Assembly: GCF_025231485.1 (NCBI RefSeq)
Contig: NZ_CP104003.1
Coordinates: forward strand, 4,045,960 to 4,109,959
Length of the DNA stretch: 64,000 bases
Source: Salinirubellus salinus
GTDB taxonomy: Archaea; Halobacteriota; Halobacteria; Halobacteriales; Haloarculaceae
Reading direction: 5' to 3'
The notes under the pieces are model-generated. The model saw only the letters and a list, made by a program, of their open reading frames with translations, searched no databases and was not told where the DNA came from. Positions within the stretch are counted from its first letter, which is position 1, and every line of letters starts with the position of its first letter. Below, piece after piece: positions 1 to 64,000 of the stretch. The translations under genes were made by a program, and so were the position numbers.

Positions 1-488
1 AGGTCCTCCATGCTGTTGGTCATCGCGCCGGCACCGAGGCTGGTGCGGAGCGCCCATACCGTCGAGGCGTGACACATCCGCGTGCAGTTGTCGACGTTGT
101 TGGTGCCGTAGCGGCGCGCGAGCTTCTGGAGGAGGTAGTTCTCCTCGTTCATCGTCTTCGAGGACCCGAAGAACCCCATCGCGTCGGGGCCGTGCTCCTC
201 GCGGATGCGCTCCAACTCGTCGACGATGCGGGAGTAGGCCTCCTCCCACGTCGCCTCGCGGAACTCGCCGTCCTCCTTGACGAGCGGGTCGGTCAGGCGG
301 TCCTCGTGGTCGACGACTTCGGTCGCCGCGCCACCCTTGATACAGATGCGGCCCTCGTTGACCGGCGCGTCGCCCCACGGCATGAACCGCATGTCGCCGG
401 GTTCGTCGCCGGGCATCACCTGGATGCCGCAGCCGACGCCACAGTACGGACAGATGGTCTTGACGGGTTCCTTCTCCTCACTGGACAT
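1..488 (-). CDS. fdhF: Formate dehydrogenase alpha subunit, N-terminal part (cut by window edge)
   Basis: Molybdopterin oxidoreductase that oxidises formate to CO2. Only about 162 N-terminal residues lie in the window; the rest runs off the left edge. Seen: an N-terminal [4Fe-4S] motif with Cys13, Cys16 and Cys20 (CPYCGVGC) and Cys49 (GRICIKGG), then the formate dehydrogenase active-site signature NCTRMCHAS near residue 140, where the second Cys sits at the position of the catalytic Cys/Sec. The start at 488 is chosen because GGAGGT lies about 8 bases upstream. No Tat signal is seen, so the enzyme is probably cytoplasmic. It faces formate-THF ligase two genes away, which fits a formate node in C1 metabolism. 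Confidence 0.88.
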   Translation of the reverse strand, partial: MSSEEKEPVKTICPYCGVGCGIQVMPGDEPGDMRFMPWGDAPVNEGRICIKGGAATEVVDHEDRLTDPLVKEDGEFREATWEEAYSRIVDELERIREEHGPDAMGFFGSSKTMNEENYLLQKLARRYGTNNVDNCTRMCHASTVWALRTSLGAGAMTNSMED

Positions 489-659
489 GGGTCATACCTC
501 CGGACAGTGCGTTCTCATGTGCGACTCTCTGTCAGAGACGTGGCGGTGCCACGGGCATCAATCTTCCGCGAGCAGGGGGGCCACCGGGGCCCGTACGGGG
601 CGATTCGACCTCGCTCGCCGGGGAAACGTTGAGGCCCGTGGCCGGGCAACAGGCGGCCG

Positions 660-1220
660 ATGGACCTGACCCGTGCGGTCGTCGAACGGGCGGCCGGGGA
701 GTACGAGGCCGTCCAGCCGATGTACACCGTCGAGCAGGAACACGTCGAGATGCTCCCCGAGACGTTCCGCAGCGGCGAGTACGGCTGGCGCGACGCCGAG
801 TGGGTCGTCCAGTGGCACTACCGCCGGTTCCTCGGCGCGTACCCGAACCGCGACCGCCGGGCCGCCGAGGGCGAGTACGACGAGAACGAGTTCGAGGACG
901 TCCTCGACGCCGTCGCGGGGGCCGTCGACGCCGAGGACACCGCCGCGCGACTCGGCGCGCTCACGGCCCTCTCGGGCGTCGACGTGCCGGTGGCCTCGGC
1001 GTTCCTCCTCTTCCTGTCGCCAGAACGGTACGTTGTGGTCGACGAGTGGACGTGGGGCGTGCTCCACGAGGCGGGGGAACTGGACGACCCCTATCCCGCG
1101 CCACCGGACGTCGAGGCCTACCTCGCGTTCGACGCGGCCTGCACCCGCCTCCGCGAGCGGTTCGACGTCGACGCGTGGACGCTCTACCGCGCGCTGTGGG
1201 TACTGGGCGGCGAGGCCTAG
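660..1220 (+). CDS. Conserved hypothetical protein, possible helix-hairpin-helix fold
   Basis: A 186-residue acidic protein with no signal peptide or membrane span. I do not recognise a named family. Around residues 105-130 the stretch GVDVPVASAFLLFLSPERY followed by VVDEWTW resembles the helix-hairpin-helix region of small DNA-glycosylase-like proteins, where a Gly-Val-Pro hairpin is followed by a Pro-Glu-Arg-Tyr/Phe segment and an acidic residue. That is a structural guess, not a function. The gene is convergent with the flavin oxidase downstream and overlaps its stop codon region by about 4 bases. It is divergent from formate dehydrogenase, with 171 bases between them. Confidence 0.7.
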   Translation: MDLTRAVVERAAGEYEAVQPMYTVEQEHVEMLPETFRSGEYGWRDAEWVVQWHYRRFLGAYPNRDRRAAEGEYDENEFEDVLDAVAGAVDAEDTAARLGALTALSGVDVPVASAFLLFLSPERYVVVDEWTWGVLHEAGELDDPYPAPPDVEAYLAFDAACTRLRERFDVDAWTLYRALWVLGGEA

Positions 1221-2578
1221 TCGGGGGCGAGCGCCGGCGTCGCCCGGAACAGCCCCTCGGGGTCCCAGCGCCGTTTCACCTCGACGAGTCGCTCGTAGTT
1301 CTCCCCGTAGGCCGCCCGTTCGCGGCGCTCGCCCTCCTCGCTGCCGACGAAGTTCGCCGCCACCTCGCCCGTCGTGTACGGCTCGACCGCCTCGTGGAAC
1401 GACTCGACCCAGTCGACGTGCGCCTCGTCGTCGGTCGGGTCGTCCCACCGGGCCTCGACGAGGAGGTGGTGGGCGTCCTCGCGGTGCGGGTAGGCGGTGG
1501 CGTCGGCAGGTGGGTCCGTCTCCGCGCCGCTCCGGGGCGAGACGAACACCGTCGCCCCGGCCGAGGGCGCTCGCTCGGCCCACCCGGTCACCGTCTCGAC
1601 GGCCCCCGCCGAGAGCGAGTCGAGGTACTGGCTCCGCAGGTGAGTCCGCATGCTCCCGCGGCTCTCGCCCGCTCGCTGGAACGCCGCGTACGGACGGGCC
1701 CGGAGGCTGTCGAACAGGGGGTCACCGAACTCGCGCAGCGGTTCCAGTACCTCGCGTCCCGCCTCCGGGTCTCCTGCGTAGCAGACGATACAGATGGCGA
1801 CACGGGTGTCGTGGACGGACTCTGGGAAGTACGACGCCGCCGGCAGGACCATGCTCCCGAAGAGGAGCCGGACCTCGCGCGGGGCGTCCGCGAGGAACGA
1901 CTCGTACCGGCGGGCGAGCGCCCCGGCCCGGTCGTGCGGGTGGACGAGCGAGCCCGCGAACACCTCGCCGACGGGGTGCAGGTCGAACTCGAAGGTCGTG
2001 ACGACGCCGAACGAGCCGCCCCCGCCGCGGAGCGCCCAGAACAGGTCCTCGTTCTCGGACGCGCTGGCGCGGACGAGGTCGCCGTCGGCGGTCACCACGT
2101 CGGCCGACCGGAGATTGTCGCAGGTCAGGCCGTACCTGCGGCTGAGCCAGCCGACACCGCCACCGAGTGTGAGTCCCGCCACGCCGATGTTCGGGTCCTG
2201 GCCGCCGGGGACGGCGAGGCCGAACGCGCCCGTCTCGTGGTCCACGTCGCCCCACGTCGCCCCGGGACCGACCCACGCCCGTTCGCGGTCCGGGTCGACC
2301 CGGACCCAGTCCATCGGCCGGAGGTCCAGCGTGAGGCCGCCGTCCGCGAGGGCGCTCCCGGAGACGTGGTGGCCGCCGCTCCGGACCGAGAACGGCAGAG
2401 AGGAATCGCGTGCGACCTCGACACCCGTGAGAACGTCCGCGGCGCCACGACAGCGGAGGACGGCCGCCGGGCGCTTCTCGACCCGGGCGTTCCAGAGCGT
2501 ACACGCCTCGGCGTACCCCTCGTCGCCCGGTTCGAGGAGCGCGCCACGGGTCCGGTCGCGGAGGCGTGTGAGGTCCAT
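1217..2578 (-). CDS. FAD-binding oxidoreductase, berberine-bridge-enzyme family
   Basis: A 453-residue flavoprotein of the PCMH/VAO superfamily with a C-terminal BBE motif region. The N-terminal FAD domain has RSGGHHVSG with His70, and a second attachment site with Cys153 in YGLTCDNL (C-x-x-L). Together these are the pattern of bicovalent 8-alpha-histidyl/6-S-cysteinyl FAD. FWALRGGGGSFGVVT around residue 180 is the conserved FAD-binding loop, and the C-terminus has the PYTTGEVAANFVG-type BBE segment. Members oxidise alcohols, sugars or alkaloid-like substrates with O2; the substrate here is unknown. No Tat signal is seen. It lies 7 bases after the stop of the formate-THF ligase gene on the same strand, so it may be co-transcribed. 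Confidence 0.85.
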   Translation of the reverse strand: MDLTRLRDRTRGALLEPGDEGYAEACTLWNARVEKRPAAVLRCRGAADVLTGVEVARDSSLPFSVRSGGHHVSGSALADGGLTLDLRPMDWVRVDPDRERAWVGPGATWGDVDHETGAFGLAVPGGQDPNIGVAGLTLGGGVGWLSRRYGLTCDNLRSADVVTADGDLVRASASENEDLFWALRGGGGSFGVVTTFEFDLHPVGEVFAGSLVHPHDRAGALARRYESFLADAPREVRLLFGSMVLPAASYFPESVHDTRVAICIVCYAGDPEAGREVLEPLREFGDPLFDSLRARPYAAFQRAGESRGSMRTHLRSQYLDSLSAGAVETVTGWAERAPSAGATVFVSPRSGAETDPPADATAYPHREDAHHLLVEARWDDPTDDEAHVDWVESFHEAVEPYTTGEVAANFVGSEEGERRERAAYGENYERLVEVKRRWDPEGLFRATPALAPD

Positions 2579-2585
2579 CCCCGAC

Positions 2586-4301
2586 TCAGAACAGCCCGGA
2601 GATGGTGCCGTCCGCGTCGATGTCCATGTTCGCCGCGGCGGGTTCGCTCGGGAGGCCCGGGAGCGTCAGCACGTCACCCGTCAGCGCGACGAGGAAGCCG
2701 GCGCCGGCCGAGGGGTACACCTCCGTCACCTCCAGCGTCCAGTCGTCCGGCGCGCCCTTCTTGCTCGGGTCGTCGCTGAGCGAGTGGAACGTCTTGGACA
2801 TGCAGATGGGCACGTCGTCGAAGCCGTGGTCGGTCAGGCGCTCGATGTCGTCCTCGGCGCTCCCGTGGTACTCCACGCCGTCGGCCCCGTAGATCTCCGT
2901 GGCGATGGTCTCGATCTTCTGCTTGATGGGGACGTCGAGGTCGTAGAGCGGCGTGAAGTCCGAGGGCGTCTCGGCCGCGTCCACGACCTGCTCGGCCAGC
3001 TCGACGCCGCCCTCGCCGCCGTCGCTGAACACGTTCGACTCGGCGGCACGGATCCCGAGGTCCTTGCAGTGGTCGATGACTGCCTGCACCTCCGCGTCGG
3101 TGTCCCCGGGGAAGCGGTTCACCGCGACGACGACCGGGACGCCGAACTTCTGGAGGTTCCGGACGTGCTTGTCGAGGTTCGCCAGCCCGCGCCGGACCAT
3201 CCCGACGTCCTCCGCCTCGAGTTCGTCGAGGTCCGGCGGCCACATCTCCTGCCCGTGGTACTTGAGCGCCCGGACGGAGGCGACGAGCGTCACCGCGTCG
3301 GGTTCCATCTCGCCGAACCGGCAGACGATGTTCATGAACTTCTCGGCCCCGAGGTCGGAGCCGAACCCGGCCTCGGTGACGAGGTACTCGGAGAGGCTAG
3401 AGGCGAGTTCGTCCGCCATCAGCGAGTTCGTGCCGTGGGCGATGTTGGCGAACGGGCCGCCGTGGACGAACGCCGGGGTCCCCTCGATGGTCTGGACGAC
3501 GTTCGGCTTCAGCGCGTCGCGCAGGAGGATGGTCACCGGCCCGGTCGCGTCGATGTCGTCGGCCGTGACGGGTTCGCCGTCCTCGTCGTAGGCGACGATG
3601 ATGCGCGAGACGCGCTCTTTCAGGTCCTGCAGGCTGTCGGCGAGACAGAGCACCGCCATCATCTCCGAGGCGGCGGTGAGGATGAACCCGTCCTCGCGGG
3701 GGATGCCGGTCACGTCCCCGCCGAGGCCCACCACCGTCTCGCGTAGCACCCGGTCGTTCATGTCGATGGCGCGGGGCCAGTTGACCCAGTTGACCGCGAT
3801 GTCGAGCTCGTTGCCCTGCTTGATGTGGTTGTCCAGCATCGTCGAGACGAGGTTGTGTGCCGAGGTGAGCGCGTGGAGGTCACCCGTGAAGTGGAGGTTG
3901 ATGTCCTCCATCGGGAGTACCTGCGACCACCCGCCGCCCGCGGCACCACCCTTCACGCCGAACACCGGGCCGAGCGACGGCTCGCGGATGGCGATGAGGG
4001 CGTCCTTGTCGATGTGGTTGAACGCCTGACCGAGCCCGACCGTCGTCACCGTCTTCCCCTCGCCCAGCGGTGTCGGGGTCATCCCGGTGACGAGGACGAG
4101 CTTCCCGTCGTCCTCCTTCTCCGCCGTCGCCCGCTCGATGGCGTCGAGTTTCACCTTCGCCTTGTACTCCCCCTGGAGCTCCAGGTCCTCGCGGTCGAGG
4201 CCGAACGGTTCGACCACGTCCGCGATGTGGCGCTTCTCGACTGACTGTGCGATCTCGTAGTCGTTCGGTATCGAGGAACCGCTCTCGTCTGGGGGTGACA
4301 T
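2586..4301 (-). CDS. fhs: Formate-tetrahydrofolate ligase
   Basis: Cytoplasmic ATP-dependent synthesis of 10-formyl-THF from formate and THF (the reverse also runs). About 571 residues, matching the usual 556-residue family length. The P-loop-like TPTPLGEGKTVTTVGL lies around residues 75-90, followed by the conserved REPSLGPVFGVKGGAAGGG and HFTGDLHALTSAHNL. I chose the ATG at 4301 over an in-frame start at 4346 because a TATA-like TTGATAA is centred 27 bases upstream of 4301, the normal spacing for a leaderless haloarchaeal message. With formate dehydrogenase and FolCP close by, it forms the folate C1 branch of this region. Confidence 0.95.
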   Translation of the reverse strand: MSPPDESGSSIPNDYEIAQSVEKRHIADVVEPFGLDREDLELQGEYKAKVKLDAIERATAEKEDDGKLVLVTGMTPTPLGEGKTVTTVGLGQAFNHIDKDALIAIREPSLGPVFGVKGGAAGGGWSQVLPMEDINLHFTGDLHALTSAHNLVSTMLDNHIKQGNELDIAVNWVNWPRAIDMNDRVLRETVVGLGGDVTGIPREDGFILTAASEMMAVLCLADSLQDLKERVSRIIVAYDEDGEPVTADDIDATGPVTILLRDALKPNVVQTIEGTPAFVHGGPFANIAHGTNSLMADELASSLSEYLVTEAGFGSDLGAEKFMNIVCRFGEMEPDAVTLVASVRALKYHGQEMWPPDLDELEAEDVGMVRRGLANLDKHVRNLQKFGVPVVVAVNRFPGDTDAEVQAVIDHCKDLGIRAAESNVFSDGGEGGVELAEQVVDAAETPSDFTPLYDLDVPIKQKIETIATEIYGADGVEYHGSAEDDIERLTDHGFDDVPICMSKTFHSLSDDPSKKGAPDDWTLEVTEVYPSAGAGFLVALTGDVLTLPGLPSEPAAANMDIDADGTISGLF

Positions 4302-4324
4302 GTCCCGACGTTCCGGAGACGCGG

Positions 4325-4331
4325 TTATCAA
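4325..4331 (-). promoter_or_regulatory. TATA box for fhs
   Basis: TTGATAA read on the minus strand, centred 27 bases before the ATG at 4301. This spacing suggests a leaderless transcript starting at or next to that ATG. Confidence 0.5.
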
Positions 4332-4560
4332 TGCTCGCGTACACATCAGCAGTCGGTGAGGTCGTGGTTCGTCGCCTCGGCGTTCCTGACCGGTCTCGTG
4401 GCCCGTTCGGCGAGGGATGGGTGGCTATCACGGGCCTGACGGGTGGTGGACGCCCGCCGCGTGCCGGTCGCGGCGCTGGCCCCATCCTGACAGTGAAATG
4501 GTAGAGCGTGGAGTCCGGTGCGCTGGTGGTCGTCGTCTGCCCCCGGCTCCCTTCGCTCGG

Positions 4561-6006
4561 TCAGTCTCCGCCGTGCTCGGCGACGTAGGCCGCGAGTTCC
4601 CGTTCGGCGTCGGCGTCCATCGGGGGACGCTCGTAAGCCGCGAGCCGCCGCTCGACCCGTTCGTGGGCCTGTTCGAACGCCGACTTCCCGCCGTCGTCGG
4701 CCCAGTCGCGGTGCGCGCGCTTGTCGACGAACGCCGACCGGAAGAAGCCGCTCTCGCCGCCCGCCGCCGAACCGGCCGCGCCGACGAAGTGGCCGGCCGG
4801 GTCCGTCCCCCCGATGCGTTCCAGGTCGAGGTGTGCCTCGTCCACGGCGAACCCCTCGCGGAACCGGTCGAGACACCGCATCGCCTCGCAGTCGAGGACG
4901 AACTTCTCGGGCGAGATGGTGGAGTACGACTCGAGGATGCCGGCCGCGTTGAGGACGAAGTCGATGCCGGCGAAGTCGGTCACCGTCTGGAGGAACATCG
5001 ACTCGAAGCCGCTCTGGTGGTCGACGGACTTCGCGTCCGAGAGGCCGCCGCCGGCCCGGGACGGGAGGCCGTAGAACGTGGCGAGTCGCGCGGCGGCGGC
5101 GACGAACAGCGCGGACTCCGGCGTGCCGATGGAGAGCGAGCCGTACCGGGGGTCAACGGTCGCCGTCGGCACGCCGTAGACGACGGGCGTGCCGGGGTTG
5201 ACCAGTTGCGTGAGCGTGATGGCGAGGAGGTTCTCGGCGTTGGCCTGCGCCAGCGACGCCGCGAGCGTCGGCGGCCCGGACGCCCCGGCGACGGTGAACG
5301 AGGAGACGATGGGGGGCTGCCCGTGCTCCGCGTACGTCAGGAGGCCACCGAGCATCTCGCGTTCGAGGCTCCGGGGCGGGACCGTGTTGACCAGCCCGGC
5401 CACGTAGGGCCGTGCGAGCTCCGGGTCGCCCGTGGCGATACCGACCATCTCCATGCAGGCACGGGCGCGTTCCTCTCCGTAGGTGGGACCCATCACCGGC
5501 TTGTCCGTGAGCGTCAGCGCCCGCTCCAGCATCTCGTAGTGTCCCGTCGCCTCGTCGATCGCCGGCGGCTCGCAGACCCGATAGCCCGTACAGCCGATGG
5601 CCGTCTCGACCTGCGCGAGCTTCACGAGCCGCTCGTAGTCAGCGCGCGTGGCCGGACGCCGGCCCTCCGCGTACGTCCGGACGTTCGGGGGACCGTAGCC
5701 CGGCGTGCGGACCGGCGGGCCGTCTCCGCCGACGACGACGTCGTTGGCCGGGTTCCGCGCGTGGAGGGTGAACGACGAGGGGGCGGCTCGGACGGCGTCC
5801 TCGACGACCTCGCGGGGGACGGTGACCACGTCCCGCTCGTCGACGTGGCCGCCGTGGCTCTCGAGCAGCGAGCGGGCACGCTCGTGGCCGAGCTTGACGC
5901 CGAACTCCTCGAGGATGCGCATGGACGCTTCGTGGATGGCCGTACACTCCTCCTCGTCGAGTCGGTCGAGCGACGGCAGGCCGGTGGCCGTCCCGTCGTG
6001 ATCCAT
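4561..6006 (-). CDS. Trimethylamine methyltransferase (MttB) family protein, non-pyrrolysine
   Basis: A 481-residue member of the MttB superfamily, whose characterised members transfer a methyl group from a methylated amine or betaine to a corrinoid protein. Family landmarks are EASMRILEEFGVKL near the N-terminus, the middle GYGPPNVRTYAEGRRPAT, and the central core with GGLSDAKSVDHQSGFES. There is no in-frame TAG, so this is the MtgB-like (glycine-betaine type) branch rather than the pyrrolysine enzyme. The start at 6006 is supported by a TATA box (CTTATCC) about 28 bases upstream. It is divergent from folCP. No corrinoid protein or corrinoid reactivase gene is in the window, so the methyl acceptor is unknown. 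Confidence 0.88.
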   Translation of the reverse strand: MDHDGTATGLPSLDRLDEEECTAIHEASMRILEEFGVKLGHERARSLLESHGGHVDERDVVTVPREVVEDAVRAAPSSFTLHARNPANDVVVGGDGPPVRTPGYGPPNVRTYAEGRRPATRADYERLVKLAQVETAIGCTGYRVCEPPAIDEATGHYEMLERALTLTDKPVMGPTYGEERARACMEMVGIATGDPELARPYVAGLVNTVPPRSLEREMLGGLLTYAEHGQPPIVSSFTVAGASGPPTLAASLAQANAENLLAITLTQLVNPGTPVVYGVPTATVDPRYGSLSIGTPESALFVAAAARLATFYGLPSRAGGGLSDAKSVDHQSGFESMFLQTVTDFAGIDFVLNAAGILESYSTISPEKFVLDCEAMRCLDRFREGFAVDEAHLDLERIGGTDPAGHFVGAAGSAAGGESGFFRSAFVDKRAHRDWADDGGKSAFEQAHERVERRLAAYERPPMDADAERELAAYVAEHGGD

Positions 6007-6030
6007 GCCCCAACAGTACCCCCATTCGCC

Positions 6031-6040
6031 GGATAAGGGT
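6031..6040 (-). promoter_or_regulatory. TATA box for the MttB-family gene
   Basis: ACCCTTATCC on the minus strand, centred about 28 bases before the ATG at 6006, consistent with a leaderless start. Confidence 0.5.
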
Positions 6041-6192
6041 TCGCGTCGGCACACCGTTCTGCCGAGGCGAACCGGCCGCTGTCGGGCGGTCGTGGGCCGT
6101 CGGTGACCGGCCGTCCTCCCGTGCGCGTCCGCGCGTTCCTCCACCTGCACGTGGGCTGAGTGGTTGTGCTTCGACACCCCCCGAATCCGGGA

Positions 6193-6199
6193 TTTAATA
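6193..6199 (+). promoter_or_regulatory. TATA box for folCP
   Basis: TTTAATA ends 28 bases before the ATG at 6227. It supports that ATG as the start and argues against an in-frame ATG at 6164 that lies upstream of the promoter. Confidence 0.6.
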
Positions 6200-6226
6200 C
6201 GCTGTCTGTCACAACGTCTCGGAGTC

Positions 6227-8656
6227 ATGGAGTACCACGAGGCGGTGAACCGTCTGGAGCGACTACGGCGGCTCCGGCCGAAACTGGGGGTGGGGACCAC
6301 CGCCTCCCTGCTGGAGACGCTGGGGGACCCACAGGAGGGCCTCCCGGCGGTGCAGGTCGCCGGGTCCAACGGGAAGGGGAGCACCGCGCGAACGCTGGAG
6401 CGCGTCCTGCGCGAGGCGGGGCTGACCGTCGGGCTCTACACCTCGCCGGACCTGAACGACCTGCGCGAGCGCATCCGCGTGCGAGGCCAGAAGATACCGA
6501 AACACGAGGTGTCGCGGTTCGTCGAGGTGGCGTGGCCGGAGATCGTCGACCGGTCGGTCGAGGGCGACGAACCGACGTTCTTCGAGACGTTCACCGCGCT
6601 GGCGCTCTGGCGCTTCGACCGCTCGGACGTGGACGTGGCCGTCCTCGAGGTGGGCATCGGCGGGCGCTACGACGCGACGAGCGTCGTCGACCCGGTGGCC
6701 AGCGCCGTCACCAGCGTCAGCCTCGAACACACCGAGATCCTCGGGGACACCGTCGAGGAGATCGCCCGCGACAAGGCCAACGTCACCCCCGCGGAACGAC
6801 CCCTCGTCACGGGCGCGACGGGGGCGGCCCTCGACGCCATCCGCGCCGACCACCCCGTCCTCACCGTCGGCCCGGAGGACGCGGACGTCTACGCCAGCGA
6901 GGGCGAGGTGGTCTCGCCGACGGCGTCGAAACTCTCGCTCGTCGGCCCGGACTGGGCCGTCGAGACGCGGACGCCCCTGCCGGGCGCGCACATGGCGACC
7001 AACGCGGGCATCGCCGCGACGCTCGCCAGACAGGTCGGGGACGCACTCGGCGTGGACGTGACCGAGGCCGACATCGCCGCGGGCGTCCGGAACGTCCACG
7101 CTCCCGGCCGGTTCGAGGTGATGGACCACGCGCCACTGACCGTCCTCGACGGGGCGCACAACCCGGACGCGTGTGTGAAACTGGCCGACACGCTCGAACG
7201 GCTCGAGTACGACTCGCTCCACCTCGTGTTCGGCGCGATGCGCGAGAAGGACCACCCCGCGATGTGCCGCGCGCTCCCGGCCGCCGACCGGGCGTACCTC
7301 GCGGAACCCGACGTGGAACGTGCCCGCGGGACGGACACGCTGGCGACCGTCTTCGACCGGGAGACGGACGCCGCCGTCGACACGTTCGACTCCGTCCTCG
7401 GGGCGCTGGAGGCCGCCTGCTGGGCGGCCGACCCGGGCGACTGTGTCCTCGCCACGGGGTCGCTCTACACCGTGGCGGAGGCCCGCGACCACTGGACGCG
7501 GAGTCCGCGTGTCGTGCGTACCGACTCGCACGGGGCCGCGCGTGAGGCGCTGGCCAGCGCGGACGTCCCCCGCGCCGTCCGGACGGACCGGGTGGACGCG
7601 ATGGTCGACCGGACGCTCCGGTTCCACGTCCGCCGCGGGCGGGCGGGCGAACTGGTCGGTCGGATGCGCTCGCTCGGCGGGACGGGCGCCGTCTCGGGTA
7701 TCGAGGCGGCCGACCAGCACGTCGAGGTGGTGCTGACGGGGACGCTCGACCAGTTCCGCGACCTCGTGCGGTACGTCCGGGCCTGCCCCGACGGCCGTCG
7801 CCTCGCGGGACGGGTGAACCGGGCGCTCGGTATCGGCACCGACGAGACGCCCGCCGCCTACCCCTGGCACGACGGCACCGCCGTCATGGGCATCCTGAAC
7901 GTCACACCCGACTCCTTCCACGACGGCGGGGAGTACGACACCGTCCCGGCGGCCGTCGACCGGGCCGAGGCGATGGTCGTCGACGGCGCGGACATCGTCG
8001 ACGTGGGTGGGGAGTCGACGCGCCCCGGTGCGGACCCGGTGCCGGCGGCCGAGGAGCGCGAGCGCGTGGTCCCGGTCGTCGAACGACTGGCCGACCTCGA
8101 CACGTTCGTCTCGGTGGACACCCGGAAGGCGCTGGTGGCCGAGGCCGCACTCGAGGCCGGCGCCGACATGGTGAACGACGTGACCGGCCTCGGGGACGCG
8201 GCGATGCGCGAGGTGGTCGCCGCCCACGACGTGCCGGCCGTCGTGATGCACAGCCTCTCGGCACCGGTGGACCCGCACCACCGCTACGGTTACGACGACG
8301 TGGTCGACGACGTCCTCGAGGGGCTGACCGAGCGGGTGTTGCTTGCCGAGCGTGCGGGGATCGACCGCTCGAATCTGCTCCTCGACCCGGGGCTGGGGTT
8401 CGGCAAGCGGGCGGCCGAGAGCTTCGAGCTCCTGGACCGACTCTCCGAGTTCCGGGCGCTGGGGACGCCCGTGATGGTGGGACACTCCCACAAATCGATG
8501 TTCGAGGCGGTGGGGTGCGGTCCCGACGAGCGACTCGCACCCACCGTCGCCGCGACGGCCCTCGCGGCAGAACGCGGCGCGGACGTCGTCCGGGTCCACG
8601 ACGTGGCCGAGAACGTCGCCGCCGTCGAGACGGCCCGGAAGACCCGGGGGGAGTGA
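6227..8656 (+). CDS. folCP: Bifunctional dihydrofolate synthase / dihydropteroate synthase
   Basis: An 809-residue fusion making folate in the cytoplasm. Residues 1-420 are a FolC-type Mur-ligase module with the ATP loop AGSNGKGSTA (residues 45-54), which ligates glutamate to pteroate. Residues 430-550 are a linker domain. From residue 554 there is a complete FolP: MGILNVTPDSFHDGG, then GADIVDVGGESTRPGA and a C-terminal HSHKS pterin/phosphate loop. FolP condenses p-aminobenzoate with the pterin pyrophosphate. This fused form is known from Haloferax. Its place between the MttB-family and GcvT-fusion genes suggests that the C1 carrier here is true folate. Confidence 0.93.
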   Translation: MEYHEAVNRLERLRRLRPKLGVGTTASLLETLGDPQEGLPAVQVAGSNGKGSTARTLERVLREAGLTVGLYTSPDLNDLRERIRVRGQKIPKHEVSRFVEVAWPEIVDRSVEGDEPTFFETFTALALWRFDRSDVDVAVLEVGIGGRYDATSVVDPVASAVTSVSLEHTEILGDTVEEIARDKANVTPAERPLVTGATGAALDAIRADHPVLTVGPEDADVYASEGEVVSPTASKLSLVGPDWAVETRTPLPGAHMATNAGIAATLARQVGDALGVDVTEADIAAGVRNVHAPGRFEVMDHAPLTVLDGAHNPDACVKLADTLERLEYDSLHLVFGAMREKDHPAMCRALPAADRAYLAEPDVERARGTDTLATVFDRETDAAVDTFDSVLGALEAACWAADPGDCVLATGSLYTVAEARDHWTRSPRVVRTDSHGAAREALASADVPRAVRTDRVDAMVDRTLRFHVRRGRAGELVGRMRSLGGTGAVSGIEAADQHVEVVLTGTLDQFRDLVRYVRACPDGRRLAGRVNRALGIGTDETPAAYPWHDGTAVMGILNVTPDSFHDGGEYDTVPAAVDRAEAMVVDGADIVDVGGESTRPGADPVPAAEERERVVPVVERLADLDTFVSVDTRKALVAEAALEAGADMVNDVTGLGDAAMREVVAAHDVPAVVMHSLSAPVDPHHRYGYDDVVDDVLEGLTERVLLAERAGIDRSNLLLDPGLGFGKRAAESFELLDRLSEFRALGTPVMVGHSHKSMFEAVGCGPDERLAPTVAATALAAERGADVVRVHDVAENVAAVETARKTRGE

Positions 8657-8891
8657 CCGGGCGCCGAACCACGACCTGTCAGGCCCTGGTGGGGTTGTGT
8701 GGACGTGCGGGTGCGCGGGCGCACCGGGCCGCCTGCTCCGGACTCGTCGTCGCTCCCCACACTGCCCGAGTGAGTCCCCGGATGGCGCGAGGATGGGCGT
8801 CTCGTCCGTGTTCGGGGTCCAGTGGGGTGGACTCGGCGTGGCGCAGCGACTACCGGTTCGACCCGCCGAGTCCCCGTGTTCCACGCACATC

Positions 8892-8917
8892 GTATACGGA
8901 ATCTGTCAGGTATACGG
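8892..8917. repeat. Direct repeat GTATACGG x2, candidate operator
   Basis: Two exact copies of GTATACGG 18 bases apart, the second ending 3 bases before the TATA box. Two half-turns-related sites directly upstream of the BRE/TATA would suit an activator or repressor of the methyl-amine oxidation operon. Confidence 0.4.
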
Positions 8918-8920
8918 CCT

Positions 8921-8928
8921 TTTAATAT
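8921..8928 (+). promoter_or_regulatory. TATA box of the DMGO-like/etf operon
   Basis: TTTAATAT, 29-36 bases before the ATG at 8957. A leaderless transcript from it would begin at the 29-codon ORF rather than at the large gene at 9043. Confidence 0.6.
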
Positions 8929-8956
8929 CGGGCGAGACCCGAACTCGTGAACGAAC

Positions 8957-9046
8957 ATGAGATTGCCAGACCCTAGCACGGGTATCGCGTCCGCAGACCT
9001 GACGTCGGGCGAGGCAGCCCCGGCGACGGCGGGTGGTCGGCGATGA
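8957..9046 (+). CDS. Possible 29-residue leader ORF
   Basis: ATG at 8957 opens a 29-codon frame, beginning MRLPDPSTGIAS and ending AGGRR. Its TGA overlaps the ATG of the FAD-GcvT gene (ATGA at 9043-9046). The TATA box lies at the right distance for leaderless initiation at this ATG, and the ATGA overlap suggests translational coupling. The peptide resembles no family I know and has no obvious run of a regulatory amino acid. It could instead be a 5' leader of about 90 bases with a chance ORF. Confidence 0.4.
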   Translation: MRLPDPSTGIASADLTSGEAAPATAGGRR

Positions 9047-11652
9047 GTTCGAAGCAGTTCCCGGCCTCGGCCGAGACGGTCATCCTCGGCGCGGGTATCG
9101 TCGGGAACAGTCTGGCGTACCACCTCGCTCGGTACGGTCGGGACGACATCGTCCTCGTCGACAAGGGGCCGCTCCCGGACCCGGGCGGCTCGACGGGCCA
9201 CGCCTCGAACTTCCTGATGCCGGTCGAACACTCGAAGGAGATGACCCACCTCACACGGCGCTCCATCGAGCAGTACAAGGAGTTCGACACGTTCGTCAAC
9301 TCGGGCGGTATCGAGGTGGCCCGCACGGACGAGCGGGTCGAGGAACTGAAACGCCGGGTGCAGTCGGCGAAGGCGTACGGCGAACCGGCCGAACTCCTCA
9401 CGCCCGAGGAGGTGGAGGAGATGCTCCCGTACGTCAACACGGACATCATCAAGGCGGGGTTCTACAGCCCCGGTGCCGGCACCTGCGACCCGCTCCGGGC
9501 GGGCGAGGTGATGCGGGCCCGGGCCGACGCCATCGCCTCGGGCGAGGTCGCCCCCGAGAACGTGGGCGAGGTGCAGGCCGACGGCGGCGTCCAGACCCAG
9601 CGACCCGAGAGCACGGGGGGGCTCCACGTCTCGCCGAACACGGAGGTCCTCGACATCCACGTCGAACACGGTGAGGTACAGGCCGTCGAGACGGACCGCG
9701 GGACCGTCGAGGCCGACGAGGTCATCATCGCGGCGGGGCTCTGGAGCCCGAAGCTCGCGGAGATGGCGGGCGTCGACATCCCGCTCACGCCGGCCGTCCA
9801 CCAGATGGTCAGCGTCGGGCCCATCTCCTTCTTCGAGGACTACGAGGGAGAGATCTCGTTCCCGGTGCTGCGTGACATGGACACCCAGATGTACGAGCGA
9901 CAGCACGGCAACGACCTCGAGGTCGGCTCCTACCAGCACCGGCCCATCCTCTGGGACGTCGACGACGTGCCCTCCATCGACGAGGCACCGCTGTCGCCGA
10001 CCCAGCCGCCGCTCACGGACGACGCGTTCGAGCAGTCGATGGCCGACGCCCTCGAGATCGTGCCGGATCTGCTCGACGACCCGAACGCGGGCATCCGCCA
10101 CGAGATAGACGGCCTGCTCTCGCAGACGCCCGACGGCGGCCCGCTCCTCGGCCCACTGCAGGACGTCGAGGGGCTGTGGTCGGCCGCGGCCGTCTGGATC
10201 AAGGAGGCGCCGGCCATCGGCGAGGCCATCGCCCAGCTGATGACGCGGGGCTACTCCGACATCGACATCCACGCCTCGGACGTCAACCGGTTCTACCACT
10301 ACGGCACCTCGCGGGAGTTCGTGAAGAACCGCGCCCACGAGGGGTTCAAGAAGACGTACGGCATCGTCCACCCGGCCGAGCAGTGGCAGTCCTCGCGGCC
10401 GCTCCGGACGAGTCCGTTCTACCACCGGCAGGACGACCTCGACGCACGGTTCTTCGAGGCCGCCGGCTGGGAACGACCCCAGTGGTACGAGTCCAACGAG
10501 GACCTCCTCGAGGAGTACAGCGAGGAACTCGAGGGGCTGGACCGCCCCAACGAGTGGGACTCCCGCTGGTGGGACGAGACCATCCTCGCCGAGCACCTCC
10601 ACATGCGTGACAAGGTGGCGATGGTCGGCGACATGGGCTTCGGCATCTTCGACCTCCGTGGCGACGACGTGACGGCGTACCTCGAGGGGATGGTCGTCGG
10701 CCGCGTCGACGTCGACGTCGGCAAGACCGTCTACACGCCCGTCCTCGCGCCGAACGGGGGGTTCGTCTCGGACCTCACCATCGCGCGGCTCGGCGAGGAC
10801 CACTACCGGGTCGTGACCGGCGGTGCGGCGGCCGGCTCCGACCGTTCGTGGTTCCAGAGCCACATCCCCGAGGACGCGGACGTGAAGCTCATCGATAACA
10901 GCGAGGCGCTCTGCACGCTCGGGGTCTGGGGGCCGGACGCCCGCGACCTCGTCCAGAGCGTCACCGAGGAGGACGTGTCCCACGAGGCGTTCCCGCCGTA
11001 CACGGCCCAGGAGATCACCGTCGGCGAGGTGGACGCGTGGGCGATGCGCCTCTCGTACGTCGGCGAACTGGGCTGGGAGATATACGCCCCGATGGGGCAG
11101 GGCCAGCGGCTCTGGGACGTCCTCTGGGAGGCCGGACAGGAGTACGACGTCCGCCCGGTCGGGATGGGCGTCTACGGGACCACCGGCCGACTGGAGAAGG
11201 GCTACCGCCTGTTCGGCCACGAACTCGAGTCCGAGTACGACCCCTCGGAGGCCGGGCTGACCTTCCACGGTGTGAAGGACGCCGACTTCGTCGGGAAGGA
11301 GGCGTACGCCGAGGCCATCGAGGAGGACGACGCGGCGACGCTCTGTACGCTCTCGGTCGACGACCACACCTCGGAGTCCGGCGAGCGCCGGTTCATGCTC
11401 GGCGGTGAACCCATCGTCGACGAGGACGGCGAGGTCATCGTCGACGAGGAGGGCCGCGAGTCCTACGTGACGAGCGCGGGCACCGGCCCGACGGTCGGGA
11501 AGCACCTGCTGATGGCGTACCTGCCGCCGGAGTACGCGGAGGAGGGCCAGCAACTGCAGGTGGAGTACTTCGACGAGACGTACCCGGTGACCGTCGAGGT
11601 GGCCGGGAGCCGACCGCTGTTCGATCCGGAGAACGAGCGCATCCGGTCCTGA
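9043..11652 (+). CDS. FAD-dependent oxidoreductase-GcvT fusion (dimethylglycine/sarcosine oxidase-like)
   Basis: An 869-residue protein with a DAO-type FAD domain (GAGIVG, residues 16-21) and GSTGHASNF, in which His53 sits where dimethylglycine and sarcosine dehydrogenases attach FAD covalently. From about residue 500 a complete GcvT/aminomethyltransferase-like domain follows, with RLSYVGELGWEIYAP and a C-terminal barrel. Relatives oxidatively demethylate N-methylglycines and pass the formaldehyde-level carbon to THF as 5,10-methylene-THF. ETF genes directly downstream suggest electrons go to ETF, as in dehydrogenases, rather than to O2. The exact substrate is inferred, not shown. Confidence 0.88.
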   Translation: MSSKQFPASAETVILGAGIVGNSLAYHLARYGRDDIVLVDKGPLPDPGGSTGHASNFLMPVEHSKEMTHLTRRSIEQYKEFDTFVNSGGIEVARTDERVEELKRRVQSAKAYGEPAELLTPEEVEEMLPYVNTDIIKAGFYSPGAGTCDPLRAGEVMRARADAIASGEVAPENVGEVQADGGVQTQRPESTGGLHVSPNTEVLDIHVEHGEVQAVETDRGTVEADEVIIAAGLWSPKLAEMAGVDIPLTPAVHQMVSVGPISFFEDYEGEISFPVLRDMDTQMYERQHGNDLEVGSYQHRPILWDVDDVPSIDEAPLSPTQPPLTDDAFEQSMADALEIVPDLLDDPNAGIRHEIDGLLSQTPDGGPLLGPLQDVEGLWSAAAVWIKEAPAIGEAIAQLMTRGYSDIDIHASDVNRFYHYGTSREFVKNRAHEGFKKTYGIVHPAEQWQSSRPLRTSPFYHRQDDLDARFFEAAGWERPQWYESNEDLLEEYSEELEGLDRPNEWDSRWWDETILAEHLHMRDKVAMVGDMGFGIFDLRGDDVTAYLEGMVVGRVDVDVGKTVYTPVLAPNGGFVSDLTIARLGEDHYRVVTGGAAAGSDRSWFQSHIPEDADVKLIDNSEALCTLGVWGPDARDLVQSVTEEDVSHEAFPPYTAQEITVGEVDAWAMRLSYVGELGWEIYAPMGQGQRLWDVLWEAGQEYDVRPVGMGVYGTTGRLEKGYRLFGHELESEYDPSEAGLTFHGVKDADFVGKEAYAEAIEEDDAATLCTLSVDDHTSESGERRFMLGGEPIVDEDGEVIVDEEGRESYVTSAGTGPTVGKHLLMAYLPPEYAEEGQQLQVEYFDETYPVTVEVAGSRPLFDPENERIRS

Positions 11653-11720
11653 ACCGGCGGCGCTCGACCCGGATCCGACTCGCCCCTGACGACCACACGA
11701 CCCACAGCACACGAAGGAAC

Positions 11721-12482
11721 ATGGATACACTAGCTTGTGTCAAGCGCGTACCGGACACCGGTGCGAAGATCGTACTGACCGACGACCAACGAGCCATCGA
11801 CACGTCCAACCTCGGGTTCACGATGAGCCCGCACGAGGAGTGTGGTCTGGAGGAGGCGGTGCAGATCGCCCAGGACACCGGCGGGACGGCGACGGCACTC
11901 ACCCTCGGCACCGCGGAGGCCGACGAACAGCTCCGGACCGCGCTGGCGATGCAGGCCGACGAGGCGGTGTTGCTCGAGACCGAGGAGCGCGAGTGGGGGC
12001 CCCTCGACACCGCGACGGCCATCGCCGACTACGTCCGGGAGACGGACGACGAGTACGACCTCCTCCTGTTCGGCACGGAGTCGGCGGACAACGGGAACTA
12101 CCAGGTCCCCATCCACGTCGCCACGCAGCTCGGCCTGCCGGTGGTGACGGCCATCAAGCACATCGAGGTGGAAGACGACACGGTGGTCGCCCGACGCGAG
12201 GCGGGCGGCGGCGAGGAGGTGTACGAGCTGGAGACGCCCGCCGTCGTCGGCGTCAAGGAGGGACTGAACGAGCCGCGCTACCCGTCGATGCGCTCGAAGA
12301 TGCGCGCCCGGCAACAGGAGGTCGAACAGCACCACCCCGAACCGGGCGGCCGCGACCGGCTGGAGATGGTCCGGCTGGAGGCGCCCGAACAGGACGAGGG
12401 CACCGCCGAGATACTCGGCGAGGGGCCGGAGGCGACGCCACGTATCGTCGAGATACTGCAGGAGGACCTGGAGGTGCTCTGA
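11721..12482 (+). CDS. etfB: Electron transfer flavoprotein beta subunit
   Basis: A 253-residue ETF small subunit that binds AMP/FAD jointly with the alpha subunit and shuttles electrons from flavin dehydrogenases. The N-terminus MDTLACVKRVPDTGAKIVL, NLGFTMSPHEECGLEEAV and the recognition-loop region PAVVGVKEGLNEPRYPS are diagnostic. It starts 68 bases after the FAD-GcvT gene with no clear promoter between, so co-transcription is likely and the FAD-GcvT protein is its probable electron donor. The C-terminal extension after residue 200 is acidic, as usual in haloarchaea. Confidence 0.93.
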   Translation: MDTLACVKRVPDTGAKIVLTDDQRAIDTSNLGFTMSPHEECGLEEAVQIAQDTGGTATALTLGTAEADEQLRTALAMQADEAVLLETEEREWGPLDTATAIADYVRETDDEYDLLLFGTESADNGNYQVPIHVATQLGLPVVTAIKHIEVEDDTVVARREAGGGEEVYELETPAVVGVKEGLNEPRYPSMRSKMRARQQEVEQHHPEPGGRDRLEMVRLEAPEQDEGTAEILGEGPEATPRIVEILQEDLEVL

Positions 12483-12484
12483 CG

Positions 12485-13453
12485 ATGGTGCTCGCACTGG
12501 TGGAACACGAGGCGGGCGTGCCGGAGGACTCGTCGCTGGAGATGCTGACGCTGGCCCGTGGCGTGGCCGAGGAGACGGACGAACCGCTCACGGCCGTCGT
12601 CGTGGGCGCGGAGGCGGCGGGCGTGGCCGACGACCTCGGTACCTACGGCGTGGAGACGGTGTACGTCGTCGACCACGAACGACTCGACGACTACGCGCCG
12701 GTGGCGTGGGCCACGAGCGTCGACCAGCTGGCGGCCGACCTCGACCCGGACGCCGTCGTCGCGCCCGGGAGCACCCGTGGGCACGAGGTGCTCGCGCACG
12801 TCGCGGCGCGCCGAGAGCAGTCGATGGCCGCGAACTGTATCGAGGTGACGACGGGCGAGGAGTACGAGCTCACCCGCCAGCGCTGGGGCGGGACGCTGCT
12901 GGAGGAGGCTCGTCTCGGCGGCGACACGAAACTGCTGACGGCGGCCGCTCACGAGGTGAGCGCCGAACCGGCCGACTCGCCGACGGAGCCTGCCGTCGAG
13001 TCGTTCGACCCGTCGCTCGACGAGGAGGCGTTCGAGGTGCGCGTGACGCGCCACGAGGCGTCCGACGTGGAGGGCGTGCCACTCGGCGAGGCACGCGTCG
13101 TCGTCGGCGGTGGTCGCGGCGTGGGCGGCCCCGACGGCTACGACCAGCTCGAGGAGCTCGCGGACCTCCTCGGCGGGGCGGTGGGTGCCTCCCGCGCCGC
13201 GGTCAACGAGGGGTGGCGGCCCCACGACGACCAGGTGGGACAGACGGGGGCGAAGATCTCGCCGAAGCTCTACGTCGCCTGTGGCATCTCGGGTGCCGTC
13301 CAGCACATGGTGGGCTGCAAGGGTGCCGAGAACATCCTCGCCATCAACACCGACCCCGAGGCGGCCATCATCCAGAAGGCACGTTGGGCCGTCGTCGGTG
13401 ACCTCCACGAGGTGGTGCCGGAGCTCAACGAGTCCATCCGCTCGGCCAACTGA
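12485..13453 (+). CDS. etfA: Electron transfer flavoprotein alpha subunit
   Basis: A 322-residue ETF large subunit, the FAD-binding partner of EtfB. The C-terminal FAD-binding signature is intact: GQTGAKISPKLYVACGISG followed by AVQHMVGCKGAENILAINTDPEAA. The ATG at 12485 is 2 bases after the etfB stop, which indicates one message. EtfAB normally hands electrons to an ETF-quinone oxidoreductase (FixC/FixX type), and none is present in the window. Confidence 0.93.
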   Translation: MVLALVEHEAGVPEDSSLEMLTLARGVAEETDEPLTAVVVGAEAAGVADDLGTYGVETVYVVDHERLDDYAPVAWATSVDQLAADLDPDAVVAPGSTRGHEVLAHVAARREQSMAANCIEVTTGEEYELTRQRWGGTLLEEARLGGDTKLLTAAAHEVSAEPADSPTEPAVESFDPSLDEEAFEVRVTRHEASDVEGVPLGEARVVVGGGRGVGGPDGYDQLEELADLLGGAVGASRAAVNEGWRPHDDQVGQTGAKISPKLYVACGISGAVQHMVGCKGAENILAINTDPEAAIIQKARWAVVGDLHEVVPELNESIRSAN

Positions 13454-13571
13454 GGCCCGGTCTCCTCTTCCTGTCGCTCGAGGTTCAGGTTACGGTTCGG
13501 TCGGTAGCGTCAGCACTCGTGGCGTGAGCACGCCGAGAAACGGTCGGGTGACGAGACGTCGGTCGCGGTGG

Positions 13572-13733
13572 TTACTCGCGGCGGATGCGGGCGAACAGGT
13601 CGCCACGTTCGCGGAACAGACCGGTGACGAATCGCTCGACGAGCGTGGTGTCAGTGGGCGCCGCCCCAGCCGGGAGGTAGAACTGGCGCTCGGTCTGTGC
13701 TTCGGTGGAACCTGTGGAGTCGGTGCGTTCCAT
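13572..13733 (-). CDS. Small conserved-looking protein, 53 residues
   Basis: ATG at 13733, TAA at 13572-13574, 53 residues. The N-terminal third is Ser/Thr/Gln-rich. The rest contains FYLPAGAAPTDTTLVERF and an Arg-rich C-terminus (FRERGDLFARIRRE). I recognise no family. Support for a real gene: a TATA-like GTTAAACC on the minus strand at 13755-13762, centred about 26 bases upstream, exactly right for a leaderless message, and an AT-rich promoter region just beyond. Function unknown. Confidence 0.5.
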   Translation of the reverse strand: MERTDSTGSTEAQTERQFYLPAGAAPTDTTLVERFVTGLFRERGDLFARIRRE

Positions 13734-13754
13734 ACTCGTGTTGGGTGTCCTGAC

Positions 13755-13762
13755 GGTTTAAC
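13755..13762 (-). promoter_or_regulatory. TATA box for the 53-residue ORF
   Basis: GTTAAACC on the minus strand, about 26 bases before the ATG at 13733. Confidence 0.45.
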
Positions 13763-13800
13763 GATTTCGAAGATATCTTTACGAAATCCGAATTCGGATT
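13763..13800. repeat. AT-rich segment with inverted repeat and 16-bp perfect palindrome
   Basis: GATTTCG at 13763-13769 pairs with CGAAATC at 13782-13788. Partly overlapping it, AATCCGAATTCGGATT at 13785-13800 is a perfect 16-base palindrome. The segment is clearly more AT-rich than its surroundings. It lies just upstream of the TATA box of the minus-strand 53-residue ORF and about 100 bases before the AOR-family gene at 13900, so it is a good operator candidate. Confidence 0.5.
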
Positions 13801-13899
13801 CGTGATAGTGAAAGGTTCACACGGATTGTCCCGGTCACCCCCTCGCTGGGGGCCGGCGCGGGACAATCCTTTTCCTCGGGACACACCTCCGTCCGGTGG

Positions 13900-15633
13900 A
13901 TGAGTGACGCGCCGTCGCGGATGCTCCGAGTCGACCTGTCGGCGGAGCGTGTCGTCTCGGAGACGGTGCCCCCGTCGTGGCGGCGGCGCTACCTCGGGGG
14001 GAAGGGCCTCGGCGCACGCTACCTCTACGACGAGCTGGCGCCCGGGACGGACCCGCTGGGCCCCGGGAACGCGCTCCTGTTCGTCCTCGGCCCACTCACG
14101 GGGGCGCTCCCGGGCGAACAGCGCTACGCGGCGGTGACGAAGTCGCCGCTCACGGGTGCGTTCCTCGACTCCTACGCCGGGGGCACGTTCCCCGCGAGGC
14201 TGGCAGGGTCGCTCGACGACCACCTCGGGGTGCTGGTGACCGGACGCGCCGAGGCACCGGTCCGGCTGGTCGTCGGCGACGGCGACGCCCGCGTCGAACC
14301 CGCCGAGACGTGGGGCGCGGACGCCGTGGAGACGGCACGCCAGTTCCCGGACGCGAGCGTCGCCTGCATCGGCCCGGCGGGCGAGAACCGCGTCACCTTC
14401 GCCACCATCGCCTCCGACGAGGCGGAACACCACGCCGGACGCGGCGGGGCGGGTGCCGTGATGGGTGCCAAGCGGCTGAAGGCCGTCGTCGCGTCCGGCG
14501 ACCCACCGGCGGTCCCCGAGTCGGTGGCCGCATTGCGCGACCGGGACACCGGGCGGTTCACCGAGAGTCACACGGGGCGGTGGCTGGCGGCCTCGGGGAC
14601 GCTGGAGACGGTCGACTTCGCCGACGAGACGGGCGTGCTCGCGGCCCGTGGCTGGCAGGAGCGGGGCTTCGACGGCGCCGACGACGTGGGTATCGATGCG
14701 GCCCGCGAGGCGGCGACGGGCCGCGAGCACGACGGCCCCGTCCCCGGCGGCTTCCGGGTCGAGACGGCCGCCGGCGAGACCGTCCCGCGGGGTGCCACCG
14801 GGATGAGTCTCGGGGCGGGCCTCGGCATCGACGAGTTCGACGCCGTCGCCGAACTGGGCGAGTGGTGCAACCGCCTCGGGCTCGACCTCATCGACGGGGG
14901 GAACGCGGTGGCCTGGGCCGCCCGTGCCGTCGAGGCGGGCCTCCTCGACCGCGACCTGTCGTTCGGCGACCCGGACGGTGCCCGGGCGCTCCTCGGCGAG
15001 ATCGCGACCCGCGAGTCGAGGGTAGGCGACGCGCTCGCCGACGGGGTGGCGGTGGCCGCGAGGCGGTTCGGCGGCGAGGCGTTCGTCCCCTCGGTCAAGG
15101 AGATGTCGCTGCCCGCGTACGACCCGCGCGGGGCGGCGAGCATGGCGCTGGCGTACGCGACGAGCGACCGGGGTGGCTGTCACCGTCGTGCCCGTCCGGT
15201 CGAACGGGAGGTGTTCGACGGGCCGTGGGACCCGGACCGGGCGGCCGAGGCCGTCGTCGCCGCACAGGACGCCCGCGCGCTCCGCTGGAGTCTCGTGGCC
15301 GACGACTTCGCGGGCGAGGCGGTGGACGTCCCGGCGTGGCTGGCGGCGGTCGGAGCCCCGCACGGCGACCTCCCGCGGACCGGCGAGCGGGTCTGGACGC
15401 TCGTCCGGCTGTTCAACGCCCGCGAGGGGTTCGACCGGTGCGACGACTCGCTCCCGGCCGTGTTCGCGGGCGACGGTGGCGTCGACCCGTCGCGGTTCGA
15501 CGCGATGCTGGACGCCTACTACGCGACCCGGGGCTGGAGCGAGGCGGGGCTGCCGACGCGGGAGACGCTGGTTCGACTCGGCCTCGACGACGTGGTGGAC
15601 GCCGCGACACCGGTGGGCGACCCCGGGCCGTGA
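13900..15633 (+). CDS. Aldehyde:ferredoxin oxidoreductase family protein lacking Fe-S ligands
   Basis: A 577-residue AOR-family protein, close to the usual 600. Conserved features are YLGGKGLGARYLYDEL, the N-terminal fold with KSPLTGAFLDSYAGG, the middle EWCNRLGLDLIDGGN, YATSDRGGCHRRARP and the C-terminal LFNAREGFDRCDDSLP. Known AORs hold tungsten or molybdenum bis-pterin plus one [4Fe-4S] cluster on a CxxCxxxC motif and a later Cys. Here the first site reads HDGPVPGGFRVE and the later one SLVADDFAGE, so no cluster can be bound in the usual way. Either it accepts electrons differently or it is no longer an oxidoreductase. Substrate unknown. Confidence 0.85.
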   Translation: MSDAPSRMLRVDLSAERVVSETVPPSWRRRYLGGKGLGARYLYDELAPGTDPLGPGNALLFVLGPLTGALPGEQRYAAVTKSPLTGAFLDSYAGGTFPARLAGSLDDHLGVLVTGRAEAPVRLVVGDGDARVEPAETWGADAVETARQFPDASVACIGPAGENRVTFATIASDEAEHHAGRGGAGAVMGAKRLKAVVASGDPPAVPESVAALRDRDTGRFTESHTGRWLAASGTLETVDFADETGVLAARGWQERGFDGADDVGIDAAREAATGREHDGPVPGGFRVETAAGETVPRGATGMSLGAGLGIDEFDAVAELGEWCNRLGLDLIDGGNAVAWAARAVEAGLLDRDLSFGDPDGARALLGEIATRESRVGDALADGVAVAARRFGGEAFVPSVKEMSLPAYDPRGAASMALAYATSDRGGCHRRARPVEREVFDGPWDPDRAAEAVVAAQDARALRWSLVADDFAGEAVDVPAWLAAVGAPHGDLPRTGERVWTLVRLFNAREGFDRCDDSLPAVFAGDGGVDPSRFDAMLDAYYATRGWSEAGLPTRETLVRLGLDDVVDAATPVGDPGP

Positions 15634-15738
15634 GCCGTCCCGCCGCCGTGTCGTGGGACCGCGTTCGACAGGGCGTAGCTCCCACCGGGTGGGACTCAGC
15701 GTCGCGATTGACAGCGCCCGTACTCGTCGCTCTAGACG

Positions 15739-16404
15739 GTGATACTCGTGGACTACACAGAACAGTTCGACCGACCGACCGCGGCGACGCTCGGGGAGCC
15801 ACGCCGGCTCGCGGGCCTCGCCTTCCTCACCCTCGCGGGTGGGTTCATGACCGTCCTGATGCTCGGTGCGGCGATGGCGCCGGGCTACGACTTCGGCGGT
15901 GGCGCCATCAGCGACCTCGGGGTCGTGGCGGAGACGGCGCTCCTGTTCAACGCGGGACTCGTCCTCGTCGGCGTCCTCAACCTCGCCGGCGGGTACGCGC
16001 TGTACCGGCTCCACGGAAGCCGGTGGCTCCTCGGGGCGTTCGCGCTGGCGAGCGTCGGGGCGGTGCTGGCGGGGCTGTTCCCCCTCGACACCGGTGGGCT
16101 GCACAGCATCGGGGCGCTCCTCGCGTTCCTGTTCTTCAACGTGCAGGCGCTGGGGCTGGCGACCCGACTGACCGGGCCGATGCGGTACCTCTCGGTGCTG
16201 GCGGGCGTCGTCGGCATCGTCTTCGTCGGCGTGATGGTCGTCGGTGACGCCGGCAACCCCGCGGTGTTCGGCCCGATCGGGCACGGCGGGGCCGAGCGGA
16301 TGATCGTCTATCCCGTGATGCTCTGGCTGGTCGCGCTCGGCGGCTACCTCCTCGGTGACGGCGAGATACGCCCTCCGACCAGGGTGTCCGAGACGGCCGA
16401 CTGA
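15739..16404 (+). CDS. DUF998 family membrane protein
   Basis: About 221 residues starting from a GTG (a second in-frame GTG at 15748 is equally possible). Six hydrophobic segments can be read, at roughly residues 24-45, 60-85, 92-112, 118-140, 150-172 and 190-210. The signature YDFGGGAISDLGVVAETALLFN followed by GVLNLAGGYALYRL is characteristic of DUF998 integral membrane proteins. The C-terminus is short and cytoplasmic-looking. The family's function is unknown. It stands alone, about 105 bases after the AOR-like gene and on the same strand. Confidence 0.82.
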   Translation: MILVDYTEQFDRPTAATLGEPRRLAGLAFLTLAGGFMTVLMLGAAMAPGYDFGGGAISDLGVVAETALLFNAGLVLVGVLNLAGGYALYRLHGSRWLLGAFALASVGAVLAGLFPLDTGGLHSIGALLAFLFFNVQALGLATRLTGPMRYLSVLAGVVGIVFVGVMVVGDAGNPAVFGPIGHGGAERMIVYPVMLWLVALGGYLLGDGEIRPPTRVSETAD

Positions 16405-16496
16405 ACCGCCGGTCGGCGGTCTCTCTCCGGGGTGTGTGACCCTCCTCGAACCCCGTCTACCGACGAGCCTAAGACTCGGTGTGTGGTACGTTCGCT

Positions 16497-16925
16497 ATGG
16501 ACACTGTACTGCTCGCGACGGACGGGAGTGAGTACGCGACGCGGGCGGCTCGGCGGGCCATCCGGCTCGCCCGAGCGCGTGACGCCGCGCTCCACGTCCT
16601 CTGTGTGGTCGACCGGCGGAGACTGGAGGAGCCGGCGCTCGGCTCCGGTGAACTGGCGACCATCGCGGCCGAGGACCACGGCCACGAGTGTATCGCGATG
16701 GTCCGGGAGTTGGCCGACGAGGCCGACGTCACCGTGGAGGGGCGGACCTGTCACGGGGTCCCGCCGGACGAGATTCTGGCGTACGCAGACAGGATCGACG
16801 CCTCGGTCATCGTCGTCGGCGAACACGGCGAACACGCCGAGCACTTCGGCGGCGTGGGCCGCGCTGTGGCCGACCGGGCGGACCGGGAGGTCGTCGTGGT
16901 CTCGGCCGCCGAGAACGAGGCGTGA
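16497..16925 (+). CDS. Universal stress protein (UspA) family, atypical
   Basis: A single-domain UspA-fold protein of 142 residues: MDTVLLATDGSEYATRAARRA at the start and VIVVGEHGEHAEHF near residue 110. The ATP-binding G-x2-G-x9-G-(S/T) motif expected there is not present (GEHGEHAEHFGGVGRAV), so this copy probably does not bind ATP in the usual way. The ATG at 16497 has CCTAAGAC about 26 bases upstream as a plausible TATA. The role is inferred only from family: stress or energy-status response. Confidence 0.82.
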   Translation: MDTVLLATDGSEYATRAARRAIRLARARDAALHVLCVVDRRRLEEPALGSGELATIAAEDHGHECIAMVRELADEADVTVEGRTCHGVPPDEILAYADRIDASVIVVGEHGEHAEHFGGVGRAVADRADREVVVVSAAENEA

Positions 16926-16968
16926 GGAGGGCTGGCCCCGCCCCGCTGGTCCCACCCAGGCCCGACGA

Positions 16969-17367
16969 CTACGTCCGGAGTTCGGCCGGCGTGGCGTCCT
17001 CGTACTTGTCCTCGAACTCGCCGATGAGTTGGCCCATCTTCGCGTACCAGTCGTTGAGCATCCGCTGCATCTCGCTCGACACCTTCTGGGCCTCGGCCGG
17101 GTGATAGACGTGGTAGTACCCCCCCTGGTCGTAGTTGACCTGCTCCTTCTCGATGAACCCCGCCTCCAGCAGGCGCTGGACGGCGCGGTACGCGGTCGAA
17201 CGCTCGCGGTCGACGCCTTCCGCCACCTCGTCGACGGTCAGCGCCGACTCCGCCTCGACGAGCGCCTCGAAGCACTCCCTGTCTAGCTGTTTGAGTCCGT
17301 GGAAACACTCCAGCAGTCCCTCGCACTCCATGTCCCGCTGGAGTTGCTCGGACATCGAATCGGGCAT
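16969..17367 (-). CDS. HTH transcriptional regulator (TrmB/MarR-like winged helix)
   Basis: A 132-residue cytoplasmic DNA-binding protein. A winged helix occupies about residues 25-85: LTVDEVAEGVDRERSTAYRA is the helix-turn-helix and VQRLLEAGFIEKEQVNYDQGG the wing. An amphipathic C-terminal helix (EMQRMLNDWYAKMGQLIGEF) probably dimerises it. Cysteines near residues 14 and 20 (MECEGLLECFHG) might sense sulfur or redox. The start at 17367 has GGTGA 5 bases upstream and TTTTACC further up. It faces the sulfur-transport operon across a 415-base divergent region and is the natural candidate regulator of the island. Confidence 0.82.
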   Translation of the reverse strand: MPDSMSEQLQRDMECEGLLECFHGLKQLDRECFEALVEAESALTVDEVAEGVDRERSTAYRAVQRLLEAGFIEKEQVNYDQGGYYHVYHPAEAQKVSSEMQRMLNDWYAKMGQLIGEFEDKYEDATPAELRT

Positions 17368-17782
17368 CTGTATCACCTGTAGGTACCGTTCGGACGGGTA
17401 AAACGTTTGTGCAGTATCCGTACAATCCACACGGACGTCCCTCGTGGGGGGCCCGACGGCGCCGAGCCAACGGACGGCGACACCGGTGCTGGGGCCGCGA
17501 GCGGTGGTCTCTCGACCGCTCGACCGGTCGCCACCGCGGTCACCCGTCCCCTGCACACCCGCGCCGGCACCACGGCACTGACGGCGACTCGGCGGGCGGC
17601 GAACCTGACGGCGACGCGACACCCTCCCGGTCCGTAGTTACCCATAACTTACGAGCAACCACCGGTAACCTACGGGGATATAGTATTGCACCCCGGACCC
17701 ACAACCGTTATTAGCGGGCACTGTTTACCCCTGACTGCGCAGAAATCCATGAATTGCACAAGACTCTACGAGGTGTCGACCG
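17368..17782. other. Divergent regulatory region of the sulfur island
   Basis: About 415 bases with no convincing gene. It contains a TATA-like TTTTACC for the regulator (minus strand, about 17398-17404), a variant motif GCAGTATC at 17411-17418, the shared motif AGTATTGC at 17682-17689 overlapping a TATA-like GGATATAG, and TGTTTACC near 17722-17729. An ATG at 17749 opens a 15-codon frame (MNCTRLYEVSTDVRD) that overlaps the start of the small membrane protein gene. Confidence 0.5.
17682..17689 (+). promoter_or_regulatory. Shared motif AGTATTGC before the TauE operon
   Basis: The same eight bases occur exactly in front of tusA (22924-22931) and, inverted, in front of the rhodanese-persulfide dioxygenase gene (26499-26506). 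Probable operator of the sulfur island. Confidence 0.5.
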
Positions 17783-17932
17783 ATGTTCGGGATTGAGAGT
17801 GCCTCCGGCCCGGAGGGTGCGGCCCTGATAATCGGGCTGGTACTCGTCGAGGCCCTCATCCTCTACGTCGGCTACGGCGCCCTGGAACGACTGCTCGGTC
17901 CGACCCTCACCCGCATCCTGCGGGGTGAGTAG
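17783..17932 (+). CDS. Small single-span membrane protein (DUF7512-like)
   Basis: A 49-residue protein with one hydrophobic helix (AALIIGLVLVEALILYVGYG, about residues 13-32) and a short basic C-terminus. GAGGTG lies 8 bases before the ATG at 17783. The next gene (TauE) starts 2 bases after its stop, so the two are certainly co-transcribed. I recall small proteins of this type beside TauE genes in other haloarchaea; the DUF number is from memory. It is likely an accessory subunit of the exporter. Confidence 0.75.
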   Translation: MFGIESASGPEGAALIIGLVLVEALILYVGYGALERLLGPTLTRILRGE

Positions 17933-17934
17933 TC

Positions 17935-18966
17935 GTGGAACTGTTCGGCGTCGCCGTCACACTCCTGCTCACGTTCGCCGGGTTCGGCGTCCTCATCGGG
18001 CTCCTCTTCGGCTTCTTCGGGATGGGCGGCTCGTTCCTCGTCACCCCCGCACTGCTGGTGATGGGCTACCAGACGGACGTGGCCGTCGCGTCCGGCCTCG
18101 CGTTCGTGTTCGGTACCAGCGTCATCGCCACCCTGAAACACCGTGACCTCGGGCAGGTCGACTACAAGCTCGGGGTGTTGATGATCGCCGGGACCACCGC
18201 CGGCATCGAGGTGGGGAAGATGGGCCTCCACTGGCTCCAGGACATCGGGCTCGCCGACACCGTCGTCAGCGTCGCGTACGTGGCGCTGCTGGGCGGCATC
18301 GGCGTGTTCATCACCTACACCGCGCTCAAGGGCGACGGCGGCGGTGGGGTGAGCCACGACGCCGACGGCGAGATCGACGCGGACGACATCCCCGACATCG
18401 CCAAGAAGATACAGAGCTACCGCGTCCCCCCGATGATGAAACTCCGCGGCGGCGTGCGCGTCTCGCTCTGGATGATCCTCGTCGTCGCGTTCCTGACGGG
18501 GCTGCTCTCGGGGTTCCTCGGCGTCGGTGGCGGGTTCATCCGCATGCCCGCGCTGTTCTACCTCATCGGCGTCCCCGTCCCCGTGGCGGTCGGGACCGAC
18601 CTGTTCGAGATCGTCTTCTCGGGCGGTATCGGGTCGTTCCTCTACGCCATCGACGGTGCGGTCGACCTCGCCATCGTGGCACCCCTGCTGGCCGGTAGTG
18701 CCGGCGGTGCCCGCCTCGGCGCGGCCGCCACCAGCCTCGTCGACGAGGACGACATCAAGGTCTACTTCGGCGTGATGCTGCTGCTGGGCGCCATCGCCGT
18801 CGCCGTCCGGAAGATCGGCGGCGTCATCGAGATGCCCGTCCTCGACACGGTCGCACTGGCCATCATCATCGGCGCGGCGCTGCTCGTCAGTGGCGCCGTC
18901 GTCGTCAGCTCCATCCGCGAACTCCGGACCGAGCGTGCAGACACCACGGTCCAGACCGCGGACTGA
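17935..18966 (+). CDS. TauE/SafE family sulfite exporter
   Basis: A 343-residue polytopic membrane protein with two homologous halves, each opening with a glycine-rich helix: GFFGMGGSFLVTPALL near residue 26 and GFLGVGGGFIRMPALF near residue 190. The halves are joined by a hydrophilic Asp-rich loop at about residues 128-165. TauE/SafE proteins export sulfite, sulfoacetate or related anions. In this neighbourhood the likely cargo is sulfite from persulfide oxidation. The start is a GTG at 17935, 2 bases after the small membrane protein. The C-terminal 20 residues are cytoplasmic. Confidence 0.9.
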   Translation: MELFGVAVTLLLTFAGFGVLIGLLFGFFGMGGSFLVTPALLVMGYQTDVAVASGLAFVFGTSVIATLKHRDLGQVDYKLGVLMIAGTTAGIEVGKMGLHWLQDIGLADTVVSVAYVALLGGIGVFITYTALKGDGGGGVSHDADGEIDADDIPDIAKKIQSYRVPPMMKLRGGVRVSLWMILVVAFLTGLLSGFLGVGGGFIRMPALFYLIGVPVPVAVGTDLFEIVFSGGIGSFLYAIDGAVDLAIVAPLLAGSAGGARLGAAATSLVDEDDIKVYFGVMLLLGAIAVAVRKIGGVIEMPVLDTVALAIIIGAALLVSGAVVVSSIRELRTERADTTVQTAD

Positions 18967-19270
18967 ACTGGACCTCGCCCTCCGGCGCCGTCGAGATTCT
19001 CGGCAGGTGATCGAGACGGCGTGCTGACGGCAGCGGACCTCTCTGCCGAACGGACGACATTCAGCGACACCGACGACGGCGGTCCACGATTCGAGGTCGT
19101 TCCACGCCGACAGCTCCACGAACACGGGCGGCGCTCCAGCGACGACGTTCTGGTCCCGTAGCGTCGGGAGCTTCGGCGCCAGGCACGGGAGCCCCGTCTC
19201 CAGCGTCTCGTCGTCGAACCGAGCTCGAAAGCGAGACGCTCCATCCGGTCGCGACCGACCCGGGTCGGAC
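18967..19270. other. Intergenic region with a possible decayed coding stretch
   Basis: 304 bases between convergent genes. On the minus strand about 19000-19230 translates without stops into protein-like sequence, including CLAPKLPTLRDQNVVAG and VFVELSAWNDLESWTAVVGV. Its amino-acid composition is better than random shadow frames, but it has no proper start and matches no family I recognise. It may be a gene remnant; otherwise the region holds nothing I can name. Confidence 0.25.
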
Positions 19271-20020
19271 TCAGATGAGCGTGACGACGAACGTGTACGC
19301 GACTGCTCCGGCGAAGAAGGAGCGGAACCGTCCACGTTCGGCCTCGGGGAGTTCCTCCTTGATGACGTTGAGGACGATGCCGCCGGAGACGAACGCGAAC
19401 AGCCCGGTGACGACGAGGGGTCGAGCGAGCGTGGCCAAGCCGACGGCTGCGCCGAGGAGGGTGGCACCCGCGAGCACCCACCGCCCCACCCGGTCGTACT
19501 GTGCCCCGAGGTGGCGGCGTATCCCGTGGTCGGTGATGCTGAAGTGCAGTCCCATCGCGACGGTGTACAGCAGGAGGTTGACGACGCCTGGTACCTCCTG
19601 GTGGAACAGGAGGTAGCCGATGAGCCCGCTGTAGAGGGCGAACACGGAGATGTACCCCCAGAACACGACCGGCGGTAACTCGGACTGTTCGCCCGTGTTC
19701 TGCGCGACGAGGGCCTCCAGCCCGTAGAACACGACGAACCCGGTGAGCGCGACACCGTAGATCGCCTCTTCGGTGAGCGAGCCCTCCGAGACCCGCGGGT
19801 CCTCGACCACGAAGTGGGCTATCTCCGGGAGGAGCAGGACGAACACGTACGCGACGGCCGCTCCACCGGCGGCCGACAGCGCCGACCGCCCCGCCCCCGT
19901 CTCGCTGTCGACTCCCTCGCCGACGAGGAGGTGGACCGCCGCCAGGCCGACGGCTGACAGGGAGGCCACGAGCGGGAGTGACTCGAACGGCATCGTCGGA
20001 GCCGATGTCGCGAGCAGCAT
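19271..20020 (-). CDS. Multi-pass membrane protein, ZIP-transporter-like
   Basis: Up to 249 residues (an in-frame ATG at 19993 gives 240) with about seven hydrophobic segments. The C-terminal GLFAFVSGGIVLNVIKEELPE resembles the metal-site helix of ZIP-type divalent metal transporters, and HFSITDHGIRRHLG carries histidines in a loop. There is no classic HxxxE pair, so substrate and assignment are uncertain. An imperfect palindrome (GATAGTAGTTGACACTATAC, 20046-20065) sits in its promoter region. It separates the TauE operon from the rest of the sulfur island and need not belong to it. Confidence 0.65.
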   Translation of the reverse strand: MLLATSAPTMPFESLPLVASLSAVGLAAVHLLVGEGVDSETGAGRSALSAAGGAAVAYVFVLLLPEIAHFVVEDPRVSEGSLTEEAIYGVALTGFVVFYGLEALVAQNTGEQSELPPVVFWGYISVFALYSGLIGYLLFHQEVPGVVNLLLYTVAMGLHFSITDHGIRRHLGAQYDRVGRWVLAGATLLGAAVGLATLARPLVVTGLFAFVSGGIVLNVIKEELPEAERGRFRSFFAGAVAYTFVVTLI

Positions 20021-20098
20021 CTCTGCGGGGGGAATCGTCGGTCAGGAGATAGTAGTTGACACTATACTCAGCCGAGCCCCACGCTGAGTGCCCGCTCG

Positions 20099-20947
20099 CT
20101 ACCCGAACTGACGCGGCGGGACGAGCAGGACGTTACAGCTCGCCCGGGCGGTCACCTTCTCCGAGGTGCTCCCCAGCAGGAGCCGTCTGATGCGGCTCCG
20201 CCCGCGCGACCCCATGAGGATGGACGTCGGGTCGAACTCGGCCTCGGCGGCCAGGATCTCCTCGACGGCCTCGCCCTCGCGGACGACCGTCCGCGTCTCG
20301 ATGCCCATCCCCTCGAGGCGGTCGGCCAGTTCGGCCAGCCGCGCCTCGGCGTCCTCGACCACGTCCGGTTCGCTCCGTCGTTCCGGCGGGGTGACGTGCA
20401 GGAGGGTCGCCTCCTGCGTCGCCTCCTGCAGGTACCGGAACTGCTCGAACGCCCGCTCGGCGTTCTCCGAGAAGTCCGTGGCGTAGAGCACGCGCTGGAA
20501 CAGGTGTTCGTTGGCGATCTCGTGCTCGTCCTCCGTCTCGACGATGCGCTGGACGAGCAGCGGCCGGACGGCGGTCCGCGCCACGTCGCGGGCCGTCCCC
20601 CCGATGAACCGCTCACGGAGCGGGCTCTTCCCGCGCGACCCGACGATGATGAGGTCCGCGCCGACCTGTTCGGCCAGGCCGTTGATGCGCCGGTGGGGCG
20701 TCCCCCGGACGACGTGTGTCTCGACGTCGAACCCCTCCTCCCTGAGGAGGTCCGCCTGCCGCTCGAGTCCGCGGCGGGTCTGCCTCCCGACGTCGCTCCC
20801 CGGCATCCCGGTGGTGACGTTGGGACTGGTGACGTTGAGCAGGTGCACTTCGGTGATGCCGTACCGGCCCAGACACTCGAGACAGATGCGGGACTCGAGG
20901 GCCGTCTCGATGGCGTCGGACAGGTCGGTCGCGAATACGGCTCGCAT
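20099..20947 (-). CDS. Tandem universal stress protein
   Basis: A 282-residue cytoplasmic protein with two UspA domains (about 1-140 and 150-282). Domain 2 has a complete ATP-binding loop GSRGRSRIRRLLLGS (G-x2-G-x9-G-S). Domain 1 has GSRGKSPLRERFIGGT with Gly in place of the final Ser. RAVFATDLSDAIETAL at the N-terminus has the usual USP start. The ATG at 20947 is set by a TATA-like CTATAG centred 27 bases upstream. A CCAATACT copy of the island motif lies at 20992-20999, so it may be co-regulated with the sulfur genes. Confidence 0.88.
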   Translation of the reverse strand: MRAVFATDLSDAIETALESRICLECLGRYGITEVHLLNVTSPNVTTGMPGSDVGRQTRRGLERQADLLREEGFDVETHVVRGTPHRRINGLAEQVGADLIIVGSRGKSPLRERFIGGTARDVARTAVRPLLVQRIVETEDEHEIANEHLFQRVLYATDFSENAERAFEQFRYLQEATQEATLLHVTPPERRSEPDVVEDAEARLAELADRLEGMGIETRTVVREGEAVEEILAAEAEFDPTSILMGSRGRSRIRRLLLGSTSEKVTARASCNVLLVPPRQFG

Positions 20948-20970
20948 GCTCGAGTGGTCGTGACCGACGG

Positions 20971-20976
20971 CTATAG
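20971..20976 (-). promoter_or_regulatory. TATA box for the tandem USP gene
   Basis: CTATAG (palindromic) centred about 27 bases before the ATG at 20947; the motif CCAATACT lies 16 bases further upstream. Confidence 0.45.
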
Positions 20977-21050
20977 TAGTGTTGGTTGTTCCCAATACTC
21001 TGGGGGTAGCCGTGGGCAGCTCGCGGCGCCGATTCGGCGCCGCGGGCCGC

Positions 21051-21512
21051 TCACTCCGCGTCCGGGTCTGCCGCGCCGATGCCGCGTGCCAGCGCGACGA
21101 GGTAGCTCAGCCCGCGCCGGACCTCCGGGTCGCGCAGCGACTTCAGCAACGCCATCGCCGACGCCGACTCGGGGTCGGCTCGCTGGGCGTTCCCGACGCC
21201 TTCGAGCAACCGCGCGAGGCCGTCGCGGGTGTCCGGGTCGCCGGCGGTGTCGGCCAGTTCACCGACGTTCGACCCCATCCGGGCGAGCGAGACGACCATC
21301 TCGTCGGTCATCGCGTCCTGCCCGAGCGCGACCACGTCCAGCAGTTCGTTGACCGAGTCCAGTCGCTCGACGAACGCCGCGACGGCCTCGGGGTTCTCCT
21401 CGATGGCCGCGACGAGACGTTCGTCCGCGAGCGCCTCGGTCGGCTCCGGCGTCTCGGTGGTCTCCTCCGGTCGTTCGGTCTCCATCGCCTCGTTGGTGCT
21501 TCCGTCTGTCAT
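21051..21512 (-). CDS. DUF1641 domain protein
   Basis: A 153-residue acidic cytoplasmic protein with a low-complexity Glu/Thr N-terminus (1-30), followed by the DUF1641 helical domain (VERLDSVNELLDVVALGQDA, then LKSLRDPEVRRGLSYLVALA). In many bacteria and archaea DUF1641 proteins are encoded next to sulfide:quinone-oxidoreductase-like or FdhD/formate genes and probably help assemble or anchor them. Here the ATG is 1 base past the stop of the SQR-like gene, so the two are translated together. Confidence 0.85.
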   Translation of the reverse strand: MTDGSTNEAMETERPEETTETPEPTEALADERLVAAIEENPEAVAAFVERLDSVNELLDVVALGQDAMTDEMVVSLARMGSNVGELADTAGDPDTRDGLARLLEGVGNAQRADPESASAMALLKSLRDPEVRRGLSYLVALARGIGAADPDAE

Positions 21513-21513
21513 C

Positions 21514-22658
21514 TCAGATCAACCCCCGTGCCGTCAGCCAGTACGACTCGTTGTACGCCAGTTTCGCCCAGTGAAGCGACTTCGACGGCGGCTTCGGCGC
21601 CGGCGGGTTGGTGTAGTCGAACTCCACGTAGGAGGCCGAGTCCATCCCCGTCTCGACGAAGCAGACCGTCTTGCCGTCGTAGGTGGCCGTCGCCGGCCGG
21701 TCGTGGACGGCGCTCGCGACGCGCTGGGCCACGACGCCGGCCTCGTAGTGCGCGACGCTCCCCGCCTTCGGGACGCCCGTGTTCGCCGTGTCGCCGAGCG
21801 CGTAGACGTCCTCGGCGTTCGTCGCCGCCAGCGTCTCCTTGTCGACGTCGACCCAGCCACGGTTGCCGAGTCCCGCCGCCTCGATCACCTCGCTCCCCCG
21901 GTGGGGCGGGATGGCGACGAGCAGGTCGTAGTCGAGTTCCGTCCCCTCCATCGTCTCGAGCACCTTCGCATCCGGGTCGACCGTCTCCGGGTTGCAGAAC
22001 GTCTCGACGTTGATGCCACGCTCCTCCATCAGCGAGTGTGCCCACTCGGCGATGTGGGGGTTCCCGTGGACCCGCTGGATGGGGTAGGTGTAGGTTATCT
22101 CCACGTCCTCGCGCAGGCCGCGCTTCCGGAACCAGTCGTCGGCCATGAAGACGAACTCGAGCGGCGCCGCGGGACACATGTGCGGCGACCCGATGACCGA
22201 GAGCACGAGGTGCCCCTCGGTGAACGAGAGCAGCTCCTCCTGCAGCGCGAGGGCGCCCTCCTCGCTGTAGAAGTCGTGGCCCCCTCGACGAGGCCGGGGA
22301 CCTCCTCGCGGTCGAGTCGCGACCCGGTCGCCAGCACGAGGTGGTCGTACCGGCGCGGGCCGTTCCCGTCGCGGTAGACGAGGCGCTTCTCGTCGGTGTC
22401 GATCTCGGTCACCCGGTCCTCGACGAGGTGGACCCGTCGGTCGAGCAGTTCGCGGAGCGGCCGCCGGCCGTCCGACGGCTCGCGGAGCCCGAACGGGACG
22501 TAGAGCCACACGGGTTTGTAGACGTGGTCGGGGCCGTCGTTGACGACGGTCACCCGTACCTCGCCCGCGTCGATCTCGGGGCCCAGTCGCTCGGCCAGGT
22601 CGTTGGCCAGGACGGCCCCGCCGGTGCCACCGCCCACGACGACGATCTCCTCGGTCAT
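21514..22658 (-). pseudogene. SQR-like NAD(P)/FAD-dependent oxidoreductase, frameshifted as sequenced
   Basis: Sulfide:quinone-oxidoreductase-like flavoprotein of about 381 residues once repaired. The N-terminus has the FAD fold VVVGGGTGGAVLANDLAE. A middle SPHMCPAAPLEFVF carries the family's conserved Cys, and LGDTANTGVPKAGSVA is the second FAD motif. The frame breaks at a five-C run (22280-22284 on the plus strand): adding one G on the coding strand joins VPGLVEGG to HDFYSEEGAL exactly. It overlaps tusA upstream (ATGA) and DUF1641 follows. It probably oxidises sulfide or persulfide with quinone as acceptor. It is very likely intact in the organism. Confidence 0.85.
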
Positions 22659-22891
22659 GACTTTCGCACCAGTATCCGGTAGTGGGTCCCCTCGTCGTCG
22701 GTGGCCACTACCTCGTTGCCCGACTCGGCGGCCCACTCGGGCACGTCGGTCAGCGACTGTTCCTCGTCGGTCAGGAGCGCGACGACCGCCCCGGTCTCCG
22801 CCTCACGGAACGCACCGATGAGTTCCATGAGCGGCCCGGGGCAGGCCGCACCCCGCGCGTCGACTGTCGTATCCGCTTCTGTCGTGGCCAT
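22655..22891 (-). CDS. tusA: TusA-family sulfur carrier
   Basis: A 78-residue sulfurtransferase carrier. The catalytic cysteine is in DARGAACPGPLMEL (CPxP motif). Such proteins receive a persulfide sulfur from rhodanese or SQR partners and pass it on. The ATG at 22891 is preferred over upstream in-frame codons because of the promoter just ahead (CAATACTATCC, minus strand). Its stop overlaps the SQR start (ATGA), and it is the first gene of a tusA-SQR-DUF1641 operon. Confidence 0.92.
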   Translation of the reverse strand: MATTEADTTVDARGAACPGPLMELIGAFREAETGAVVALLTDEEQSLTDVPEWAAESGNEVVATDDEGTHYRILVRKS

Positions 22892-22919
22892 CTTCACATC
22901 CGAACATCCGCTCCACGGA

Positions 22920-22931
22920 GGATAGTATTGC
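22920..22931 (-). promoter_or_regulatory. Promoter with shared motif before tusA
   Basis: On the minus strand GCAATACTATCC covers 22931-22920. GCAATACT (22924-22931) is the island motif and overlaps the TATA-like element 29-40 bases before the tusA ATG. A bound protein there would block TBP. Confidence 0.5.
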
Positions 22932-23008
22932 GCGCTAATTCCAAGATACTGGGAACTGAGTCGACCCGTCGGTTCCGGGACGTAAGCGCGGCGACTCACC
23001 GTGACGGC

Positions 23009-24244
23009 TCAGGCCGTCGCCGTCGCCCAGACCGCCGGGAGCCGCGTGTAGACCTCGGCGTTCCCGACGAGTGCGCGGAGCGTGGTGTACTCGTCGACGG
23101 CGTGGACGGTGTCGGTGCCCAGCGCGAACTCGACGGTCGGGACGCCGGCCTCGCGGAACTTCTTGGCGTCGCCGCCGCCGGTGGCGCTGCGACGGTAGAC
23201 GCGACCCTCGGTGACGGCCTCGGCCGTCGAGGCGACGCTCTCGACCAGCGGGCTGTCGAGCGGTTCGTAGGTACCGACGGACCAGCTCGCGTCCTCGATG
23301 GCGACGTGCGGGTACTCACGCAGACACTCGCGGATGTCGGCGAGCACCGTCGGCGTCTCGACGCCCGCGTTCAGGCGGACGTCGAGCCGTGCGGTGGCCG
23401 CCGCCGGCACCGTGTTGACGCTCTCGCCGCCCTCGATGGTCCCGAGGTTGACCGTCGGGGACGAGAACAGCTCGCGCGCGGCGTCGGCCCCCATCGTCGG
23501 CCCGTAGTACGCGACGCTCTCCTCGACGATGGGTGCCATCGCCTCGGGACCAGGGAGGGGACGTGCCGGCAGGCGCTCGCGGATGGCCGAGACGGCCGCC
23601 CAGAGCCGGTCGATGGCGTTCGCACCCAGCATCGGCCGCGACCCGTGGGCCGCCTCGCCCTCGGCACGGAGCGTGAGCCAGATGCTCCCCCGGTCGGCGA
23701 CGGTGACGGAGTGGTTCCCGCCGCTACAGGTCGTCTCCCCGACGACGCAGGCGTCGGCGTCGACGGCGCCCTGGTCGAGTATCGCCCGGACGCCCGCCGA
23801 CCCGCCCGTCTCCTCGTCGCTCACGAACGCGAACGTGAGGTCGACGGGCGGGTCGGCGTCGGCCGCGACGAACGTCTCGGCGGTGTGGAGCATCGCGGCC
23901 AGCGGCCCCTTCATGTCCGTCGCGCCCCGGCCGTAGACGCGGTCACCGTCGCGTTCGCCGAGCGGGTCGTGTGTCCACTCGGCGGCGTCGAACGGCACCG
24001 TATCGAGGTGCCCGTTGTAGAGCAGGGTCCGGTCGGCCTCGCCCGGGACGGTGGCGAGGACGTTCGGCTTGGCCGGGTCGACCGCGACACGGTCGGTGTC
24101 GAGGCCGAGGTCGGCGAGGAACGACTCCACGTGGTCGGCGAGCGCGCGCACGTCTCCCGGCGGGTTCTGCGTGTCGACGGCGAGCAGGTCGAGCGCGAGG
24201 TCGGCGACCCGTTCGGCCGAGAGTCGGTCGGTGGGTGGCTCCAT
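23009..24244 (-). CDS. M20 family peptidase/deacetylase (ArgE/DapE/CPG2 type)
   Basis: A 411-residue zinc-dependent amidohydrolase. Metal and catalytic landmarks are YNGHLDTVPF (His, catalytic Asp), YGRGATDMKGP (metal Asp), FVSDEETGG (catalytic Glu plus metal Glu) and the C-terminal HAVDEYTTL. A dimerisation domain spans about 180-290. It removes an acyl group or hydrolyses a peptide; which one cannot be read from sequence. It sits between the tusA and yeeE operons on the same strand but has no known link to sulfur. Confidence 0.88.
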   Translation of the reverse strand: MEPPTDRLSAERVADLALDLLAVDTQNPPGDVRALADHVESFLADLGLDTDRVAVDPAKPNVLATVPGEADRTLLYNGHLDTVPFDAAEWTHDPLGERDGDRVYGRGATDMKGPLAAMLHTAETFVAADADPPVDLTFAFVSDEETGGSAGVRAILDQGAVDADACVVGETTCSGGNHSVTVADRGSIWLTLRAEGEAAHGSRPMLGANAIDRLWAAVSAIRERLPARPLPGPEAMAPIVEESVAYYGPTMGADAARELFSSPTVNLGTIEGGESVNTVPAAATARLDVRLNAGVETPTVLADIRECLREYPHVAIEDASWSVGTYEPLDSPLVESVASTAEAVTEGRVYRRSATGGGDAKKFREAGVPTVEFALGTDTVHAVDEYTTLRALVGNAEVYTRLPAVWATATA

Positions 24245-24310
24245 CGTCGTGGTGTCAGGTGGACCGCGAGAGACGTAGGTCTACGTGTCGGTACCGGCGT
24301 GGGCCGGCGA

Positions 24311-24764
24311 TCAGTCGTCGCTCGGGACCGCGTCCGCGTCGGTGCTCCGCTGGCTGCGCCAGATGCCCTGGGCGTACGCGCCGATGAACATCCCGGCGAT
24401 GGCGTACAGGATGGGCCAGTTGCCCACCCCCAGACTGGCGTAGGCCGCGCCGGGACAGATGCCGGCGAGTCCCCAGCCGACGCCGAAGACGACGCCGCCG
24501 ACGAGGACGTTCCGGTCGAACGACTTCAGGCGCCGTTCGTAGGGTCGGCCCGTCAGGGGGGCGCCGTCCCGGAGCCGCGGGAGCACCCAGAACCCCAGGC
24601 CGGCGACGATAGAGCCGCCGAACATCACGAACAGCAGCCCCAGGTCCTCGAACAGGAGGAAGTCGATGACGACCTCCGGGCGCGCCATGTGGCTGTACCC
24701 CAGCCCGAAGCCGAAGATCAGCCCGCCGACGACCACGAGCGGGGCGAACAGGGTGGCGCTTCAC
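24311..24764 (-). pseudogene. YeeE/YedE family transporter half 2, frameshifted near its start
   Basis: C-terminal half of a split YeeE/YedE (thiosulfate transporter TsuA-like) protein: GGLIFGFGLGYSHMARPEVV, then GVGWGLAGICPGAAYASLG with the conserved Cys. The expected start is the GTG at 24764, overlapping the stop of half 1 (GTGA) and reading VKRHP. The frame then breaks in a short C run at about 24751-24753; adding two C (or removing one) yields RHPLFAPLVVVGGL. Without repair the first in-frame start is the GTG at 24736, which lacks the first helix residues. It probably imports thiosulfate with half 1. Confidence 0.78.
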
Positions 24765-25234
24765 AGGCCACCTCCGAGCGCGGCGATCACGTTCGCCGTG
24801 ACGATCGCCACCAGGACGAAGGTCGCGACGCCGATCAGCGAGGTCCGAGAGGCGCTCCCGACCCCGCAGATTCCGTGGCCGGAGGTACACCCCTTGCCGA
24901 TGCGGGTGCCGACGCCGACGAAGATGCCGCCGACGAACAGCCGCCACGGCTCGACCCCGGTCGTCCAGGCACCGCCCTGGAACAGGACGGCGTAGACGGC
25001 CGCCCCGAGGACGATGCTGACGGTGAACAGCACGCGCCAGTCACGCGACGGGCGGTACTGCTGGAACCGCGAGGCGTCCGAGACGTACGAGAGGGTCGAC
25101 TCGAGGAACGTGCTCGCGCCGGCGGCGATACCGGTGCCGGCGTAGACGACCAGCGTCCCCAGGCCGACCAGCAACCCTCCGACGGCGTAGCGCTCTACCC
25201 CGTTTGGGAAGAAGCCGGCGAGTCCTTCGAGCAT
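24761..25234 (-). CDS. YeeE/YedE family transporter half 1
   Basis: A 157-residue membrane protein with four to five helices, carrying the diagnostic RIGKGCTSGHGICGVG (two cysteines) of YeeE/YedE sulfur-compound channels. Bacterial TsuA is one longer chain; in haloarchaea it is commonly two adjacent genes, as here. It follows the rhodanese-persulfide dioxygenase gene by 6 bases and overlaps half 2, which indicates one operon that brings in reduced sulfur and oxidises it. Confidence 0.88.
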   Translation of the reverse strand: MLEGLAGFFPNGVERYAVGGLLVGLGTLVVYAGTGIAAGASTFLESTLSYVSDASRFQQYRPSRDWRVLFTVSIVLGAAVYAVLFQGGAWTTGVEPWRLFVGGIFVGVGTRIGKGCTSGHGICGVGSASRTSLIGVATFVLVAIVTANVIAALGGGL

Positions 25235-25240
25235 CGGGGC

Positions 25241-26438
25241 TTAGTCGCTCGTGAGCGCGTCCTGGCTGGCGGCGCAGTTGTTCGGCCCGAGCTCGAGCGT
25301 GAACGCCTCGTCGTCGTCGACGGCCTCCTGACCGAGGTTGGTGGCGATGATCTGCTCGTAGTTCGCCGGGCGCGGGGGCATGTCCGCGAGGACGAGGTCG
25401 ACGAAGTCGTCCTCGTCCATCGTCAGCGCGTCCATCCGCTCGCGCAGGTCGCCGATGGGCGCGGTGTAGGTGGCGTCGTCGGCCGGGTCGGCGGCGTCGC
25501 TGAAGTGCGCCCCGCCGACGAGGACGTCGTCGTCGAGCGTCAGCACGCGCTCCTGCAGGCTCTCGTAGAGCATGCGGGCCGCGTCGGGTGCGCCGTCGTC
25601 ACCCTCCTCGAGGTCCGGGCGCGCGACGCTCTCGATGAACAGCCCGTCGCCCGTCGCGAGCAGGCTGTCCCCGACGAGGTAGGAGGTCATCCCGGTGGTG
25701 TGCCCGGGCGTGAACACCGTCTCGACGGTCGCGTCGCCGACGTCGAACTCGTCGCCGTCGGCCGCCAGCGTCACGTCGTCCGTGTAGGTGACCCCGCGGC
25801 CGGCGGCGGCCTCGGGGATGACGCCCTCCACGCCCTCCTCGGCGAGCGCGCGCACGCCGGAGATGTGGTCCGCGTGGATGTGCGTGTCGATGGCGTACGT
25901 CAGGTCGACGCCCAGCTCCTCGGCGTCCGCGAGGTAGCGGTCGGTGAACGCCCTGAGCGGGTCGATGATCGCGGCCTCCTCGCCGTCGTAGACGAGGTAG
26001 CCGAGACACCCGCAGAGGGCGCTGGTACTGCAGGACGGTCCCCGGACCGTCGTACGCCGTGACCTCCTCGGCCTCGTAGATGGAGGCCCAGCCGTTCATC
26101 CCGTCCTCGAGGTGGTCGACGTCGTAGCCGCGCTCGACGAGCGTCGCGGCGACGTACTCGCTCGCGCCACCCTTCGCGCAGAGGACGGTGACGTGCTCGT
26201 CCTCGGGGATGCGATCGAGGACGTCCTCGGGGATCTCCTCGTCCAGGAACTCGAAGTAGGGGACGTTGATGCTCTCGACGTTCTCGCCGTCGATGCGCCA
26301 CTCCTCGTAGTCGCTGGCCATCCGCGAGTCGAGGATGGTGACCGGCTCGCCGCCGTCGATACGGGCCTTGAGGTCTTCGGGCGTCGTCGATTCGACAGTC
26401 ACGTCGGGCATCTCCACGCCCAACTCGTCCGGGTTCAT
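25241..26438 (-). pseudogene. Rhodanese-MBL-fold persulfide dioxygenase-like protein, frameshifted as sequenced
   Basis: About 399 residues after repair. Residues 10-120 are a rhodanese domain with the active-site loop VLCAKGGASEYVA. From about 145 there is an ETHE1/persulfide-dioxygenase-type metallo-beta-lactamase fold (DTHIHADHISGVRAL, FTPGHTTGMTSYLVGD). The two parts are in different frames. The break lies at 26009-26019, where two short runs (CCC and GGG) each need one more base to give QRPSAGCLGYLVYDG. It would oxidise glutathione-like persulfides to sulfite, which TauE could export. ATG 26438 is preferred; a GTG lies at 26444. Confidence 0.82.
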
Positions 26439-26749
26439 GTGCACGCTCCACTACCGGACGGTTCGACTTAAGCGTTCGGATGGTAGTTCTAACTTTCTGC
26501 AATACTGGGGCCACCCATCCTCCGTCGAACGTCGCGTGAGAGCGCGCGAGATGTCACTACGCACCTCCTCCGTTCGGTCACGAGTGCCGATAATAGCGGC
26601 TCTGGGGCGCTGAAGCGCCCCGTTCAACCCGTGTCTGGCGTCGACATGCAGCCTCGCACAGGTATTGCGTGTATTGGGCAATAATCGATATCCTTATGTC
26701 CGCCAGTCCGTTACGCGGTGATAGCCCCCACCGAGGGGAGACAGCAACA
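26439..26749. other. Divergent promoter region of the sulfur island
   Basis: 311 bases without a convincing gene, between the persulfide dioxygenase-like and second TusA genes. It has GCAATACT at 26499-26506, GGTATTGC at 26661-26668 and an inverted repeat GTATTG-GG-CAATAA at 26671-26684. TATA-like CTTAAGTC lies at about 26467-26474 (minus strand) and ATCCTTATG at about 26689-26697. Confidence 0.5.
26661..26684. promoter_or_regulatory. Clustered GTATTGC sites before tusA2-dsrE2
   Basis: GGTATTGC and the near-palindrome GTATTGGGCAATAA stand back to back just before the AT-rich promoter of the second TusA gene. The palindrome suggests the motif half-site is bound by a dimer. Confidence 0.5.
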
Positions 26750-27004
26750 ATGAGCACCGAGACACCTACCGAGACGCTCGACGTGAAAGGACAGAACTGC
26801 CCGATGCCGGTCGTGAAGACGAAAGGCGCGTTCGACGCGCTCGCGCCGGGCGGGACCCTCGAAGTGGTCGCCACCGACTCCGGCAGTGTGAGCGACATCG
26901 CCGGCTGGGCGGAGTCCACCGAGGGCGCCGAACTGCTCGACCAGGAGGAGTCGACGGAGGGCGGCGAGGCCGTCTTCAAGCACTACATCCGCAAGGCCGA
27001 GTGA
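26750..27004 (+). CDS. tusA: TusA-family sulfur carrier (second copy)
   Basis: An 84-residue TusA homologue with VKGQNCPMPVVKTKGAFDAL, where the Cys of CPMP carries sulfur. It differs clearly from the copy at 22655, so it is a paralogue with its own partner. GAGGGGAG lies about 12 bases before the ATG at 26750. The DsrE2 gene starts 1 base after its stop. TusA-DsrE2 pairs are known to relay persulfide sulfur in sulfur-oxidising prokaryotes. Confidence 0.92.
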   Translation: MSTETPTETLDVKGQNCPMPVVKTKGAFDALAPGGTLEVVATDSGSVSDIAGWAESTEGAELLDQEESTEGGEAVFKHYIRKAE

Positions 27005-27005
27005 G

Positions 27006-27590
27006 ATGAGCACGGACACCCCGACCCCCGCCGACGGCGCCCCCTCGCCAGAGGAGTTCGAGGCGATGCGCACGCGGATGGAGGAACTGGAGGAGGAGCT
27101 CGCGTCGGTCAAGGCCGACGTCTCCGACTCGCCCAAGAAGATGGTCATCGTGGCGACGAAGGGGACGCTCGACATGGCCTACCCGCCACTCATCCTCGCC
27201 TCCACCGCGGCCGCGTTCGGCTACGACGTGACCGTGTTCCACACGTTCTGGGGGCTCGAGATACTCCACGAGGAGAACTCGAAGGACCTCCAGCTCAGCG
27301 CCGTCGGCAACCCGAACATGCCGATGCCCAACGCCATCGCCGCGCTCCCCGGCATGGACCGCGTCACCACCGGCATGATGCGAAAGCGCATCGCCGAGAA
27401 CGAGGTGGCCAGCATCGAGGAGCTCATCGAGATGTCGCTCGACCAGGGCGTCGACCTGCAGGCCTGTCAGATGACCATCGAACTGCTGGGCTACGACGAG
27501 GACGAGTTCTACGACGGCGTCACCACCGGTGTCGGCGCGGCCAGCGCCTTCCAGGAGATGGTCGAGGCGGACATCCAGTTGCTGGTCTGA
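27006..27590 (+). CDS. DsrE2 family sulfur relay protein
   Basis: 194 residues. Residues 1-40 are an acidic coiled-coil-like leader (MRTRMEELEEELASVKADV). The rest is a DsrE/DsrF/DsrH-like fold: KKMVIVATKGTLDMAYPPLI, FHTFWGLEIL, and the conserved Cys in VDLQACQMTIELLGYDEDEF. No membrane helix is present, unlike many bacterial DsrE2 proteins. It probably accepts sulfur from the TusA encoded just upstream in the cytoplasm. Confidence 0.9.
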   Translation: MSTDTPTPADGAPSPEEFEAMRTRMEELEEELASVKADVSDSPKKMVIVATKGTLDMAYPPLILASTAAAFGYDVTVFHTFWGLEILHEENSKDLQLSAVGNPNMPMPNAIAALPGMDRVTTGMMRKRIAENEVASIEELIEMSLDQGVDLQACQMTIELLGYDEDEFYDGVTTGVGAASAFQEMVEADIQLLV

Positions 27591-27654
27591 ACCGCTCGCC
27601 GCCGACCGTTCTCCGACGTTCCCCCGTCCGCGACCGTCCGTCACCCGTGAGCTT

Positions 27655-27667
27655 CCCATCAGATGGG
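27655..27667. repeat. Palindrome CCCATC-A-GATGGG
   Basis: Perfect 6-base arms around one central base, ending 14 bases before the TATA-like TTATTTG (27681-27687) of the CBS-DUF2267 operon. Its position upstream of the BRE suits an activator or repressor site. Confidence 0.4.
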
Positions 27668-27721
27668 TGACACCACCCCGTTATTTGTCCACACGAGTCG
27701 TACGGAGCCGTCGGTGAGAGT

Positions 27722-28156
27722 ATGACCATCGATCGACTCACGCGGAAGGACGTCGTGACAGCCACGGGCGACGTGTCGGCGGCCGACCTCGCCAGGACGA
27801 TGAAAGAGCGCGACGTCGGTAGCGTCGTCGTCGTCAGTGACGACCGGCCCATCGGAGTCGTCACCGACCGCGACCTCGTGTTGTACGTCATGGCGACCGA
27901 CCGGGACCCCGAGGAGGCGACGGCGCGCGACCTCATGTCCGAGGACCTGTTCAGCGTCGAGGCCGGCGACGGGGTGTTCGCGGTGATGAGCCGGATGGCC
28001 GACGCCGGCGTCCGGCGCGTCCCCGTCACCGAGGCGGGCGAACTCGTGGGCGTCGTCGCCCTCGACGACCTGGTGGTGCTGCTGGCGAACGAACTCGGCA
28101 ACCTCGCCGCGGTCATCGAGGCGGAGATGCCCCCCGTCACGGAGGTGGAGCCGTGA
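27722..28156 (+). CDS. CBS domain pair protein
   Basis: A 144-residue stand-alone CBS-pair (Bateman) module: MKERDVGSVVVVSDDRPIGV with GVVTDRDLVLYV for the first repeat, and GVRRVPVTEAGELVGVVALD for the second. Such modules bind AMP, ATP, NADH or SAM and regulate partners. The final bases overlap the next gene (GTGA at 28153), so they are coupled. With the DUF2267 and phosphoribosyltransferase genes and Hsp20 nearby, it belongs to a stress-type cluster. Confidence 0.9.
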   Translation: MTIDRLTRKDVVTATGDVSAADLARTMKERDVGSVVVVSDDRPIGVVTDRDLVLYVMATDRDPEEATARDLMSEDLFSVEAGDGVFAVMSRMADAGVRRVPVTEAGELVGVVALDDLVVLLANELGNLAAVIEAEMPPVTEVEP

Positions 28157-28587
28157 ACTTCGACGAGTTCACCGGGCAACTCCAGCACCGACTGGGGACG
28201 CCCGGCACGGGAGAGACGGTGCGCGCGGCGCGTGCGACGCTGTCGACGCTCGGAGCGCGCATCCCCGAGGGCGCGGCCGAGGACCTCGCGGCCTCGCTCC
28301 CGATGGAGATCGACTGGTACCTCACCGGGGCGCCCCGCGAACACGGCCAGCGGTTCGACTGGCGCGAGTTCGTCCAGCGGGTCGCCGAGATCGAGGGTGC
28401 CGAACCGCAGGACGCGGCCTACCACGCCCAGCTCGTGATGGACCTCGTCGCCGAACTCGTCCCGCCCTCGGACCTCGCGGACCTCCGCGGGATGCTCCCC
28501 GAGGCCGAGGACGAGGAGAACTGGCGGAAACTGTTCGCCGTGGTGGACGCCGGTGGCTGGGTCGACTCCAGTGCCAGTGCGCCCTGA
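28153..28587 (+). CDS. DUF2267 domain protein
   Basis: 144 residues from a GTG overlapping the CBS gene stop. It has a helical DUF2267 repeat (ARATLSTLGARIPEGAAEDL, then LPMEIDWYLTG) and a second half-repeat toward the C-terminus (SDLADLRGMLPEAEDEENWR). The function of DUF2267 is unknown; members are often encoded beside CBS, Hsp20 and phosphoribosyltransferase genes, as here. No signal or membrane segment. Confidence 0.87.
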   Translation: MNFDEFTGQLQHRLGTPGTGETVRAARATLSTLGARIPEGAAEDLAASLPMEIDWYLTGAPREHGQRFDWREFVQRVAEIEGAEPQDAAYHAQLVMDLVAELVPPSDLADLRGMLPEAEDEENWRKLFAVVDAGGWVDSSASAP

Positions 28588-28634
28588 GCGGCCGGTCGGT
28601 CGGCGCCGTCACACCCACCCCGTCCCGCGACGAG

Positions 28635-29270
28635 GTGAGCGACGTGTTTAGCGACCGGACCGACGCGGGGCACCGACTCGGCGAGCGCCTCGTCGAACTG
28701 GGCGTCGAGACGGACGTCGTGCTCGCGGTGCCACGCGGTGGGCTGCCGGTCGGCCGGGCCGTCGCGGACGCGCTCGGCGCGCCGCTGGACGTCGTCGCCG
28801 CGCGGAAACTGGGGGCGCCGGGGAACGCGGAACTGGCCATCGGCGCCGTCGCCGCCGACGGCACCGTCTGGCTGAACGACCCGCTCGTCGCGGAACTGGG
28901 TATCGGCGAGGCGTACGTCGAGGACGCCGTCGAGCACGAACGGGGGGTCGCCGAGGGGAAACTCCAGCGCTACCGCGAGGGTCGGCCCCCGCTCGACCTG
29001 CAGGGCAGGCAGGTCGTGGTCGTGGACGACGGGGTCGCCACGGGAGCGACGACCATCGCCTGTCTCCGGCAGGTGCGCGAGGCCGGGGCCGCACGGGTCG
29101 TCCTCGCGGTCCCGGTCGGGCCGCCGGACACCGTCGCCCGCCTCGGACGGGAGGCCGACGAGGTGGTCTGTCTCGCCACCCCCGAGCGGTTCGGTGCCGT
29201 CGGACGGTTCTACGATTCGTTCACGCAGGTCAGCGACGAGGAGGCGATGGGGTACCTCGACCCGGCCTGA
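28635..29270 (+). CDS. Phosphoribosyltransferase family protein
   Basis: 211 residues from a GTG at 28635. The PRPP-binding loop VVVVDDGVATGATT is at about residues 130-143, and the N-terminal LAVPRGGLPVGRAVADALG is typical of the stress-associated PRTases found with DUF2267 and dienelactone hydrolase genes. The nucleobase substrate is not evident, and several members of this subgroup may not be true nucleotide-salvage enzymes. It follows DUF2267 by 47 bases, probably in the same transcript. Confidence 0.88.
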   Translation: MSDVFSDRTDAGHRLGERLVELGVETDVVLAVPRGGLPVGRAVADALGAPLDVVAARKLGAPGNAELAIGAVAADGTVWLNDPLVAELGIGEAYVEDAVEHERGVAEGKLQRYREGRPPLDLQGRQVVVVDDGVATGATTIACLRQVREAGAARVVLAVPVGPPDTVARLGREADEVVCLATPERFGAVGRFYDSFTQVSDEEAMGYLDPA

Positions 29271-29311
29271 ACGGTCCAGGTCGGTCGGGGTGGTCCGTCG
29301 GCGTCGGACCG

Positions 29312-29749
29312 CTACTCGATCTCGATCTTCCGTTCGTTCTCCGCCTCGGTGCGCGGGAGTGTCACCGTGAGGACACCGTTGGTCATCTTCGCGGTGACCT
29401 TCTCGGGGTCGACCTCGCCGGGGAGTCGGACGGAGCGGTCGACGGACTCGTGTCGTCGCTCGTGTCGGACGAACCGGTCGCGCTCCTCGTCGAACGCCTC
29501 CGCGTGGTCGCCGCGGATGCGGAGGGTGTGGTTCGTCACCTTGATGTCGACGTCCTCCCGCTCGAAGCCGGGCATGTCGATGGCGACGACGAACTCGTCG
29601 TCGCGCTCTATCATGTCCATCGCGACGGGCTCGTACTCGCGGAGGAAGCCGGGGACGTCCGGCTCCCAGACGTGGGCGGTCTCCTCGAACTGCTCGCTCA
29701 TTCGCTCGAAGAACCGTTCGAGCTCCTCGAACGGGTTGCGTGTGCTCAT
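29312..29749 (-). CDS. hsp20: Hsp20/alpha-crystallin small heat shock protein
   Basis: 145 residues. The alpha-crystallin domain spans about 45-140: DDEFVVAIDMPGFEREDVDI, TLRIRGDHAE and the closing NGVLTVTLPR signature. The N-terminal arm (FEELERFFERMSEQFEE) supports oligomers. It is an ATP-independent holdase. GAGGT lies about 10 bases before the ATG at 29749, and a strong 9-bp palindrome stands 60-80 bases upstream, beyond a TATA-like TAACTAC. Confidence 0.93.
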   Translation of the reverse strand: MSTRNPFEELERFFERMSEQFEETAHVWEPDVPGFLREYEPVAMDMIERDDEFVVAIDMPGFEREDVDIKVTNHTLRIRGDHAEAFDEERDRFVRHERRHESVDRSVRLPGEVDPEKVTAKMTNGVLTVTLPRTEAENERKIEIE

Positions 29750-29807
29750 TGTCGTGTACCTCGGTTCCGGAGACGACGAGACGGGACGTAGTTACACGCT
29801 GCCGAAC

Positions 29808-29829
29808 ACGGTCACGGTCGCGTGACCGT
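29808..29829. repeat. Perfect 9-bp inverted repeat upstream of hsp20
   Basis: ACGGTCACG (29808-29816), a 4-base loop, then CGTGACCGT (29821-29829). It lies just upstream of the hsp20 core promoter, a likely operator for a heat-shock regulator. Confidence 0.5.
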
Positions 29830-29957
29830 CACGACGCACGAGCGTCTGCCCCCGTGGAGCCGCGTCGGCCGAACCGACGTGTGGCCCCGGTTAGACGGGG
29901 CGTAACGTCCGACGCCGTGACGCTCGCTGCCGGCGGACCGTCACGGTCGCCGAGCGT

Positions 29958-30272
29958 TCAGACGGCGTCGGCCTCGAGGGCGCGCCAGAGCCGCTGGGCC
30001 TTCAGCGCCCCCGACTCGGAGGCCGGTTCGGTCCGGTAGTAGAATCGTACCGCGGGGTCGTCGCTTCCCTCCTCGGGGGTCAGGATGGCCACCAGCGTCC
30101 CGTCGGGGGTGCGGAACTTCATCCCCTCGTCGGTCCGGGTGGCGCTCACGTCGCCGAGCGTCTCGTGGACGCGGGCCGCGACGGTCTCCACGTCGAGGGC
30201 GAGTCGCTCGCTGGCGAAGCCCGGGTGGTCCGTCTCGCCGCCGGTCGTCGGGGTCTCGTCCGTGGGAGGCAT
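29958..30272 (-). CDS. Conserved hypothetical protein, about 104 residues
   Basis: ATG at 30272 is favoured by a TATA-like GATATGCC about 27 bases upstream; an alternative in-frame start at 30326 adds 18 basic residues and lies upstream of that box. A Thr/Pro-rich N-terminus precedes a compact domain: VETVAARVHETLGDVSATR and GMKFRTPDGTLVAILTPEEG, then VRFYYRTEPASESGALKAQR. It is predicted cytoplasmic. No family recognised; similar small haloarchaeal proteins exist as far as I recall. Confidence 0.65.
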   Translation of the reverse strand: MPPTDETPTTGGETDHPGFASERLALDVETVAARVHETLGDVSATRTDEGMKFRTPDGTLVAILTPEEGSDDPAVRFYYRTEPASESGALKAQRLWRALEADAV

Positions 30273-30333
30273 CGAGACGCTGTATGTCGTGCGCTGGCAT
30301 ATCGCTAGCCTGAGCGGACGGGACACTCCCGAT

Positions 30334-31251
30334 TCAGACGACGAGTCCGAGTACCTCGACGACGAGGAACAGCGTCGCCACGGCGCCCACCGTCGTCGCC
30401 ACCACGGTGGCGCTCGCGAGGTCGCGGTCCCCGCCGAGTTCGCTGGCGTAGATGTACGTCGAGACGGCGGTGGGCATCGCGAGCATCAGCACGCCCGCCC
30501 GGAGCGTCGACGGCGACGGACCGAGCCCGAGGAACACCGCGAGCGCCAGCGCGGGCATCACGAGCAGTTTCACGCCAGCGACGGCGCCCACCGCCGGCGG
30601 GTCGACCAGCCCCGTCTCGACCGTGAGCGACGCCCCGACCGAGAGCAGGGCGATGGGGAGCGCGAGCGTCCCCACCGCGTCGAGGGCGGTGGTCGCCGTG
30701 TCGGGCACTGCGACGCCGAGCGCGGCCCCGAGCAGGCCCAGTCCGAGCGCGATCAGCACCGGGTTCCGGGCGACGCCGAGCAGCTCCGCGCGGAGGTCGG
30801 CCTCGGCGCTCGTCAGGCGGGTGAGCAGGAGCACCGTCAGGGTGACCTGCACGAGCGACCCGACGCCGAGGACGATGCTCGCCTTCGCCGCGGTCAGCCC
30901 GCCGAACGCCGCGGCGACGAACGGCACGCCGAGGAACCCCATGTTGCAGTGGTACGACTGGACGACGGCGACCCCTCGCTTCGCGGGGTCCGCACGGTGC
31001 CGGTGGAGCGCGAGACTCAGGCCGGCGACGGCCAGCAGGACGACTGTCACGCCGAGCAGGAGGCGCCACGAGAGCACGTCAGAGAGCGACTGCTCGACGG
31101 TGGAGGCGAACACGAGCGCCGGGAGAGCGACGTAGAACGCGAGCGCCGTCAGCCGGTCGCGCCGCGTCGGCGTGAGGACGCCGACGGCCCGGAGCGCGGC
31201 CCCGACGGCCAGCACGCCGAGCATCAGGCCCAGTTGGTCGACGACACTCAT
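30334..31251 (-). CDS. AEC (auxin efflux carrier) family transporter
   Basis: A 305-residue integral membrane protein with about ten hydrophobic helices in two five-helix halves. QSYHCNMGFLGVPFVAAAFG near residue 105 is the conserved AEC segment, and LRAGVLMLAMPTAVSTYIYA near residue 260 is its counterpart in the second half. AEC carriers export or import organic acids such as malate, or auxin in plants; the substrate here is unknown. It ends 62 bases before the hypothetical gene on the same strand and starts 57 bases from the exonuclease gene. Confidence 0.9.
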   Translation of the reverse strand: MSVVDQLGLMLGVLAVGAALRAVGVLTPTRRDRLTALAFYVALPALVFASTVEQSLSDVLSWRLLLGVTVVLLAVAGLSLALHRHRADPAKRGVAVVQSYHCNMGFLGVPFVAAAFGGLTAAKASIVLGVGSLVQVTLTVLLLTRLTSAEADLRAELLGVARNPVLIALGLGLLGAALGVAVPDTATTALDAVGTLALPIALLSVGASLTVETGLVDPPAVGAVAGVKLLVMPALALAVFLGLGPSPSTLRAGVLMLAMPTAVSTYIYASELGGDRDLASATVVATTVGAVATLFLVVEVLGLVV

Positions 31252-31307
31252 CTGCCCGTGAGTGGCGGGTGTGCGGGGTTGTGGCTTGTGGTTCGCCCGC
31301 GGACCGC

Positions 31308-32026
31308 TCAGAACGGGTGGCGGTCCGCGAGGGTGAACAGGTGGTCCACGTCGGCAAGCGTGTAGTCGGTCAGGACGGCCTCCAGCGTGCTCGCGTCCGC
31401 GCCGGCGTCGAGGGCCGCGAGGTACACCTCCCCGGCAGCGGCCACGTCGGCGCTCGTGACGTACGACTCTCGCGCCCGGTCGAGGACCGTGTCCATCCCG
31501 GCCACGTCGAGCGCGTAGTCGGCCCAGTGGGTGCGCCCGACGGCGAGGTCCTGGTGCGCGCAGAGCTCCTCGAGGCTGGTGTAGTTCCCGTACGCGCTCC
31601 ACGCGCTGTGTTTCAGGTCGAGGTGGTCGACCGACTCGAGCAGCGCGTCGAGCGCCGTCGTGGCGTCGGCCGCCCCGGTCCGCTCGAGCCGGCCGGCGGT
31701 CACGGGGAGGTCGAACCGGTCGCCGTTGAACGTCACCAGCGTGTCCGGGTCGGCGTCGGCGAGAGCGTCGACGAGGCGGGCGCCGAACGCCGCTTCGGCC
31801 TCGCGTGACGCCCCTCGCGGAACAGCACCGTCGCCTCGTCTGGCGTCTCGCTCGGGCGTGTGCCGGGCCGCTGGACGGCGACGGCGGCCGCGAGCAACTC
31901 GAAATCACCGGGGTCGTCGAAGTCGGGGTACTCGTCGGCGGGGACGTCGGGCGAGACCGTCTCCAGGTCGAACGCGAGGAGGGTCCGGCCGGTGAGGGCG
32001 CTGCCGGTGAGCGTCTGCTGGGTCAT
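31308..32026 (-). pseudogene. DEDD 3'-5' exonuclease-like (RNase H fold) protein, frameshifted as sequenced
   Basis: About 239 residues after repair. The N-terminus TLLAFDLETVSPDVPADEYP gives the first Asp/Glu pair of a DnaQ/PolB-type exonuclease. LVTFNGDRFDLPVTA gives the second (the ExoII-like FNGxxFD motif), and the C-terminal YTLADVDHLFTLAD supplies the last acidic residues. The frame breaks at 31811-31814, where the coding strand reads GAGGGGCG; one more G restores EGASREAEAAFG. The role in DNA or RNA trimming is inferred from family only. Confidence 0.75.
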
Positions 32027-32087
32027 ACCCTCCCGCCGGGCCGGGGAGGCAAGAAACCGCCGCCTCCGACTGTCCCCCGGGCCGTGG

Positions 32088-32756
32088 TCAGTCGTCGAGT
32101 TCCGCGCGGTTGAACCGCGAGAGCGGCAGGCGCAGGTCGTCGAGGCCGGGTAGGTGCTTGACGTTGAAGACGATCTTCGCCTCCTGCGAGGTGGGCGCGG
32201 TGAGACAGGAGAGGCGGATGCCGCGGTCGGTCATCGACGAGGGGAGGATGTGGTTCGAGGACATCGGCATCTCGCCCTCGATGATGGCGACCGCACAGTT
32301 CGTGCAGGCGCCCCCGCGGCAGGCGTACGGCCAGACGAGGCCGTTCTCCTCGGCCGCCTCCAGCAGGGTCTGTTTCGGCTCGATGACGAACGTGCCGAAC
32401 TCCTCGCTCCCCAGTCCGGCCTCGGCGGCCTTCTCGAACAGGTCCTCGTCGGTGAGTTGCCAGCCCTCCTCCTGCAGGACCTCGTAGTCGAGGTAGTGGA
32501 TGCGGGTCTGGTCGGGTTCGAGCGTCCCGGCCTCCTCCTCCTCTTCGGGGACCTCCGGGTCGGCCGTCTCCTCGGCGTGGTCGGCCGCGTCGTAGCCCGC
32601 CTGGATACGCTCGTAGGCGTTCCTGACGGTCTGGAACTCGCGGACCGACCCCCCGTGGTCCGGGTGTGCCTCCTTCACCCGAGCGCGGTAGGCGTCCTCG
32701 ACAGTCTCGTCGTCGGCGTCGGGGTCGATGCCGAGGACGTCGAACGGGGATGCCAC
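32088..32756 (-). CDS. fer: J-domain-[2Fe-2S] ferredoxin fusion
   Basis: 222 residues. An N-terminal J-like domain (SPFDVLGIDPDADDETVEDA, then KEAHPDHGGS with the HPD tripeptide) is joined by an acidic linker to a plant-type ferredoxin with the cluster loop CRGGACTNC and a later Cys in LSCLTAPTS. Plant-type ferredoxins carry electrons for haloarchaeal oxidoreductases. The J-domain fusion is a recognised haloarchaeal form, perhaps aiding maturation. The GTG start at 32756 is set by CTTTAC centred about 27 bases upstream. Confidence 0.9.
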   Translation of the reverse strand: MASPFDVLGIDPDADDETVEDAYRARVKEAHPDHGGSVREFQTVRNAYERIQAGYDAADHAEETADPEVPEEEEEAGTLEPDQTRIHYLDYEVLQEEGWQLTDEDLFEKAAEAGLGSEEFGTFVIEPKQTLLEAAEENGLVWPYACRGGACTNCAVAIIEGEMPMSSNHILPSSMTDRGIRLSCLTAPTSQEAKIVFNVKHLPGLDDLRLPLSRFNRAELDD

Positions 32757-32780
32757 ACCGACCGGTAGGCGTCTCGGGGA

Positions 32781-32790
32781 GTAAAGTCCA
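32781..32790 (-). promoter_or_regulatory. TATA box for the ferredoxin gene
   Basis: TGGACTTTAC on the minus strand, about 27 bases before the GTG at 32756; this decides the start. Confidence 0.5.
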
Positions 32791-32927
32791 CCCTTCCGTG
32801 CCGGGACTGCCGGGTTCGCCGGCCAGCGCGCTGCCGGCGAACCACGCCCGCCCGCCGACCCCCGTTCACGCCGTGAACGGCCGTTCACGCCCGCTGTGGG
32901 GTTCAGAACACCGGTCGACCCCGTTGA

Positions 32928-32933
32928 TTTATG
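32928..32933 (+). promoter_or_regulatory. TATA box for the lipoprotein gene at 32961
   Basis: TTTATG centred 31 bases before the ATG at 32961. It overlaps an earlier in-frame ATG (32931), so that earlier codon is unlikely to be the start. Confidence 0.45.
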
Positions 32934-32960
32934 CCAACGACTCGCAAACTCCGGGTCGTG

Positions 32961-33466
32961 ATGTCGGACGAGAACGACGAATGGGGGGTGGACCGGCGGA
33001 CGCTCCTGCTCGGGGCGACGGCCGGGACGACGGCGCTCGCGGGGTGCAGTTACCTCGCGGGCGTCTGGCCGTTGGGGGACGACGATGACGACGGTGGGGA
33101 CGGGACGCCGACACCGACCGTGGGGTACGGGGGCAACCGACCTCGACGCCGCCCGCGACGCGAACGCTCACGGCGACGGCAACGGCGACCGCCACCGCGA
33201 CGCGGAGCGGAGGCGGTGGTGACGGGGGGACCGCCACGCCGAACGAAGACGGCGAGGGGTCGACGGCGACCACCACGGCGACGGACACGCCTGGCGGGAC
33301 CGATTCGCCGACTGCGACCGACACGCCGACCGATTCGCCCACGCCGGGGGGGACGGACTCCCCGACGGCGACGGACACCCCGACCCCGATCCCGGCATCG
33401 GTACCCGAGGACGACTACGGGGACCAGCACTACGGCGACGACAGCTACGGGAGCGTCGACAACTGA
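32961..33466 (+). pseudogene. Tat lipoprotein with Thr/Pro-rich tail, frameshifted as sequenced
   Basis: About 168 residues after repair. The Tat signal is DRRTLLLGATAGTTALAGC with the lipobox cysteine (about residue 28). The mature part is low-complexity: Asp/Gly, then long TATATAT and TDSPTATDTPT repeats typical of cell-wall-spanning haloarchaeal linkers, ending in an acidic DDYGDQHYGDDSYGSVDN. A five-G run at 33129-33133 needs one more G to join GYGG to QPTSTPPATR. It is probably anchored outside the membrane. It directly precedes the fibre protein gene by 15 bases. Confidence 0.75.
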
Positions 33467-33481
33467 CGATTCACGACTACT

Positions 33482-35289
33482 ATGCCCGAGACACCAAACC
33501 ACGACTACAACGTCCCGAACGCGGGCGCCGAGGACTGGCACGTCCCGCTGAACGAGAACTTCGAGCAGTACGATACGGACATCGAGATACGCGACGAGGC
33601 GTCCAGACGAGGGGACTACGACCCGAAACAGGGGGCGAAGTTCCTGGAGACGGATACCGGACTCGTCTATCAGGGGGACGGCTCGGCGTGGGTTCCCGCG
33701 CTGGCGTACGGGCGGTACGTGCCAGCGGATTCGGCCGACCAGACGGGAAACATCGTCTTCGGACACCCGGCGAACAGTGTCGGCTCCGACGCTGTCGGGG
33801 CCACCATCGGCGGGGGTGGTACTGCTGCCAATCCGAACACTGTGACAGGCACTTTTGCGACCATCGGTGGCGGGCGGGTCAACACGTCGGGCGGAGCGAA
33901 TTCGACAGTCGGTGGCGGGGTGATAAATAGGGCCAGTGGATCGAATTCGACGGTCGGTGGTGGGAGAGGAAATACGGGTAACGGAGAGAACTCGACAGTT
34001 GGGGGAGGAATCTCGAACGACGTGGTGGGCCGAGGAGCGACTGTCGGGGGTGGGAGTGGAAATCTTGCCCAAGAGGAGCACGCCACCATTGGAGGCGGGC
34101 TGGATAACCGTGCGCTCAAAGCTGATGCTACCGTCGGGGGCGGGAATGCAAATGTTGCAAGGGGTTTCGGTACCGTAGTGTCTGGTGGTGACACTAACCA
34201 GGCCGACGAAGCGTATTCGACGGTCGCGGGGGGTGAGGCCAACAGTACGTCTGCTCCGTATTCGACCGTCGGCGGCGGGCACATCAACGTCGCGAGTGCG
34301 GAGAAATCGACCATCTCGGGCGGGGTCCGAAACGAGGCGACCGGCGGGTACGCGACGGTCGGCGGGGGCGAGGAGAACACGGCGGAGGATTTCGGCGCGA
34401 CCACCGCCGGCGGGTACCAGAACCGTGCGTCAAGCCAGGGGTCGTCCGTCGCCGGTGGCACAAAGAACGTCGCGAACGGCTCCGATGCGGCCGTCGGCGG
34501 CGGGCACCTCAACGGTGCGAGCGGCTACCGGTCGACCGTCGGCGGGGGACCAACAGCGCGCGTCGGGTCGTGAGTCGACCGTCGCGGGCGGGTCGAGAAA
34601 CGAGGCCGACGCGGACCGTTCGGCGGTCGGGGGTGGCTACTCGAACTTCGCAGAGGGAGGCCTCGACCGTGCCTGGCGGCTCCGTGAACGCCGCGAACGG
34701 CGACTACGCGTTCGCCGCCGGCCGGAAGGCGAACGCCGAGGGGAACGGCACCTTCGTCTGGGGTGATTCATCCGACAACGGGGTCACCGCCACCCAGGAC
34801 GACGAGTTCAAAGTACAGGCCGGCGGTGGCGCAGTCATCTTCTCGTCGAGCGACCACTCGTCCGGGGTCAATCTCCGGTCGGGATCGGGGTCGTGGTCGG
34901 CGTGGTCCACGCGGGCCAGCAAGGCGAACGTCGAGGCCGTCGACCCCGAGACGGTGCTGGACGGGGTCGAATCGCTCGACATCTCCACCTGGAACTACCG
35001 GGCACAGGGCGCCGAGACCCGACACATGGGGCCGATGGCCGAGGAGTTCGCCGAGGCGTTCGGACTCGGCGCGGACGACGAGCGCATCAGCAACGTGGAC
35101 GCCGATGGAGTGGCGTTCGCCGCGATACAGGGGCTGGCCGAGCGACTGGACGAGCGAGAGGCGCGCGTCGAGGAACTGGAATCGGAGAACGAGGAACTGC
35201 GCGACCGGCTCTCGGCGCTGGAAGCGCGTGTCGAATCGATGGCGACGACCGACGGAGCGGCGAGCGACCCCGCCCTTGCGGACGACTGA
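33482..35289 (+). pseudogene. YadA-head-repeat / peptidase S74 (endosialidase chaperone) fibre protein, frameshifted as sequenced
   Basis: About 602 residues when repaired. The N-terminal 100 residues are a phage-fibre-like cap. Then come some 17 tandem repeats of about 15 residues with the pattern STVGGGxxNxAxG (trimeric YadA-type head beta-roll). At the C-terminus is an intramolecular chaperone of endosialidase (S74) domain, KANVEAVDPETVLDGVESLD ... MGPMAEEF ... DGVAFAAIQGL, and a coiled coil. Frame breaks occur at about 34546-34565 and 34664-34670 in G runs. The DNA of the early repeats (about 33800-34220) is less GC-rich than all neighbours, a sign of transfer. No signal peptide is seen. 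Confidence 0.8.
33790..34560 (+). repeat. Tandem 45-bp-scale repeats encoding the fibre head
   Basis: Repeated units encode STVGGG...N; the core GTCGG(T/C)GG(C/G)GG recurs about every 45 bases. The units are diverged in the 5' half and more GC-rich in the 3' half. Confidence 0.7.
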
Positions 35290-35352
35290 CGCGGAGACGG
35301 ACCCACGCCCGAGACACGCACGCTGAGCACCGACCTGACCGAACCCCTGCTG

Positions 35353-35535
35353 GTGCAGGTGACGCCGCACGCCCGCGAGCGGGCCCTCCCGCAGGTGATC
35401 GAGCGCTCGACCCACCGTATCGTCGTCGAGGAGTTCGAGGGCGAGACCGGGAGCTACGAGGTGTCCTACACGGTGAAGGGGACCCGCGAGGGGTTCGCCG
35501 GCGAGGAGGTCGTCCGAGACCCCGCCGCGCGCTGA
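35353..35535 (+). CDS. Small conserved hypothetical protein, 60-70 residues
   Basis: At least 60 residues from a GTG at 35353. The natural protein may begin ten codons earlier at 35323, where CTG-AGC-ACC-GAC reads like the common MSTD start with CTG in place of ATG. Content: PHARERALPQVIERSTHRIV, then VSYTVKGTREGFAGEEVVRD. It is acidic, soluble and not a recognised family. It lies 63 bases after the fibre gene and is convergent with the THI5-like gene, whose stop begins 2 bases after this one's. Confidence 0.55.
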   Translation: MQVTPHARERALPQVIERSTHRIVVEEFEGETGSYEVSYTVKGTREGFAGEEVVRDPAAR

Positions 35536-35536
35536 C

Positions 35537-36481
35537 TCAGCCGAGCAGGTCGTTCGTGTAGAGCGTGCCGGCGTCGAGTTCGCTCGCGGGCAGGTGGTCG
35601 CCGTCCAGCGTCCGCAGTATCTCGTTCTTCGCCAGCCAGTCGACGAACGTGGCCCACCGCTCGTGGGCCATCCGGCCCCACTCGCCGTCCTCGGTCAGGA
35701 ACGCGCCGGAGAGCCGACGGGCACTCTCGACGAGGAACTCGTGGTCGTCGAGGTTCGGCCCGTCCTCGCCGGAGAGCGCGTCGGCCGCTCGCTCGGGGTC
35801 GGCGGCGGCCTCGCGGTAGCCACGGGCGGTGGCGTCGAGGAACGACGCGAGCGTCCCGTCCGGGTCCGCCAGCGCGTCCGGGTGGGCCAGCAACACCGGC
35901 GTGTACCCGTAGGGCACGTCGTACTCGTCGAGGCCGAAGGTACGGAGCGCGTGGCCCGCGCGCTCGGCGAGGAGGCCCTCCCACGGCTCGAACACCCACG
36001 TCGCGTCGGCGCTCCCGTCGACGATGGTGTTCGGGATGCCGAGTTTCGGCGGAGTGACGATGTCCACGTCCCCTTCGCCCCCGTCGTTCTGGACGAGGTG
36101 TCGCACGATGTCGTCCTCGAACCGGGCGTCGTAGGAGGCGTAGGTTCGCCCGTCGAGAGCACGGGGTCGCTCGACGTCGCTCGATTCGAGCACGGCGATG
36201 GCGCTCGTGTCGCGCTGGCAGAGCGCAGCGACGGCCGTCAGCGACGGGTACGCCGGGTGCGTGTGGTAGCTGATGGCGCTCTCCGAGGGCGCCACCGCGA
36301 GGTCCGCGTCACCGGCCGCGACTCGCTTGGCGGGCGTCGTCTCGTAGTCGTCCACGGCGGGCGACAGGAACGAGGCGTCGACGCCGGCCGCCTCGTAGTG
36401 GCCGGCCTCGCGGGCGAGGTAGAACCCCACGTGGTTCGTGTTCGGCGTCCAGTCCAGGGCGACGGTCACGCTGCCGGTCAT
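35537..36481 (-). CDS. NMT1/THI5-like substrate-binding protein
   Basis: A 314-residue periplasmic-binding-fold protein of the NMT1/THI5 family: VTVALDWTPNTNHVGFYLAR at the very N-terminus is the hallmark. PPKLGIPNTIVDGSADATWV and FEPWEGLLAERAG lie in the middle. Relatives are either ABC-transporter binding proteins for thiamine pyrimidine precursors or, in fungi, the HMP-P synthase itself. This one lacks a Tat signal or lipobox and no transporter genes adjoin it. It is probably cytoplasmic, and its role in thiamine metabolism is open. Confidence 0.85.
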   Translation of the reverse strand: MTGSVTVALDWTPNTNHVGFYLAREAGHYEAAGVDASFLSPAVDDYETTPAKRVAAGDADLAVAPSESAISYHTHPAYPSLTAVAALCQRDTSAIAVLESSDVERPRALDGRTYASYDARFEDDIVRHLVQNDGGEGDVDIVTPPKLGIPNTIVDGSADATWVFEPWEGLLAERAGHALRTFGLDEYDVPYGYTPVLLAHPDALADPDGTLASFLDATARGYREAAADPERAADALSGEDGPNLDDHEFLVESARRLSGAFLTEDGEWGRMAHERWATFVDWLAKNEILRTLDGDHLPASELDAGTLYTNDLLG

Positions 36482-36534
36482 ACGTTGGTGGTACTCTTCG
36501 GTGGTAGAAAACTCCTCGGGCGGAGGCCGCCGGG

Positions 36535-37364
36535 TCAGTCCGAGGGCTGGCGCGGGAGCGGTCGCGAGACGCCGGGGTCGAGCGCCGGCGAGACCCTCGG
36601 GTGGTCCCGCGATATCTCGATGGGGCACTCGTCGGGCGCCTCCGCGTCGTCCGCCGAGAGCATGTATTGGGGCCACTCGAGATCCGACCCGTAGTCGCCG
36701 ATGTCGGCGTGAGGGCAGACGCCGTCGTAGTCGACGAGTCGGTCCTGGATTACCCCGCGGGCCTGCTGGCCGGCCTCGCTCTCGGCGGTGACCTCGAGGC
36801 GCTCGAACAGTTCGCGGGGCTGGAACGTGATCTCGAGCCCCACCGGGCAGTACCGGCTCCGGCGCTCGTCGTAGAACGGCGCGCGGCAGGTGGGGAACAT
36901 CGGGTGACCGGCGAAGGAGAACTCCCAGTATGGGTCCTCGGGGTCGGTCGGGATGGCCTCGGGCCACGGCGCCGGGTCGTGGACGTGGAGGAACTGGAGG
37001 ACGTGCCAGAGCGCCTCGTGGTACTCCCGCTCGCCCCACTCACCCTCGGGCGGGGCGAAGAACGTCACCAGCGACGCCCGCTCGGAGTGGGCCGGCCACA
37101 CGTCGAGGTACTCGACCAGCACGTCACGGAGCGAGAGGAGGGCGTCCTTGTCGGTCATGGAGGGGACGACGGTGTAGAGCGGGTCCCCCGCCCGCACCGA
37201 CTCGGCGCCGAAGAAACACGGGAACGGCGACCCCTCGTGCTCGCCGGTGAGCCCTCGTGGAACGTCTCCCAGTGCGCACGCACCCAGTCGGGTCCCGTTC
37301 CGGATTCGACGCGCTCGGCGAACGTCGACTGGTCCATCAGGCTCTGGAGGCCGGGTTCGTTCAT
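36535..37364 (-). pseudogene. YqcI/YcgG family protein, frameshifted as sequenced
   Basis: About 276 residues after repair. The N-terminus is MNEPGLQSLMDQSTFAERVE and DWVRAHWETFHEG; then, in the other frame, LTGEHEGSPFPCFFGAESVR, FFAPPEGEWGEREYHEALWH and the conserved FSFAGHPMFPTCRAP. The CFFG and FPTC cysteines are typical of the family, whose function is unknown. The break is at 37252-37254 (CCC on the plus strand); one added G on the coding strand gives HEGLTGEHEG. Confidence 0.78.
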
Positions 37365-37562
37365 CGTCGATTGGTTCCCGTACGGGCCGGGCGAACCTCA
37401 GTACTGCGGTTCCGGAGCGGGCGTGCCGGGCCTCGGGGGACTCGTCCCGCGTCTCGCGTCCGGAAGACTCGATGCGAGCGGCGCCCCCGGTCGCCGGCCG
37501 GGGCTGCCCGCAGACACGCGTCTCCGGCTCGGCTTCGAGGCGTCCCGCCACCGTCTGCTCTC

Positions 37563-38056
37563 TCAGCAAGTGAGGATGGGGACGCACCCGTCCGGTTCCT
37601 CCGTCGGTTCTGGCGTGGGTTCTGGGGTCGGCTCCTCGGTTGGCGTCGGAGCCGGCGTCGGCGTCGGTGACGCGGTCGGTGTGCGCGTCGCCGTCGGGGA
37701 CGGCGTGGGCACGGGCGTCGCCGGCGAGACGCCCCGCGGCTGCCGCGACGGGCCGCGCGGCCCGAGCCAGCAGCCGACGGGGGCACCGGCCCCTCCCTGA
37801 ACCCGACGGCGAGGAGGGCGCCGAGGCGACCGAACACCGCGAGACACGCGACGAGACGGGCGACGACGGCGCGGGCTCCGGCCGTCGCAGCTCGCGCGAG
37901 GTAGCCCGGTCGGTCGTCGCTCGACTCCCAGTCGAACTGGTCGTCGAACGCCGCCGGCGCCGCCGCCCAGCGCACGTCCGAGGCGGGCGAGAGGCGTCGG
38001 TCGTCGGGGCCGCCCTCGTCGCCGTCGTCGCCAGTCCCGTTCGGTCTCGGGTCCAT
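37563..38056 (-). pseudogene. Hypothetical membrane-anchored protein with Pro/Thr tail, frameshifted as sequenced
   Basis: About 164 residues after repair. A hydrophilic acidic N-terminus (1-65) precedes one membrane helix (VARLVACLAVFGRLGALLAV, about 75-97). After it comes a Pro-Thr repeat tail (TPSPTATRTPTASPTPTPAP, then TPEPTPEPTEEPD) ending DGCVPILTC. The frame breaks at 37790-37793 (CCCC on the plus strand); one extra base links VGFREG to AGAPVGCWLG. The repeats suggest a cell-surface spacer. No family recognised. Confidence 0.55.
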
Positions 38057-38181
38057 GCTCCAGGTCACCCGAACCGGGCGGACACACACCGTTCAGTCCG
38101 TCGCCGGTGATAGCCGGAGGTACATACGCTGGTGGCGGCGGGAGGTCGCCCCCGGCGTCCCGCGAGCGGTGCGTCGGTCGC

Positions 38182-39456
38182 TCAGGCTCCAGCGAGGGCC
38201 GCCAGCGCTCCCGCCAGCACGCGAGTCGCGTCGGCGCAGTCGTCCCAGTCGGTCCACTCCGCGGGGTTGTGCGAGACGCCGTCGCGCGACGGGGCGAACA
38301 GCATCCCGGCGTCGGTGACGCGGGCGACGTACATCGAGTCGTGGGCGGCGCCGGAGTGCATCTCGTGGGTGGCGATGCCGGTCCGCTCGCCCGCCTCGAC
38401 GAGGGCGGCCCGACAGCGCTCGGCCATCGGCGTCGGTTCGACGTCGAACGCCCGGTCGAACGTCGTCTCGACGCCTCGGTGTGTCTCCACGTCCGTCAGG
38501 GCCGCCCGCGTCTCCTCGACGAGGTGCTCCATCGAGTCGCGCTCGACGCTCCGGACGTCGACGCCCATCTCGACCCGGCCGGGGACGACGTTGGTCGCGT
38601 TGGGCGAGACGCTCAGGTGCCCCACGGTGGCGACGGCCGCCGGGTCGGTGCCGGTGCGACGCTCGGCCGCGTCCTCGACGGCGAGGACCACCTCGCTCGC
38701 GGCGGCCAGCGAGTCCGTCCGCTCGTTCCGACCCATCGGCGTCGACCCAGCGTGGTTCGCCTCGCCGACGACGGTGGCGTCGCAGTGCGTGATCCCCGTC
38801 ACGTCCGTGACGACGCCGACGGGGACGCCGAGGTCCTCGAGGAGCGTATGCTGTTCGACGTGGAGTTCGAGCCACGCGTCCCACCCGCCCGCGTCGAGAC
38901 GGCTCTCGCCGGCGAACCCGATGTCGTCGAGGGCCTCGCCGAGCGTCCGCCCGTCGGCGTCGGTCAGCGCGAGCGCCTCGTCGACCGACCGCTCGCCGAC
39001 GGCCACCGAGGAGCCGAGCAGTCCCGGCCCGAACGTGGCGCCCTCCTCCTCCGTGAACGAGACCACCTCCACGGGTCGGGCTGGCTCGACGCCGGCGTTC
39101 TGCATCGCCCGCACGGCTTCGAGTGCGGCGTAGATGCCCAGCGGGCCGTCGAAGATGCCGCCCTCGGGGACGCTGTCGAGGTGGCTCCCCGAGGCGACGG
39201 GGGCGGCGACCGGGTCGGCGCTCGCGGGTGTCCACCGGCCGACGACGTTGCCGACGCCGTCGACGCGCACGTCGAGGCCGGCGGCTTCCAGCCGGTCGAC
39301 GAGGTACGCACGCGCTTCTCGGTTCGCCTCGCTCCCGGTCCGGTTCGTCCGGCCGTGGCCCGGCGCGGACGGGGCCGCGCCGCTGGCCCCGAACTCGCCG
39401 TTACGCTCGATGTCTGCCCGGAGTCTGTCGGCGTCGACCGCGTCGGCGAGGTCCAT
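38182..39456 (-). CDS. M20 family amidase (N-carbamoyl-amino-acid hydrolase/allantoate amidohydrolase type)
   Basis: A 424-residue zinc hydrolase of the hydantoinase/carbamoylase branch of M20. Markers are ASGSHLDSVPEGGIFDGPLG (metal His and Asp), FTEEEGATFGPGLLGS (catalytic Glu pair), WLELHVEQ, and the C-terminal SGAAHDSMYVARV. These enzymes hydrolyse N-carbamoyl amino acids, allantoate or ureidoglycolate. No other purine- or pyrimidine-degradation gene is adjacent. It is cytoplasmic. Confidence 0.9.
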   Translation of the reverse strand: MDLADAVDADRLRADIERNGEFGASGAAPSAPGHGRTNRTGSEANREARAYLVDRLEAAGLDVRVDGVGNVVGRWTPASADPVAAPVASGSHLDSVPEGGIFDGPLGIYAALEAVRAMQNAGVEPARPVEVVSFTEEEGATFGPGLLGSSVAVGERSVDEALALTDADGRTLGEALDDIGFAGESRLDAGGWDAWLELHVEQHTLLEDLGVPVGVVTDVTGITHCDATVVGEANHAGSTPMGRNERTDSLAAASEVVLAVEDAAERRTGTDPAAVATVGHLSVSPNATNVVPGRVEMGVDVRSVERDSMEHLVEETRAALTDVETHRGVETTFDRAFDVEPTPMAERCRAALVEAGERTGIATHEMHSGAAHDSMYVARVTDAGMLFAPSRDGVSHNPAEWTDWDDCADATRVLAGALAALAGA

Positions 39457-39514
39457 ACCGGGGGGTCCGTGGTCCGTCGGCAAAAGCAGGTGGGTGCGAG
39501 GGAGCGAGCAGGCC

Positions 39515-40216
39515 CTACTCCAGCAGGACGGTGAACCCCCAGTCGGCCTGCGCCATCGACTCCATCGAGTCGCCGGCGCCGATGTGGGTCTCGAACCGGA
39601 ACTCGCCGACAGGGAGACAGCCGTCGTAGTCGGGGAGCGCGTAGAGTTCCACGGCCGCCGCGATGGTCTCGCCGGCGGCGAGTTCCTCCGTGCGGTACTC
39701 CATAGTCGTCGCGACGGCCTCCGACAGCCGCCAGCAGTTCCCCTCGGCGACGGGGTACTCGCCCTCGGCGGGGAGCAACTGGAGGACGCGCGCGTCGTCC
39801 ACGACGTACTGGAATCGCACCGCACGGCCCTCACCGACCGTGATGGGCGCGTCGCTCGTGTTCGTGAGCGTCACGCGGAGCGCGGGCGGGTGGTCAGCCG
39901 TGGCGACCGGTTCGAGGACGCTCACGCCGGGTTCGACCGGCAGGTCGGGTGCGGGGTCGGTCCCGACGAGGGTGACACCGGGACCGCCGGTGCCACGGGG
40001 GCGGGTGCCGCCGGCGTCGCCGTCACCACCGTCGCTCCCCGGCAGGGGTTCGTCGCCGGAGCCGGGGGTGGCGGTGGGCGTCGGCGTCGGGGAGTCGGTC
40101 GGGTTGGGCGACGGCGTCCCGTCCGAGCCCCCGGTGCCAGCGGCCACACAGCCGGCGAGGAGACCCATCCCGAGGAGGCCGGCGCCGGCGAGCAGGGTGC
40201 GTCGTGTCGGTTGCAT
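39515..40216 (-). CDS. Tat-exported lipoprotein
   Basis: 233 residues. The signal is PTRRTLLAGAGLLGMGLLAGC (twin Arg, hydrophobic core, lipobox Cys about residue 23). A Pro/Thr/Gly/Asp linker (25-75) leads to a beta-rich domain with VTLTNTSDAPITVGEG and a pair of cysteines (GNCWRL, DGCLPV) that may form a disulfide. It looks like an immunoglobulin-type fold exposed on the cell surface; no family is recognised. An upstream in-frame codon at 40228 adds only four residues. Confidence 0.8.
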   Translation of the reverse strand: MQPTRRTLLAGAGLLGMGLLAGCVAAGTGGSDGTPSPNPTDSPTPTPTATPGSGDEPLPGSDGGDGDAGGTRPRGTGGPGVTLVGTDPAPDLPVEPGVSVLEPVATADHPPALRVTLTNTSDAPITVGEGRAVRFQYVVDDARVLQLLPAEGEYPVAEGNCWRLSEAVATTMEYRTEELAAGETIAAAVELYALPDYDGCLPVGEFRFETHIGAGDSMESMAQADWGFTVLLE

Positions 40217-40347
40217 GGAGACTCCCACGTCGGGTGAGAGGATAACGACGCCGTAGCCTCAAAGGCCCGCTTGAACGGTGGCGAACGAGGCGAGACCGGT
40301 GCGCCATCGTGAGGTAAGTTCATTGTGTGCGAATCACACGTGACGTC

Positions 40348-41972
40348 ATGGCACGACGGAACTACGACTACATCGTGGTCGGCGCCGGGTCGGCGGGGTG
40401 TGTCCTCGCGGACCGCCTGACTCGCGACTCGGAGACCACCGTCCTCCTGCTGGAGGCCGGCGAACCGGACGAGAAACGCGAGATCCACATCCCGGCCGGC
40501 TTCCCCGAACTGTTCAAGAGCGAGGTGGACTGGGAGTACTACACCGAACCGCAGGAGCACGCCGCAGACCGGCGGCTCTACTGGCCCCGAGGGAAGACGC
40601 TCGGCGGGTGTTCGTCGACGAACGCGATGATCTACATCCGGGGCCACCAGTGGGACTACGACCACTGGGCCGAACTCGGCAACGAGGGCTGGGACTACGC
40701 CTCGATGCTGGAGTACTTCGAGCGGGCCGAGAACTTCGAGCCGGCCGGTTCGCCGTACCACGGCCTCGGTGGCCCGCTCAACGTGACCGAACCCACCTCG
40801 CCGCGGCCCGTCTCCCGGGCGTTCGTCCGCGCCGCCACGCAGGCCGGCTACGACCGGAACGACGACTTCAACGGTGCCGACCAGGAGGGGTTCGGGCTCT
40901 ACCACCTCACCCAGAAGGACGGCAAGCGCCACTCCGCCGCCGTCGCCTACCTGCACCCCGCACTCGACCGGAAGAACCTCACCGCCGAGACGGGCGCGCA
41001 GGTCACCGAGGTGACCATCGAGGACGGCGTCGCCGCGGGCGTCGAGTACGAACAGGACGGCCGGAGGCGGTCCGCCAGCGCGAGCGAGGAGGTGATAGTC
41101 AGCGCGGGTGCGGTGAACTCCCCGCAACTGCTGATGCTCTCGGGCATCGGCGACCCCGAGCACCTCGCGGAGCACGGCATCGAGACCCAGGTCGAGTCCC
41201 CGGCGTCGGCCGGAACCTGCAGGACCACCTGTTCGCGTTCAACGTCTACGAGACGGATGACGACGTGAGCACGATCGACGACGCGGACAAACTGCAGAAC
41301 GTCGCCAAGTGGTTCGTCCTGAAGCGCGGCAAACTCACCTCCAACGTCGGCGAGAGCGGCGGGTTCGTCCGCACCAGCGACGACGAACCCGCGCCGGACC
41401 TGCAGTACCACTTCGCCCCTTCCTACTTCATGGAACACGGCCTCGCGAACCCCGAGGAGGGCCGTGGGCTCTCCATCGGCGCGACGCAGCTCCGACCGGA
41501 GAGCCGTGGCCGTATCGCACTCGCCTCGGAAGACCCGTTCGATGCCCCCCGTATCGACCCGAACTACCTGAGCGAGGAGAAGGACCTCGAAGTGCTGGTG
41601 GAGGGGCTGAAGCGGGCCCGCGAGATCGCCTCCCAGTCCGCGCTCTCGGAGTACGTCGGCCGCGAAGTGTGGCCCGGCGAGGACGCCCAGAGCGACGAGG
41701 AACTCGCCCAGCACGTCCGCGAGACGTGCCACACGGTCTACCACCCGGTCGGGACGTGCAAGATGGGCGACGACGACATGGCCGTCGTCGACGACGAACT
41801 CCGGGTCCACGGGGTCGAGGGTCTCCGGGTCGTCGACGCGAGCGTGATGCCCACCCTCGTCGGCGGGAACACGAACGCGCCGACCATCGCCATCGCCGAG
41901 AAGGCCGCGGACCTCATCCGTGAGGAGCGGACACGGGCGGAGCGAGAGCCGATCCCGGCCGACGACGACTGA
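40348..41972 (+). pseudogene. GMC family oxidoreductase (choline/alcohol dehydrogenase-like), frameshifted as sequenced
   Basis: About 541 residues after repair. The FAD motif is YDYIVVGAGSAGCVLADRLT, followed by PRGKTLGGCSSTNAMIYIRG and the GMC signature VIVSAGAVNSPQLLMLSGIG. The C-terminal ETCHTVYHPVGTCKMG carries the catalytic His and GGNTNAPTIAIAEKAADLI closes the fold. The break is at 41198-41201 (CCCC); one extra C gives VESPGVGRNLQDHLF. It resembles choline dehydrogenases, so glycine betaine formation for osmoprotection is possible, but other alcohols cannot be excluded. Confidence 0.87.
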
Positions 41973-41990
41973 GTCCGAGTCGGCCCCGAC

Positions 41991-42953
41991 TCAGTCCACC
42001 TTGTTCACGTAGAGACCGTAGTTGTAGAGCGTCTCGCCGTCCCAGAGGAGGTTGTCGTTGTCGACGCCCGGCTCCTCGACGGAGAGGTCGAGGCGGTCGA
42101 GGAGTTCCTCGTAGGTCGCCGAGAGCGGCGTCGTCTCGCGGTACTCCTCGAGTCCTCGCGCCCGCTCGAACAGCTCGCGGACATCGCTCGAGAGGTCGTC
42201 CGGGGCGAGCTCCACGTCCACCCGGTCGGCCAGCACGATCTCGTGGAACGCCTCGCGGGAGTCGGCGACCTCGACGGCGTGGGCCGTGTAGGCCGTCTCC
42301 AGCAGCGACTCGGTCTCGGTCGTCAGGCGGTAGTTCCACGGCCCGTCCTCGGTCATCGAGACGACACGGCCGTCGAGGTCGCCGCTGGCGAACTGGCCCT
42401 CGAGTTCGGCGGGTCGACGGAGGACGTAGCCCCCACCGTCGGTCAGGAGGTCCACACCGCCGCCCTGTCCGCCGCTCTGGATGCCCGAGTGGTGTATCTT
42501 GACGACGCGAGCGTCCACCCGCGAGAGCTCGTCGACGAGCAGAGCGTCGTCGGGGACCTCCTCCTCGGGAACCTCCTCGGCGTAGACGACCTGCCGCTCC
42601 ATCCGCTTCCGGCCGGTGACGAGCACGTCGGTCTGGAAGTAGCGCCCCTCGTGTTCGACGTAGTGGTCGCTCGCGAGGGGCTCGTAGCCGTAGGTGGTGT
42701 AGCGGCCGTCGGGGAGGATGGCGTCGAGCGCCTCGCTCGCGGTCCGGTCCAGCGGGTGTGTCCGCTCGTCGTCGCGGAACAGCACGTACTCGACGGGCGA
42801 CTGGTCGACGTGGATGAAGCTCAGTGTGTACTCGAACCGCGGGCCGGACTGACCGAGGTCGTCGAGGGCGGCACAGCCGGCGAGACCGACCGCGAGACCG
42901 GCCGCGCCGGCGCCGAGGAACTGCCGTCTGGAGGGAGGGCTGTCGGAGACCAT
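41991..42953 (-). CDS. Tat-exported lipoprotein, unknown family
   Basis: 320 residues. The Tat/lipobox signal is SRRQFLGAGAAGLAVGLAGC with the anchoring Cys at about residue 27. The mature protein contains YTLSFIHVDQSPVEYVLF, EALDAILPDGRYTTYGYEPL and DNDNLLWDGETLYNYGLYVN. It contains no obvious enzyme motif. It is convergent with the GMC gene (18 bases apart) and on the same strand as the G8 protein, which ends 54 bases upstream of its start. Co-expression of two exported proteins is possible. Confidence 0.78.
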   Translation of the reverse strand: MVSDSPPSRRQFLGAGAAGLAVGLAGCAALDDLGQSGPRFEYTLSFIHVDQSPVEYVLFRDDERTHPLDRTASEALDAILPDGRYTTYGYEPLASDHYVEHEGRYFQTDVLVTGRKRMERQVVYAEEVPEEEVPDDALLVDELSRVDARVVKIHHSGIQSGGQGGGVDLLTDGGGYVLRRPAELEGQFASGDLDGRVVSMTEDGPWNYRLTTETESLLETAYTAHAVEVADSREAFHEIVLADRVDVELAPDDLSSDVRELFERARGLEEYRETTPLSATYEELLDRLDLSVEEPGVDNDNLLWDGETLYNYGLYVNKVD

Positions 42954-43007
42954 ACGTGGCGGTCGTGTCGCCCCCTGAATAAGTCTTCAGACTCCGGGGA
43001 CCGCCAC

Positions 43008-45971
43008 TCAGGCCCGTGTCTCGCTCGGCTCCCCGTACAGCACCGGCGGCGTCCGGCTCGGCGTCACCGCCAGTCGGTCCAGCCGCGTGTCGTCCTCGCG
43101 GAAGGCGACGGTCAGTGTGTGGTCCCCCCCGAGCGAGAAGGCGCGTGGCTCGCCGCCGTCGTCCTCCACCGCCTCCCACGCCCAGCCACGGCGGGTCCGC
43201 AACCCGTCCCAGCGAATCCACTCGCCGTCGTCCACCCGGAACCAGAAGGAGTCGGCGTCACCGGCGGGTGCCCGGACCCGGCCGAAGACGTGGTACTCGC
43301 CCTCGGGGACCGAGAACTCGTGGACGAGGTGGCCCTCGCGCGGGGGTTCGTCTGTGGACTCCACGCCGTCGGTGGTGAGGTAGGCGCCGCCCGACGCGCT
43401 CTCGCTCTCCTCTCGGACCCACGGCGACCCGTACTCACCCGCCTCGGCTTCGAGCCAGACGGTCCGCTCGGCCGACGCCTCGCTCCCCAGCCACCCCGCC
43501 GTCACCCGGTCGTCCGCGACGGCCGAGTCGGGAACGGGACGACCCTTCACCGCGAAGCCGAAGCGGTCGTAGAGCTCGCGGTTCGACAGACCGACCACGT
43601 CACTCGCGTCGGCCCCCTCGCCGACCAGTTCGTCGATGCGGCCGTGGTCGCCGAGTTCGTCGAACGCCGAGCGGTCGGGGACCGGGACGTGGTCGGGCGC
43701 CTGTTCCGCGTAGAACACCTCGCGGCCGTCGAGCACGAGGGTCTCGTCGGGGTCGAACAGTTCGCGCGGGCCGATGTCGTCGAACTCGTTCAGGCTGGCG
43801 ACGAGGTGCCCGCGCGGTTCGGGCCGGCGCTCGTCCGAGTCCTCGACCGGCTCGCCCGCGGGGTCGTCCACCTCGCCGCGCTCGAAGGTCACGTCCCGGA
43901 GCCGTACCCGCCGGGTCGGGTGGTGATGGCCGTCCTCGACGACGAGGTTCCGGCGGTTGGCGAGGCGGGTCCGCTCGACGTTCGTCACGCCGCGGACCAT
44001 CGCGTTGACGCCGCGTTCGAACCCCTCGACGTCGCCCCCCTCGATGGAGACGTGGAACGGGTACGGGACGTTGCGGTTGAACCCGACGCCGTCGCGGCCC
44101 CGGCCGGAGACGAGACGGGCGTCCACGACGCGGACGTTGTGGCTGTAGCGCATCGTGATGCCGGCGTTGCCGCCCCGGCGGTTGCCCCGGTCGGGGTCGA
44201 CCTCCTTGCCCCAGTGGGTGACGAACGGGCCGATGTCGTGGGCGGTGAACCCCTGGATTCGAGACCACTCGCCGAGGCGGGTGTGACCCCAGCCGAACTG
44301 GTGCCGAGAGACGTCGAGGCCGCCACCCGAGGCGAACGCGGTGTTGTTCTGGAACGACTTCAGGTTCAGGTAGGCCGAGGAGACGTGGCCGTTCGTGACG
44401 TGGTCGGACTCCTTCAGCGGCTCGCGGCCCTCGACGAGCGAGACGGGGAAGTTCGGCACCGTCCCGCGCCGGTCGTCGATCTCCTCGCCGGGGCGGAGTT
44501 CCCAGTCGACGAGCGGCCGGTTCCAGTAGACGAACCCGTAGTAGCGGTGGCCGGCGGCGACGTTCCCCTCCACGGCGACGCGGGGCCCCTGGAACCAGAA
44601 ACCGTGGCCGCCGTGGCCGAAGTCGTCGACCTTCCCCGGTCGCTCCTCGCCGGTCCGGAACCGCCGACTGTCGAGGAACTCGCCCGAGCCCTCGGACCGG
44701 AGCGCGAAGTTCCGGCGGAACGAGCCACGCTCGTCGCCCGCTTCGGCGACGAAGCCGCTGCCGACGACCCGGTAGCTCACGCAGTCGACGACGTCGGCGT
44801 GGCTGTGGTGGTTGACGTAGCCCCACCCGGGCGAGCCCCAGACGCAACACCCCTCCACGCGGTGCGCGGCGGCCTCGATGCCGGTGATGTGGAAGTGGAG
44901 CGCGTACCGGGCCTTGACGTTCGGGTGCTCCTCGGCGTCCTCCGGGGGGACGCCGTGGATGGGGTCGGTGAACGGGCGGGTCTTGTCGGTCCGTCCGAGG
45001 TCGTAGACGCCGGTGTAGCGGAGGGTGTTGCCCGGCGCCATGAACATCAGGTGTCCGCGGCGTTTCGTCTCGGCGGATTCGGACTCGAAGCGGACGTTCC
45101 GGTCGAGCGCCAGCGCGTAGGCGTCGAGGTCGTCGGCCGCCGGGACGTGGTCGTGTTCGAGTCGTCGGTCGAGGTGGACCGTGGTCCCGTCGACGCGCCG
45201 GACGAGTACCTCCTCGTCCTCGTTCGCCTCCGGGTTCGTCCCCGGGACGACGAGTCGGTCGCCCGGGCCCCAGTCGGTCGGGGCCTCCGGGAGCGAGAGG
45301 GTCGAGTCGCCGCGCTCGGGGTGGCTCGCCAGCCGGGTCCACGAGGTGGTCTCGGCGCCGTAGGACTCGACCACGCCCATCGCCAGCAGCCCTCGGCTCA
45401 GCCGGTTCGGGTCAGAGCCGGTGTCGAGCGGCCCGTTGTCGAGGAAGGTGACGCCCGCGGCGCGGTCCGAGCGGACGGGCCGGTTCTCCCGGCCGATACG
45501 CAGGAGACTGCCGGGCGTCGTCACCACCGTCTCGGCCCCGAGGTGGGTGTCGGCGTCCGGCGCGAACTGGAGGACCCCGTCGACCCGGACCCAGTCGAGC
45601 CGGGCCGTCTCGCGGTGGTCGAGGGTCACCGTCACGCCGTCCTCGACGACGACGCGGGCGCCGTCCTCCGGCACGTCGCCGTCCCACGTCCCGCCCGCGG
45701 CCCACCGGCCCGAACTGGTCGCGCGGTGGGTCGCCTCGGCGTCGGGGACGAGCGCCAGCACGTCCTCGTTCGGGGTGACCGGGACCGGCCGCTCCGTCGA
45801 GTCGGCCCCGCCGCCGGCCAGCGAGGTGAGCGCCCCGGCCACCTCCTCCCCCCGTGCGACACCCGCCCCCACGGCGGCCGCACCGAGCAACCCCAGCACG
45901 CGCCGCCGGTTCGTGCGCTGGCCGTCGTCGTCCGGGCGGTCACCGTCGTCTGGGGGGTGCGCGTCGGTCAT
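43008..45971 (-). CDS. Secreted G8-domain right-handed beta-helix protein (CEMIP-like) with C-terminal carbohydrate-binding module
   Basis: 987 residues. A Tat-type signal (NRRRVLGLLGAAAVGAGVA) is followed by a G8 domain at about 80-170 (GRWAAGGTWDGDVPEDGARV with conserved glycines, and VTTPGSLLRIG). A long parallel beta-helix (about 250-720) is rich in His/Asn-turn repeats such as ALHFHITGIEAAAHRVEGCC. A beta-sandwich resembling CBM6/35 lies at about 835-980 (WLEAEAGEYGSPWVREESES). G8 proteins include CEMIP and TMEM2, which act on hyaluronan. It probably binds or cleaves an extracellular polysaccharide. A start at 45995 (GTG) is possible. Confidence 0.82.
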   Translation of the reverse strand: MTDAHPPDDGDRPDDDGQRTNRRRVLGLLGAAAVGAGVARGEEVAGALTSLAGGGADSTERPVPVTPNEDVLALVPDAEATHRATSSGRWAAGGTWDGDVPEDGARVVVEDGVTVTLDHRETARLDWVRVDGVLQFAPDADTHLGAETVVTTPGSLLRIGRENRPVRSDRAAGVTFLDNGPLDTGSDPNRLSRGLLAMGVVESYGAETTSWTRLASHPERGDSTLSLPEAPTDWGPGDRLVVPGTNPEANEDEEVLVRRVDGTTVHLDRRLEHDHVPAADDLDAYALALDRNVRFESESAETKRRGHLMFMAPGNTLRYTGVYDLGRTDKTRPFTDPIHGVPPEDAEEHPNVKARYALHFHITGIEAAAHRVEGCCVWGSPGWGYVNHHSHADVVDCVSYRVVGSGFVAEAGDERGSFRRNFALRSEGSGEFLDSRRFRTGEERPGKVDDFGHGGHGFWFQGPRVAVEGNVAAGHRYYGFVYWNRPLVDWELRPGEEIDDRRGTVPNFPVSLVEGREPLKESDHVTNGHVSSAYLNLKSFQNNTAFASGGGLDVSRHQFGWGHTRLGEWSRIQGFTAHDIGPFVTHWGKEVDPDRGNRRGGNAGITMRYSHNVRVVDARLVSGRGRDGVGFNRNVPYPFHVSIEGGDVEGFERGVNAMVRGVTNVERTRLANRRNLVVEDGHHHPTRRVRLRDVTFERGEVDDPAGEPVEDSDERRPEPRGHLVASLNEFDDIGPRELFDPDETLVLDGREVFYAEQAPDHVPVPDRSAFDELGDHGRIDELVGEGADASDVVGLSNRELYDRFGFAVKGRPVPDSAVADDRVTAGWLGSEASAERTVWLEAEAGEYGSPWVREESESASGGAYLTTDGVESTDEPPREGHLVHEFSVPEGEYHVFGRVRAPAGDADSFWFRVDDGEWIRWDGLRTRRGWAWEAVEDDGGEPRAFSLGGDHTLTVAFREDDTRLDRLAVTPSRTPPVLYGEPSETRA

Positions 45972-46033
45972 GGTGGTCTGACGCGGGGGTCGCACACCCC
46001 CACGCGGTCACCCTGTTCTCACGCCGAATTCGA

Positions 46034-46042
46034 CTTAAAAAA
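46034..46042 (-). promoter_or_regulatory. AT-rich promoter element of the G8 gene
   Basis: TTTTTTAAG on the minus strand, the strongest AT run in the 178-base divergent gap, about 65 bases before the ATG at 45971. It would give a 5' leader of about 35 bases. Confidence 0.4.
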
Positions 46043-46117
46043 CTGGGCGAACTCGGCTCTCGATTCTCGTGTCACGGCGCCGCTCGCCGCGGCTCGGGTG
46101 GGTGAGCGGGGCGCAGG

Positions 46118-46125
46118 CTTATACG
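46118..46125 (+). promoter_or_regulatory. TATA box for the 123-residue protein
   Basis: CTTATACG centred about 28 bases before the ATG at 46150. Confidence 0.45.
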
Positions 46126-46149
46126 AGTGTGTCACGTACTCACACGTCG

Positions 46150-46521
46150 ATGTCGCGCTCGTCGGAGGGAGAGACACGTGGCGTCCGCTACGGCACCGTC
46201 GTCGAGGACGGCGAGGTGTACGTCCAGACGGACGACGGTCTGCTCTGGGTGGCCGGGATGGACGACGTCGTCGCCGCGGTGGGCGGCCCGGCGTGGACCA
46301 TCTCGTACTCCGACTGGGAGCGCGAGCGCTACGACCTCGACACCTCCGACGAGGGACTGACGGTCTCCGTCGTCGACATGGCGGCGGCGATGGAACACGG
46401 CGGGCGGTTCGTGGAGACGCTGGCGGCGATGCCGGCGACGACGCGCGACGGCGACCTCTCGCCGCGGGCGGGGCTGTTCGTCGGGAAACTGCTGGAGAAC
46501 CTCCAGTCCGGCGTGGCCTGA
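46150..46521 (+). CDS. Conserved hypothetical protein, 123 residues
   Basis: ATG at 46150, set by CTTATACG about 28 bases upstream. The N-terminal half is beta-rich (GVRYGTVVEDGEVYVQTDDG, LLWVAGMDDVVAAVGG). The C-terminal half is helical (TVSVVDMAAAMEHGGRFVET, LFVGKLLENLQSG). It is acidic and soluble. No family recognised. It is convergent with the zinc-ribbon gene, whose stop codon begins 2 bases after this one ends. Confidence 0.68.
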   Translation: MSRSSEGETRGVRYGTVVEDGEVYVQTDDGLLWVAGMDDVVAAVGGPAWTISYSDWERERYDLDTSDEGLTVSVVDMAAAMEHGGRFVETLAAMPATTRDGDLSPRAGLFVGKLLENLQSGVA

Positions 46522-46522
46522 C

Positions 46523-46651
46523 TCAGGCCCGGAACTCCATCCTCGCGCCACAGCCCGGACACGTCGACGCGGGCGTGTTCGTCCGTCTCAGCGGCGGCAC
46601 GCTGAGTGGGAGCCGCCGTACCGCGCCACAGTTCGGACACTCGAATCGCAT
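46523..46651 (-). CDS. Small zinc-ribbon protein, 42 residues
   Basis: ATG at 46651, 42 residues. Two CxxC knuckles, MRFECPNCGAVRRLPL and ASTCPGCGARMEFRA, form a rubredoxin-like zinc ribbon. Tiny zinc-finger proteins of this size are common in haloarchaea and some affect growth or biofilm, but this one's role is unknown. It lies 46 bases after the OYE-like gene on the same strand and could be its last co-transcribed gene. Confidence 0.72.
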   Translation of the reverse strand: MRFECPNCGAVRRLPLSVPPLRRTNTPASTCPGCGARMEFRA

Positions 46652-46697
46652 GGGCACCGTACACTCCCGAGGGACGGAACCACTCGCTTGGCGGAGG

Positions 46698-48026
46698 CTA
46701 ATCCGTCGGTTCCGGCTCGGAGTCGGCCGGCGCGGTGTCGTACGCTCCCTCGCGTTCCAGTCGCATCCGCTCCCGCACGACCGACGGGGTCCGACACGTC
46801 CCCGGCAGGCCGGCGGCCTGCGGCACCACGCAGTTGTTGCAGGACTCGCAGACGGCCCGCGCGTCGCCCGTGAGGAGGCGGGCCGGCAGTCGCGGCTCGG
46901 CGTAGAACGGCCGGCCCACGCCGACGGCGTCACAGGCGTCGCCGAGCAGCGCGTCCATCTCCGCGCGTTCACGCAGGCCCCCGACGCAGAACACCGGCAC
47001 GTCCACGCGGTCGCGGACCACCCGACACAGGTCGGCGTTCCACGCCGGCTCGAAGCCGTGGCGCCGGGCGCTCAACTTGGCGAGCGCACGGACCGCGCGG
47101 AACCGGACCGGCCCGCCGAACGCCCGTTCGTACCGCGACGTGAGCGAGGCGTCGGCCCACGCGCGCTCTGGCACGGCCCCCTTGATTATCGAGGCGTCCC
47201 AGAACGGCGTCGTCCGTACGGGGACGAGGGCGTCGTAGCCTGCCGCCGCGAGTCGCTCGCAGGCCGCCACGCCCTCGTCCCAGTCGACGTGCGGGAGGAA
47301 CCGGGGGGCCTCGGTCTCGACCGGCACCTTCGTCACCACCGGGAGGTCGGTGTTCGCGCTGATCTCGTCGTGGACCACCTCGAAGAACCGCGCCCGGCCC
47401 GCGAGGTCGCCGCCGAACTCGTCGTCCCGGCGGTTGTACAGCGGCGACAGGAACTGGTGGAACAGGCTCGTGTTCGCGCCCGTGAGGTGGATTCCGTCGT
47501 AGCCCGCCGCCTCGGCCCACGCCGCTCGCTCGCCGAACTCGGCCGCGAGGGCGTACACCGCGTCGGTCGAGAGCACCTCGACGTCGAACGAGACGACGCC
47601 GACGGCGTCCAGCACCCGGAGGGGCCACGGCGGGCGCGAGACGGCCCGCTGGGTCAGGTCGGGGTGTGCGGCACGGTGTTCGTGGTGCCACACCTCGAAC
47701 GACCGGAGGCCGCCGTGCGCCAGCTGGCAGAAGATTCGCGCGCCCCGTTCGTGGACGGCGTCGGTGAGTCGCCGCATCGAGGCCACCCGGTCCGGGTCGT
47801 CGAAGCCGGTCATCCCCGGCGCGGCACAGCCCTCGTACCCCCGGACGGGCGTCGCACCCTGCATCACGAGGCCGGCGCCACTGGCCGCCGCCGGCTCGAG
47901 TTCCGCGACGAGCCGGTCGGCCGCCTCGGGTCCGTTGCCGGCGTGTTCGAGCAACGGCGCGCGGTAGAGGCGGTTGCGGAGGCGGAGCCCACCCACCTGC
48001 AGCGGGGCGTCGAGCGTGGGGGACAC
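46698..48026 (-). CDS. NADH:flavin oxidoreductase, old yellow enzyme family
   Basis: 442 residues from a GTG at 48026; CATTAT centred 27 bases upstream supports that start. The OYE barrel is recognisable by LRLRNRLYRAPLLEHAG, RIFCQLAHGGLRS, AEAAGYDGIHLTGANTSLFH, FLSPLYNRRDDEFGG and the FMN phosphate loop CDAVGVGRPFYAEP. Near the C-terminus CESCNNC plus a later Cys resembles the [4Fe-4S] ligand set of larger OYE-type reductases, but the second helical domain is missing, so cluster binding is uncertain. It reduces activated C=C bonds using NAD(P)H; substrate unknown. Confidence 0.88.
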   Translation of the reverse strand: MSPTLDAPLQVGGLRLRNRLYRAPLLEHAGNGPEAADRLVAELEPAAASGAGLVMQGATPVRGYEGCAAPGMTGFDDPDRVASMRRLTDAVHERGARIFCQLAHGGLRSFEVWHHEHRAAHPDLTQRAVSRPPWPLRVLDAVGVVSFDVEVLSTDAVYALAAEFGERAAWAEAAGYDGIHLTGANTSLFHQFLSPLYNRRDDEFGGDLAGRARFFEVVHDEISANTDLPVVTKVPVETEAPRFLPHVDWDEGVAACERLAAAGYDALVPVRTTPFWDASIIKGAVPERAWADASLTSRYERAFGGPVRFRAVRALAKLSARRHGFEPAWNADLCRVVRDRVDVPVFCVGGLRERAEMDALLGDACDAVGVGRPFYAEPRLPARLLTGDARAVCESCNNCVVPQAAGLPGTCRTPSVVRERMRLEREGAYDTAPADSEPEPTD

Positions 48027-48050
48027 GACACCCCCCGTAGCCCGCCCGCG

Positions 48051-48056
48051 ATAATG
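48051..48056 (-). promoter_or_regulatory. TATA box for the OYE-like gene
   Basis: CATTAT on the minus strand, centred 27 bases before the GTG at 48026; this decides the start. Confidence 0.5.
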
Positions 48057-48155
48057 AGTACCACGGGCGTGGTGAGAGCGACGCACGGCCGACGCCGGCG
48101 GGCCCGCGCCTACCGGAGGCCGAACGGCTTTGGCCCTGCCACCCGCCGTGTCGGT

Positions 48156-48955
48156 ATGTCCGAGACACACGCGCTCGACCTGTTCAGGCTCGATGGCGAC
48201 GTGGGCCTCGTCACCGGCGCGGCCAGCGGTATCGGCCGCGCGTTCGCCGAGGCGCTCGCGGAGGCCGGGGCCGACGTGACGCTGGCCGACGTGGACACCG
48301 AGGGCCTCGAGACGGTCGCTGGCGACCTGCGCGCCCGGACCGACGCCACCGTCCTCACCGCCGAGGCGGACGTGACCGACCCGGACGCCGTGGCCGCCGC
48401 GGTGGACGCCACCGTCGAGGAACTCGGCGGCCTGGACGTCGCGTTCGCCAACGCCGGCATCGGCCTGATGCACGGGTCGGTCGACTCCACCTCGCTCGAG
48501 GCGTGGGAGAAGGTCGTCGACGTGAACCAGAAGGGCGTCTTCCTCACGAACCGGGAGGCCGCGAAGGCGATGCGCGAGGACGGCGGCGGGAGCATCGTCA
48601 ACACCGCCTCGGTCCTCGGTCTCGTGGGGAGCGAGACGCCCGGACTGGGCGCCTACGTCGCCTCGAAGGGGCGGTCGTCCAGATGACCAAGCAGTTCGCC
48701 GCCGAACTGGGGCCCGACATCCGGGTGAACGCGGTGGCGCCGGGCTGGGTCCACACCGACATCGGCGGCGGGATGCTCCGCGAGGACGCGCCGGGGATGG
48801 AGCCGGTGCAGGAGCAGATGCGCCAGAAGACGCTGCTCGACCGCCTCGGGAAGCCGCAGGACCTCAAGGGCATCGCGGTGTTCCTCGCGAGCGAAGCGTC
48901 CTCGTACTGTACGGGGTGTGTCTACCCGGTCGACGGCGGGTGGACGGCTCTCTGA
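48156..48955 (+). pseudogene. Short-chain dehydrogenase/reductase (SDR), frameshifted as sequenced
   Basis: About 266 residues after repair: a classical SDR. The cofactor loop TGAASGIGRAFAEAL is at about 21-35. The Asp ending the second strand (ADVDTEGL) suggests NAD(H). NAGIG, the active-site Ser region SIVNTASVLG and YVASK (Tyr-x3-Lys) follow. The frame breaks directly after YVASKG at a four-G run (48668-48671); one more G continues AVVQMTKQFAAELGPDIRVN and a normal C-terminus ending VDGGWTAL. It is divergent from the OYE-like enzyme, so the two may share a substrate pathway. Confidence 0.87.
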
Positions 48956-48964
48956 GCTGGCCCG

Positions 48965-49843
48965 TTACAGCAGGTGCCGCTCCAGGAAGTCCGCCTCCCT
49001 CCCTGCCACCCGCTCGAACTGCTCGCCGGTGTAGACGTCGAAGTGGTCGCCGTCGAACCACAGCCGTTCCACGTCGGCCAGTCGCTCGACCGTCTGCTCC
49101 ACCGCGCTCCCCGGCACGAGCTGGTCCTCGCGCGCCGCCGCGACGAACGCCGGGCACTCCACGTCCGCGGCCGAGGAGACGGGCCGGTACAGCAGGAGCG
49201 GCAGGAGGAACCGCGCGGTCACCTTGTTCCACTCGGCCTCGTCCAGTTCGTCGGGGACCATCGAGCGGTAGCCCTCGTCGGAGCCGGGTGTGTTCATCGC
49301 CGCGAGCTCGCCCGGCTGTGCCACGGCCGGGACGTACCGCGGCTCACGGCCCAGCAGGCCCCTGACGGTGTCGTCGAGGCCGGCCTTCGTCGCCTCCAGC
49401 GCGAACCCGAGGCCACTCTGCTTCGTGATGTGGAGAAGGGTCCGCACGCCGTCGTAGAACGGCGTCTGGCCGACGTAGGCGTCCACGTCCTCGCGGGCGG
49501 CGGTGACGAGCGCGTGCCCGCCGGAGAACGAGGTGCCCCAGACGCCGAGTCGGTCGTAGCCGAGCGACCGGGCGTGGTCCACCGCCGCCTCCCAGTCGAC
49601 GACGTGGCGGAACGGGTCGACGTGGTTCCGCGGTTCGCCATCGCTGTCGCCGAAGGTACGGTAGTCGAACAGCAGGACGCCCAGTCCGCGCTCGGCGAAC
49701 GTCTCGGCGTAGGCGGGCAGTCGCATCCGGCGGGTCCCCGCGAACCCGTGGGCCATCACGACCACCGCGTCGTCGCCGGGGTAGTGCCACGCGGCGCACT
49801 CGGTTCCGGCGCTCTCGAACGTCGTGGGCGCTCGTTCGCTCAT
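48965..49843 (-). CDS. Alpha/beta hydrolase
   Basis: 292 residues. VVMAHGFAGTRRMRLPAYAE supplies the oxyanion-hole HG, GVLLFDYRTFGDSDGEPR is a hallmark loop, LGVWGTSFSGGHAL the nucleophile elbow (Ser) and WFDGDHFDVYTGEQFE the C-terminal catalytic His. It resembles the X-Pro dipeptidyl-peptidase-like/peptidase S15-related hydrolases with a helical cap at about 140-210. It is cytoplasmic; no signal. Substrate unknown. It is convergent with the SDR gene, 9 bases apart. Confidence 0.88.
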   Translation of the reverse strand: MSERAPTTFESAGTECAAWHYPGDDAVVVMAHGFAGTRRMRLPAYAETFAERGLGVLLFDYRTFGDSDGEPRNHVDPFRHVVDWEAAVDHARSLGYDRLGVWGTSFSGGHALVTAAREDVDAYVGQTPFYDGVRTLLHITKQSGLGFALEATKAGLDDTVRGLLGREPRYVPAVAQPGELAAMNTPGSDEGYRSMVPDELDEAEWNKVTARFLLPLLLYRPVSSAADVECPAFVAAAREDQLVPGSAVEQTVERLADVERLWFDGDHFDVYTGEQFERVAGREADFLERHLL

Positions 49844-49943
49844 ACCCGGCGTGTCGCTCGGGCGACGCTTAGTTCCACGGGCGGTCGACGACTCACCGGG
49901 GAGTGAGCAAAGCCTAAACAGCACGGCGTGCCTACCCACGGCA

Positions 49944-50893
49944 GTGAACCGCACCGTCGCGGCCGCCCTCGCCCTCCTCGCGGTGCTGTCGCTCGGGGCG
50001 GCCGCCGCCACCCTCGATACGGCCACGGCCGGCGGGAGCGGCGGGGCTGGCGGCGGCGACGCCGAGAGCGTCGGCTCCGGCGGCAGTTTCAGTTTCGGCG
50101 GCTACAACGTCTCTGACACGGACAGCGCCACCCCACCCCGCCTGCCACCCATCGTCGGCCAGTTGCTCGGGCTCGTCCTCCTGCTGTTCTTCGGCCTCGG
50201 CCTCGTCCAGTTCCTCCGCGAACACGGGGTCCGTGGCCCGCTCACCGTCGCGCTCGTCGGCGCCGTCCTGGTGGGTGGGCTGTGGCTCCTCCTGAACGGT
50301 CTCGGCGCCACCGACGGTCTGTTCCAGCAGGGACAGGGTGGGTTCGGGAGCGGTGGCTCGCCGGAACTCCCGGGTGGCGCCTCGCAGGGGCCGAGGACGC
50401 CTCCAGCCCGGTCACGGACCCACCGACGGTCCTGTTCGCGCTGTTCGGCGTCGTGCTGGTGGGTGCCGTCGCTCTCATCGCGCGCTCGACGGGCGACGAC
50501 CTCTCACAGCCCGACCCGGACGAGGAGTCGAGCGGCCCGACCGACGTGGCCGCCGTCGGCCGCGCGGCGGGCCGGGCGGCCGACCGTATCGAGGAGCGCG
50601 ACGGCTTCGACAACGAGGTGTACCGCGCGTGGGACGAGATGACCCGGCACCTCGACGTGGCGAACCCCGACGCCTCGACGCCGACCGAGTTCGCCGCCGC
50701 GGCCGTCGACGCCGGGATGGCCCGCGAGGACGTCGACGCCCTGACGGACGTGTTCGAGGCGGTCAGGTACGGCGCGGCCGACGCCACCGACGCCCGCGAG
50801 CGCGAGGCCGTCGAGGCCCTGCGCCGCATCGAGCGGGCCTACGCCGAGGCCGACGCTCCGGCCGCCGACCACGGGTCGGGTGAGGCGGCGTGA
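49944..50893 (+). pseudogene. DUF4129 domain membrane protein, frameshifted as sequenced
   Basis: About 316 residues after repair. A GTG start at 49944 opens a signal/TM segment (AAALALLAVLSLGAAAATLD). Two further helices are at about 72-92 and 100-120, a Gly/Ser linker, another helix (VLFALFGVVLVGAVALIA), then the DUF4129 domain (EVYRAWDEMTRHLDVANPDA, STPTEFAAAAVDAGMAREDV). The break is at 50387-50390 (GGGG); one more G links GASQG to AEDASSPVTD. DUF4129 is found with transglutaminase/DUF58/MoxR systems. It is the first of four overlapping genes. Confidence 0.82.
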
Positions 50894-51528
50894 ACCTCGG
50901 CCGCCTGTTCCTCGCCATGGGGGCGGCGGCGGCCACCGCCGGGTTGCTGATCGCGCTCCGGCCCTCGCTGGCCGGCGGGCTCGCCCCGACGTACGTGGTG
51001 GTGACCGCGGTGGGGGTGCTGGGACTGGTCCAGGGTGTCGGCGTGGCCTACGGCCGCCTGCGTGGCGAGCGCCGGGCGGCCGACCTCCCGGCCGTCGAGC
51101 GCCCACGGGCGTTCCCGACGCCGGGCGAGGGGTTCGACGCGGGACTGCGGGACCTGCCGCGGGTCTCGAGTGTGAAGGCCGACCGCGAGCGTGCGGTCGT
51201 CCGCGAACGCCTCCGGACCGCCGCGGTGGCCGTCCTCACGCGCTACGAGGGGTACGACCGCGACGACGCCGAGCGGGCGCTGGACCGCGGAACGTGGACC
51301 GACGACCCGCGGGCGGCGGCGTTCTTCGCGCCCGAGACGGCCGACACCGCGCTGACAGCTCGCATCCGTGACGCGGTGGCGGCCGAGCGCGCGTTCGTCC
51401 GCCGAGCGGGCGCCGTCGCGGCCGTCCTCGACGCGCGGGTGACCGAGGGGCGCCCGACGCGAGGTGACCGGGCGGGAGGGAGCGAGCGACCCGTACCGAC
51501 GAACGGACCGGCCGGGGTCGAGCGATGA
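50890..51528 (+). CDS. DUF7269-like membrane protein
   Basis: 212 residues. The GTG start overlaps the stop of the DUF4129 gene (GTGA). Two membrane helices at the N-terminus (FLAMGAAAATAGLLIALRPS and VVVTAVGVLGLVQGVGVAYG) are followed by an acidic cytoplasmic domain with DRERAVVRERLRTAAVAVLT and a disordered Arg/Gly/Pro C-terminus. It is the usual second gene of the haloarchaeal DUF58 cluster; the DUF number is from memory. Function unknown. Confidence 0.78.
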   Translation: MNLGRLFLAMGAAAATAGLLIALRPSLAGGLAPTYVVVTAVGVLGLVQGVGVAYGRLRGERRAADLPAVERPRAFPTPGEGFDAGLRDLPRVSSVKADRERAVVRERLRTAAVAVLTRYEGYDRDDAERALDRGTWTDDPRAAAFFAPETADTALTARIRDAVAAERAFVRRAGAVAAVLDARVTEGRPTRGDRAGGSERPVPTNGPAGVER

Positions 51529-52841
51529 GTGGGCCGGAGCCGACCCGGCGCGCGACGCCCGGCGAGCCCCTGGACCGCGAGACGAACCGCTGGCTGGGAG
51601 TGAACGCGCTAGCGCTGGCGGCCGGCAGCGTCGGCGTCCTGCTCTCGCGGCCGGCGCTCGTCCTCGCGGCGGTGCTGGGCGTGGCGTTCGGCGCCTACGC
51701 CCGCGCCGGTGGCCCTCCAGACGCGCGCGTCTCCCTCTCTCGCGAGATATCAGAGACAGTGTCTCGGCCGGGCGAGTCGGTCCGCGTGACCGTCACCGTC
51801 CGGAACGAGGGTGACTCGCTCCTCCCGGACCTCCGGGTGGTCGACGGCGTCCCCGAGGGCCTCACGGTCGTGGAGGGGTCACCGCGCCACGCCACCGCGC
51901 TCCGACCGGGGAAGGCCGCCGCGTTCACCTACGAGGTCCGGGCCGTCCGTGGCCACCACACCTTCGCGCCGGCGACGGTGCTCGTACACGGGTTCAGCGG
52001 GAGCGTCGAGCGCGAACTCGCGGTCCGTGCCGAGACACCGACGACGCTGGATTGCACCCCCGAACTCGTGGTGGGTGATTCGCTCCCGTTGCGGACCCAG
52101 ACCACGCCGTTCACCGGGCGGGTCGTCACCGACACCGGCGGCCCGGGCACGGAGTTCCACTCGGTGCGGGAGTACCGTCCCGGCGACCCGCTCTCGCGCA
52201 TCGACTGGCGCCGGGCCGCCCGCACCGGCGAGTACGCTACGCTCCAGTTCCGGCCCGAGCGGGCGGCCACCGTCGCGCTCGTCGTCGACACGCGCGAGGA
52301 GGCCTACCGGGCGCCGGACCCGGACTCGCCCTCTGCCGTCGAGCGGTCGGTGACCGCGGCCGGCGAGGCGTTCACCTCGCTGCTGGCGACGGGTGACCGG
52401 GTCGCCCTCGCCGCGTACGGGCCGGCGGAGTTCTGGCTCCCGCCCGGTGCGGGCGACGAACACCGCGCCAGTGCTCGCGAGGCGCTCGGCACTCACCGGG
52501 CGTTCGCACCCACCCCCGGCGACGACCCGTTCTTCCCCGGTATCCGCCTGCGGCGCCTCCGCCGGCGACTCCCCGGCGACGCGCAGGTGGTGCTGTTCAC
52601 CCCACTGGCCGACGACTACGTGGTGAACGTCGCGCGTCGTCTCGACGCCTACGGCCACCTCGTCACCGTCGTCTCGCCGGACCCCACCGCGGGCCGTAGC
52701 GACGGCCAGCGCCTCGCGCGTGTCGAGCGGTCGCTCCGGGCCTCGACGCTCCGCGCGGCCGGTATCCGGGTGGTCGACTGGCCCCCCGACCGGCCGCTCG
52801 CGGCCGCCGTCGCCCGTGCCCGCCGGAGGTGGTCGACGTGA
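51525..52841 (+). CDS. DUF58 domain protein
   Basis: 438 residues. Two N-terminal helices (NALALAAGSVGVLLSRPALV and beyond) precede a beta-sandwich segment (VRVTVTVRNEGDSLLPDLRV). The DUF58 core is GTEFHSVREYRPGDPLSRID followed by WRRAARTG, then a von-Willebrand-A-like fold (ATVALVVDTREEAY). DUF58 proteins work with MoxR AAA+ ATPases in chaperone-like metal or cofactor insertion systems. The ATG overlaps the previous stop (ATGA). No MoxR gene lies in the window, which is unusual for the cluster. Confidence 0.9.
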   Translation: MSGPEPTRRATPGEPLDRETNRWLGVNALALAAGSVGVLLSRPALVLAAVLGVAFGAYARAGGPPDARVSLSREISETVSRPGESVRVTVTVRNEGDSLLPDLRVVDGVPEGLTVVEGSPRHATALRPGKAAAFTYEVRAVRGHHTFAPATVLVHGFSGSVERELAVRAETPTTLDCTPELVVGDSLPLRTQTTPFTGRVVTDTGGPGTEFHSVREYRPGDPLSRIDWRRAARTGEYATLQFRPERAATVALVVDTREEAYRAPDPDSPSAVERSVTAAGEAFTSLLATGDRVALAAYGPAEFWLPPGAGDEHRASAREALGTHRAFAPTPGDDPFFPGIRLRRLRRRLPGDAQVVLFTPLADDYVVNVARRLDAYGHLVTVVSPDPTAGRSDGQRLARVERSLRASTLRAAGIRVVDWPPDRPLAAAVARARRRWST

Positions 52842-53443
52842 GCCGAGCGGCGGGGACCGAGCGCCCCCGGTCCGAGACGGCCGACCGTGACGAGACGGCC
52901 GAGGGCGGCGCCGACGGCGGGGCGCCGCCCGCCGACGCGATGGACGCGCCGATACGGGAACTCGACGACCGGCCGACGGTGGTCGGGAGCGCGCTCGCGT
53001 TGCTCGTCGGCACCGTCGCGGTGGGCGCGACGCTCGCGGGCGGGAGCGTCGCGCTGGTGAGTCTCGCGGGGCTGGTGACGCTCGCGGCCGGCCTGCGCCG
53101 CGGGGAGCGGCGGGTGGTGACGCTCGGCGCGGCCGTGCTCTTCGGCGGCGTCCTGCTGGCGGGCGTGTTCGGGGCGCCGCCGGAGCCGACGCTGGTGGCC
53201 GCCGCCGCGACCGTCGTCGCGTGGGACGCCGGCGAGCACGCGGTCGGTCTCGGTCGGCAGGTGGGGCGACACGCCGAGACGGGCCGCGCGGAACTCGTCC
53301 ACGCCGCCGGGTCGGCGCTCGTCGCCAGCACCGCCGCGGCCGCTGCGTACCTCGCGTTCCGGACGCTCGCCAGCCAGTCGGTGGTGGCGCTCGCCCTGCT
53401 CGCGCTCGGTGGGCTCCTCATCGCCGCGCTGTTGCGCGCGTAG
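52838..53443 (+). CDS. DUF7519-like membrane protein
   Basis: 201 residues from a GTG overlapping the DUF58 stop (GTGA). A charged disordered N-terminus (1-40) precedes about five hydrophobic helices (VGSALALLVGTVAVGATLAG, VTLGAAVLFGGVLLAGVFGA, ALLALGGLLIAALLRA). It is the fourth gene of the DUF4129-DUF7269-DUF58-DUF7519 operon and always accompanies it in haloarchaea as far as I recall. A GTG at 52829 is an alternative start. Function unknown. Confidence 0.75.
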   Translation: MSRAAGTERPRSETADRDETAEGGADGGAPPADAMDAPIRELDDRPTVVGSALALLVGTVAVGATLAGGSVALVSLAGLVTLAAGLRRGERRVVTLGAAVLFGGVLLAGVFGAPPEPTLVAAAATVVAWDAGEHAVGLGRQVGRHAETGRAELVHAAGSALVASTAAAAAYLAFRTLASQSVVALALLALGGLLIAALLRA

Positions 53444-53520
53444 CCGTGTTCGACCCTGGCCACTCGGGGGTCGTAGACGTCCTCGGGCCGTCGGGCCGGT
53501 GGCGACGGCCCGCCCGAACA

Positions 53521-53529
53521 GTTTTACTC
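53521..53529 (+). promoter_or_regulatory. TATA box for the GIDE-domain gene
   Basis: GTTTTACTC centred about 27 bases before the ATG at 53552. Confidence 0.45.
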
Positions 53530-53551
53530 GCCCCACCCCCTCGACGACCAG

Positions 53552-54245
53552 ATGCATCCCGTCGTTCGACCGACACCGTGGCCGACGTCCAGGCCGGCCA
53601 GCGGACGAAACTCGTCGGGACCGTCGCGGCGGCCGAGGCAGGCACCCCCTTCGACGCCGGGTTCGCGGGCGTTCCGACGCTCGCGGCCCAGTACGTCGTC
53701 GTCGAGGTCCGGCCGGACGGCGACGGCGGCACCGAGGAACGCCAGGTTTACGACGGCACCCGCGCGGTCCCGTGTGAACTCACGGACGGTACCGGGAGCG
53801 TCCTCGTCGACCCGGACCCGGAGACGGTGGACGCGAGCGGCGATCACCACGACTCCATCCGGGTGGAGAAGGGCGAGGAACCGCCCGAACGGGTGAAGCA
53901 GTTCCTCCGGACGACGGCGGACGTCGACGGCGTGTTCGAGGGGTCGACGTCGGTCCGTTCAACGTCGGCGGCCGGACCCGGTACTACCGTGAGTGGCGGG
54001 TCGAACCGGGCGACGAGGTGCTGGTCTACGGCACCGGTGACCGCGACCCGGACGCCGACTGGGGCGAGAGCCTCGTCGTCCGCACGGACGAGGCGGACGA
54101 CGGCCTGTTCACCAACTACTCGCCCGCCGAGTACGCGAACAAGAGCCTGCTCTCCACCGCGGGGTACCTCGGGGTGGGGTCGCTGTTGCTGGTGTGGCCG
54201 TTCGCGGTGCTCGCGTACATGTTGCTGGAGATGGGCGTGTTCTGA
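53552..54245 (+). pseudogene. GIDE-domain (E3-ligase-like) membrane protein, frameshifted as sequenced
   Basis: About 232 residues after repair. A GIDE-like domain fills about residues 10-190: KLVGTVAAAEAGTPFDAG, LAAQYVVVEVR, EPGDEVLVYGTGD. A C-terminal membrane helix is LGVGSLLLVWPFAVLAYMLL. The RING finger of eukaryotic MUL1 is absent. One break at 53940-53943 (GGGG): an added G gives VFEGVDVGPFNVGGRTRYYR. A second, probable one lies just after the promoter-supported ATG at 53552; one more C there gives MHPRRSTDTVADVQAG. Otherwise the start is the GTG at 53578. Function unknown. Confidence 0.75.
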
Positions 54246-54325
54246 GGGGTGAAGGAGAGAACGCTGTCGCGGTTCGGTGGCGGTGCAGTAGCGGCTAGCT
54301 CACCCACCCGCGCCGAGCGCAGCGA

Positions 54326-54401
54326 GGCGCGCCTTTTTGACCCATATTTCTGGAGGAGCGGTGCGCGAGTGAAGCGAGCGCACCCGACGAGAAAAATATG
54401 G
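54326..54401. other. Structured intergenic element with terminator-like T-run and nested hairpin
   Basis: GGCGCGCC (54326-54333) is followed by TTTTT. Then CCATATTT (54342-54349) pairs with AAATATGG (54394-54401), enclosing GTGCGC (54361-54366) paired with GCGCAC (54378-54383). It lies between two convergent genes (GIDE and proS), so it could terminate both. I recall similar sequences in many haloarchaeal intergenic regions, but cannot check here. Confidence 0.5.
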
Positions 54402-54404
54402 TTG

Positions 54405-55865
54405 CTAGTAGTTCTTCGCGAAGTACGCCGTCTCCGTCGCCTCCTCCCCGCACACTCCGCACGTCTCGTGGACCGGCTCCTCGTCCTCGTCGAGCGGGAG
54501 CATCACGATCTCGGCGGCGATCTGGTCCTTGATCTCGGTCTCACACGCCTCGTCGCCACACCAGCCGGTCTTGACGTAGCCGCCGTGTCGGCCGAGCGTC
54601 CCGAGGATCTCGTTGCGGCCGTGGGCCTCGTGGATCCGTTCCTCGACGGTCTCCTCGGCCGCGGCGTACAGTTTGGCGTAGACGTCGTCGAGCGCGTCCT
54701 GCACGGCCTCGCCGATGGCGTCGCGGTCCGCGACCGTGCGCTCGCCGTCCGGGCGCTGGACGAGCGTGGCCTCGCCGTCCTCGACCTCGTTCGGGCCGAT
54801 CTCGATGCGGAGCGGGACGCCCTTCAGCTCCCACTCGTTGTACTTGAAGCCGGGGTTGCGCTCGTCCCGGTCGTCGAGGTGGACGCGGAACTCGGCGTCG
54901 AGCTCCGCGGCGAGCTCGGCCGCGTAGTCGAGTACCTCGTCCTTGGTCTCGGACTGCCAGATGGGGACGACGACGACCTGTTCGGGCGCGAGCGTGGGCG
55001 GCAGCACCAGCCCCTGGTCGTCCGAGTGGGTCATGATGAGCGCGCCGAGCGCGCGCCACGAGAGCCCCCACGAGGTGGTGTGTGCGACCTGCTCGTCCTC
55101 GTCCTCGTCGGTGTAGTAGAGGTCGTAGGCCTCCGCGAACCGGGTCCCGAGGTAGTGAGAGGTGCCGGCCTGCACGGACTTGCCGTCGGGCATCAGCGCC
55201 TCGATGGTCGTCGTCACCTCGGCGCCAGGGAACTTGTCGTGGTCCGGCTTGCGGCCCGTCATCCCCGGGATCGCCAGCACCTCCTCGTAGAGCTTCTCGT
55301 ACTGGCCCAGCCGGGTGGTCGTCTCCTCCCACGCGCCCGCCTCGTCGCGGTGGGCGGTGTGCCCCTCCTGCCAGAGGAACTCCTTCGTGCGGAAGAACGG
55401 CTTGGTGTCCGTGGCCTCCCACCGGATGACCGAGCACCACTGGTTCACGCGCATCGGGAGGTCCCGGTGGCTCCGGACCCACTGGCTGATGTACGGCGTG
55501 ATGATGGACTCGCTCGTCGGGCGGAAGGCGAGTCGCTCCTCGAGCTCCTCGGTACCGGCGTGGGTGACCCACGCCACCTCGGGGTCGAACCCCTCGACGA
55601 TCTCGGCCTCCTGCTCGAGGTACGACTCGGGGATGAGCGCCGGGAAGTAGGCGTTCTGGACGCCGTCGTCCTTGAACATCTGGTCGAGGTTCTCCTGCAG
55701 TCGCTCCCAGATGGCGTAGCCGCGCGGCCGGGTCACGATGAACCCGCCCATCGGGGCGTAGTCCGCGAGGCCGGCCTTCTGGACCACCTCGGCGTACCAC
55801 TTGCCTGTCTGTCCCGCCTTGGACTCGGTGATCCCGAGTTCCTGGTCGTCGTCGGTGTCGCTCAT
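54405..55865 (-). CDS. proS: Proline-tRNA ligase, archaeal/eukaryotic type
   Basis: 486 residues: a class II synthetase charging tRNA-Pro. Motif 2/3 regions include HPRVVPRA-like RPTSESIITPYISQW, MRVNQWCSVIRWEATDTKPF and FLWQEGHTAHRDEAGAWEET. An anticodon-binding domain follows, then a C-terminal zinc-type domain with Cys pairs (CGDEACET, CGVCGEEA) ending in the conserved Tyr (AYFAKNY). The start at 55865 is confirmed by TATTTA centred about 28 bases upstream. It is essential and housekeeping. It is convergent with the GIDE gene across the hairpin element. Confidence 0.96.
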   Translation of the reverse strand: MSDTDDDQELGITESKAGQTGKWYAEVVQKAGLADYAPMGGFIVTRPRGYAIWERLQENLDQMFKDDGVQNAYFPALIPESYLEQEAEIVEGFDPEVAWVTHAGTEELEERLAFRPTSESIITPYISQWVRSHRDLPMRVNQWCSVIRWEATDTKPFFRTKEFLWQEGHTAHRDEAGAWEETTTRLGQYEKLYEEVLAIPGMTGRKPDHDKFPGAEVTTTIEALMPDGKSVQAGTSHYLGTRFAEAYDLYYTDEDEDEQVAHTTSWGLSWRALGALIMTHSDDQGLVLPPTLAPEQVVVVPIWQSETKDEVLDYAAELAAELDAEFRVHLDDRDERNPGFKYNEWELKGVPLRIEIGPNEVEDGEATLVQRPDGERTVADRDAIGEAVQDALDDVYAKLYAAAEETVEERIHEAHGRNEILGTLGRHGGYVKTGWCGDEACETEIKDQIAAEIVMLPLDEDEEPVHETCGVCGEEATETAYFAKNY

Positions 55866-55890
55866 AGTCGTTGGTGTCGGAGTGGCGTCC

Positions 55891-55896
55891 TAAATA
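55891..55896 (-). promoter_or_regulatory. TATA box for proS
   Basis: TATTTA on the minus strand, centred about 28 bases before the ATG at 55865. Confidence 0.55.
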
Positions 55897-56103
55897 CGGT
55901 GCGTTCCGCTCGCGGCCGGCGTCGGTCGGGGAGGAGTGAGAAGTGGTGGCCTACCGGCCACGCGGCACGCGCGGGCGAACGAGGCGGCGACGGGAGGTGC
56001 CCATACCGGGGCGACGGGGCGACCGGACTCGTACGCTCCGGAGGTACGCCACCGACTCGGACGCCGGCGACACGCCCTTCCGTCCGGTCCGCGCACGGCG
56101 CGT

Positions 56104-56535
56104 ATGCAGACGGTCGAACTCGGTCCCACGGACGCGGTCGAACTCGCACGGCTCTACGAGGCGTACGACTGGTGGGCCGAGCGGACGGTCCCAGAGGTGC
56201 GGGCGGCGCTCGCCGACTCCATCGCACTCGGCGTCCGTGACGACGGCGACCTGGTCGCGTCGGCCCGTGTCGTCACCGACGGCGTCTACTACGCGACGTG
56301 TTACGACGTGGTGGTCCGCGAGGACCGGCGCAGCGAGGGCGTCGGCGAGGAACTGCTGGACGCCGTCGTCTCCCATCCCGCCCTCGCGGACGTCTTCCTC
56401 TCGCTCACCTGCCGCGAGGGTCTGGTCCCGTTCTACGAACGGGCCGGGTTCGAGCCATACCCGAGTCCGGTCGAGCGACCCGACGGCCCCGCCGAGGAGA
56501 TGGTCCACCTCTACCGGCCCCGCGCGGACGACTGA
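56104..56535 (+). CDS. GNAT family N-acetyltransferase
   Basis: 143 residues. The acetyl-CoA loop is VVVREDRRSEGVGEELLDAV (R-x-x-G-x-G near residue 82), and LVPFYERAGFEPYPSP is the classic C-terminal GNAT motif. LARLYEAYDWWAERT at the N-terminus matches GNATs that acetylate small molecules or protein N-termini; substrate unknown. It is divergent from proS with 238 bases between. Confidence 0.9.
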   Translation: MQTVELGPTDAVELARLYEAYDWWAERTVPEVRAALADSIALGVRDDGDLVASARVVTDGVYYATCYDVVVREDRRSEGVGEELLDAVVSHPALADVFLSLTCREGLVPFYERAGFEPYPSPVERPDGPAEEMVHLYRPRADD

Positions 56536-56585
56536 GAACGGGGAAGACCGAGAGGAGAGAGACTGGAGCGGGAGACTGGACGCGG

Positions 56586-56831
56586 TCAGTCGGCGGAGGC
56601 GACGCCCCACGCGACGCGGTCCCAGAGTCGCTCGTAGCCGTAGTACGTCCCGGTCTTGACGAGGTTCGTGACGAGGCCGATGCTCAGCGACTGGCCGACG
56701 CTCCCGGTCACCGCGAACGCCACTCCCACCGAGACGAGGACCATGACCACCCGGTAGAGGAGCGTCTTCACCACCGCCCGCGACCGCAGCTGGTTCGGCG
56801 TCCGGGTGACGAGGCGACGTGTGAACTCCAT
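56586..56831 (-). CDS. DUF2061 family membrane protein
   Basis: 81 residues. Two membrane helices (TLLYRVVMVLVSVGVAFAVT and SLSIGLVTNLVKTGTYYGYE) are preceded by RSRAVVKT and followed by RLWDRVAWG: the DUF2061 pattern (R-x3-K-x3-YR and YERxWxxxxWG). The family is of unknown function and is sometimes fused to adenylylsulfate kinase. It is a stand-alone gene here, convergent with the GNAT gene. Confidence 0.9.
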   Translation of the reverse strand: MEFTRRLVTRTPNQLRSRAVVKTLLYRVVMVLVSVGVAFAVTGSVGQSLSIGLVTNLVKTGTYYGYERLWDRVAWGVASAD

Positions 56832-56904
56832 ACCGACTGCTCGTGACGGCGCTACTTGATAACCACTGATAGTTTACAACAGACAAAAGTGTAGCTAGAA
56901 ACGG

Positions 56905-57237
56905 TTACAGCAGGAGGCCGAGGCCGACCAGCGCCACGAGTCCGACCACGATGGTTGCGAGGATGCTCTCGGTGTACCACGCGACGAGGGCGGCGACGAC
57001 GGCGGCGACCAGTCGGTCGTTCCCCAGCAGCACCACCGTCTCCTCGGGGGCGAGGACGGCGGGGACGACGAGCGCCGAGAGCACCGCTGCGGGCACCATC
57101 CCGAGCGCCGTCTGCGCGCGTGAGGGGACGCCGCCGAGTCGCTCGAACAGGAAGAGGAACGACGCGCGGATGGCGTAGGTGCCGACGCCCGCGAGGACGA
57201 CGGCGGCCCACACCACCGTATCGGGGGCGGTCGTCAA
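56905..57237 (-). CDS. azlD: AzlD branched-chain amino acid exporter subunit
   Basis: 110 residues with four membrane helices. GVGTYAIRASFLFLFERLGG and the C-terminal TESILATIVVGLVALVGLGL are typical of AzlD. With AzlC it forms an exporter of branched-chain amino acids or analogues. The likely start is a TTG at 57237, overlapping the azlC stop (TTGA), which keeps the normal N-terminal length; the first ATG or GTG inside would truncate helix 1. Confidence 0.85.
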   Translation of the reverse strand: MTTAPDTVVWAAVVLAGVGTYAIRASFLFLFERLGGVPSRAQTALGMVPAAVLSALVVPAVLAPEETVVLLGNDRLVAAVVAALVAWYTESILATIVVGLVALVGLGLLL

Positions 57238-57940
57238 TGGCCCACCTCCACGTCGCCCCAGCCGCGTTCGGCCAGCACGGTGCCGGCGACGACGCCCGCG
57301 ACGGCCCCGACCAGCAGGCCGAGGTTGAACGGGAGTGAGACGCCCGCGGTGGCGACACCGCCACCGACGAGCGCCGCGACCAGCGTCGGTCGACTCTCGA
57401 CGGCCGGCACCAGCAGGGCGAGGAAGGTGAGCGGCACCGCGAACCCGAGCGGGAGCCACGCGGGCACCTGCGTCCCGGCGAGCGCCCCCGCGACGGTGCA
57501 GATCTGCCAGACGACCCAGAGCGGCAGCGCGGTCCCGAGGTAGTACCAGCGCTTGCGCTCTACCCCCTCCAGCCCCTCGGCGTACCGCGTCACCGAGAGC
57601 GCGAAGGCCTGGTCGGTCAGCACGTACGCCAGCGCGCCCGCCAGCGCGAGTCCTCCTCGAGGAAGTGCGGGGCCAGCGACGCCGAGTACATGAACATCCG
57701 CGCGTTGATGACCAGCGCCGTCCCGACGACGACGACGAGTGCGGCGTCCCGGCCGAGGAGTTCGATGATGGCGAGCTGGGAGGCGCCGGCGAACACGACC
57801 ACGGAGAGCGCGGCGGCTTGCAGTATCGAGAGCCCGGCCCCGATGGCGGCGGCTCCCGCGACGAGTCCGAACGGCACGACACCCAGCACCACGGGCGTGG
57901 TGGCACGCACGCCCGCACGGAGGGCCTCTCGGCGACTCAT
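57234..57940 (-). pseudogene. azlC: AzlC branched-chain amino acid exporter subunit, frameshifted as sequenced
   Basis: About 235 residues after repair. SRREALRAGVRATTPVVLGV, VFAGASQLAIIELLG and LVINARMFMYSASLAPHFLE are the AzlC hallmark segments; VLTDQAFALSV continues in another frame. The break is at about 57650-57653. One more G on the coding strand (GGAGG to GGAGGG) gives LEEGLALAGALAYVLTDQAF. A GTG at 57955 is an alternative start. It is very likely intact in the organism. Confidence 0.85.
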
Positions 57941-58063
57941 TGCGCTCGGCTTCACCGCCCCGGGTGACGGGGTTTCCGGTTCGTCGCTCGGCTCCGACGC
58001 CCGCGTCGACTGCCGGCTCGGGCCTCCAGCGCAGTGAATCGGAGGGAGAACGCCGAGTAGTTC

Positions 58064-58069
58064 TTTAAG
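58064..58069 (+). promoter_or_regulatory. TATA box for the histidine kinase
   Basis: TTTAAG centred about 26 bases before the GTG at 58092, supporting that start. Confidence 0.5.
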
Positions 58070-58091
58070 TCGTGAGTGTGTTGCCCGAATC

Positions 58092-60137
58092 GTGCTCTCA
58101 CTCGACCGCCCCGCGCGGGTTCTCTACGTCGACTCCTACGACGGGGTCGACCGGGCGGCGGCGGCGTTCGACCCTGCTGACGTCGACGTGACCTACGAGA
58201 CGGACCCGGACCGGGCGCTCGACCTCGTCGAGACCAACCGGTTCGAGTGTGCCGTCCTCGGCCCGGAACCGGCTGGCGGGTCGGGTATCGCGATGCTCGT
58301 CGCCACCCGCGAGGTGAGCGACGTCCCGGTCGTCCTCCTCGGGGGGGAGACGCCCGGCCCGACGACGGCGTTCGACGCCGGCGCCGACGAGTACGCTCGC
58401 CCGCCGACCGACGAGGACACGGCCGCCGCGCTGGCCGCCCGCATCGTGAACCTCGTGGGTCGGCGCCGCGCCGAGCGGACGGCAACCACCGAACGGGCGC
58501 GCTCCGCCGCCCTCGTCGCCGACGAGGGTGAGTTCCGCGACCTCGCCGAGCGCCTCGACCAGGTGGTCTGGATCCGCGACCCTGACGGCGCGTTCCGGTA
58601 CGCGAACGCCGCGTTCGAGTCCACGTGGGGCGTCTCCGACGAGACGCTCCGAGACGACCCGTCACTGTTCGAGCGTCGCATCCACCCGGCCGACCGGCCG
58701 GACGCGGCGGGGTTCGAGGCCGGCGTCCACGAGTACCGCGTCCAGCAGGCCGACGGCCCGGTGCGCTGGCTCCGCGACCACGTCCGCGAGGTGGAGACGG
58801 ACGAGGGATGCCGCGTCGTCGGCGTCGCCGAGGACGTCACCGCCCGCCAGCGACTCTCCCGTGACCTCGAGGCCAACGTGGAGGCGCTCGGGCGACTCTA
58901 CGAGATCTCCTCGAACCCCGACCTCGAGTTCGAGGAGAAGGCACCCAGACTGCTGGCGGTCGGCTGTGACCTGCTCGACCTCTCGTTCGGCGCGCTGATG
59001 CGCATCGAGGACGGCTCCCAGCGGGTGGTGGCTGCCCACGGTACGGGTGTCGAGGCCGGGCTCGAGACGCCGCTCTCGAGGGCCTACTGCCGACGGACCA
59101 TCGACTCCGACAGCCTGCTGGGCATCCGCGACGCGCCCGCGGAGGGGATGGCGGGTGACCCGGCCTACGACGAGTGGGGGTTCGCCTGCTACCTCGGCGG
59201 GAAGGTGCTCGTCGACGACGAACTCTACGGGACGGTCTGTTTCGGCTCCGAGGAACCACGGGACGAGCCGTTCACCGCGGCCGAGCGGTCCGTGGTCGAG
59301 TTGCTCGTCCAGTGGGTCTCCCACGAGCTGACCCAGCGGACGGTCCAGGAACGACTCCGGCGACGCAACGAGCGTCTCGACGACTTCGCGAGCGTCGTCA
59401 GCCACGACCTCCGCAACCCGCTGAACGTGGTCTCCGGCAGGGTCGAGATGGCACTCGACGCCAGTGAGGACCCGGCCGTGGTCGACCACCTCGAGATGGC
59501 CACCGGCGGTATCGAGCGGATGGAGGACCTCATCGCGGACCTGCTGGCGCTCGCCCGTCACGACACCTCGATCGAGCCCACCTCCGTCGCCATCGCCGAC
59601 GTGGCCCGCGGGGCGTGGCAGACCGTCCCCACCGGCGACGCGACGCTCACGCTCCGCGACGGCCTCGGGCAGGTGCAGGCGGACCCGCCGCGCCTGCGCC
59701 AACTGTTCGAGAACCTCTTTCGAAACGCCGTGGAGCACGGCTCCACCGGCCCCGACCCGCAAGCTCGCCGGGACGCCGTCGAACGCAGCTCCACGAGCCC
59801 TGCCTCGCAGGCTCGGCAGGACGCGATAAACCACGCCTCGCCGCCCGACCCGGAGCCGACCGACGGCGGGAACGACCCCGGCCCGACCACGCTGACGGAC
59901 GGCGGGAGTGGGCCGAGGGTGGTCGTCGGCCCGCTCGACGGCGGCGGGTTCTACGTCGAGGACGACGGGCCGGGACTCCCACGCGAGGAGTCGGTGTTCG
60001 CCTCCGGCGTCACCACGGCCGCGGACGGCACCGGCCTCGGCCTCGCCATCGTGAAGCAGGTGGCCGAGGCCCACGGCTGGTCGGTCCGGGCCGGCGAGGC
60101 CCCGACGGGCGGCGCGCGCTTCGAGTTCGCGTTCTAG
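58092..60137 (+). CDS. Receiver-PAS-GAF histidine kinase
   Basis: 681 residues, no membrane helix. Order: receiver-like domain (about 1-125; ARVLYVDSYDGVDRAAAAFD, with degenerate phospho-acceptor region), PAS (about 145-265; LDQVVWIRDPDGAFRYANAA), GAF (about 275-425), HisKA with H-box VVSHDLRNPLNVVSG (about 435) and HATPase with N-box LFENLFRNAVEHGS, then DDGPGLP and GTGLGLAIVKQVAEAHG. Between the N- and G-boxes sits an inserted Ser/Pro/Gln-rich duplicated segment (about 550-605). It is a cytoplasmic sensor; no cognate regulator is adjacent. Confidence 0.92.
   Translation: MLSLDRPARVLYVDSYDGVDRAAAAFDPADVDVTYETDPDRALDLVETNRFECAVLGPEPAGGSGIAMLVATREVSDVPVVLLGGETPGPTTAFDAGADEYARPPTDEDTAAALAARIVNLVGRRRAERTATTERARSAALVADEGEFRDLAERLDQVVWIRDPDGAFRYANAAFESTWGVSDETLRDDPSLFERRIHPADRPDAAGFEAGVHEYRVQQADGPVRWLRDHVREVETDEGCRVVGVAEDVTARQRLSRDLEANVEALGRLYEISSNPDLEFEEKAPRLLAVGCDLLDLSFGALMRIEDGSQRVVAAHGTGVEAGLETPLSRAYCRRTIDSDSLLGIRDAPAEGMAGDPAYDEWGFACYLGGKVLVDDELYGTVCFGSEEPRDEPFTAAERSVVELLVQWVSHELTQRTVQERLRRRNERLDDFASVVSHDLRNPLNVVSGRVEMALDASEDPAVVDHLEMATGGIERMEDLIADLLALARHDTSIEPTSVAIADVARGAWQTVPTGDATLTLRDGLGQVQADPPRLRQLFENLFRNAVEHGSTGPDPQARRDAVERSSTSPASQARQDAINHASPPDPEPTDGGNDPGPTTLTDGGSGPRVVVGPLDGGGFYVEDDGPGLPREESVFASGVTTAADGTGLGLAIVKQVAEAHGWSVRAGEAPTGGARFEFAF
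59736..59850 (+). repeat. Intragenic duplication in the kinase ATPase domain
   Basis: Consecutive codon blocks encode NAVEHGSTGPDPQARRDA, VERSSTSPASQARQDA and INHASPPDPEP: decaying copies of the N-box end (AVEHGSTSP) plus a QARxDA spacer. Confidence 0.6.
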
Positions 60138-60152
60138 CGGTGCCCATCGCGG

Positions 60153-61492
60153 TCAGCACTCCAGTACGTCGGCGTGGCGATCCAGTATCGTCTCGAGCGT
60201 GAGGTTCTTCTCCTCGAGTTCGTAGCGAACCCGGACGACGGGGACGTCGACGTCGAGTATCCGAGCGAGGTCGTGGGGCGTCCCCGAGACCACGACGTCC
60301 GGCGCCGCGTTCCGGATGGTCGCGGCCAGGTCCCGACGCTGTGCCTCGCTGTAGCCCATCGCCGGGAGGACCGTGTCGAGGTGGGGGTACTCCTCGAAGA
60401 CGCGCTGGAGCGAACCGACGGCCGCTGGCTCGGGGTCGACGACCTCGGCGGCCCCGTACCGTCGGGCCGCGATGAGGCCAGCACCGTAGGGCGCGTCGCC
60501 GTGGGTGAGGGTAGGCCCGTCCTCGACGACGAGCACCCGCTTGCCGGCGATCTGCTCCCCGTCGGCCGTGATCTTCGAGTTCGCGTGGACGATCTCCGCG
60601 TCCGGGTTCGTCTTCCGGACGTTCGTCTCGACCTCTCGAATCGCCCCCGCGTCCGCCGTGTCCTCCTTGTTGACGACGACGTAGTCCGCGAGTCGGAGGT
60701 TGGTCTCGCCGGGGTGGTACCGGAGTTCGGCCCCGGCGCGGTGCGGGTCGGTCACGACGACGTGGACGTCGGGTACGTAGAACGGGAGTTCGTTGTTGCC
60801 GCCGTCCCAGACGACGACGTCGGCCTCCGCCTCCACGCGCTCCAGGATGGCGCCGTAGTCGACACCCGCGTAGACGACGTGCCCACGTTCGATGTGCCCC
60901 TCGTACTCCTCGCGTTCCTCGATGGTCACGTCGCTCTCGTCGAGGCGCTCGATGGAGTCGAACCGCTGTACCCGCTGGGCCACGAGGTCGCCGTACGGCA
61001 TCGGCTCCCTGACGACGGCCACCTCCTTCCCCGGTCGCGGAGCAGGTCGGCGAACTTCCGTGCGGTCTGTGACTTGCCACACCCCGTCCGGACCGCGTCG
61101 ACGGCGACGACCGGAATCGACGCCCGGAGCATCATCCGGTCCGGCCCGACGAGGCGGAAGTCGGCCCCGGCGGCGAGCGCACGCGAGGCCTGGTGCATCA
61201 CGTGTTCGTGCGAGACGTCGGAGTACGAGAACACGACCGTGTCGACGTCGGCCTCCTCGACGACGGTCTCCAGTTCCGATTCGGGGTAGATCGGGATGCC
61301 GTCGGGGTACCGCTCTCCCGCCAGCGCCGGCGGGTAGCGGCGGGTGGGGAGGGCGTCGAGTTCGCCGATGTTCTGCGAGGCGGTGTGGGTGAACGCGACG
61401 ACCTCGACCCGTTCGTCGTCCCTGAAGACCGTGTTGAAGTCGTGGAAGTCGCGGCCCGCTGCACCCATGATCAGGATCCGCGTCTGACTCAT
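60153..61492 (-). pseudogene. Cyclic 2,3-diphosphoglycerate synthetase-like GTPase-fold protein, frameshifted as sequenced
   Basis: About 446 residues after repair. The N-terminus TRILIMGAAGRDFHDFNTVF, the middle P-loop VDAVRTGCGKSQTARKFADL, then GKEVAVVREPMPYGDLVAQR, VVWDGGNNELPFYVPDVHVV and VVVNKEDTADAGAI. This matches the family annotated as cyclic 2,3-diphosphoglycerate synthetase in archaea, although haloarchaea are not known to accumulate that compound. The break is at 61029-61032 (CCCC on the plus strand); one more G on the coding strand gives LRDRGKEVAVV. It is divergent from carbamate kinase, 26 bases apart. Confidence 0.82.
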
Positions 61493-61518
61493 GCTACTAA
61501 CTGTCAGCGCGAACAGGG

Positions 61519-62466
61519 ATGAGTATGGACGACGACTCTCAGCGGGCGGGAACCGAGCCGATTGTCGTGGCCCTGGGCGGGAACACGTTGCTCGGGTCGC
61601 AGGGGCACTGGACGTTCGATGAACAGCGGGAGGCCGTCGCCCGGACCGCCCGACAGCTCGCGGACGCGATTCACGCCGGCTACGACGTCGTCCTCACCCA
61701 CGGGAACGGCCCGCAGGTCGGTACCCTCCTCCTGCAACAGGACAACGTCGAGGAGCCCGCACGACGCCCGCTCGACGTGCTGGTCGCCGAGACGCAGGCA
61801 CAGATCGGCTACCTGGTGCAACAGGCGCTCGACAACGAACTCCCCGACTCGACGGACTCCGTCACCGTCGTGACGCAGGTGGTCGTGGACCCGGACGACC
61901 CCGCGTTCGAGACCCCCACGAAACCCGTGGGGCCGTTCTACACCGAGGCGCAAGCGGCCGAGCGAGCCTTCGAGACCCGACGGGTGCGCAGTGGTGACCG
62001 TCCCTACCGCCGTGTCGTCCCGTCCCCCGAGCCCATCGAGGTCGTCGAGGACGAGGAGATAACGAGCCTCGTGGAGCGAGGGACCCTCGTCGTCGCCGCT
62101 GGCGGCGGTGGCGTTCCCGTGGTCCGTGACGGCACGCTCCGTGGTGTCGAGGCCGTGGTCGACAAGGACAAGACCTCGCAGGTGCTCGCCGCCGAACTCG
62201 GGGCCGAGACCCTCGTCGTCCTGACGGACGTCGAGTTCGCGTACGTGGGCTACGAGACGGCCGACGAGCGACCACTCCGTCGCGTCTCACCAGCGGCGGT
62301 GCGCGGGCACCTCGAGGCGGGGGAGTTCGGTGAGGGGAGTATGCGCCCGAAGATGGAGGCCTGCTGTCGATTCGTCGAACGGGGCGGCGAGCGGGCCGTG
62401 GTGACCACGCCCGACCGGTTGCTGGAGGCGCTGGCCGGTGAGACCGGAACCCAGGTCCGAGCCTGA
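61519..62466 (+). CDS. arcC: Carbamate kinase
   Basis: 315 residues: reversible ATP + carbamate to carbamoyl phosphate, usually the ATP-making step of arginine fermentation. Motifs: IVVALGGNTLLGSQG, DVVLTHGNGPQVGTLLLQQD, VVAAGGGGVPVV, EAVVDKDKTSQVLAAELGAE and the closing GSMRPKMEACCRFVERGG. An alternative ATG at 61525 trims two residues. No arginine deiminase or ornithine carbamoyltransferase is adjacent. The divergent cDPGS-like gene is its only neighbour, a pairing that may itself be informative. Confidence 0.93.
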   Translation: MSMDDDSQRAGTEPIVVALGGNTLLGSQGHWTFDEQREAVARTARQLADAIHAGYDVVLTHGNGPQVGTLLLQQDNVEEPARRPLDVLVAETQAQIGYLVQQALDNELPDSTDSVTVVTQVVVDPDDPAFETPTKPVGPFYTEAQAAERAFETRRVRSGDRPYRRVVPSPEPIEVVEDEEITSLVERGTLVVAAGGGGVPVVRDGTLRGVEAVVDKDKTSQVLAAELGAETLVVLTDVEFAYVGYETADERPLRRVSPAAVRGHLEAGEFGEGSMRPKMEACCRFVERGGERAVVTTPDRLLEALAGETGTQVRA

Positions 62467-62646
62467 TCCGGCGGTGAGACGGTGACGTCGGGAGGCGTGC
62501 CCCCCGGTCGGCCGAGGCTCCCGCCCGAGTGGTGGCGTTCCGGCGCCGGGTCCCGTACCCGCAGGTGAGGTCGCACTGTCTCACGCCCGAGACAGTCCCG
62601 AATCCGCCGAACGTTAACTATGCTCCGGAACGGCCTACAGTCTCGG

Positions 62647-63774
62647 ATGCGACCCACGGTGACACGGCGTGAAGCGGTACTGCTCGGGGGCCTCGGCGTC
62701 CTGACGTCGCTGGCAGGGTGTGTGGGGGGCGGCGACGCGCCGTCGGACGGTGACGCGCCGGCCGACGGGCCGAGCGGGAGCGGGGACATCGGCGGGGACT
62801 CGAACGGTGCCGACGGGGGCGACGGCGGTGGCGAGGGCGAGACGGCTGGTGACGAGGCGGACGCGCCGGCCGTCTCCGTCCAGCAGGCCGTCGTCGGGGA
62901 CCTGACGGACCTCGGGCCCGTCGCGGTCGGCGTCGTGGGCGCCGAACGGACGCCGACGGCACCGCTGCTCGGCCCCGGATCGGCCATCGGTGCCGCCGAG
63001 GGCAACGAGTACGTCGCGCTCGACGTGGGCATCCGGGGCGACGCGTACGTCGCGCTCGCGGCGGACCTGTTCGCCGTCGCCGTCGACGACACGGAGTACG
63101 CCTCGGCCGAGAACTTCGCCCAGATCGCCTCGGCCGAACTCGGGGGGTTCCCGTTCGCGCCGGGGGAACTCCGTCGGTTCCGGCTCCACTACGAGGTGCC
63201 CGAGGGGACGAGCGGCGAGTCACTCCGGGTGCTGTTGCGGGTCCGGACGCTCCCGGGTGACTCGTTCGAGGCCCTGCAGCCGCTCCAGGTCGACCTCGGC
63301 TCGACGGCCGCCTCGGCCGCCACGTTCGAGCAGGCGTTCGACGTGCCGCTCCAACCGTTCGGCGAGACGGTCTCGCACGAGGGCATCGAGGTGACCATCG
63401 GCGAGGTGCAACCGGTGGCCGAGGTCTCGGCCCGCCGGCCGCCCGCCGAGGGGACGGAGTACCTCGGGTTCACCATCGCGGCCACGAACGGGGGCGACCG
63501 GCCGAACCCCATCCTCCTCTCGCTGAGCGGGCTCGGCGGCCTCTCGCTGGTCGACGGCACGGGTGCGGACGTGGGCCGGAACGTCCAGTTCACGGGCGAG
63601 GTGCTGGGCGGGCGGCAGTTCGACCCGTCGAACGGCCTCGCGCCGGGCGAGAGCGAGTCCGGCGTCGTCGTGGGGGAGGTGCCCGCCGGCGTCTCGCCGC
63701 TCTACCTCGTCTGGTCGCCCCCGGCGCTCTACTGGCGTGGTGACGTCCACCGCTACGTCTGGCAGGTCCGCTGA
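62647..63774 (+). CDS. Tat-exported lipoprotein
   Basis: 375 residues from ATG 62647; GTTAACTATG at about 62611-62620 is the likely TATA, so an earlier ATG at 62620 is less likely. The signal is VTRREAVLLGGLGVLTSLAGC (twin Arg and lipobox Cys). A Gly/Asp-rich linker (24-75) precedes two beta-sandwich domains (about 80-225 and 235-375) with repeated YVALDVGIRGD / YLGFTIAATNGG patterns, each resembling the immunoglobulin-like DUF4352 fold. It is cell-surface exposed; function unknown. Confidence 0.82.
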   Translation: MRPTVTRREAVLLGGLGVLTSLAGCVGGGDAPSDGDAPADGPSGSGDIGGDSNGADGGDGGGEGETAGDEADAPAVSVQQAVVGDLTDLGPVAVGVVGAERTPTAPLLGPGSAIGAAEGNEYVALDVGIRGDAYVALAADLFAVAVDDTEYASAENFAQIASAELGGFPFAPGELRRFRLHYEVPEGTSGESLRVLLRVRTLPGDSFEALQPLQVDLGSTAASAATFEQAFDVPLQPFGETVSHEGIEVTIGEVQPVAEVSARRPPAEGTEYLGFTIAATNGGDRPNPILLSLSGLGGLSLVDGTGADVGRNVQFTGEVLGGRQFDPSNGLAPGESESGVVVGEVPAGVSPLYLVWSPPALYWRGDVHRYVWQVR

Positions 63775-63804
63775 GTCGCGGCCGGGCACTCGACCGGTCA
63801 CTCC

Positions 63805-63993
63805 TCACTCCTCCGGGTCGAACCGCTCCGCCGCCGTCGAGAAGGCGGTCTCCGCCTGTTCGCGCGAGCGGCGCTCCTCGGCCGCGGCGATGGCCTCGGC
63901 GTCGGGGCCGACGTCGTCGTCCACCCGCGCCCACGAACTGTGGACCTTCGCGTGACACCAGCGACAGAGGTAGACCGTCACCTCGTGTTCCAT
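63805..63993 (-). CDS. Zinc-finger/HNH-like fragment, possibly cut by window edge
   Basis: 62 residues from ATG 63993. VYLCRWCHAKVHSSW resembles the C-terminal zinc/metal part of an HNH endonuclease (CxxCH...H), followed by an acidic helical tail (AEAIAAAEERRSREQAETAF). Only 7 bases remain before the window edge, so a longer protein with the upstream HNH histidines could start outside; as it stands the catalytic half would be missing. Confidence 0.55.
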   Translation of the reverse strand: MEHEVTVYLCRWCHAKVHSSWARVDDDVGPDAEAIAAAEERRSREQAETAFSTAAERFDPEE

Positions 63994-64000
63994 GTCGGCC

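Follow-up and report, generated by a model that had tools for sequence, protein, structure and literature searches.

Corrinoid-less MttB-family proteins in a candidate glycine betaine catabolic island of haloarchaea

How might a haloarchaeon employ a methyltransferase of the MttB superfamily if its genome holds no corrinoid protein to go with it? To my knowledge, every enzyme of this superfamily so far characterised relies on a corrinoid of the cob(I)alamin type, which is sensitive to oxygen and depends on an activase driven by ATP. The question is raised by a locus of Salinirubellus salinus, whose genome (4.38 Mb, two contigs) is rated 100% complete. The window, by which I mean the whole stretch of 64,000 nucleotides that was analysed (C1:4045960-4109959), begins with 13 kb in which an earlier note had recognised genes for Fdh, Fhs, an MttB-family protein, FolCP, a fusion resembling dimethylglycine oxidase (DMGO) and EtfBA, and profile matches find every one of them in its place. 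These 13 kb are included in an island of ~38 kb that I read as one for catabolism of glycine betaine (GB), a widespread osmolyte, a reading for and against which, taken jointly with the rest of the best explanation, I would put equal weight. Judged by the genes common to other MttB-bearing haloarchaea, the island runs from about window position -22763 to 15633. The features within the window are:

1..488, minus strand: FdhA, formate dehydrogenase alpha, N-terminal part, the gene continuing to window position -1656 (TIGR01591, 746 bits, cut-off 666; Molybdopterin, Molydop_binding and Fe4S4)
1217..2578, minus strand: berberine-bridge-type (FAD_binding_4/BBE) FAD oxidase (PF01565, 106 bits; PF08031)
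2586..4346, minus strand: Fhs, formate-tetrahydrofolate ligase (PF01268, 828 bits; NF010030 above cut-off)
4561..6006, minus strand: MttB-superfamily (MtgB-like, non-Pyl) betaine methyltransferase homologue of a corrinoid-less clade, 481 aa (PF06253, 440 bits; structure matches; tree)
4753..4776, minus strand: degenerate low-confidence loop, MttB codons 411-418, at the His-Thr site of corrinoid-associated MttBs (alignment; pLDDT < 50)
6227..8656, plus strand: FolCP, folylpolyglutamate/dihydrofolate synthase plus dihydropteroate synthase, second copy, its true start probably the ATG at 6227 (PF08245 and PF02875, Mur ligase; PF00809, Pterin_bind)
9043..11652, plus strand: DMGO/DMGDH-like FAD-GcvT fusion (DAO, FAO_M, GCV_T, GCV_T_C)
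11721..12482, plus strand: EtfB (PF01012)
12485..13453, plus strand: EtfA (PF01012 and PF00766; start codon read at 12485)
13900..15633, plus strand: AFOR-family aldehyde oxidoreductase (PF02730, 208 bits; PF01314, 277 bits)

About 23 kb of the island lies upstream of the window, beyond the view of the earlier note:

C1:4023196: FolD2
upstream of the window: PabA and PabB; two HTH_10 regulators
C1:4029657-4030514: MTHFR-like protein
C1:4030603-4031994: DmdA-like GcvT-fold protein, 464 aa, adjoining MTHFR (best NCBIfam match, DMSP demethylase)
upstream of the window: FolD; threonine/serine ammonia-lyase; BCCT transporter; universal stress protein; TrkA-type channel
upstream of the window: second BCCT transporter, then RidA (family assigned by eye), then FdhA

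The island thus holds two BCCT transporters, an MttB-type enzyme, the DMGO fusion, EtfBA, MTHFR, two FolD, Fhs and Fdh, as well as a serine/threonine ammonia-lyase, a second FolCP and PabAB. Folate-linked betaine oxidation, as the earlier note had proposed, is well supported, with transporters, MTHFR, FolD, Fhs and Fdh all in one island, and the domains expected of the DMGO/DMGDH family (DAO, FAO_M, GcvT and GcvT_C) all lie on one chain. The berberine-bridge-type oxidase (1217-2578), the AFOR gene (13900-15633), the upstream part of the island with its DmdA-like protein, and the corrinoid-bearing relatives described below did not figure in that note. The oxidase is accessory and present only in some islands, a similar neighbourhood being found at the Halobaculum gomorrense and Halobacterium bonnevillei loci; the AFOR gene recurs in islands and adjoins MttB/Fdh in three of them (L054, L055 and G007).

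MttB is rare in the class, being found in 9 of 292 genomes of Halobacteria, one of these with just a fragment under the family cut-off. The order Fhs-MttB-FolCP-DMGO-Etf, or a rearranged or partial form of it, recurs in Halocatena marina, three genomes of Halopenitus, Halobaculum gomorrense, Halobacterium bonnevillei and several MAGs; the block is therefore conserved across other haloarchaea, the check that the earlier note had proposed, and its arrangement is not due to chance. In each of the eight MttB genomes searched, 11-26 kb separate MTHFR from MttB; of four relatives that lack MttB, three have no MTHFR. FolCP has a second full copy in the S. salinus genome (G000:C1:341276), and in most MttB-bearing island genomes the island FolCP is the second copy. 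The DHPS motifs seen in the housekeeping copy are likewise present in the island protein; with these intact, its pterin domain is ruled out as an MtgA-like methyl acceptor.

The MttB gene is of the non-Pyl kind, as first noted: the frame at 4561-6006 is open, with no in-frame stop or amber (pyrrolysine) codon. By sequence, the nearest solved relatives of its product are 2qne/9yce, the MtgB of Desulfitobacterium hafniense (E 2e-105), followed by 4yyc and then by TMA MttB (4e-44). In the AlphaFold2 model (pLDDT 88.3, pTM 0.88) the predicted structure has the MttB TIM-barrel fold, with Z 51-59 to the MttB-family structures compared, and matches MtgB 2qne/9yce at Z 58.8/58.7 (39% identity, rmsd 1.8) and TMA MttB at Z 52.0. 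By alignment and model the protein is MtgB-like, not TMA-MttB-like, which makes betaine the better match among the two substrates first suggested, ahead of methylamine. Docking predicted that Y94, N199, R309 and H345 contact GB in the D. hafniense enzyme (PMC6855144). In the alignment the first three are kept here as Y104, N207 and R317, and H345 becomes N353, Asn being found at this position in 7 of the 11 members of the clade described below. Chemistry or substrate may have changed with the loss of this His.

That no corrinoid protein or activase is encoded nearby, another observation of the earlier note, proves true of the whole genome. PF02310 has one match across the S. salinus genome and detects no MtgC/MttC-type protein; the match (177 bits, cut-off 57) is the C-terminal domain of methylmalonyl-CoA mutase. 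PF02607 has no match anywhere in the genome, nor has RamA/RACo (RACo_C_ter, PF14574), for which the Methanosarcina (M. acetivorans) control was positive. No cognate MtgC, with B12-binding and cap domains, was found in the genome, and no MtgA-type protein beside MttB. In this genome, then, a remote corrinoid protein is ruled out by the PF02310, PF02607 and profile searches, the sole B12 domain being that of the mutase.

A search profile (A2) built from haloarchaeal corrinoid proteins gave full-length matches in five MttB genomes (G294, G297, G298, G299 and G301), and G001 and G007 are positive by Pfam, which makes seven positive MttB genomes altogether. Weak mutase-like matches or none were obtained in eleven (G000, G277, G017, G061, G063, G098, G292, G293, G295, G296 and G300), several of them small MAGs, in which a lack of matches says little; the first six listed are rated 98-100% complete. 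A corrinoid protein is thus missing from ten haloarchaeal MttB genomes besides that of S. salinus and present in seven. In the Halodesulfurarchaeum-like G007, MttB shares a cluster with a corrinoid protein of the MtgC/MtbC type, some 20 kb away, and an MtgA-like methyl-THF transferase as well as an activase of the AcsV/RamA type are encoded elsewhere in the genome.

In the tree the 11 corrinoid-less MttBs fall on one side of a branch that has support 99/95 and is recovered in 100% of bootstrap trees, and none of 500 shuffles was as low for the corrinoid-less grouping. The second MttB of G001/G007, being a long branch, was excluded from the final tree. With the alphaproteobacterial sequences outside, the 11 are a clade, and by this tree it is of single origin; the next row outside it, L064, comes from a corrinoid-bearing genome and keeps His-Thr. 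This pair, His412/Thr413, is found in none of the 11 corrinoid-less rows, whereas all 11 corrinoid-bearing haloarchaeal rows have it. Of the columns invariant in a reference made up of these corrinoid-bearing rows and D. hafniense MtgB, His412 and Thr413 alone have been lost throughout the clade. They align with Q423/T424 of Methanosarcina barkeri MttB, within the dimerisation loop 396-452, which in the MttB-MttC structure holds the corrinoid protein (PMC9842639). In the S. salinus model, residues 411-418 have a predicted pLDDT below 50. Other weakened positions are Pro107, near the Gly110-Thr111 rim, and His353, at the position of Tyr364.

Lost sites are enriched in the contact regions (p = 0.011 against the 11 corrinoid-bearing haloarchaeal rows and D. 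hafniense MtgB), a p that is partly post hoc, because the contact zone was taken from PMC9842639 with margins set after some lost sites were known. Adding 30 alphaproteobacterial rows and 4yyc gives p = 6e-5 in a 43-row test. For the alphaproteobacteria the search for corrinoid proteins covered the loci alone, where some 10 kb around MttB held none, and the conservation test was therefore redone with just the corrinoid-bearing haloarchaeal rows and D. hafniense MtgB; His412 and Thr413 again stand alone as invariant columns missing from the whole clade, and the enrichment weakens to the p of 0.011 given above. On the evidence of these alignments the corrinoid-docking motif is lost in the corrinoid-less clade. 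The dN/dS of the corrinoid-less MttB gene, at 0.09-0.15, indicates purifying selection and rules out a decaying relic.

What pathway might such an island serve? BCCT proteins would import betaine, and the MtgB-descended MttB-family enzyme, its corrinoid protein no longer used, would strip the first methyl to give dimethylglycine. The methyl would pass to tetrahydrofolate (THF) without a corrinoid, by the MttB protein alone or together with the DmdA-like GcvT-fold protein, and MTHFR would oxidise methyl-THF to methylene-THF. The DMGO fusion and EtfBA would degrade dimethylglycine, and perhaps sarcosine, loading methylene-THF; FolD, Fhs and Fdh would take the C1 units to formate and CO2 with a gain of ATP. 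Glycine and a C1 unit would make serine, which the serine/threonine ammonia-lyase with RidA would turn into pyruvate, and the second FolCP and PabAB may provide an extra supply of folate. From sequence I infer the substrate, the acceptor, the way in which each step runs and any partnership of MttB with a GcvT protein, and I hold this pathway as a whole, with a corrinoid-free MttB first step and THF as acceptor, to be neither more nor less probable than its contrary; within it, transfer of the methyl to THF without a corrinoid seems the most likely course.

A more specific claim would be that an enzyme of the MttB superfamily demethylates a quaternary amine corrinoid-free, giving the methyl directly to folate either by itself or while docked on a THF protein of the GcvT fold, and that it descends from a B12-dependent MtgB whose partner was lost in a single lineage of haloarchaea. 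This I advance tentatively, as well short of an even chance. I know of no biochemical precedent for direct transfer of a betaine N-methyl to THF.

DmdA, for its part, passes the methyl of DMSP straight to THF, and this, with the presence of the DmdA-like protein in 17 of 18 MttB genomes, makes it a candidate partner of MttB. It is also a second candidate for the first demethylation step in its own right. It may, then, be either the partner of MttB or an independent betaine demethylase. In the latter case the DmdA-like protein alone would be a betaine (or DMSP):THF methyltransferase and MttB would have another role, for instance with another betaine or in regulation or binding. Its best NCBIfam match is the DMSP demethylase, at 245 bits under an equivalog cut-off of 410, and its best PDB match, as a GcvT-fold relative, is the Pelagibacter DMSP demethylase DmdA itself (3tfh, E 2e-42). 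The genes for DmdA-like protein, MTHFR and DMGO also occur together in haloarchaea without MttB, where the DmdA-like protein may act alone on GB or DMSP; several of these genomes lack a PF00848 Rieske protein as well. Against this, MttB is under purifying selection with its GB pocket mostly intact, and the DmdA-like protein, found in nearly all MttB genomes, occurs in only about a quarter of the Halobacteria sampled, which suggests a shared pathway. I consider action of the DmdA-like protein alone possible but rather improbable. Corrinoid-bearing MttB genomes carry the DmdA-like protein too, and it is thus ruled out as a simple, one-for-one replacement of the corrinoid protein. A Rieske GB monooxygenase is ruled out as the first step in S. 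salinus, whose genome has no PF00848 match.

Could the MttB protein still depend on a corrinoid, either as free cobalamin or on a carrier too divergent to be recognised? A methanogen MtgB homologue, MV8460, does methylate free cob(I)alamin in vitro (PMC6855144). However, a genome rated as complete shows no further match to PF02310, PF02607, RACo or the corrinoid profile, ten relatives lack the protein as well, and Co(I) would be expected to be lost to oxidation in an aerobic cell without an activase. Continued dependence on a corrinoid is therefore quite improbable. Of the two acceptors that the earlier note had offered, the remote corrinoid protein is unlikely because the searches in this genome and its ten relatives are negative and the docking motif is lost, and a different acceptor remains. 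Equally improbable is a turn to thiol methyltransferase activity of the BHMT kind, in which three conserved cysteines might form a metal site: Cys139, Cys145 and Cys373 are invariant in all 11 corrinoid-less MttBs, and the Halopenitus copies have no cysteines besides these, but Cys145 and Cys373 also occur in most corrinoid-bearing haloarchaeal MttBs, which rules out the site as specific to the clade, and the island context is one of folate, not homocysteine.

The preferred reading, demethylation of GB by a corrinoid-free MttB protein with THF as acceptor, can be set beside known systems. The GB:corrinoid:THF system of D. hafniense (MtgB/MtgC/MtgA) is alike in the MtgB-like fold and sequence, in most predicted GB contacts and in THF as the end acceptor suggested by the surroundings; it differs in that here there is no MtgC, adjoining MtgA-type protein or RamA, and the His-Thr pair and the H345 equivalent are lost or changed. 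Ruegeria pomeroyi carries out aerobic, THF-linked GB demethylation with PF06253 proteins and the cobalamin-binding protein MtgC (MtgB/MtgC/MtgD), and shares with the island a PF06253 protein, BCCT, THF-linked C1 oxidation and a serine ammonia-lyase; Ruegeria needs its MtgC, whereas the genome of the haloarchaeal island is without one (PMC12478193). I found no report of a corrinoid-free MttB in the open-access literature. A clade that has shed its corrinoid partner, keeps most of its pocket and is under selection would show either how such chemistry can become tolerant of oxygen or that the fold now serves another purpose.

For haloarchaea, a 2011 paper put forward GB use on the strength of BCCT and DMGO genes, which are close together there as they are here; an MttB-type first step, MTHFR and folate genes are not described in the available part of that paper (PMC3102087). 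I found no enzyme assigned in the literature to the first step of haloarchaeal GB demethylation, and the island offers a concrete candidate gene set for betaine turnover in haloarchaea. Halodesulfurarchaeum formicicum has a homologous Fdh-Fhs-MTHFR-FolD-Etf-GcvT cluster (HTSR_1736-1750), which, in the part of its description available, is read as formate/C1 metabolism and presented without MttB, the terms 'corrinoid' and 'betaine' both being absent from that part (PMC5437934). The homologue of this cluster in G007 includes an MttB gene, and the Halodesulfurarchaeum-like G001 and G007, unlike S. salinus, have the full corrinoid kit. In metagenomes of the Bonneville salt flats mttB, of unstated host, is relatively abundant and listed under methanogenesis (PMC9765009).

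The DmdA-like GcvT-fold protein is possibly a so far unrecognised betaine or DMSP:THF methyltransferase. Across Halobacteria its pairing with MTHFR is widespread, including in genomes that lack MttB, and two DMGO genes often accompany the pair. A conserved acidic protein travels along with this MTHFR/DmdA-like/DMGO module, and I found no match to it in Pfam or NCBIfam. The features concerned, with others in the window and beside the island (L125 being a locus handle), are as follows.

G000:C1:4030603-4031994 (S. salinus contig; = L002:2601-3995), minus: DmdA-like GcvT-fold protein, adjoining MTHFR
L125:17036-18061, plus: conserved acidic 341-aa protein
L125:14691-16855, minus: PabA/PabB, aminodeoxychorismate synthase genes, flanking the island
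Window 1217-2578: FAD oxidase of the berberine-bridge type, with Fdh and Fhs on either side
Window 42243-48686, plus: open reading frame, 2147 aa

Some haloarchaea carry more than one MttB gene together with corrinoid proteins. A Halodesulfurarchaeum-like genome (G007; L016, L131, L132) has two, plus a full corrinoid kit of MtgC-like, MtgA-like and AcsV/RamA-like proteins, a combination that a term search of the Halodesulfurarchaeum genome paper did not turn up. H-GB1-1 (L057, L060-L062) and QS_1_68_17 (L063, L064) have 3-4 per genome, some adjoined by a corrinoid protein, and these multiple genes may cover several quaternary amines. Within ~10 kb of each alphaproteobacterial MttB gene (L066-L096), no corrinoid protein was recognisable.

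Among MttB islands, the berberine-bridge-type oxidase was seen only in the window's island and in those of Halobaculum gomorrense and Halobacterium bonnevillei. PabB matches TIGR01824 above its cut-off.

Follow-up and report, generated by a model that had tools for sequence, protein, structure and literature searches.

A haloarchaeal homolog of aldehyde oxidoreductases that lacks the cluster cysteines, its linkage to formate dehydrogenase and a candidate role as a cofactor carrier

Tungsten oxidoreductases and the maturation of formate dehydrogenase

FdhD is the standard maturase of formate dehydrogenase (FDH), and FdhD and XdhC are cofactor-binding sulfurtransferase chaperones. According to the part used here of a 2023 review on molybdoenzyme maturation (PMC10609526), halobacteria often have FDH genes but fdhD is absent, leaving it open which proteins insert and sulfurate the cofactor in these organisms, and in what way. 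The absence of fdhD is already in print; what is new here is a count over 391 of 391 genomes and a candidate, an AOR/WOR-family protein without the ligands of the usual [4Fe-4S] cluster. Together with YqeC and MobA, it provides a concrete candidate set for the cofactor gap of halobacterial FDH.

In the aldehyde oxidoreductases (AOR), the conserved second shell consists of Thr243, Glu313, Tyr427 and His448, with Glu311, Tyr312 and Tyr452 beside the cofactor, and Glu313 and the relay are central to aldehyde oxidation (consulted sections of PMC12096430; Pyrococcus furiosus AOR numbering throughout). BamB (class II benzoyl-CoA reductase) and YdhV, covered in the same sections, combine the AOR fold with a second shell that departs from the usual residues, as does the protein described here; they are, however, redox proteins with a Cys ligand to the metal, whereas our protein lacks the cluster itself. 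A 2026 survey (PMC13328260), which sorts about 4,000 WORs into 92 clades, assigns to the Class I large subunits tungstopterin and one [4Fe-4S] cluster, and the sections consulted make no mention of a cluster-less branch. We found no cluster-less AOR described in the literature searched, which covered few subscription papers, nor in the consulted sections of PMC12096430. If the protein is indeed non-redox, it would be the first AOR-fold protein without a redox function, as far as could be found in that same literature with its few subscription papers. A second known system is the accessory set of the selenium-dependent molybdenum hydroxylases, YqeC and MocA/MobA, of which YqeC and a MobA-like protein are the commonest cofactor-gene partners of our protein. 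The set accompanies molybdenum hydroxylases in bacteria (PMC11448449, consulted in part), whereas here it is found with FDH and the Cys-less AOR.

Loss of the cluster ligands in one haloarchaeal clade

The protein is encoded in the window, by which we mean the whole stretch of 64,000 nucleotides that was analysed (Table 1). Its reading frame contains full-length Pfam domains AFOR_N (208 bits, cut-off 29.8) and AFOR_C (277 bits, cut-off 27), and is homologous to the AOR/WOR family over its whole length; the Pfam search returned AFOR domains only and no FdhD-NarQ domain (PF02634). The AF2 model (77 sequences, mean pLDDT 95.3) has the three-domain AOR fold and matches FOR and the AORs across 557–568 residues with an rmsd of 1.9–2.0 Å and Z scores of 48–50 (49.8 to 1b25, 48.2 to 1aor). 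A first-pass annotation, made from the sequence alone, had described an AOR-family protein without all four Fe-S cysteines, and the alignment bears this out: HDGPVPGGFRV occupies the stretch of 1AOR C288, C291 and C295, and the position of C494 is D468, within WSLVADDF. It had also counted four remaining Cys, none in a cluster pattern, which is correct; they are residues 156, 323, 427 and 514, and no other Cys is placed by the alignment at the cluster positions. Replacement of the lost ligands by other Cys was considered and rejected. Two of the four are found in every clade member; of these, C323 hardly varies in the AOR family as a whole, and C427 occurs in AOR and the Cys-bearing sister clade too. 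The window's genome encodes four AOR-family proteins, of which the other three retain CxxCxxxC and the fourth Cys.

Table 1. Features of the window discussed in the text (window coordinates)
Feature	Position	Strand	Basis or remark
FDH alpha, N-terminal part; continues outside the window (G000:C1:4044306-4046444)	3..488	-	TIGR01591, 746 bits, cut-off 666
Formate-tetrahydrofolate ligase (FTHFS)	2586..4346	-	Pfam 828 bits; one-carbon context
Dimethylglycine/sarcosine dehydrogenase-like (DMGDH-like; DAO + GCV_T)	9043..11652	+	One-carbon context
Electron transfer flavoprotein beta (EtfB)	11721..12482	+	Adjacent; no homolog >80 bits at 20 other loci
Electron transfer flavoprotein alpha (EtfA)	12479..13453	+	Directly upstream of the target
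Cys-less AOR/WOR-family protein, 577 aa, ATG start (target)	13900..15633	+	AFOR_N + AFOR_C; AF2; FOR/AOR folds
T234, equivalent to AOR Thr243, retained 106/106	14599..14601	+	Clade alignment
Former [4Fe-4S] loop (CxxCxxxC in relatives), now HDGPVPGGFRV, aa 277-287	14728..14760	+	Length varies in the clade
R297-G298-A299, replacing Glu311-Tyr312-Glu313 of P. furiosus AOR	14788..14796	+	Clade alignment
H428, equivalent to AOR His448, retained 106/106	15181..15183	+	Clade alignment
W463..D468, replacing Asp489..Cys494 (second pterin motif including the fourth cluster Cys)	15286..15303	+	W 106/106, D 106/106

The loss is shared by a large group of orthologs. In a set of 148 distinct full-length proteins, CxxCxxxC is absent from 106 of 106 orthologs (53–100% identity) and present in 26/26 other AORs and 16/16 sister-clade proteins; the Cys288 column is misaligned in large alignments, and these counts were therefore taken from a motif search. 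With Cys494 replaced by Asp in every clade member, none has the four Cys that a redox AOR uses for its one [4Fe-4S] cluster. Some match to the target is found in 81 of the 146 genomes of the window's family, the orthologs (59–76% identity) being set well apart from the paralogs (mostly below 40%). Across the class Halobacteria, matches at E≤1e-100 come from 223 of 391 genomes and 58 of 86 genera; rechecking the low scorers left six with only a related Cys-bearing protein and hence 217 genomes with the Cys-less gene, the motif having been read in distinct full-length proteins and the remaining genomes assigned by score or identity. A genome-wide scan, with 80 of 185 relatives listed, gave 40 Cys-less loci, all from haloarchaea, and 40 Cys-bearing loci, most from other archaea and bacteria; the closest relatives among the matches listed are haloarchaea, for example Halorientalis, Natrinema and Haloarcula. 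Carriers of the Cys-less gene include Haloferax massiliensis and Haloarcula argentinensis. So far, and among the 80 relatives listed, the Cys-less clade is known only in Halobacteria.

To see whether such a clade exists, the first-pass annotation had proposed a tree. In ours, built without the cluster columns, the 31 Cys-less rows fall on one side of a branch with SH-aLRT 100 and are sister to a Cys-bearing clade with support 100 (a quick IQ-TREE run, SH-aLRT only, with a long-branch warning), so that the clade exists and has one origin. Since the sister clade retains every Cys and Glu and the Cys-less rows form one clade, the cluster was lost once. No intermediates were seen among the 80 relatives listed, 40/40 Cys-less loci having R-G-A/G/S with D and 40/40 Cys-bearing loci E-Y/F-E with C. 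Over 15 close pairs, dN/dS has a median of 0.13 (range 0.085–0.22), and about 100 columns are invariant among 50 clade members, which points to purifying selection after the loss and to a protein that is functional. A pseudogene or sequencing error is rejected by the 106 distinct intact orthologs together with this median.

The metal-facing residues, which the first-pass annotation did not mention, are replaced as well. In the 106 clade members, Glu311 is Arg in 105 and Cys in the remaining one, Tyr312 is Gly in all, and Glu313 is Ala, Gly or Ser (94/8/4), whereas E-Y-E is retained in 16/16 sister-clade proteins. The whole fold of P. furiosus AOR and FOR (1aor, 1b25), on the other hand, is kept, as are the equivalents of Thr243, Asp343, Arg444, Gly445, Cys447 and His448 (106/106 each), Arg76 (105/106) and Tyr427 (Tyr in 99, Phe in 7); of the conserved second shell, Glu313 is missing from every member. 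A redox AOR binds a W- or Mo-bis-molybdopterin with a bridging Mg; of two segments that we take to be the first and second pterin motifs, the first is kept and the second altered. With Asp in place of C494, the second motif ends like the first, which ends in Asp343, and this replacement probably keeps pterin binding. N93, R182, A183 and D489 of AOR are not conserved in the clade. N93Y, R182H and A183H are common to the clade and its Cys-bearing sister (e.g. L134-L140, L227; L150-L156; 42–47% identical), which shares Tyr93, His182 and an aromatic residue at 489 but retains CxxCxxxC, Cys494 and E-Y-E. Changes unique to the Cys-less clade thus include the cluster ligands and the metal-facing acids, together with E236, E276, R429 and several others (15 positions in the list). 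The former cluster loop varies in length, and certain genomes from a single genus (L142, L143) have long acidic inserts in it; both features fit a segment that no longer holds a cluster.

By fold and sequence, the protein is an AOR/WOR homolog, but it lacks those hallmarks of a redox AOR that were tested and is thus not classed here as an aldehyde oxidoreductase. The first-pass annotation had suggested a non-redox or alternative-acceptor branch, and its non-redox half is the better one, because the catalytic Glu and its neighbours were lost together with the cluster. Its other half, an aldehyde oxidoreductase whose electrons go, with no cluster in between, to a different acceptor, for example the adjacent Etf, has in its favour that EtfBA lies directly upstream in the window; we consider it highly improbable, since Glu313 and the relay, central to aldehyde oxidation according to the consulted part of PMC12096430, are gone, and EtfB, although adjoining in the window, has no homolog above 80 bits at any of 20 other loci compared. 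Etf is thereby rejected as a conserved partner, in a comparison that picked the EtfB frame and not the EtfA frame separately.

The pocket also bears on two other readings. One is a cofactor-bearing non-redox tungsten enzyme, in which the bis-pterin metal would act as a Lewis acid in hydratase- or lyase-like chemistry tied to formate or one-carbon metabolism. R297, G298, R429, W463, D468 and H428 are pocket residues and are sharply conserved in the clade, as an active site would be; acetylene hydratase is a precedent (PMC12096430, consulted in part), and FTHFS, the DMGDH-like protein and FDH give the target a one-carbon context in the window. The general acid/base residues Glu311 and Glu313 and Tyr312 are gone, however, no metabolic gene among the compared neighbours recurs as regularly as YqeC, MobA and FDH, and the near-obligate partner YqeC is annotated for cofactor biosynthesis; we thus regard such an enzyme as unlikely. 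The other is a protein without a single client that would store or buffer tungstate, molybdate or the free pterin cofactor. The basic substitutions E311R and R429 would suit it, as would the transporter genes of the tungstate/molybdate/phosphate kind at one locus, L045, where a solute-binding protein, a permease and an ATPase lie between the Cys-less gene and YqeC/MobA. A transporter is annotated at that locus only, with a lone ATPase at a second (L054), and the link to FDH would be left unexplained, which makes storage very unlikely.

Linkage and co-occurrence with formate dehydrogenase and YqeC

Gene neighbourhoods were compared at 64 Cys-less loci chosen before their neighbours were inspected (the window, 20, 40 and 3), at 20 loci with a Cys-bearing paralog, each from a genome in which the Cys-less gene is present as well, and at 7 sister-clade loci. 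At least one of FDH-alpha, YqeC and MobA lies within 8 kb at 52/64 Cys-less loci (38/64 within 1 kb) versus 0/20 paralog and 0/7 sister loci, which is linkage to cofactor genes and to a molybdoenzyme of the kind expected for a maturation factor. Taken singly within 8 kb, an FDH-alpha homolog is found at 41/64 loci (those with either FdhA or FdhA2; 40 FdhA and 40 FdhA2 matches), YqeC at 34/64 and a MobA-like protein at 28/64. Among the neighbours, the FDH-alpha at L047 scores 755 bits (cut-off 666), YqeC 186 bits with TIGR03172 (cut-off 73; annotated as a cofactor-biosynthesis protein) and MoaA 379 bits (cut-off 325), while MobA, at 104 bits, is below its NCBIfam cut-off of 152 and matches Pfam NTP_transf_3 at 125 bits. 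Other neighbours of the 64 loci are a DUF7124 protein (27), a TorD-like chaperone (26), an HdrA-like ferredoxin protein (25) and MoaA (3), none of which occurs at the 20 paralog or 7 sister loci. The DUF7124 gene (L042:9497-10501, plus 26 further loci) lies close to the Cys-less AOR and often immediately follows it.

Twelve of the 64 loci, including the window's own, have none of FDH, YqeC and MobA within 8 kb. In the window, 13.4 kb separate the target from the FDH-alpha gene, which is read from 488 on the minus strand out of the window, and YqeC and MobA adjoin each other at about C1:1012000 of the same genome. Positions 1-13453 form a one-carbon neighbourhood, with FDH-alpha, FTHFS, DMGDH-like, EtfBA and, at 6164-8656, a fused protein for folate synthesis (Mur-ligase/folylpolyglutamate synthase-like and dihydropteroate synthase).

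Direct adjacency of FDH-alpha in several lineages (14/64 loci within 1 kb; e.g. L104, L105, L039, L072, L083) would also fit a protein without catalysis of its own that has been retained to stabilize a complex, either as a subunit of FDH or a Cys-bearing AOR or as their docking partner. YqeC/MobA neighbours are, however, nearly as frequent as FDH (34 versus 41 of 64 loci within 8 kb), and the gene accompanies FDH types from at least three branches of the FDH tree, which is not what a fixed subunit would do; we consider this reading quite unlikely.

Across the 391 Halobacteria genomes, YqeC is present in 274 and FDH-alpha, at E≤1e-150, in 287. YqeC occurs in 216 of the 217 genomes with the Cys-less gene versus 58 of 174 without it (Fisher p 1e-53), and FDH-alpha in 204/217 versus 83/174 (p 5e-26), the relatedness of the genomes being ignored in both values. 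The sole gene-bearing genome without YqeC is 85% complete, and the 13 without FDH at E≤1e-150 have an FDH-type homolog at E≤1e-60, a limit applied to 18 genomes only that also admits other molybdoenzymes (the sister-only genome G419 then matches too). Six genomes have only the Cys-bearing sister, and five of these have neither YqeC nor FDH at E≤1e-150, while G343 has both. FdhD (PF02634) was found in 0/391 genomes, by a search that was positive in 8 of 14 named control genomes.

FDH is also found without the Cys-less gene, in 83 of the 287 FDH-bearing genomes, 52 of which have YqeC. One universal FdhD substitute is therefore rejected as a role for the Cys-less AOR. Three of these genomes (G011, G024, G121) carry an FDH 84–85% identical to that of the window, so that FDH can persist without the gene; by hand count, window-type FDH occurs in at least five genomes of the family without the gene (G011, G024, G112, G121 and G105, the last 63% complete) versus 18 with it. 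In a tree of 53 FDH proteins, the 12 rows of the window's FDH branch and the 14 of the FdhA2 branch come only from gene-bearing genomes, where the 16 loci without the gene were picked by hand and by frame length and the tree was a quick IQ-TREE run with SH-aLRT only and a long-branch warning. The active-site Cys-His is present in 51 of the 53 rows, the other two being gapped there. In genomes without the Cys-less AOR, YqeC adjoins an FDH frame of 1,066-1,106 codons at L285 (G124), L286 (G203) and L287 (G246), and the YqeC-FDH link thus also exists alone.

A candidate carrier of the bis-pterin cofactor

The reading we favour, with a probability of about 0.5, is that a former tungsten AOR now serves as a non-redox carrier or insertion factor for the Mo/W bis-pterin cofactor, working with YqeC and MobA and with FDH as its likeliest client. 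Cofactor binding, the role in maturation, the client and the order of steps are what we infer from the conserved residues, the neighbours and the co-occurrence. First of all, the AOR shell would still grip a W- or Mo-bis-molybdopterin through the first pterin motif and the equivalents of T243, H448, R76 and R444. Second, with the [4Fe-4S] ligands and the metal-facing Glu-Tyr-Glu exchanged for R297, G298, A299, R429 and D468, the cofactor would be held and not turned over. Third, it could then be processed, by nucleotide addition through the neighbouring MobA and by sulfuration or another step involving YqeC. Finally, the finished cofactor would be handed to FDH in cells without FdhD. Such a carrier accounts for three observations: the electron exit was lost jointly with the catalytic acids, whereas selection still acts on the shell and on part of the pterin site; YqeC almost always accompanies the gene; and the gene is located with FDH in cells without FdhD. 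Its tight conservation beside FDH and cofactor-assembly genes suggests that it may be part of the missing FDH cofactor-loading machinery in haloarchaea.

The carrier reading leaves the 83 FDH genomes without the gene unexplained, including those with window-type FDH in G011, G024 and G121, and the Cys-less AOR may thus serve some FDHs only. It may tune the choice of metal, or another protein may do the same job elsewhere. Also counted against it are the 58 genomes with YqeC but without the Cys-less gene, the 12 of 64 loci without partners, the score of the MobA neighbour below its cut-off and, for cofactor binding, the changes at N93, R182, A183 and D489. The role of YqeC is itself putative; in Clostridioides difficile, deletion of yqeC gave no clear phenotype (PMC11448449, consulted in part).

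A more specific version, which is possible and which we put forward only tentatively, is that this pseudo-oxidoreductase takes over part of the job of FdhD, the AOR pocket carrying the W/Mo-bis-pterin, YqeC and MobA finishing it, and FDH being loaded. The likeness to FdhD and XdhC lies in this proposed role only, holding a pterin cofactor and delivering it to an apo-enzyme, and the proteins have no relation in sequence. If this is true, an enzyme that once used its metal for catalysis would now deliver, as a chaperone, the cofactor of another family. Elsewhere in the window, some 21 kb away from its FDH, the minus strand encodes a DUF1641 protein and, beside it, a Pyr_redox_2 protein (21051-22509); in Bacillus subtilis, FDH has DUF1641 proteins as partners (PMC8808070, consulted in part).
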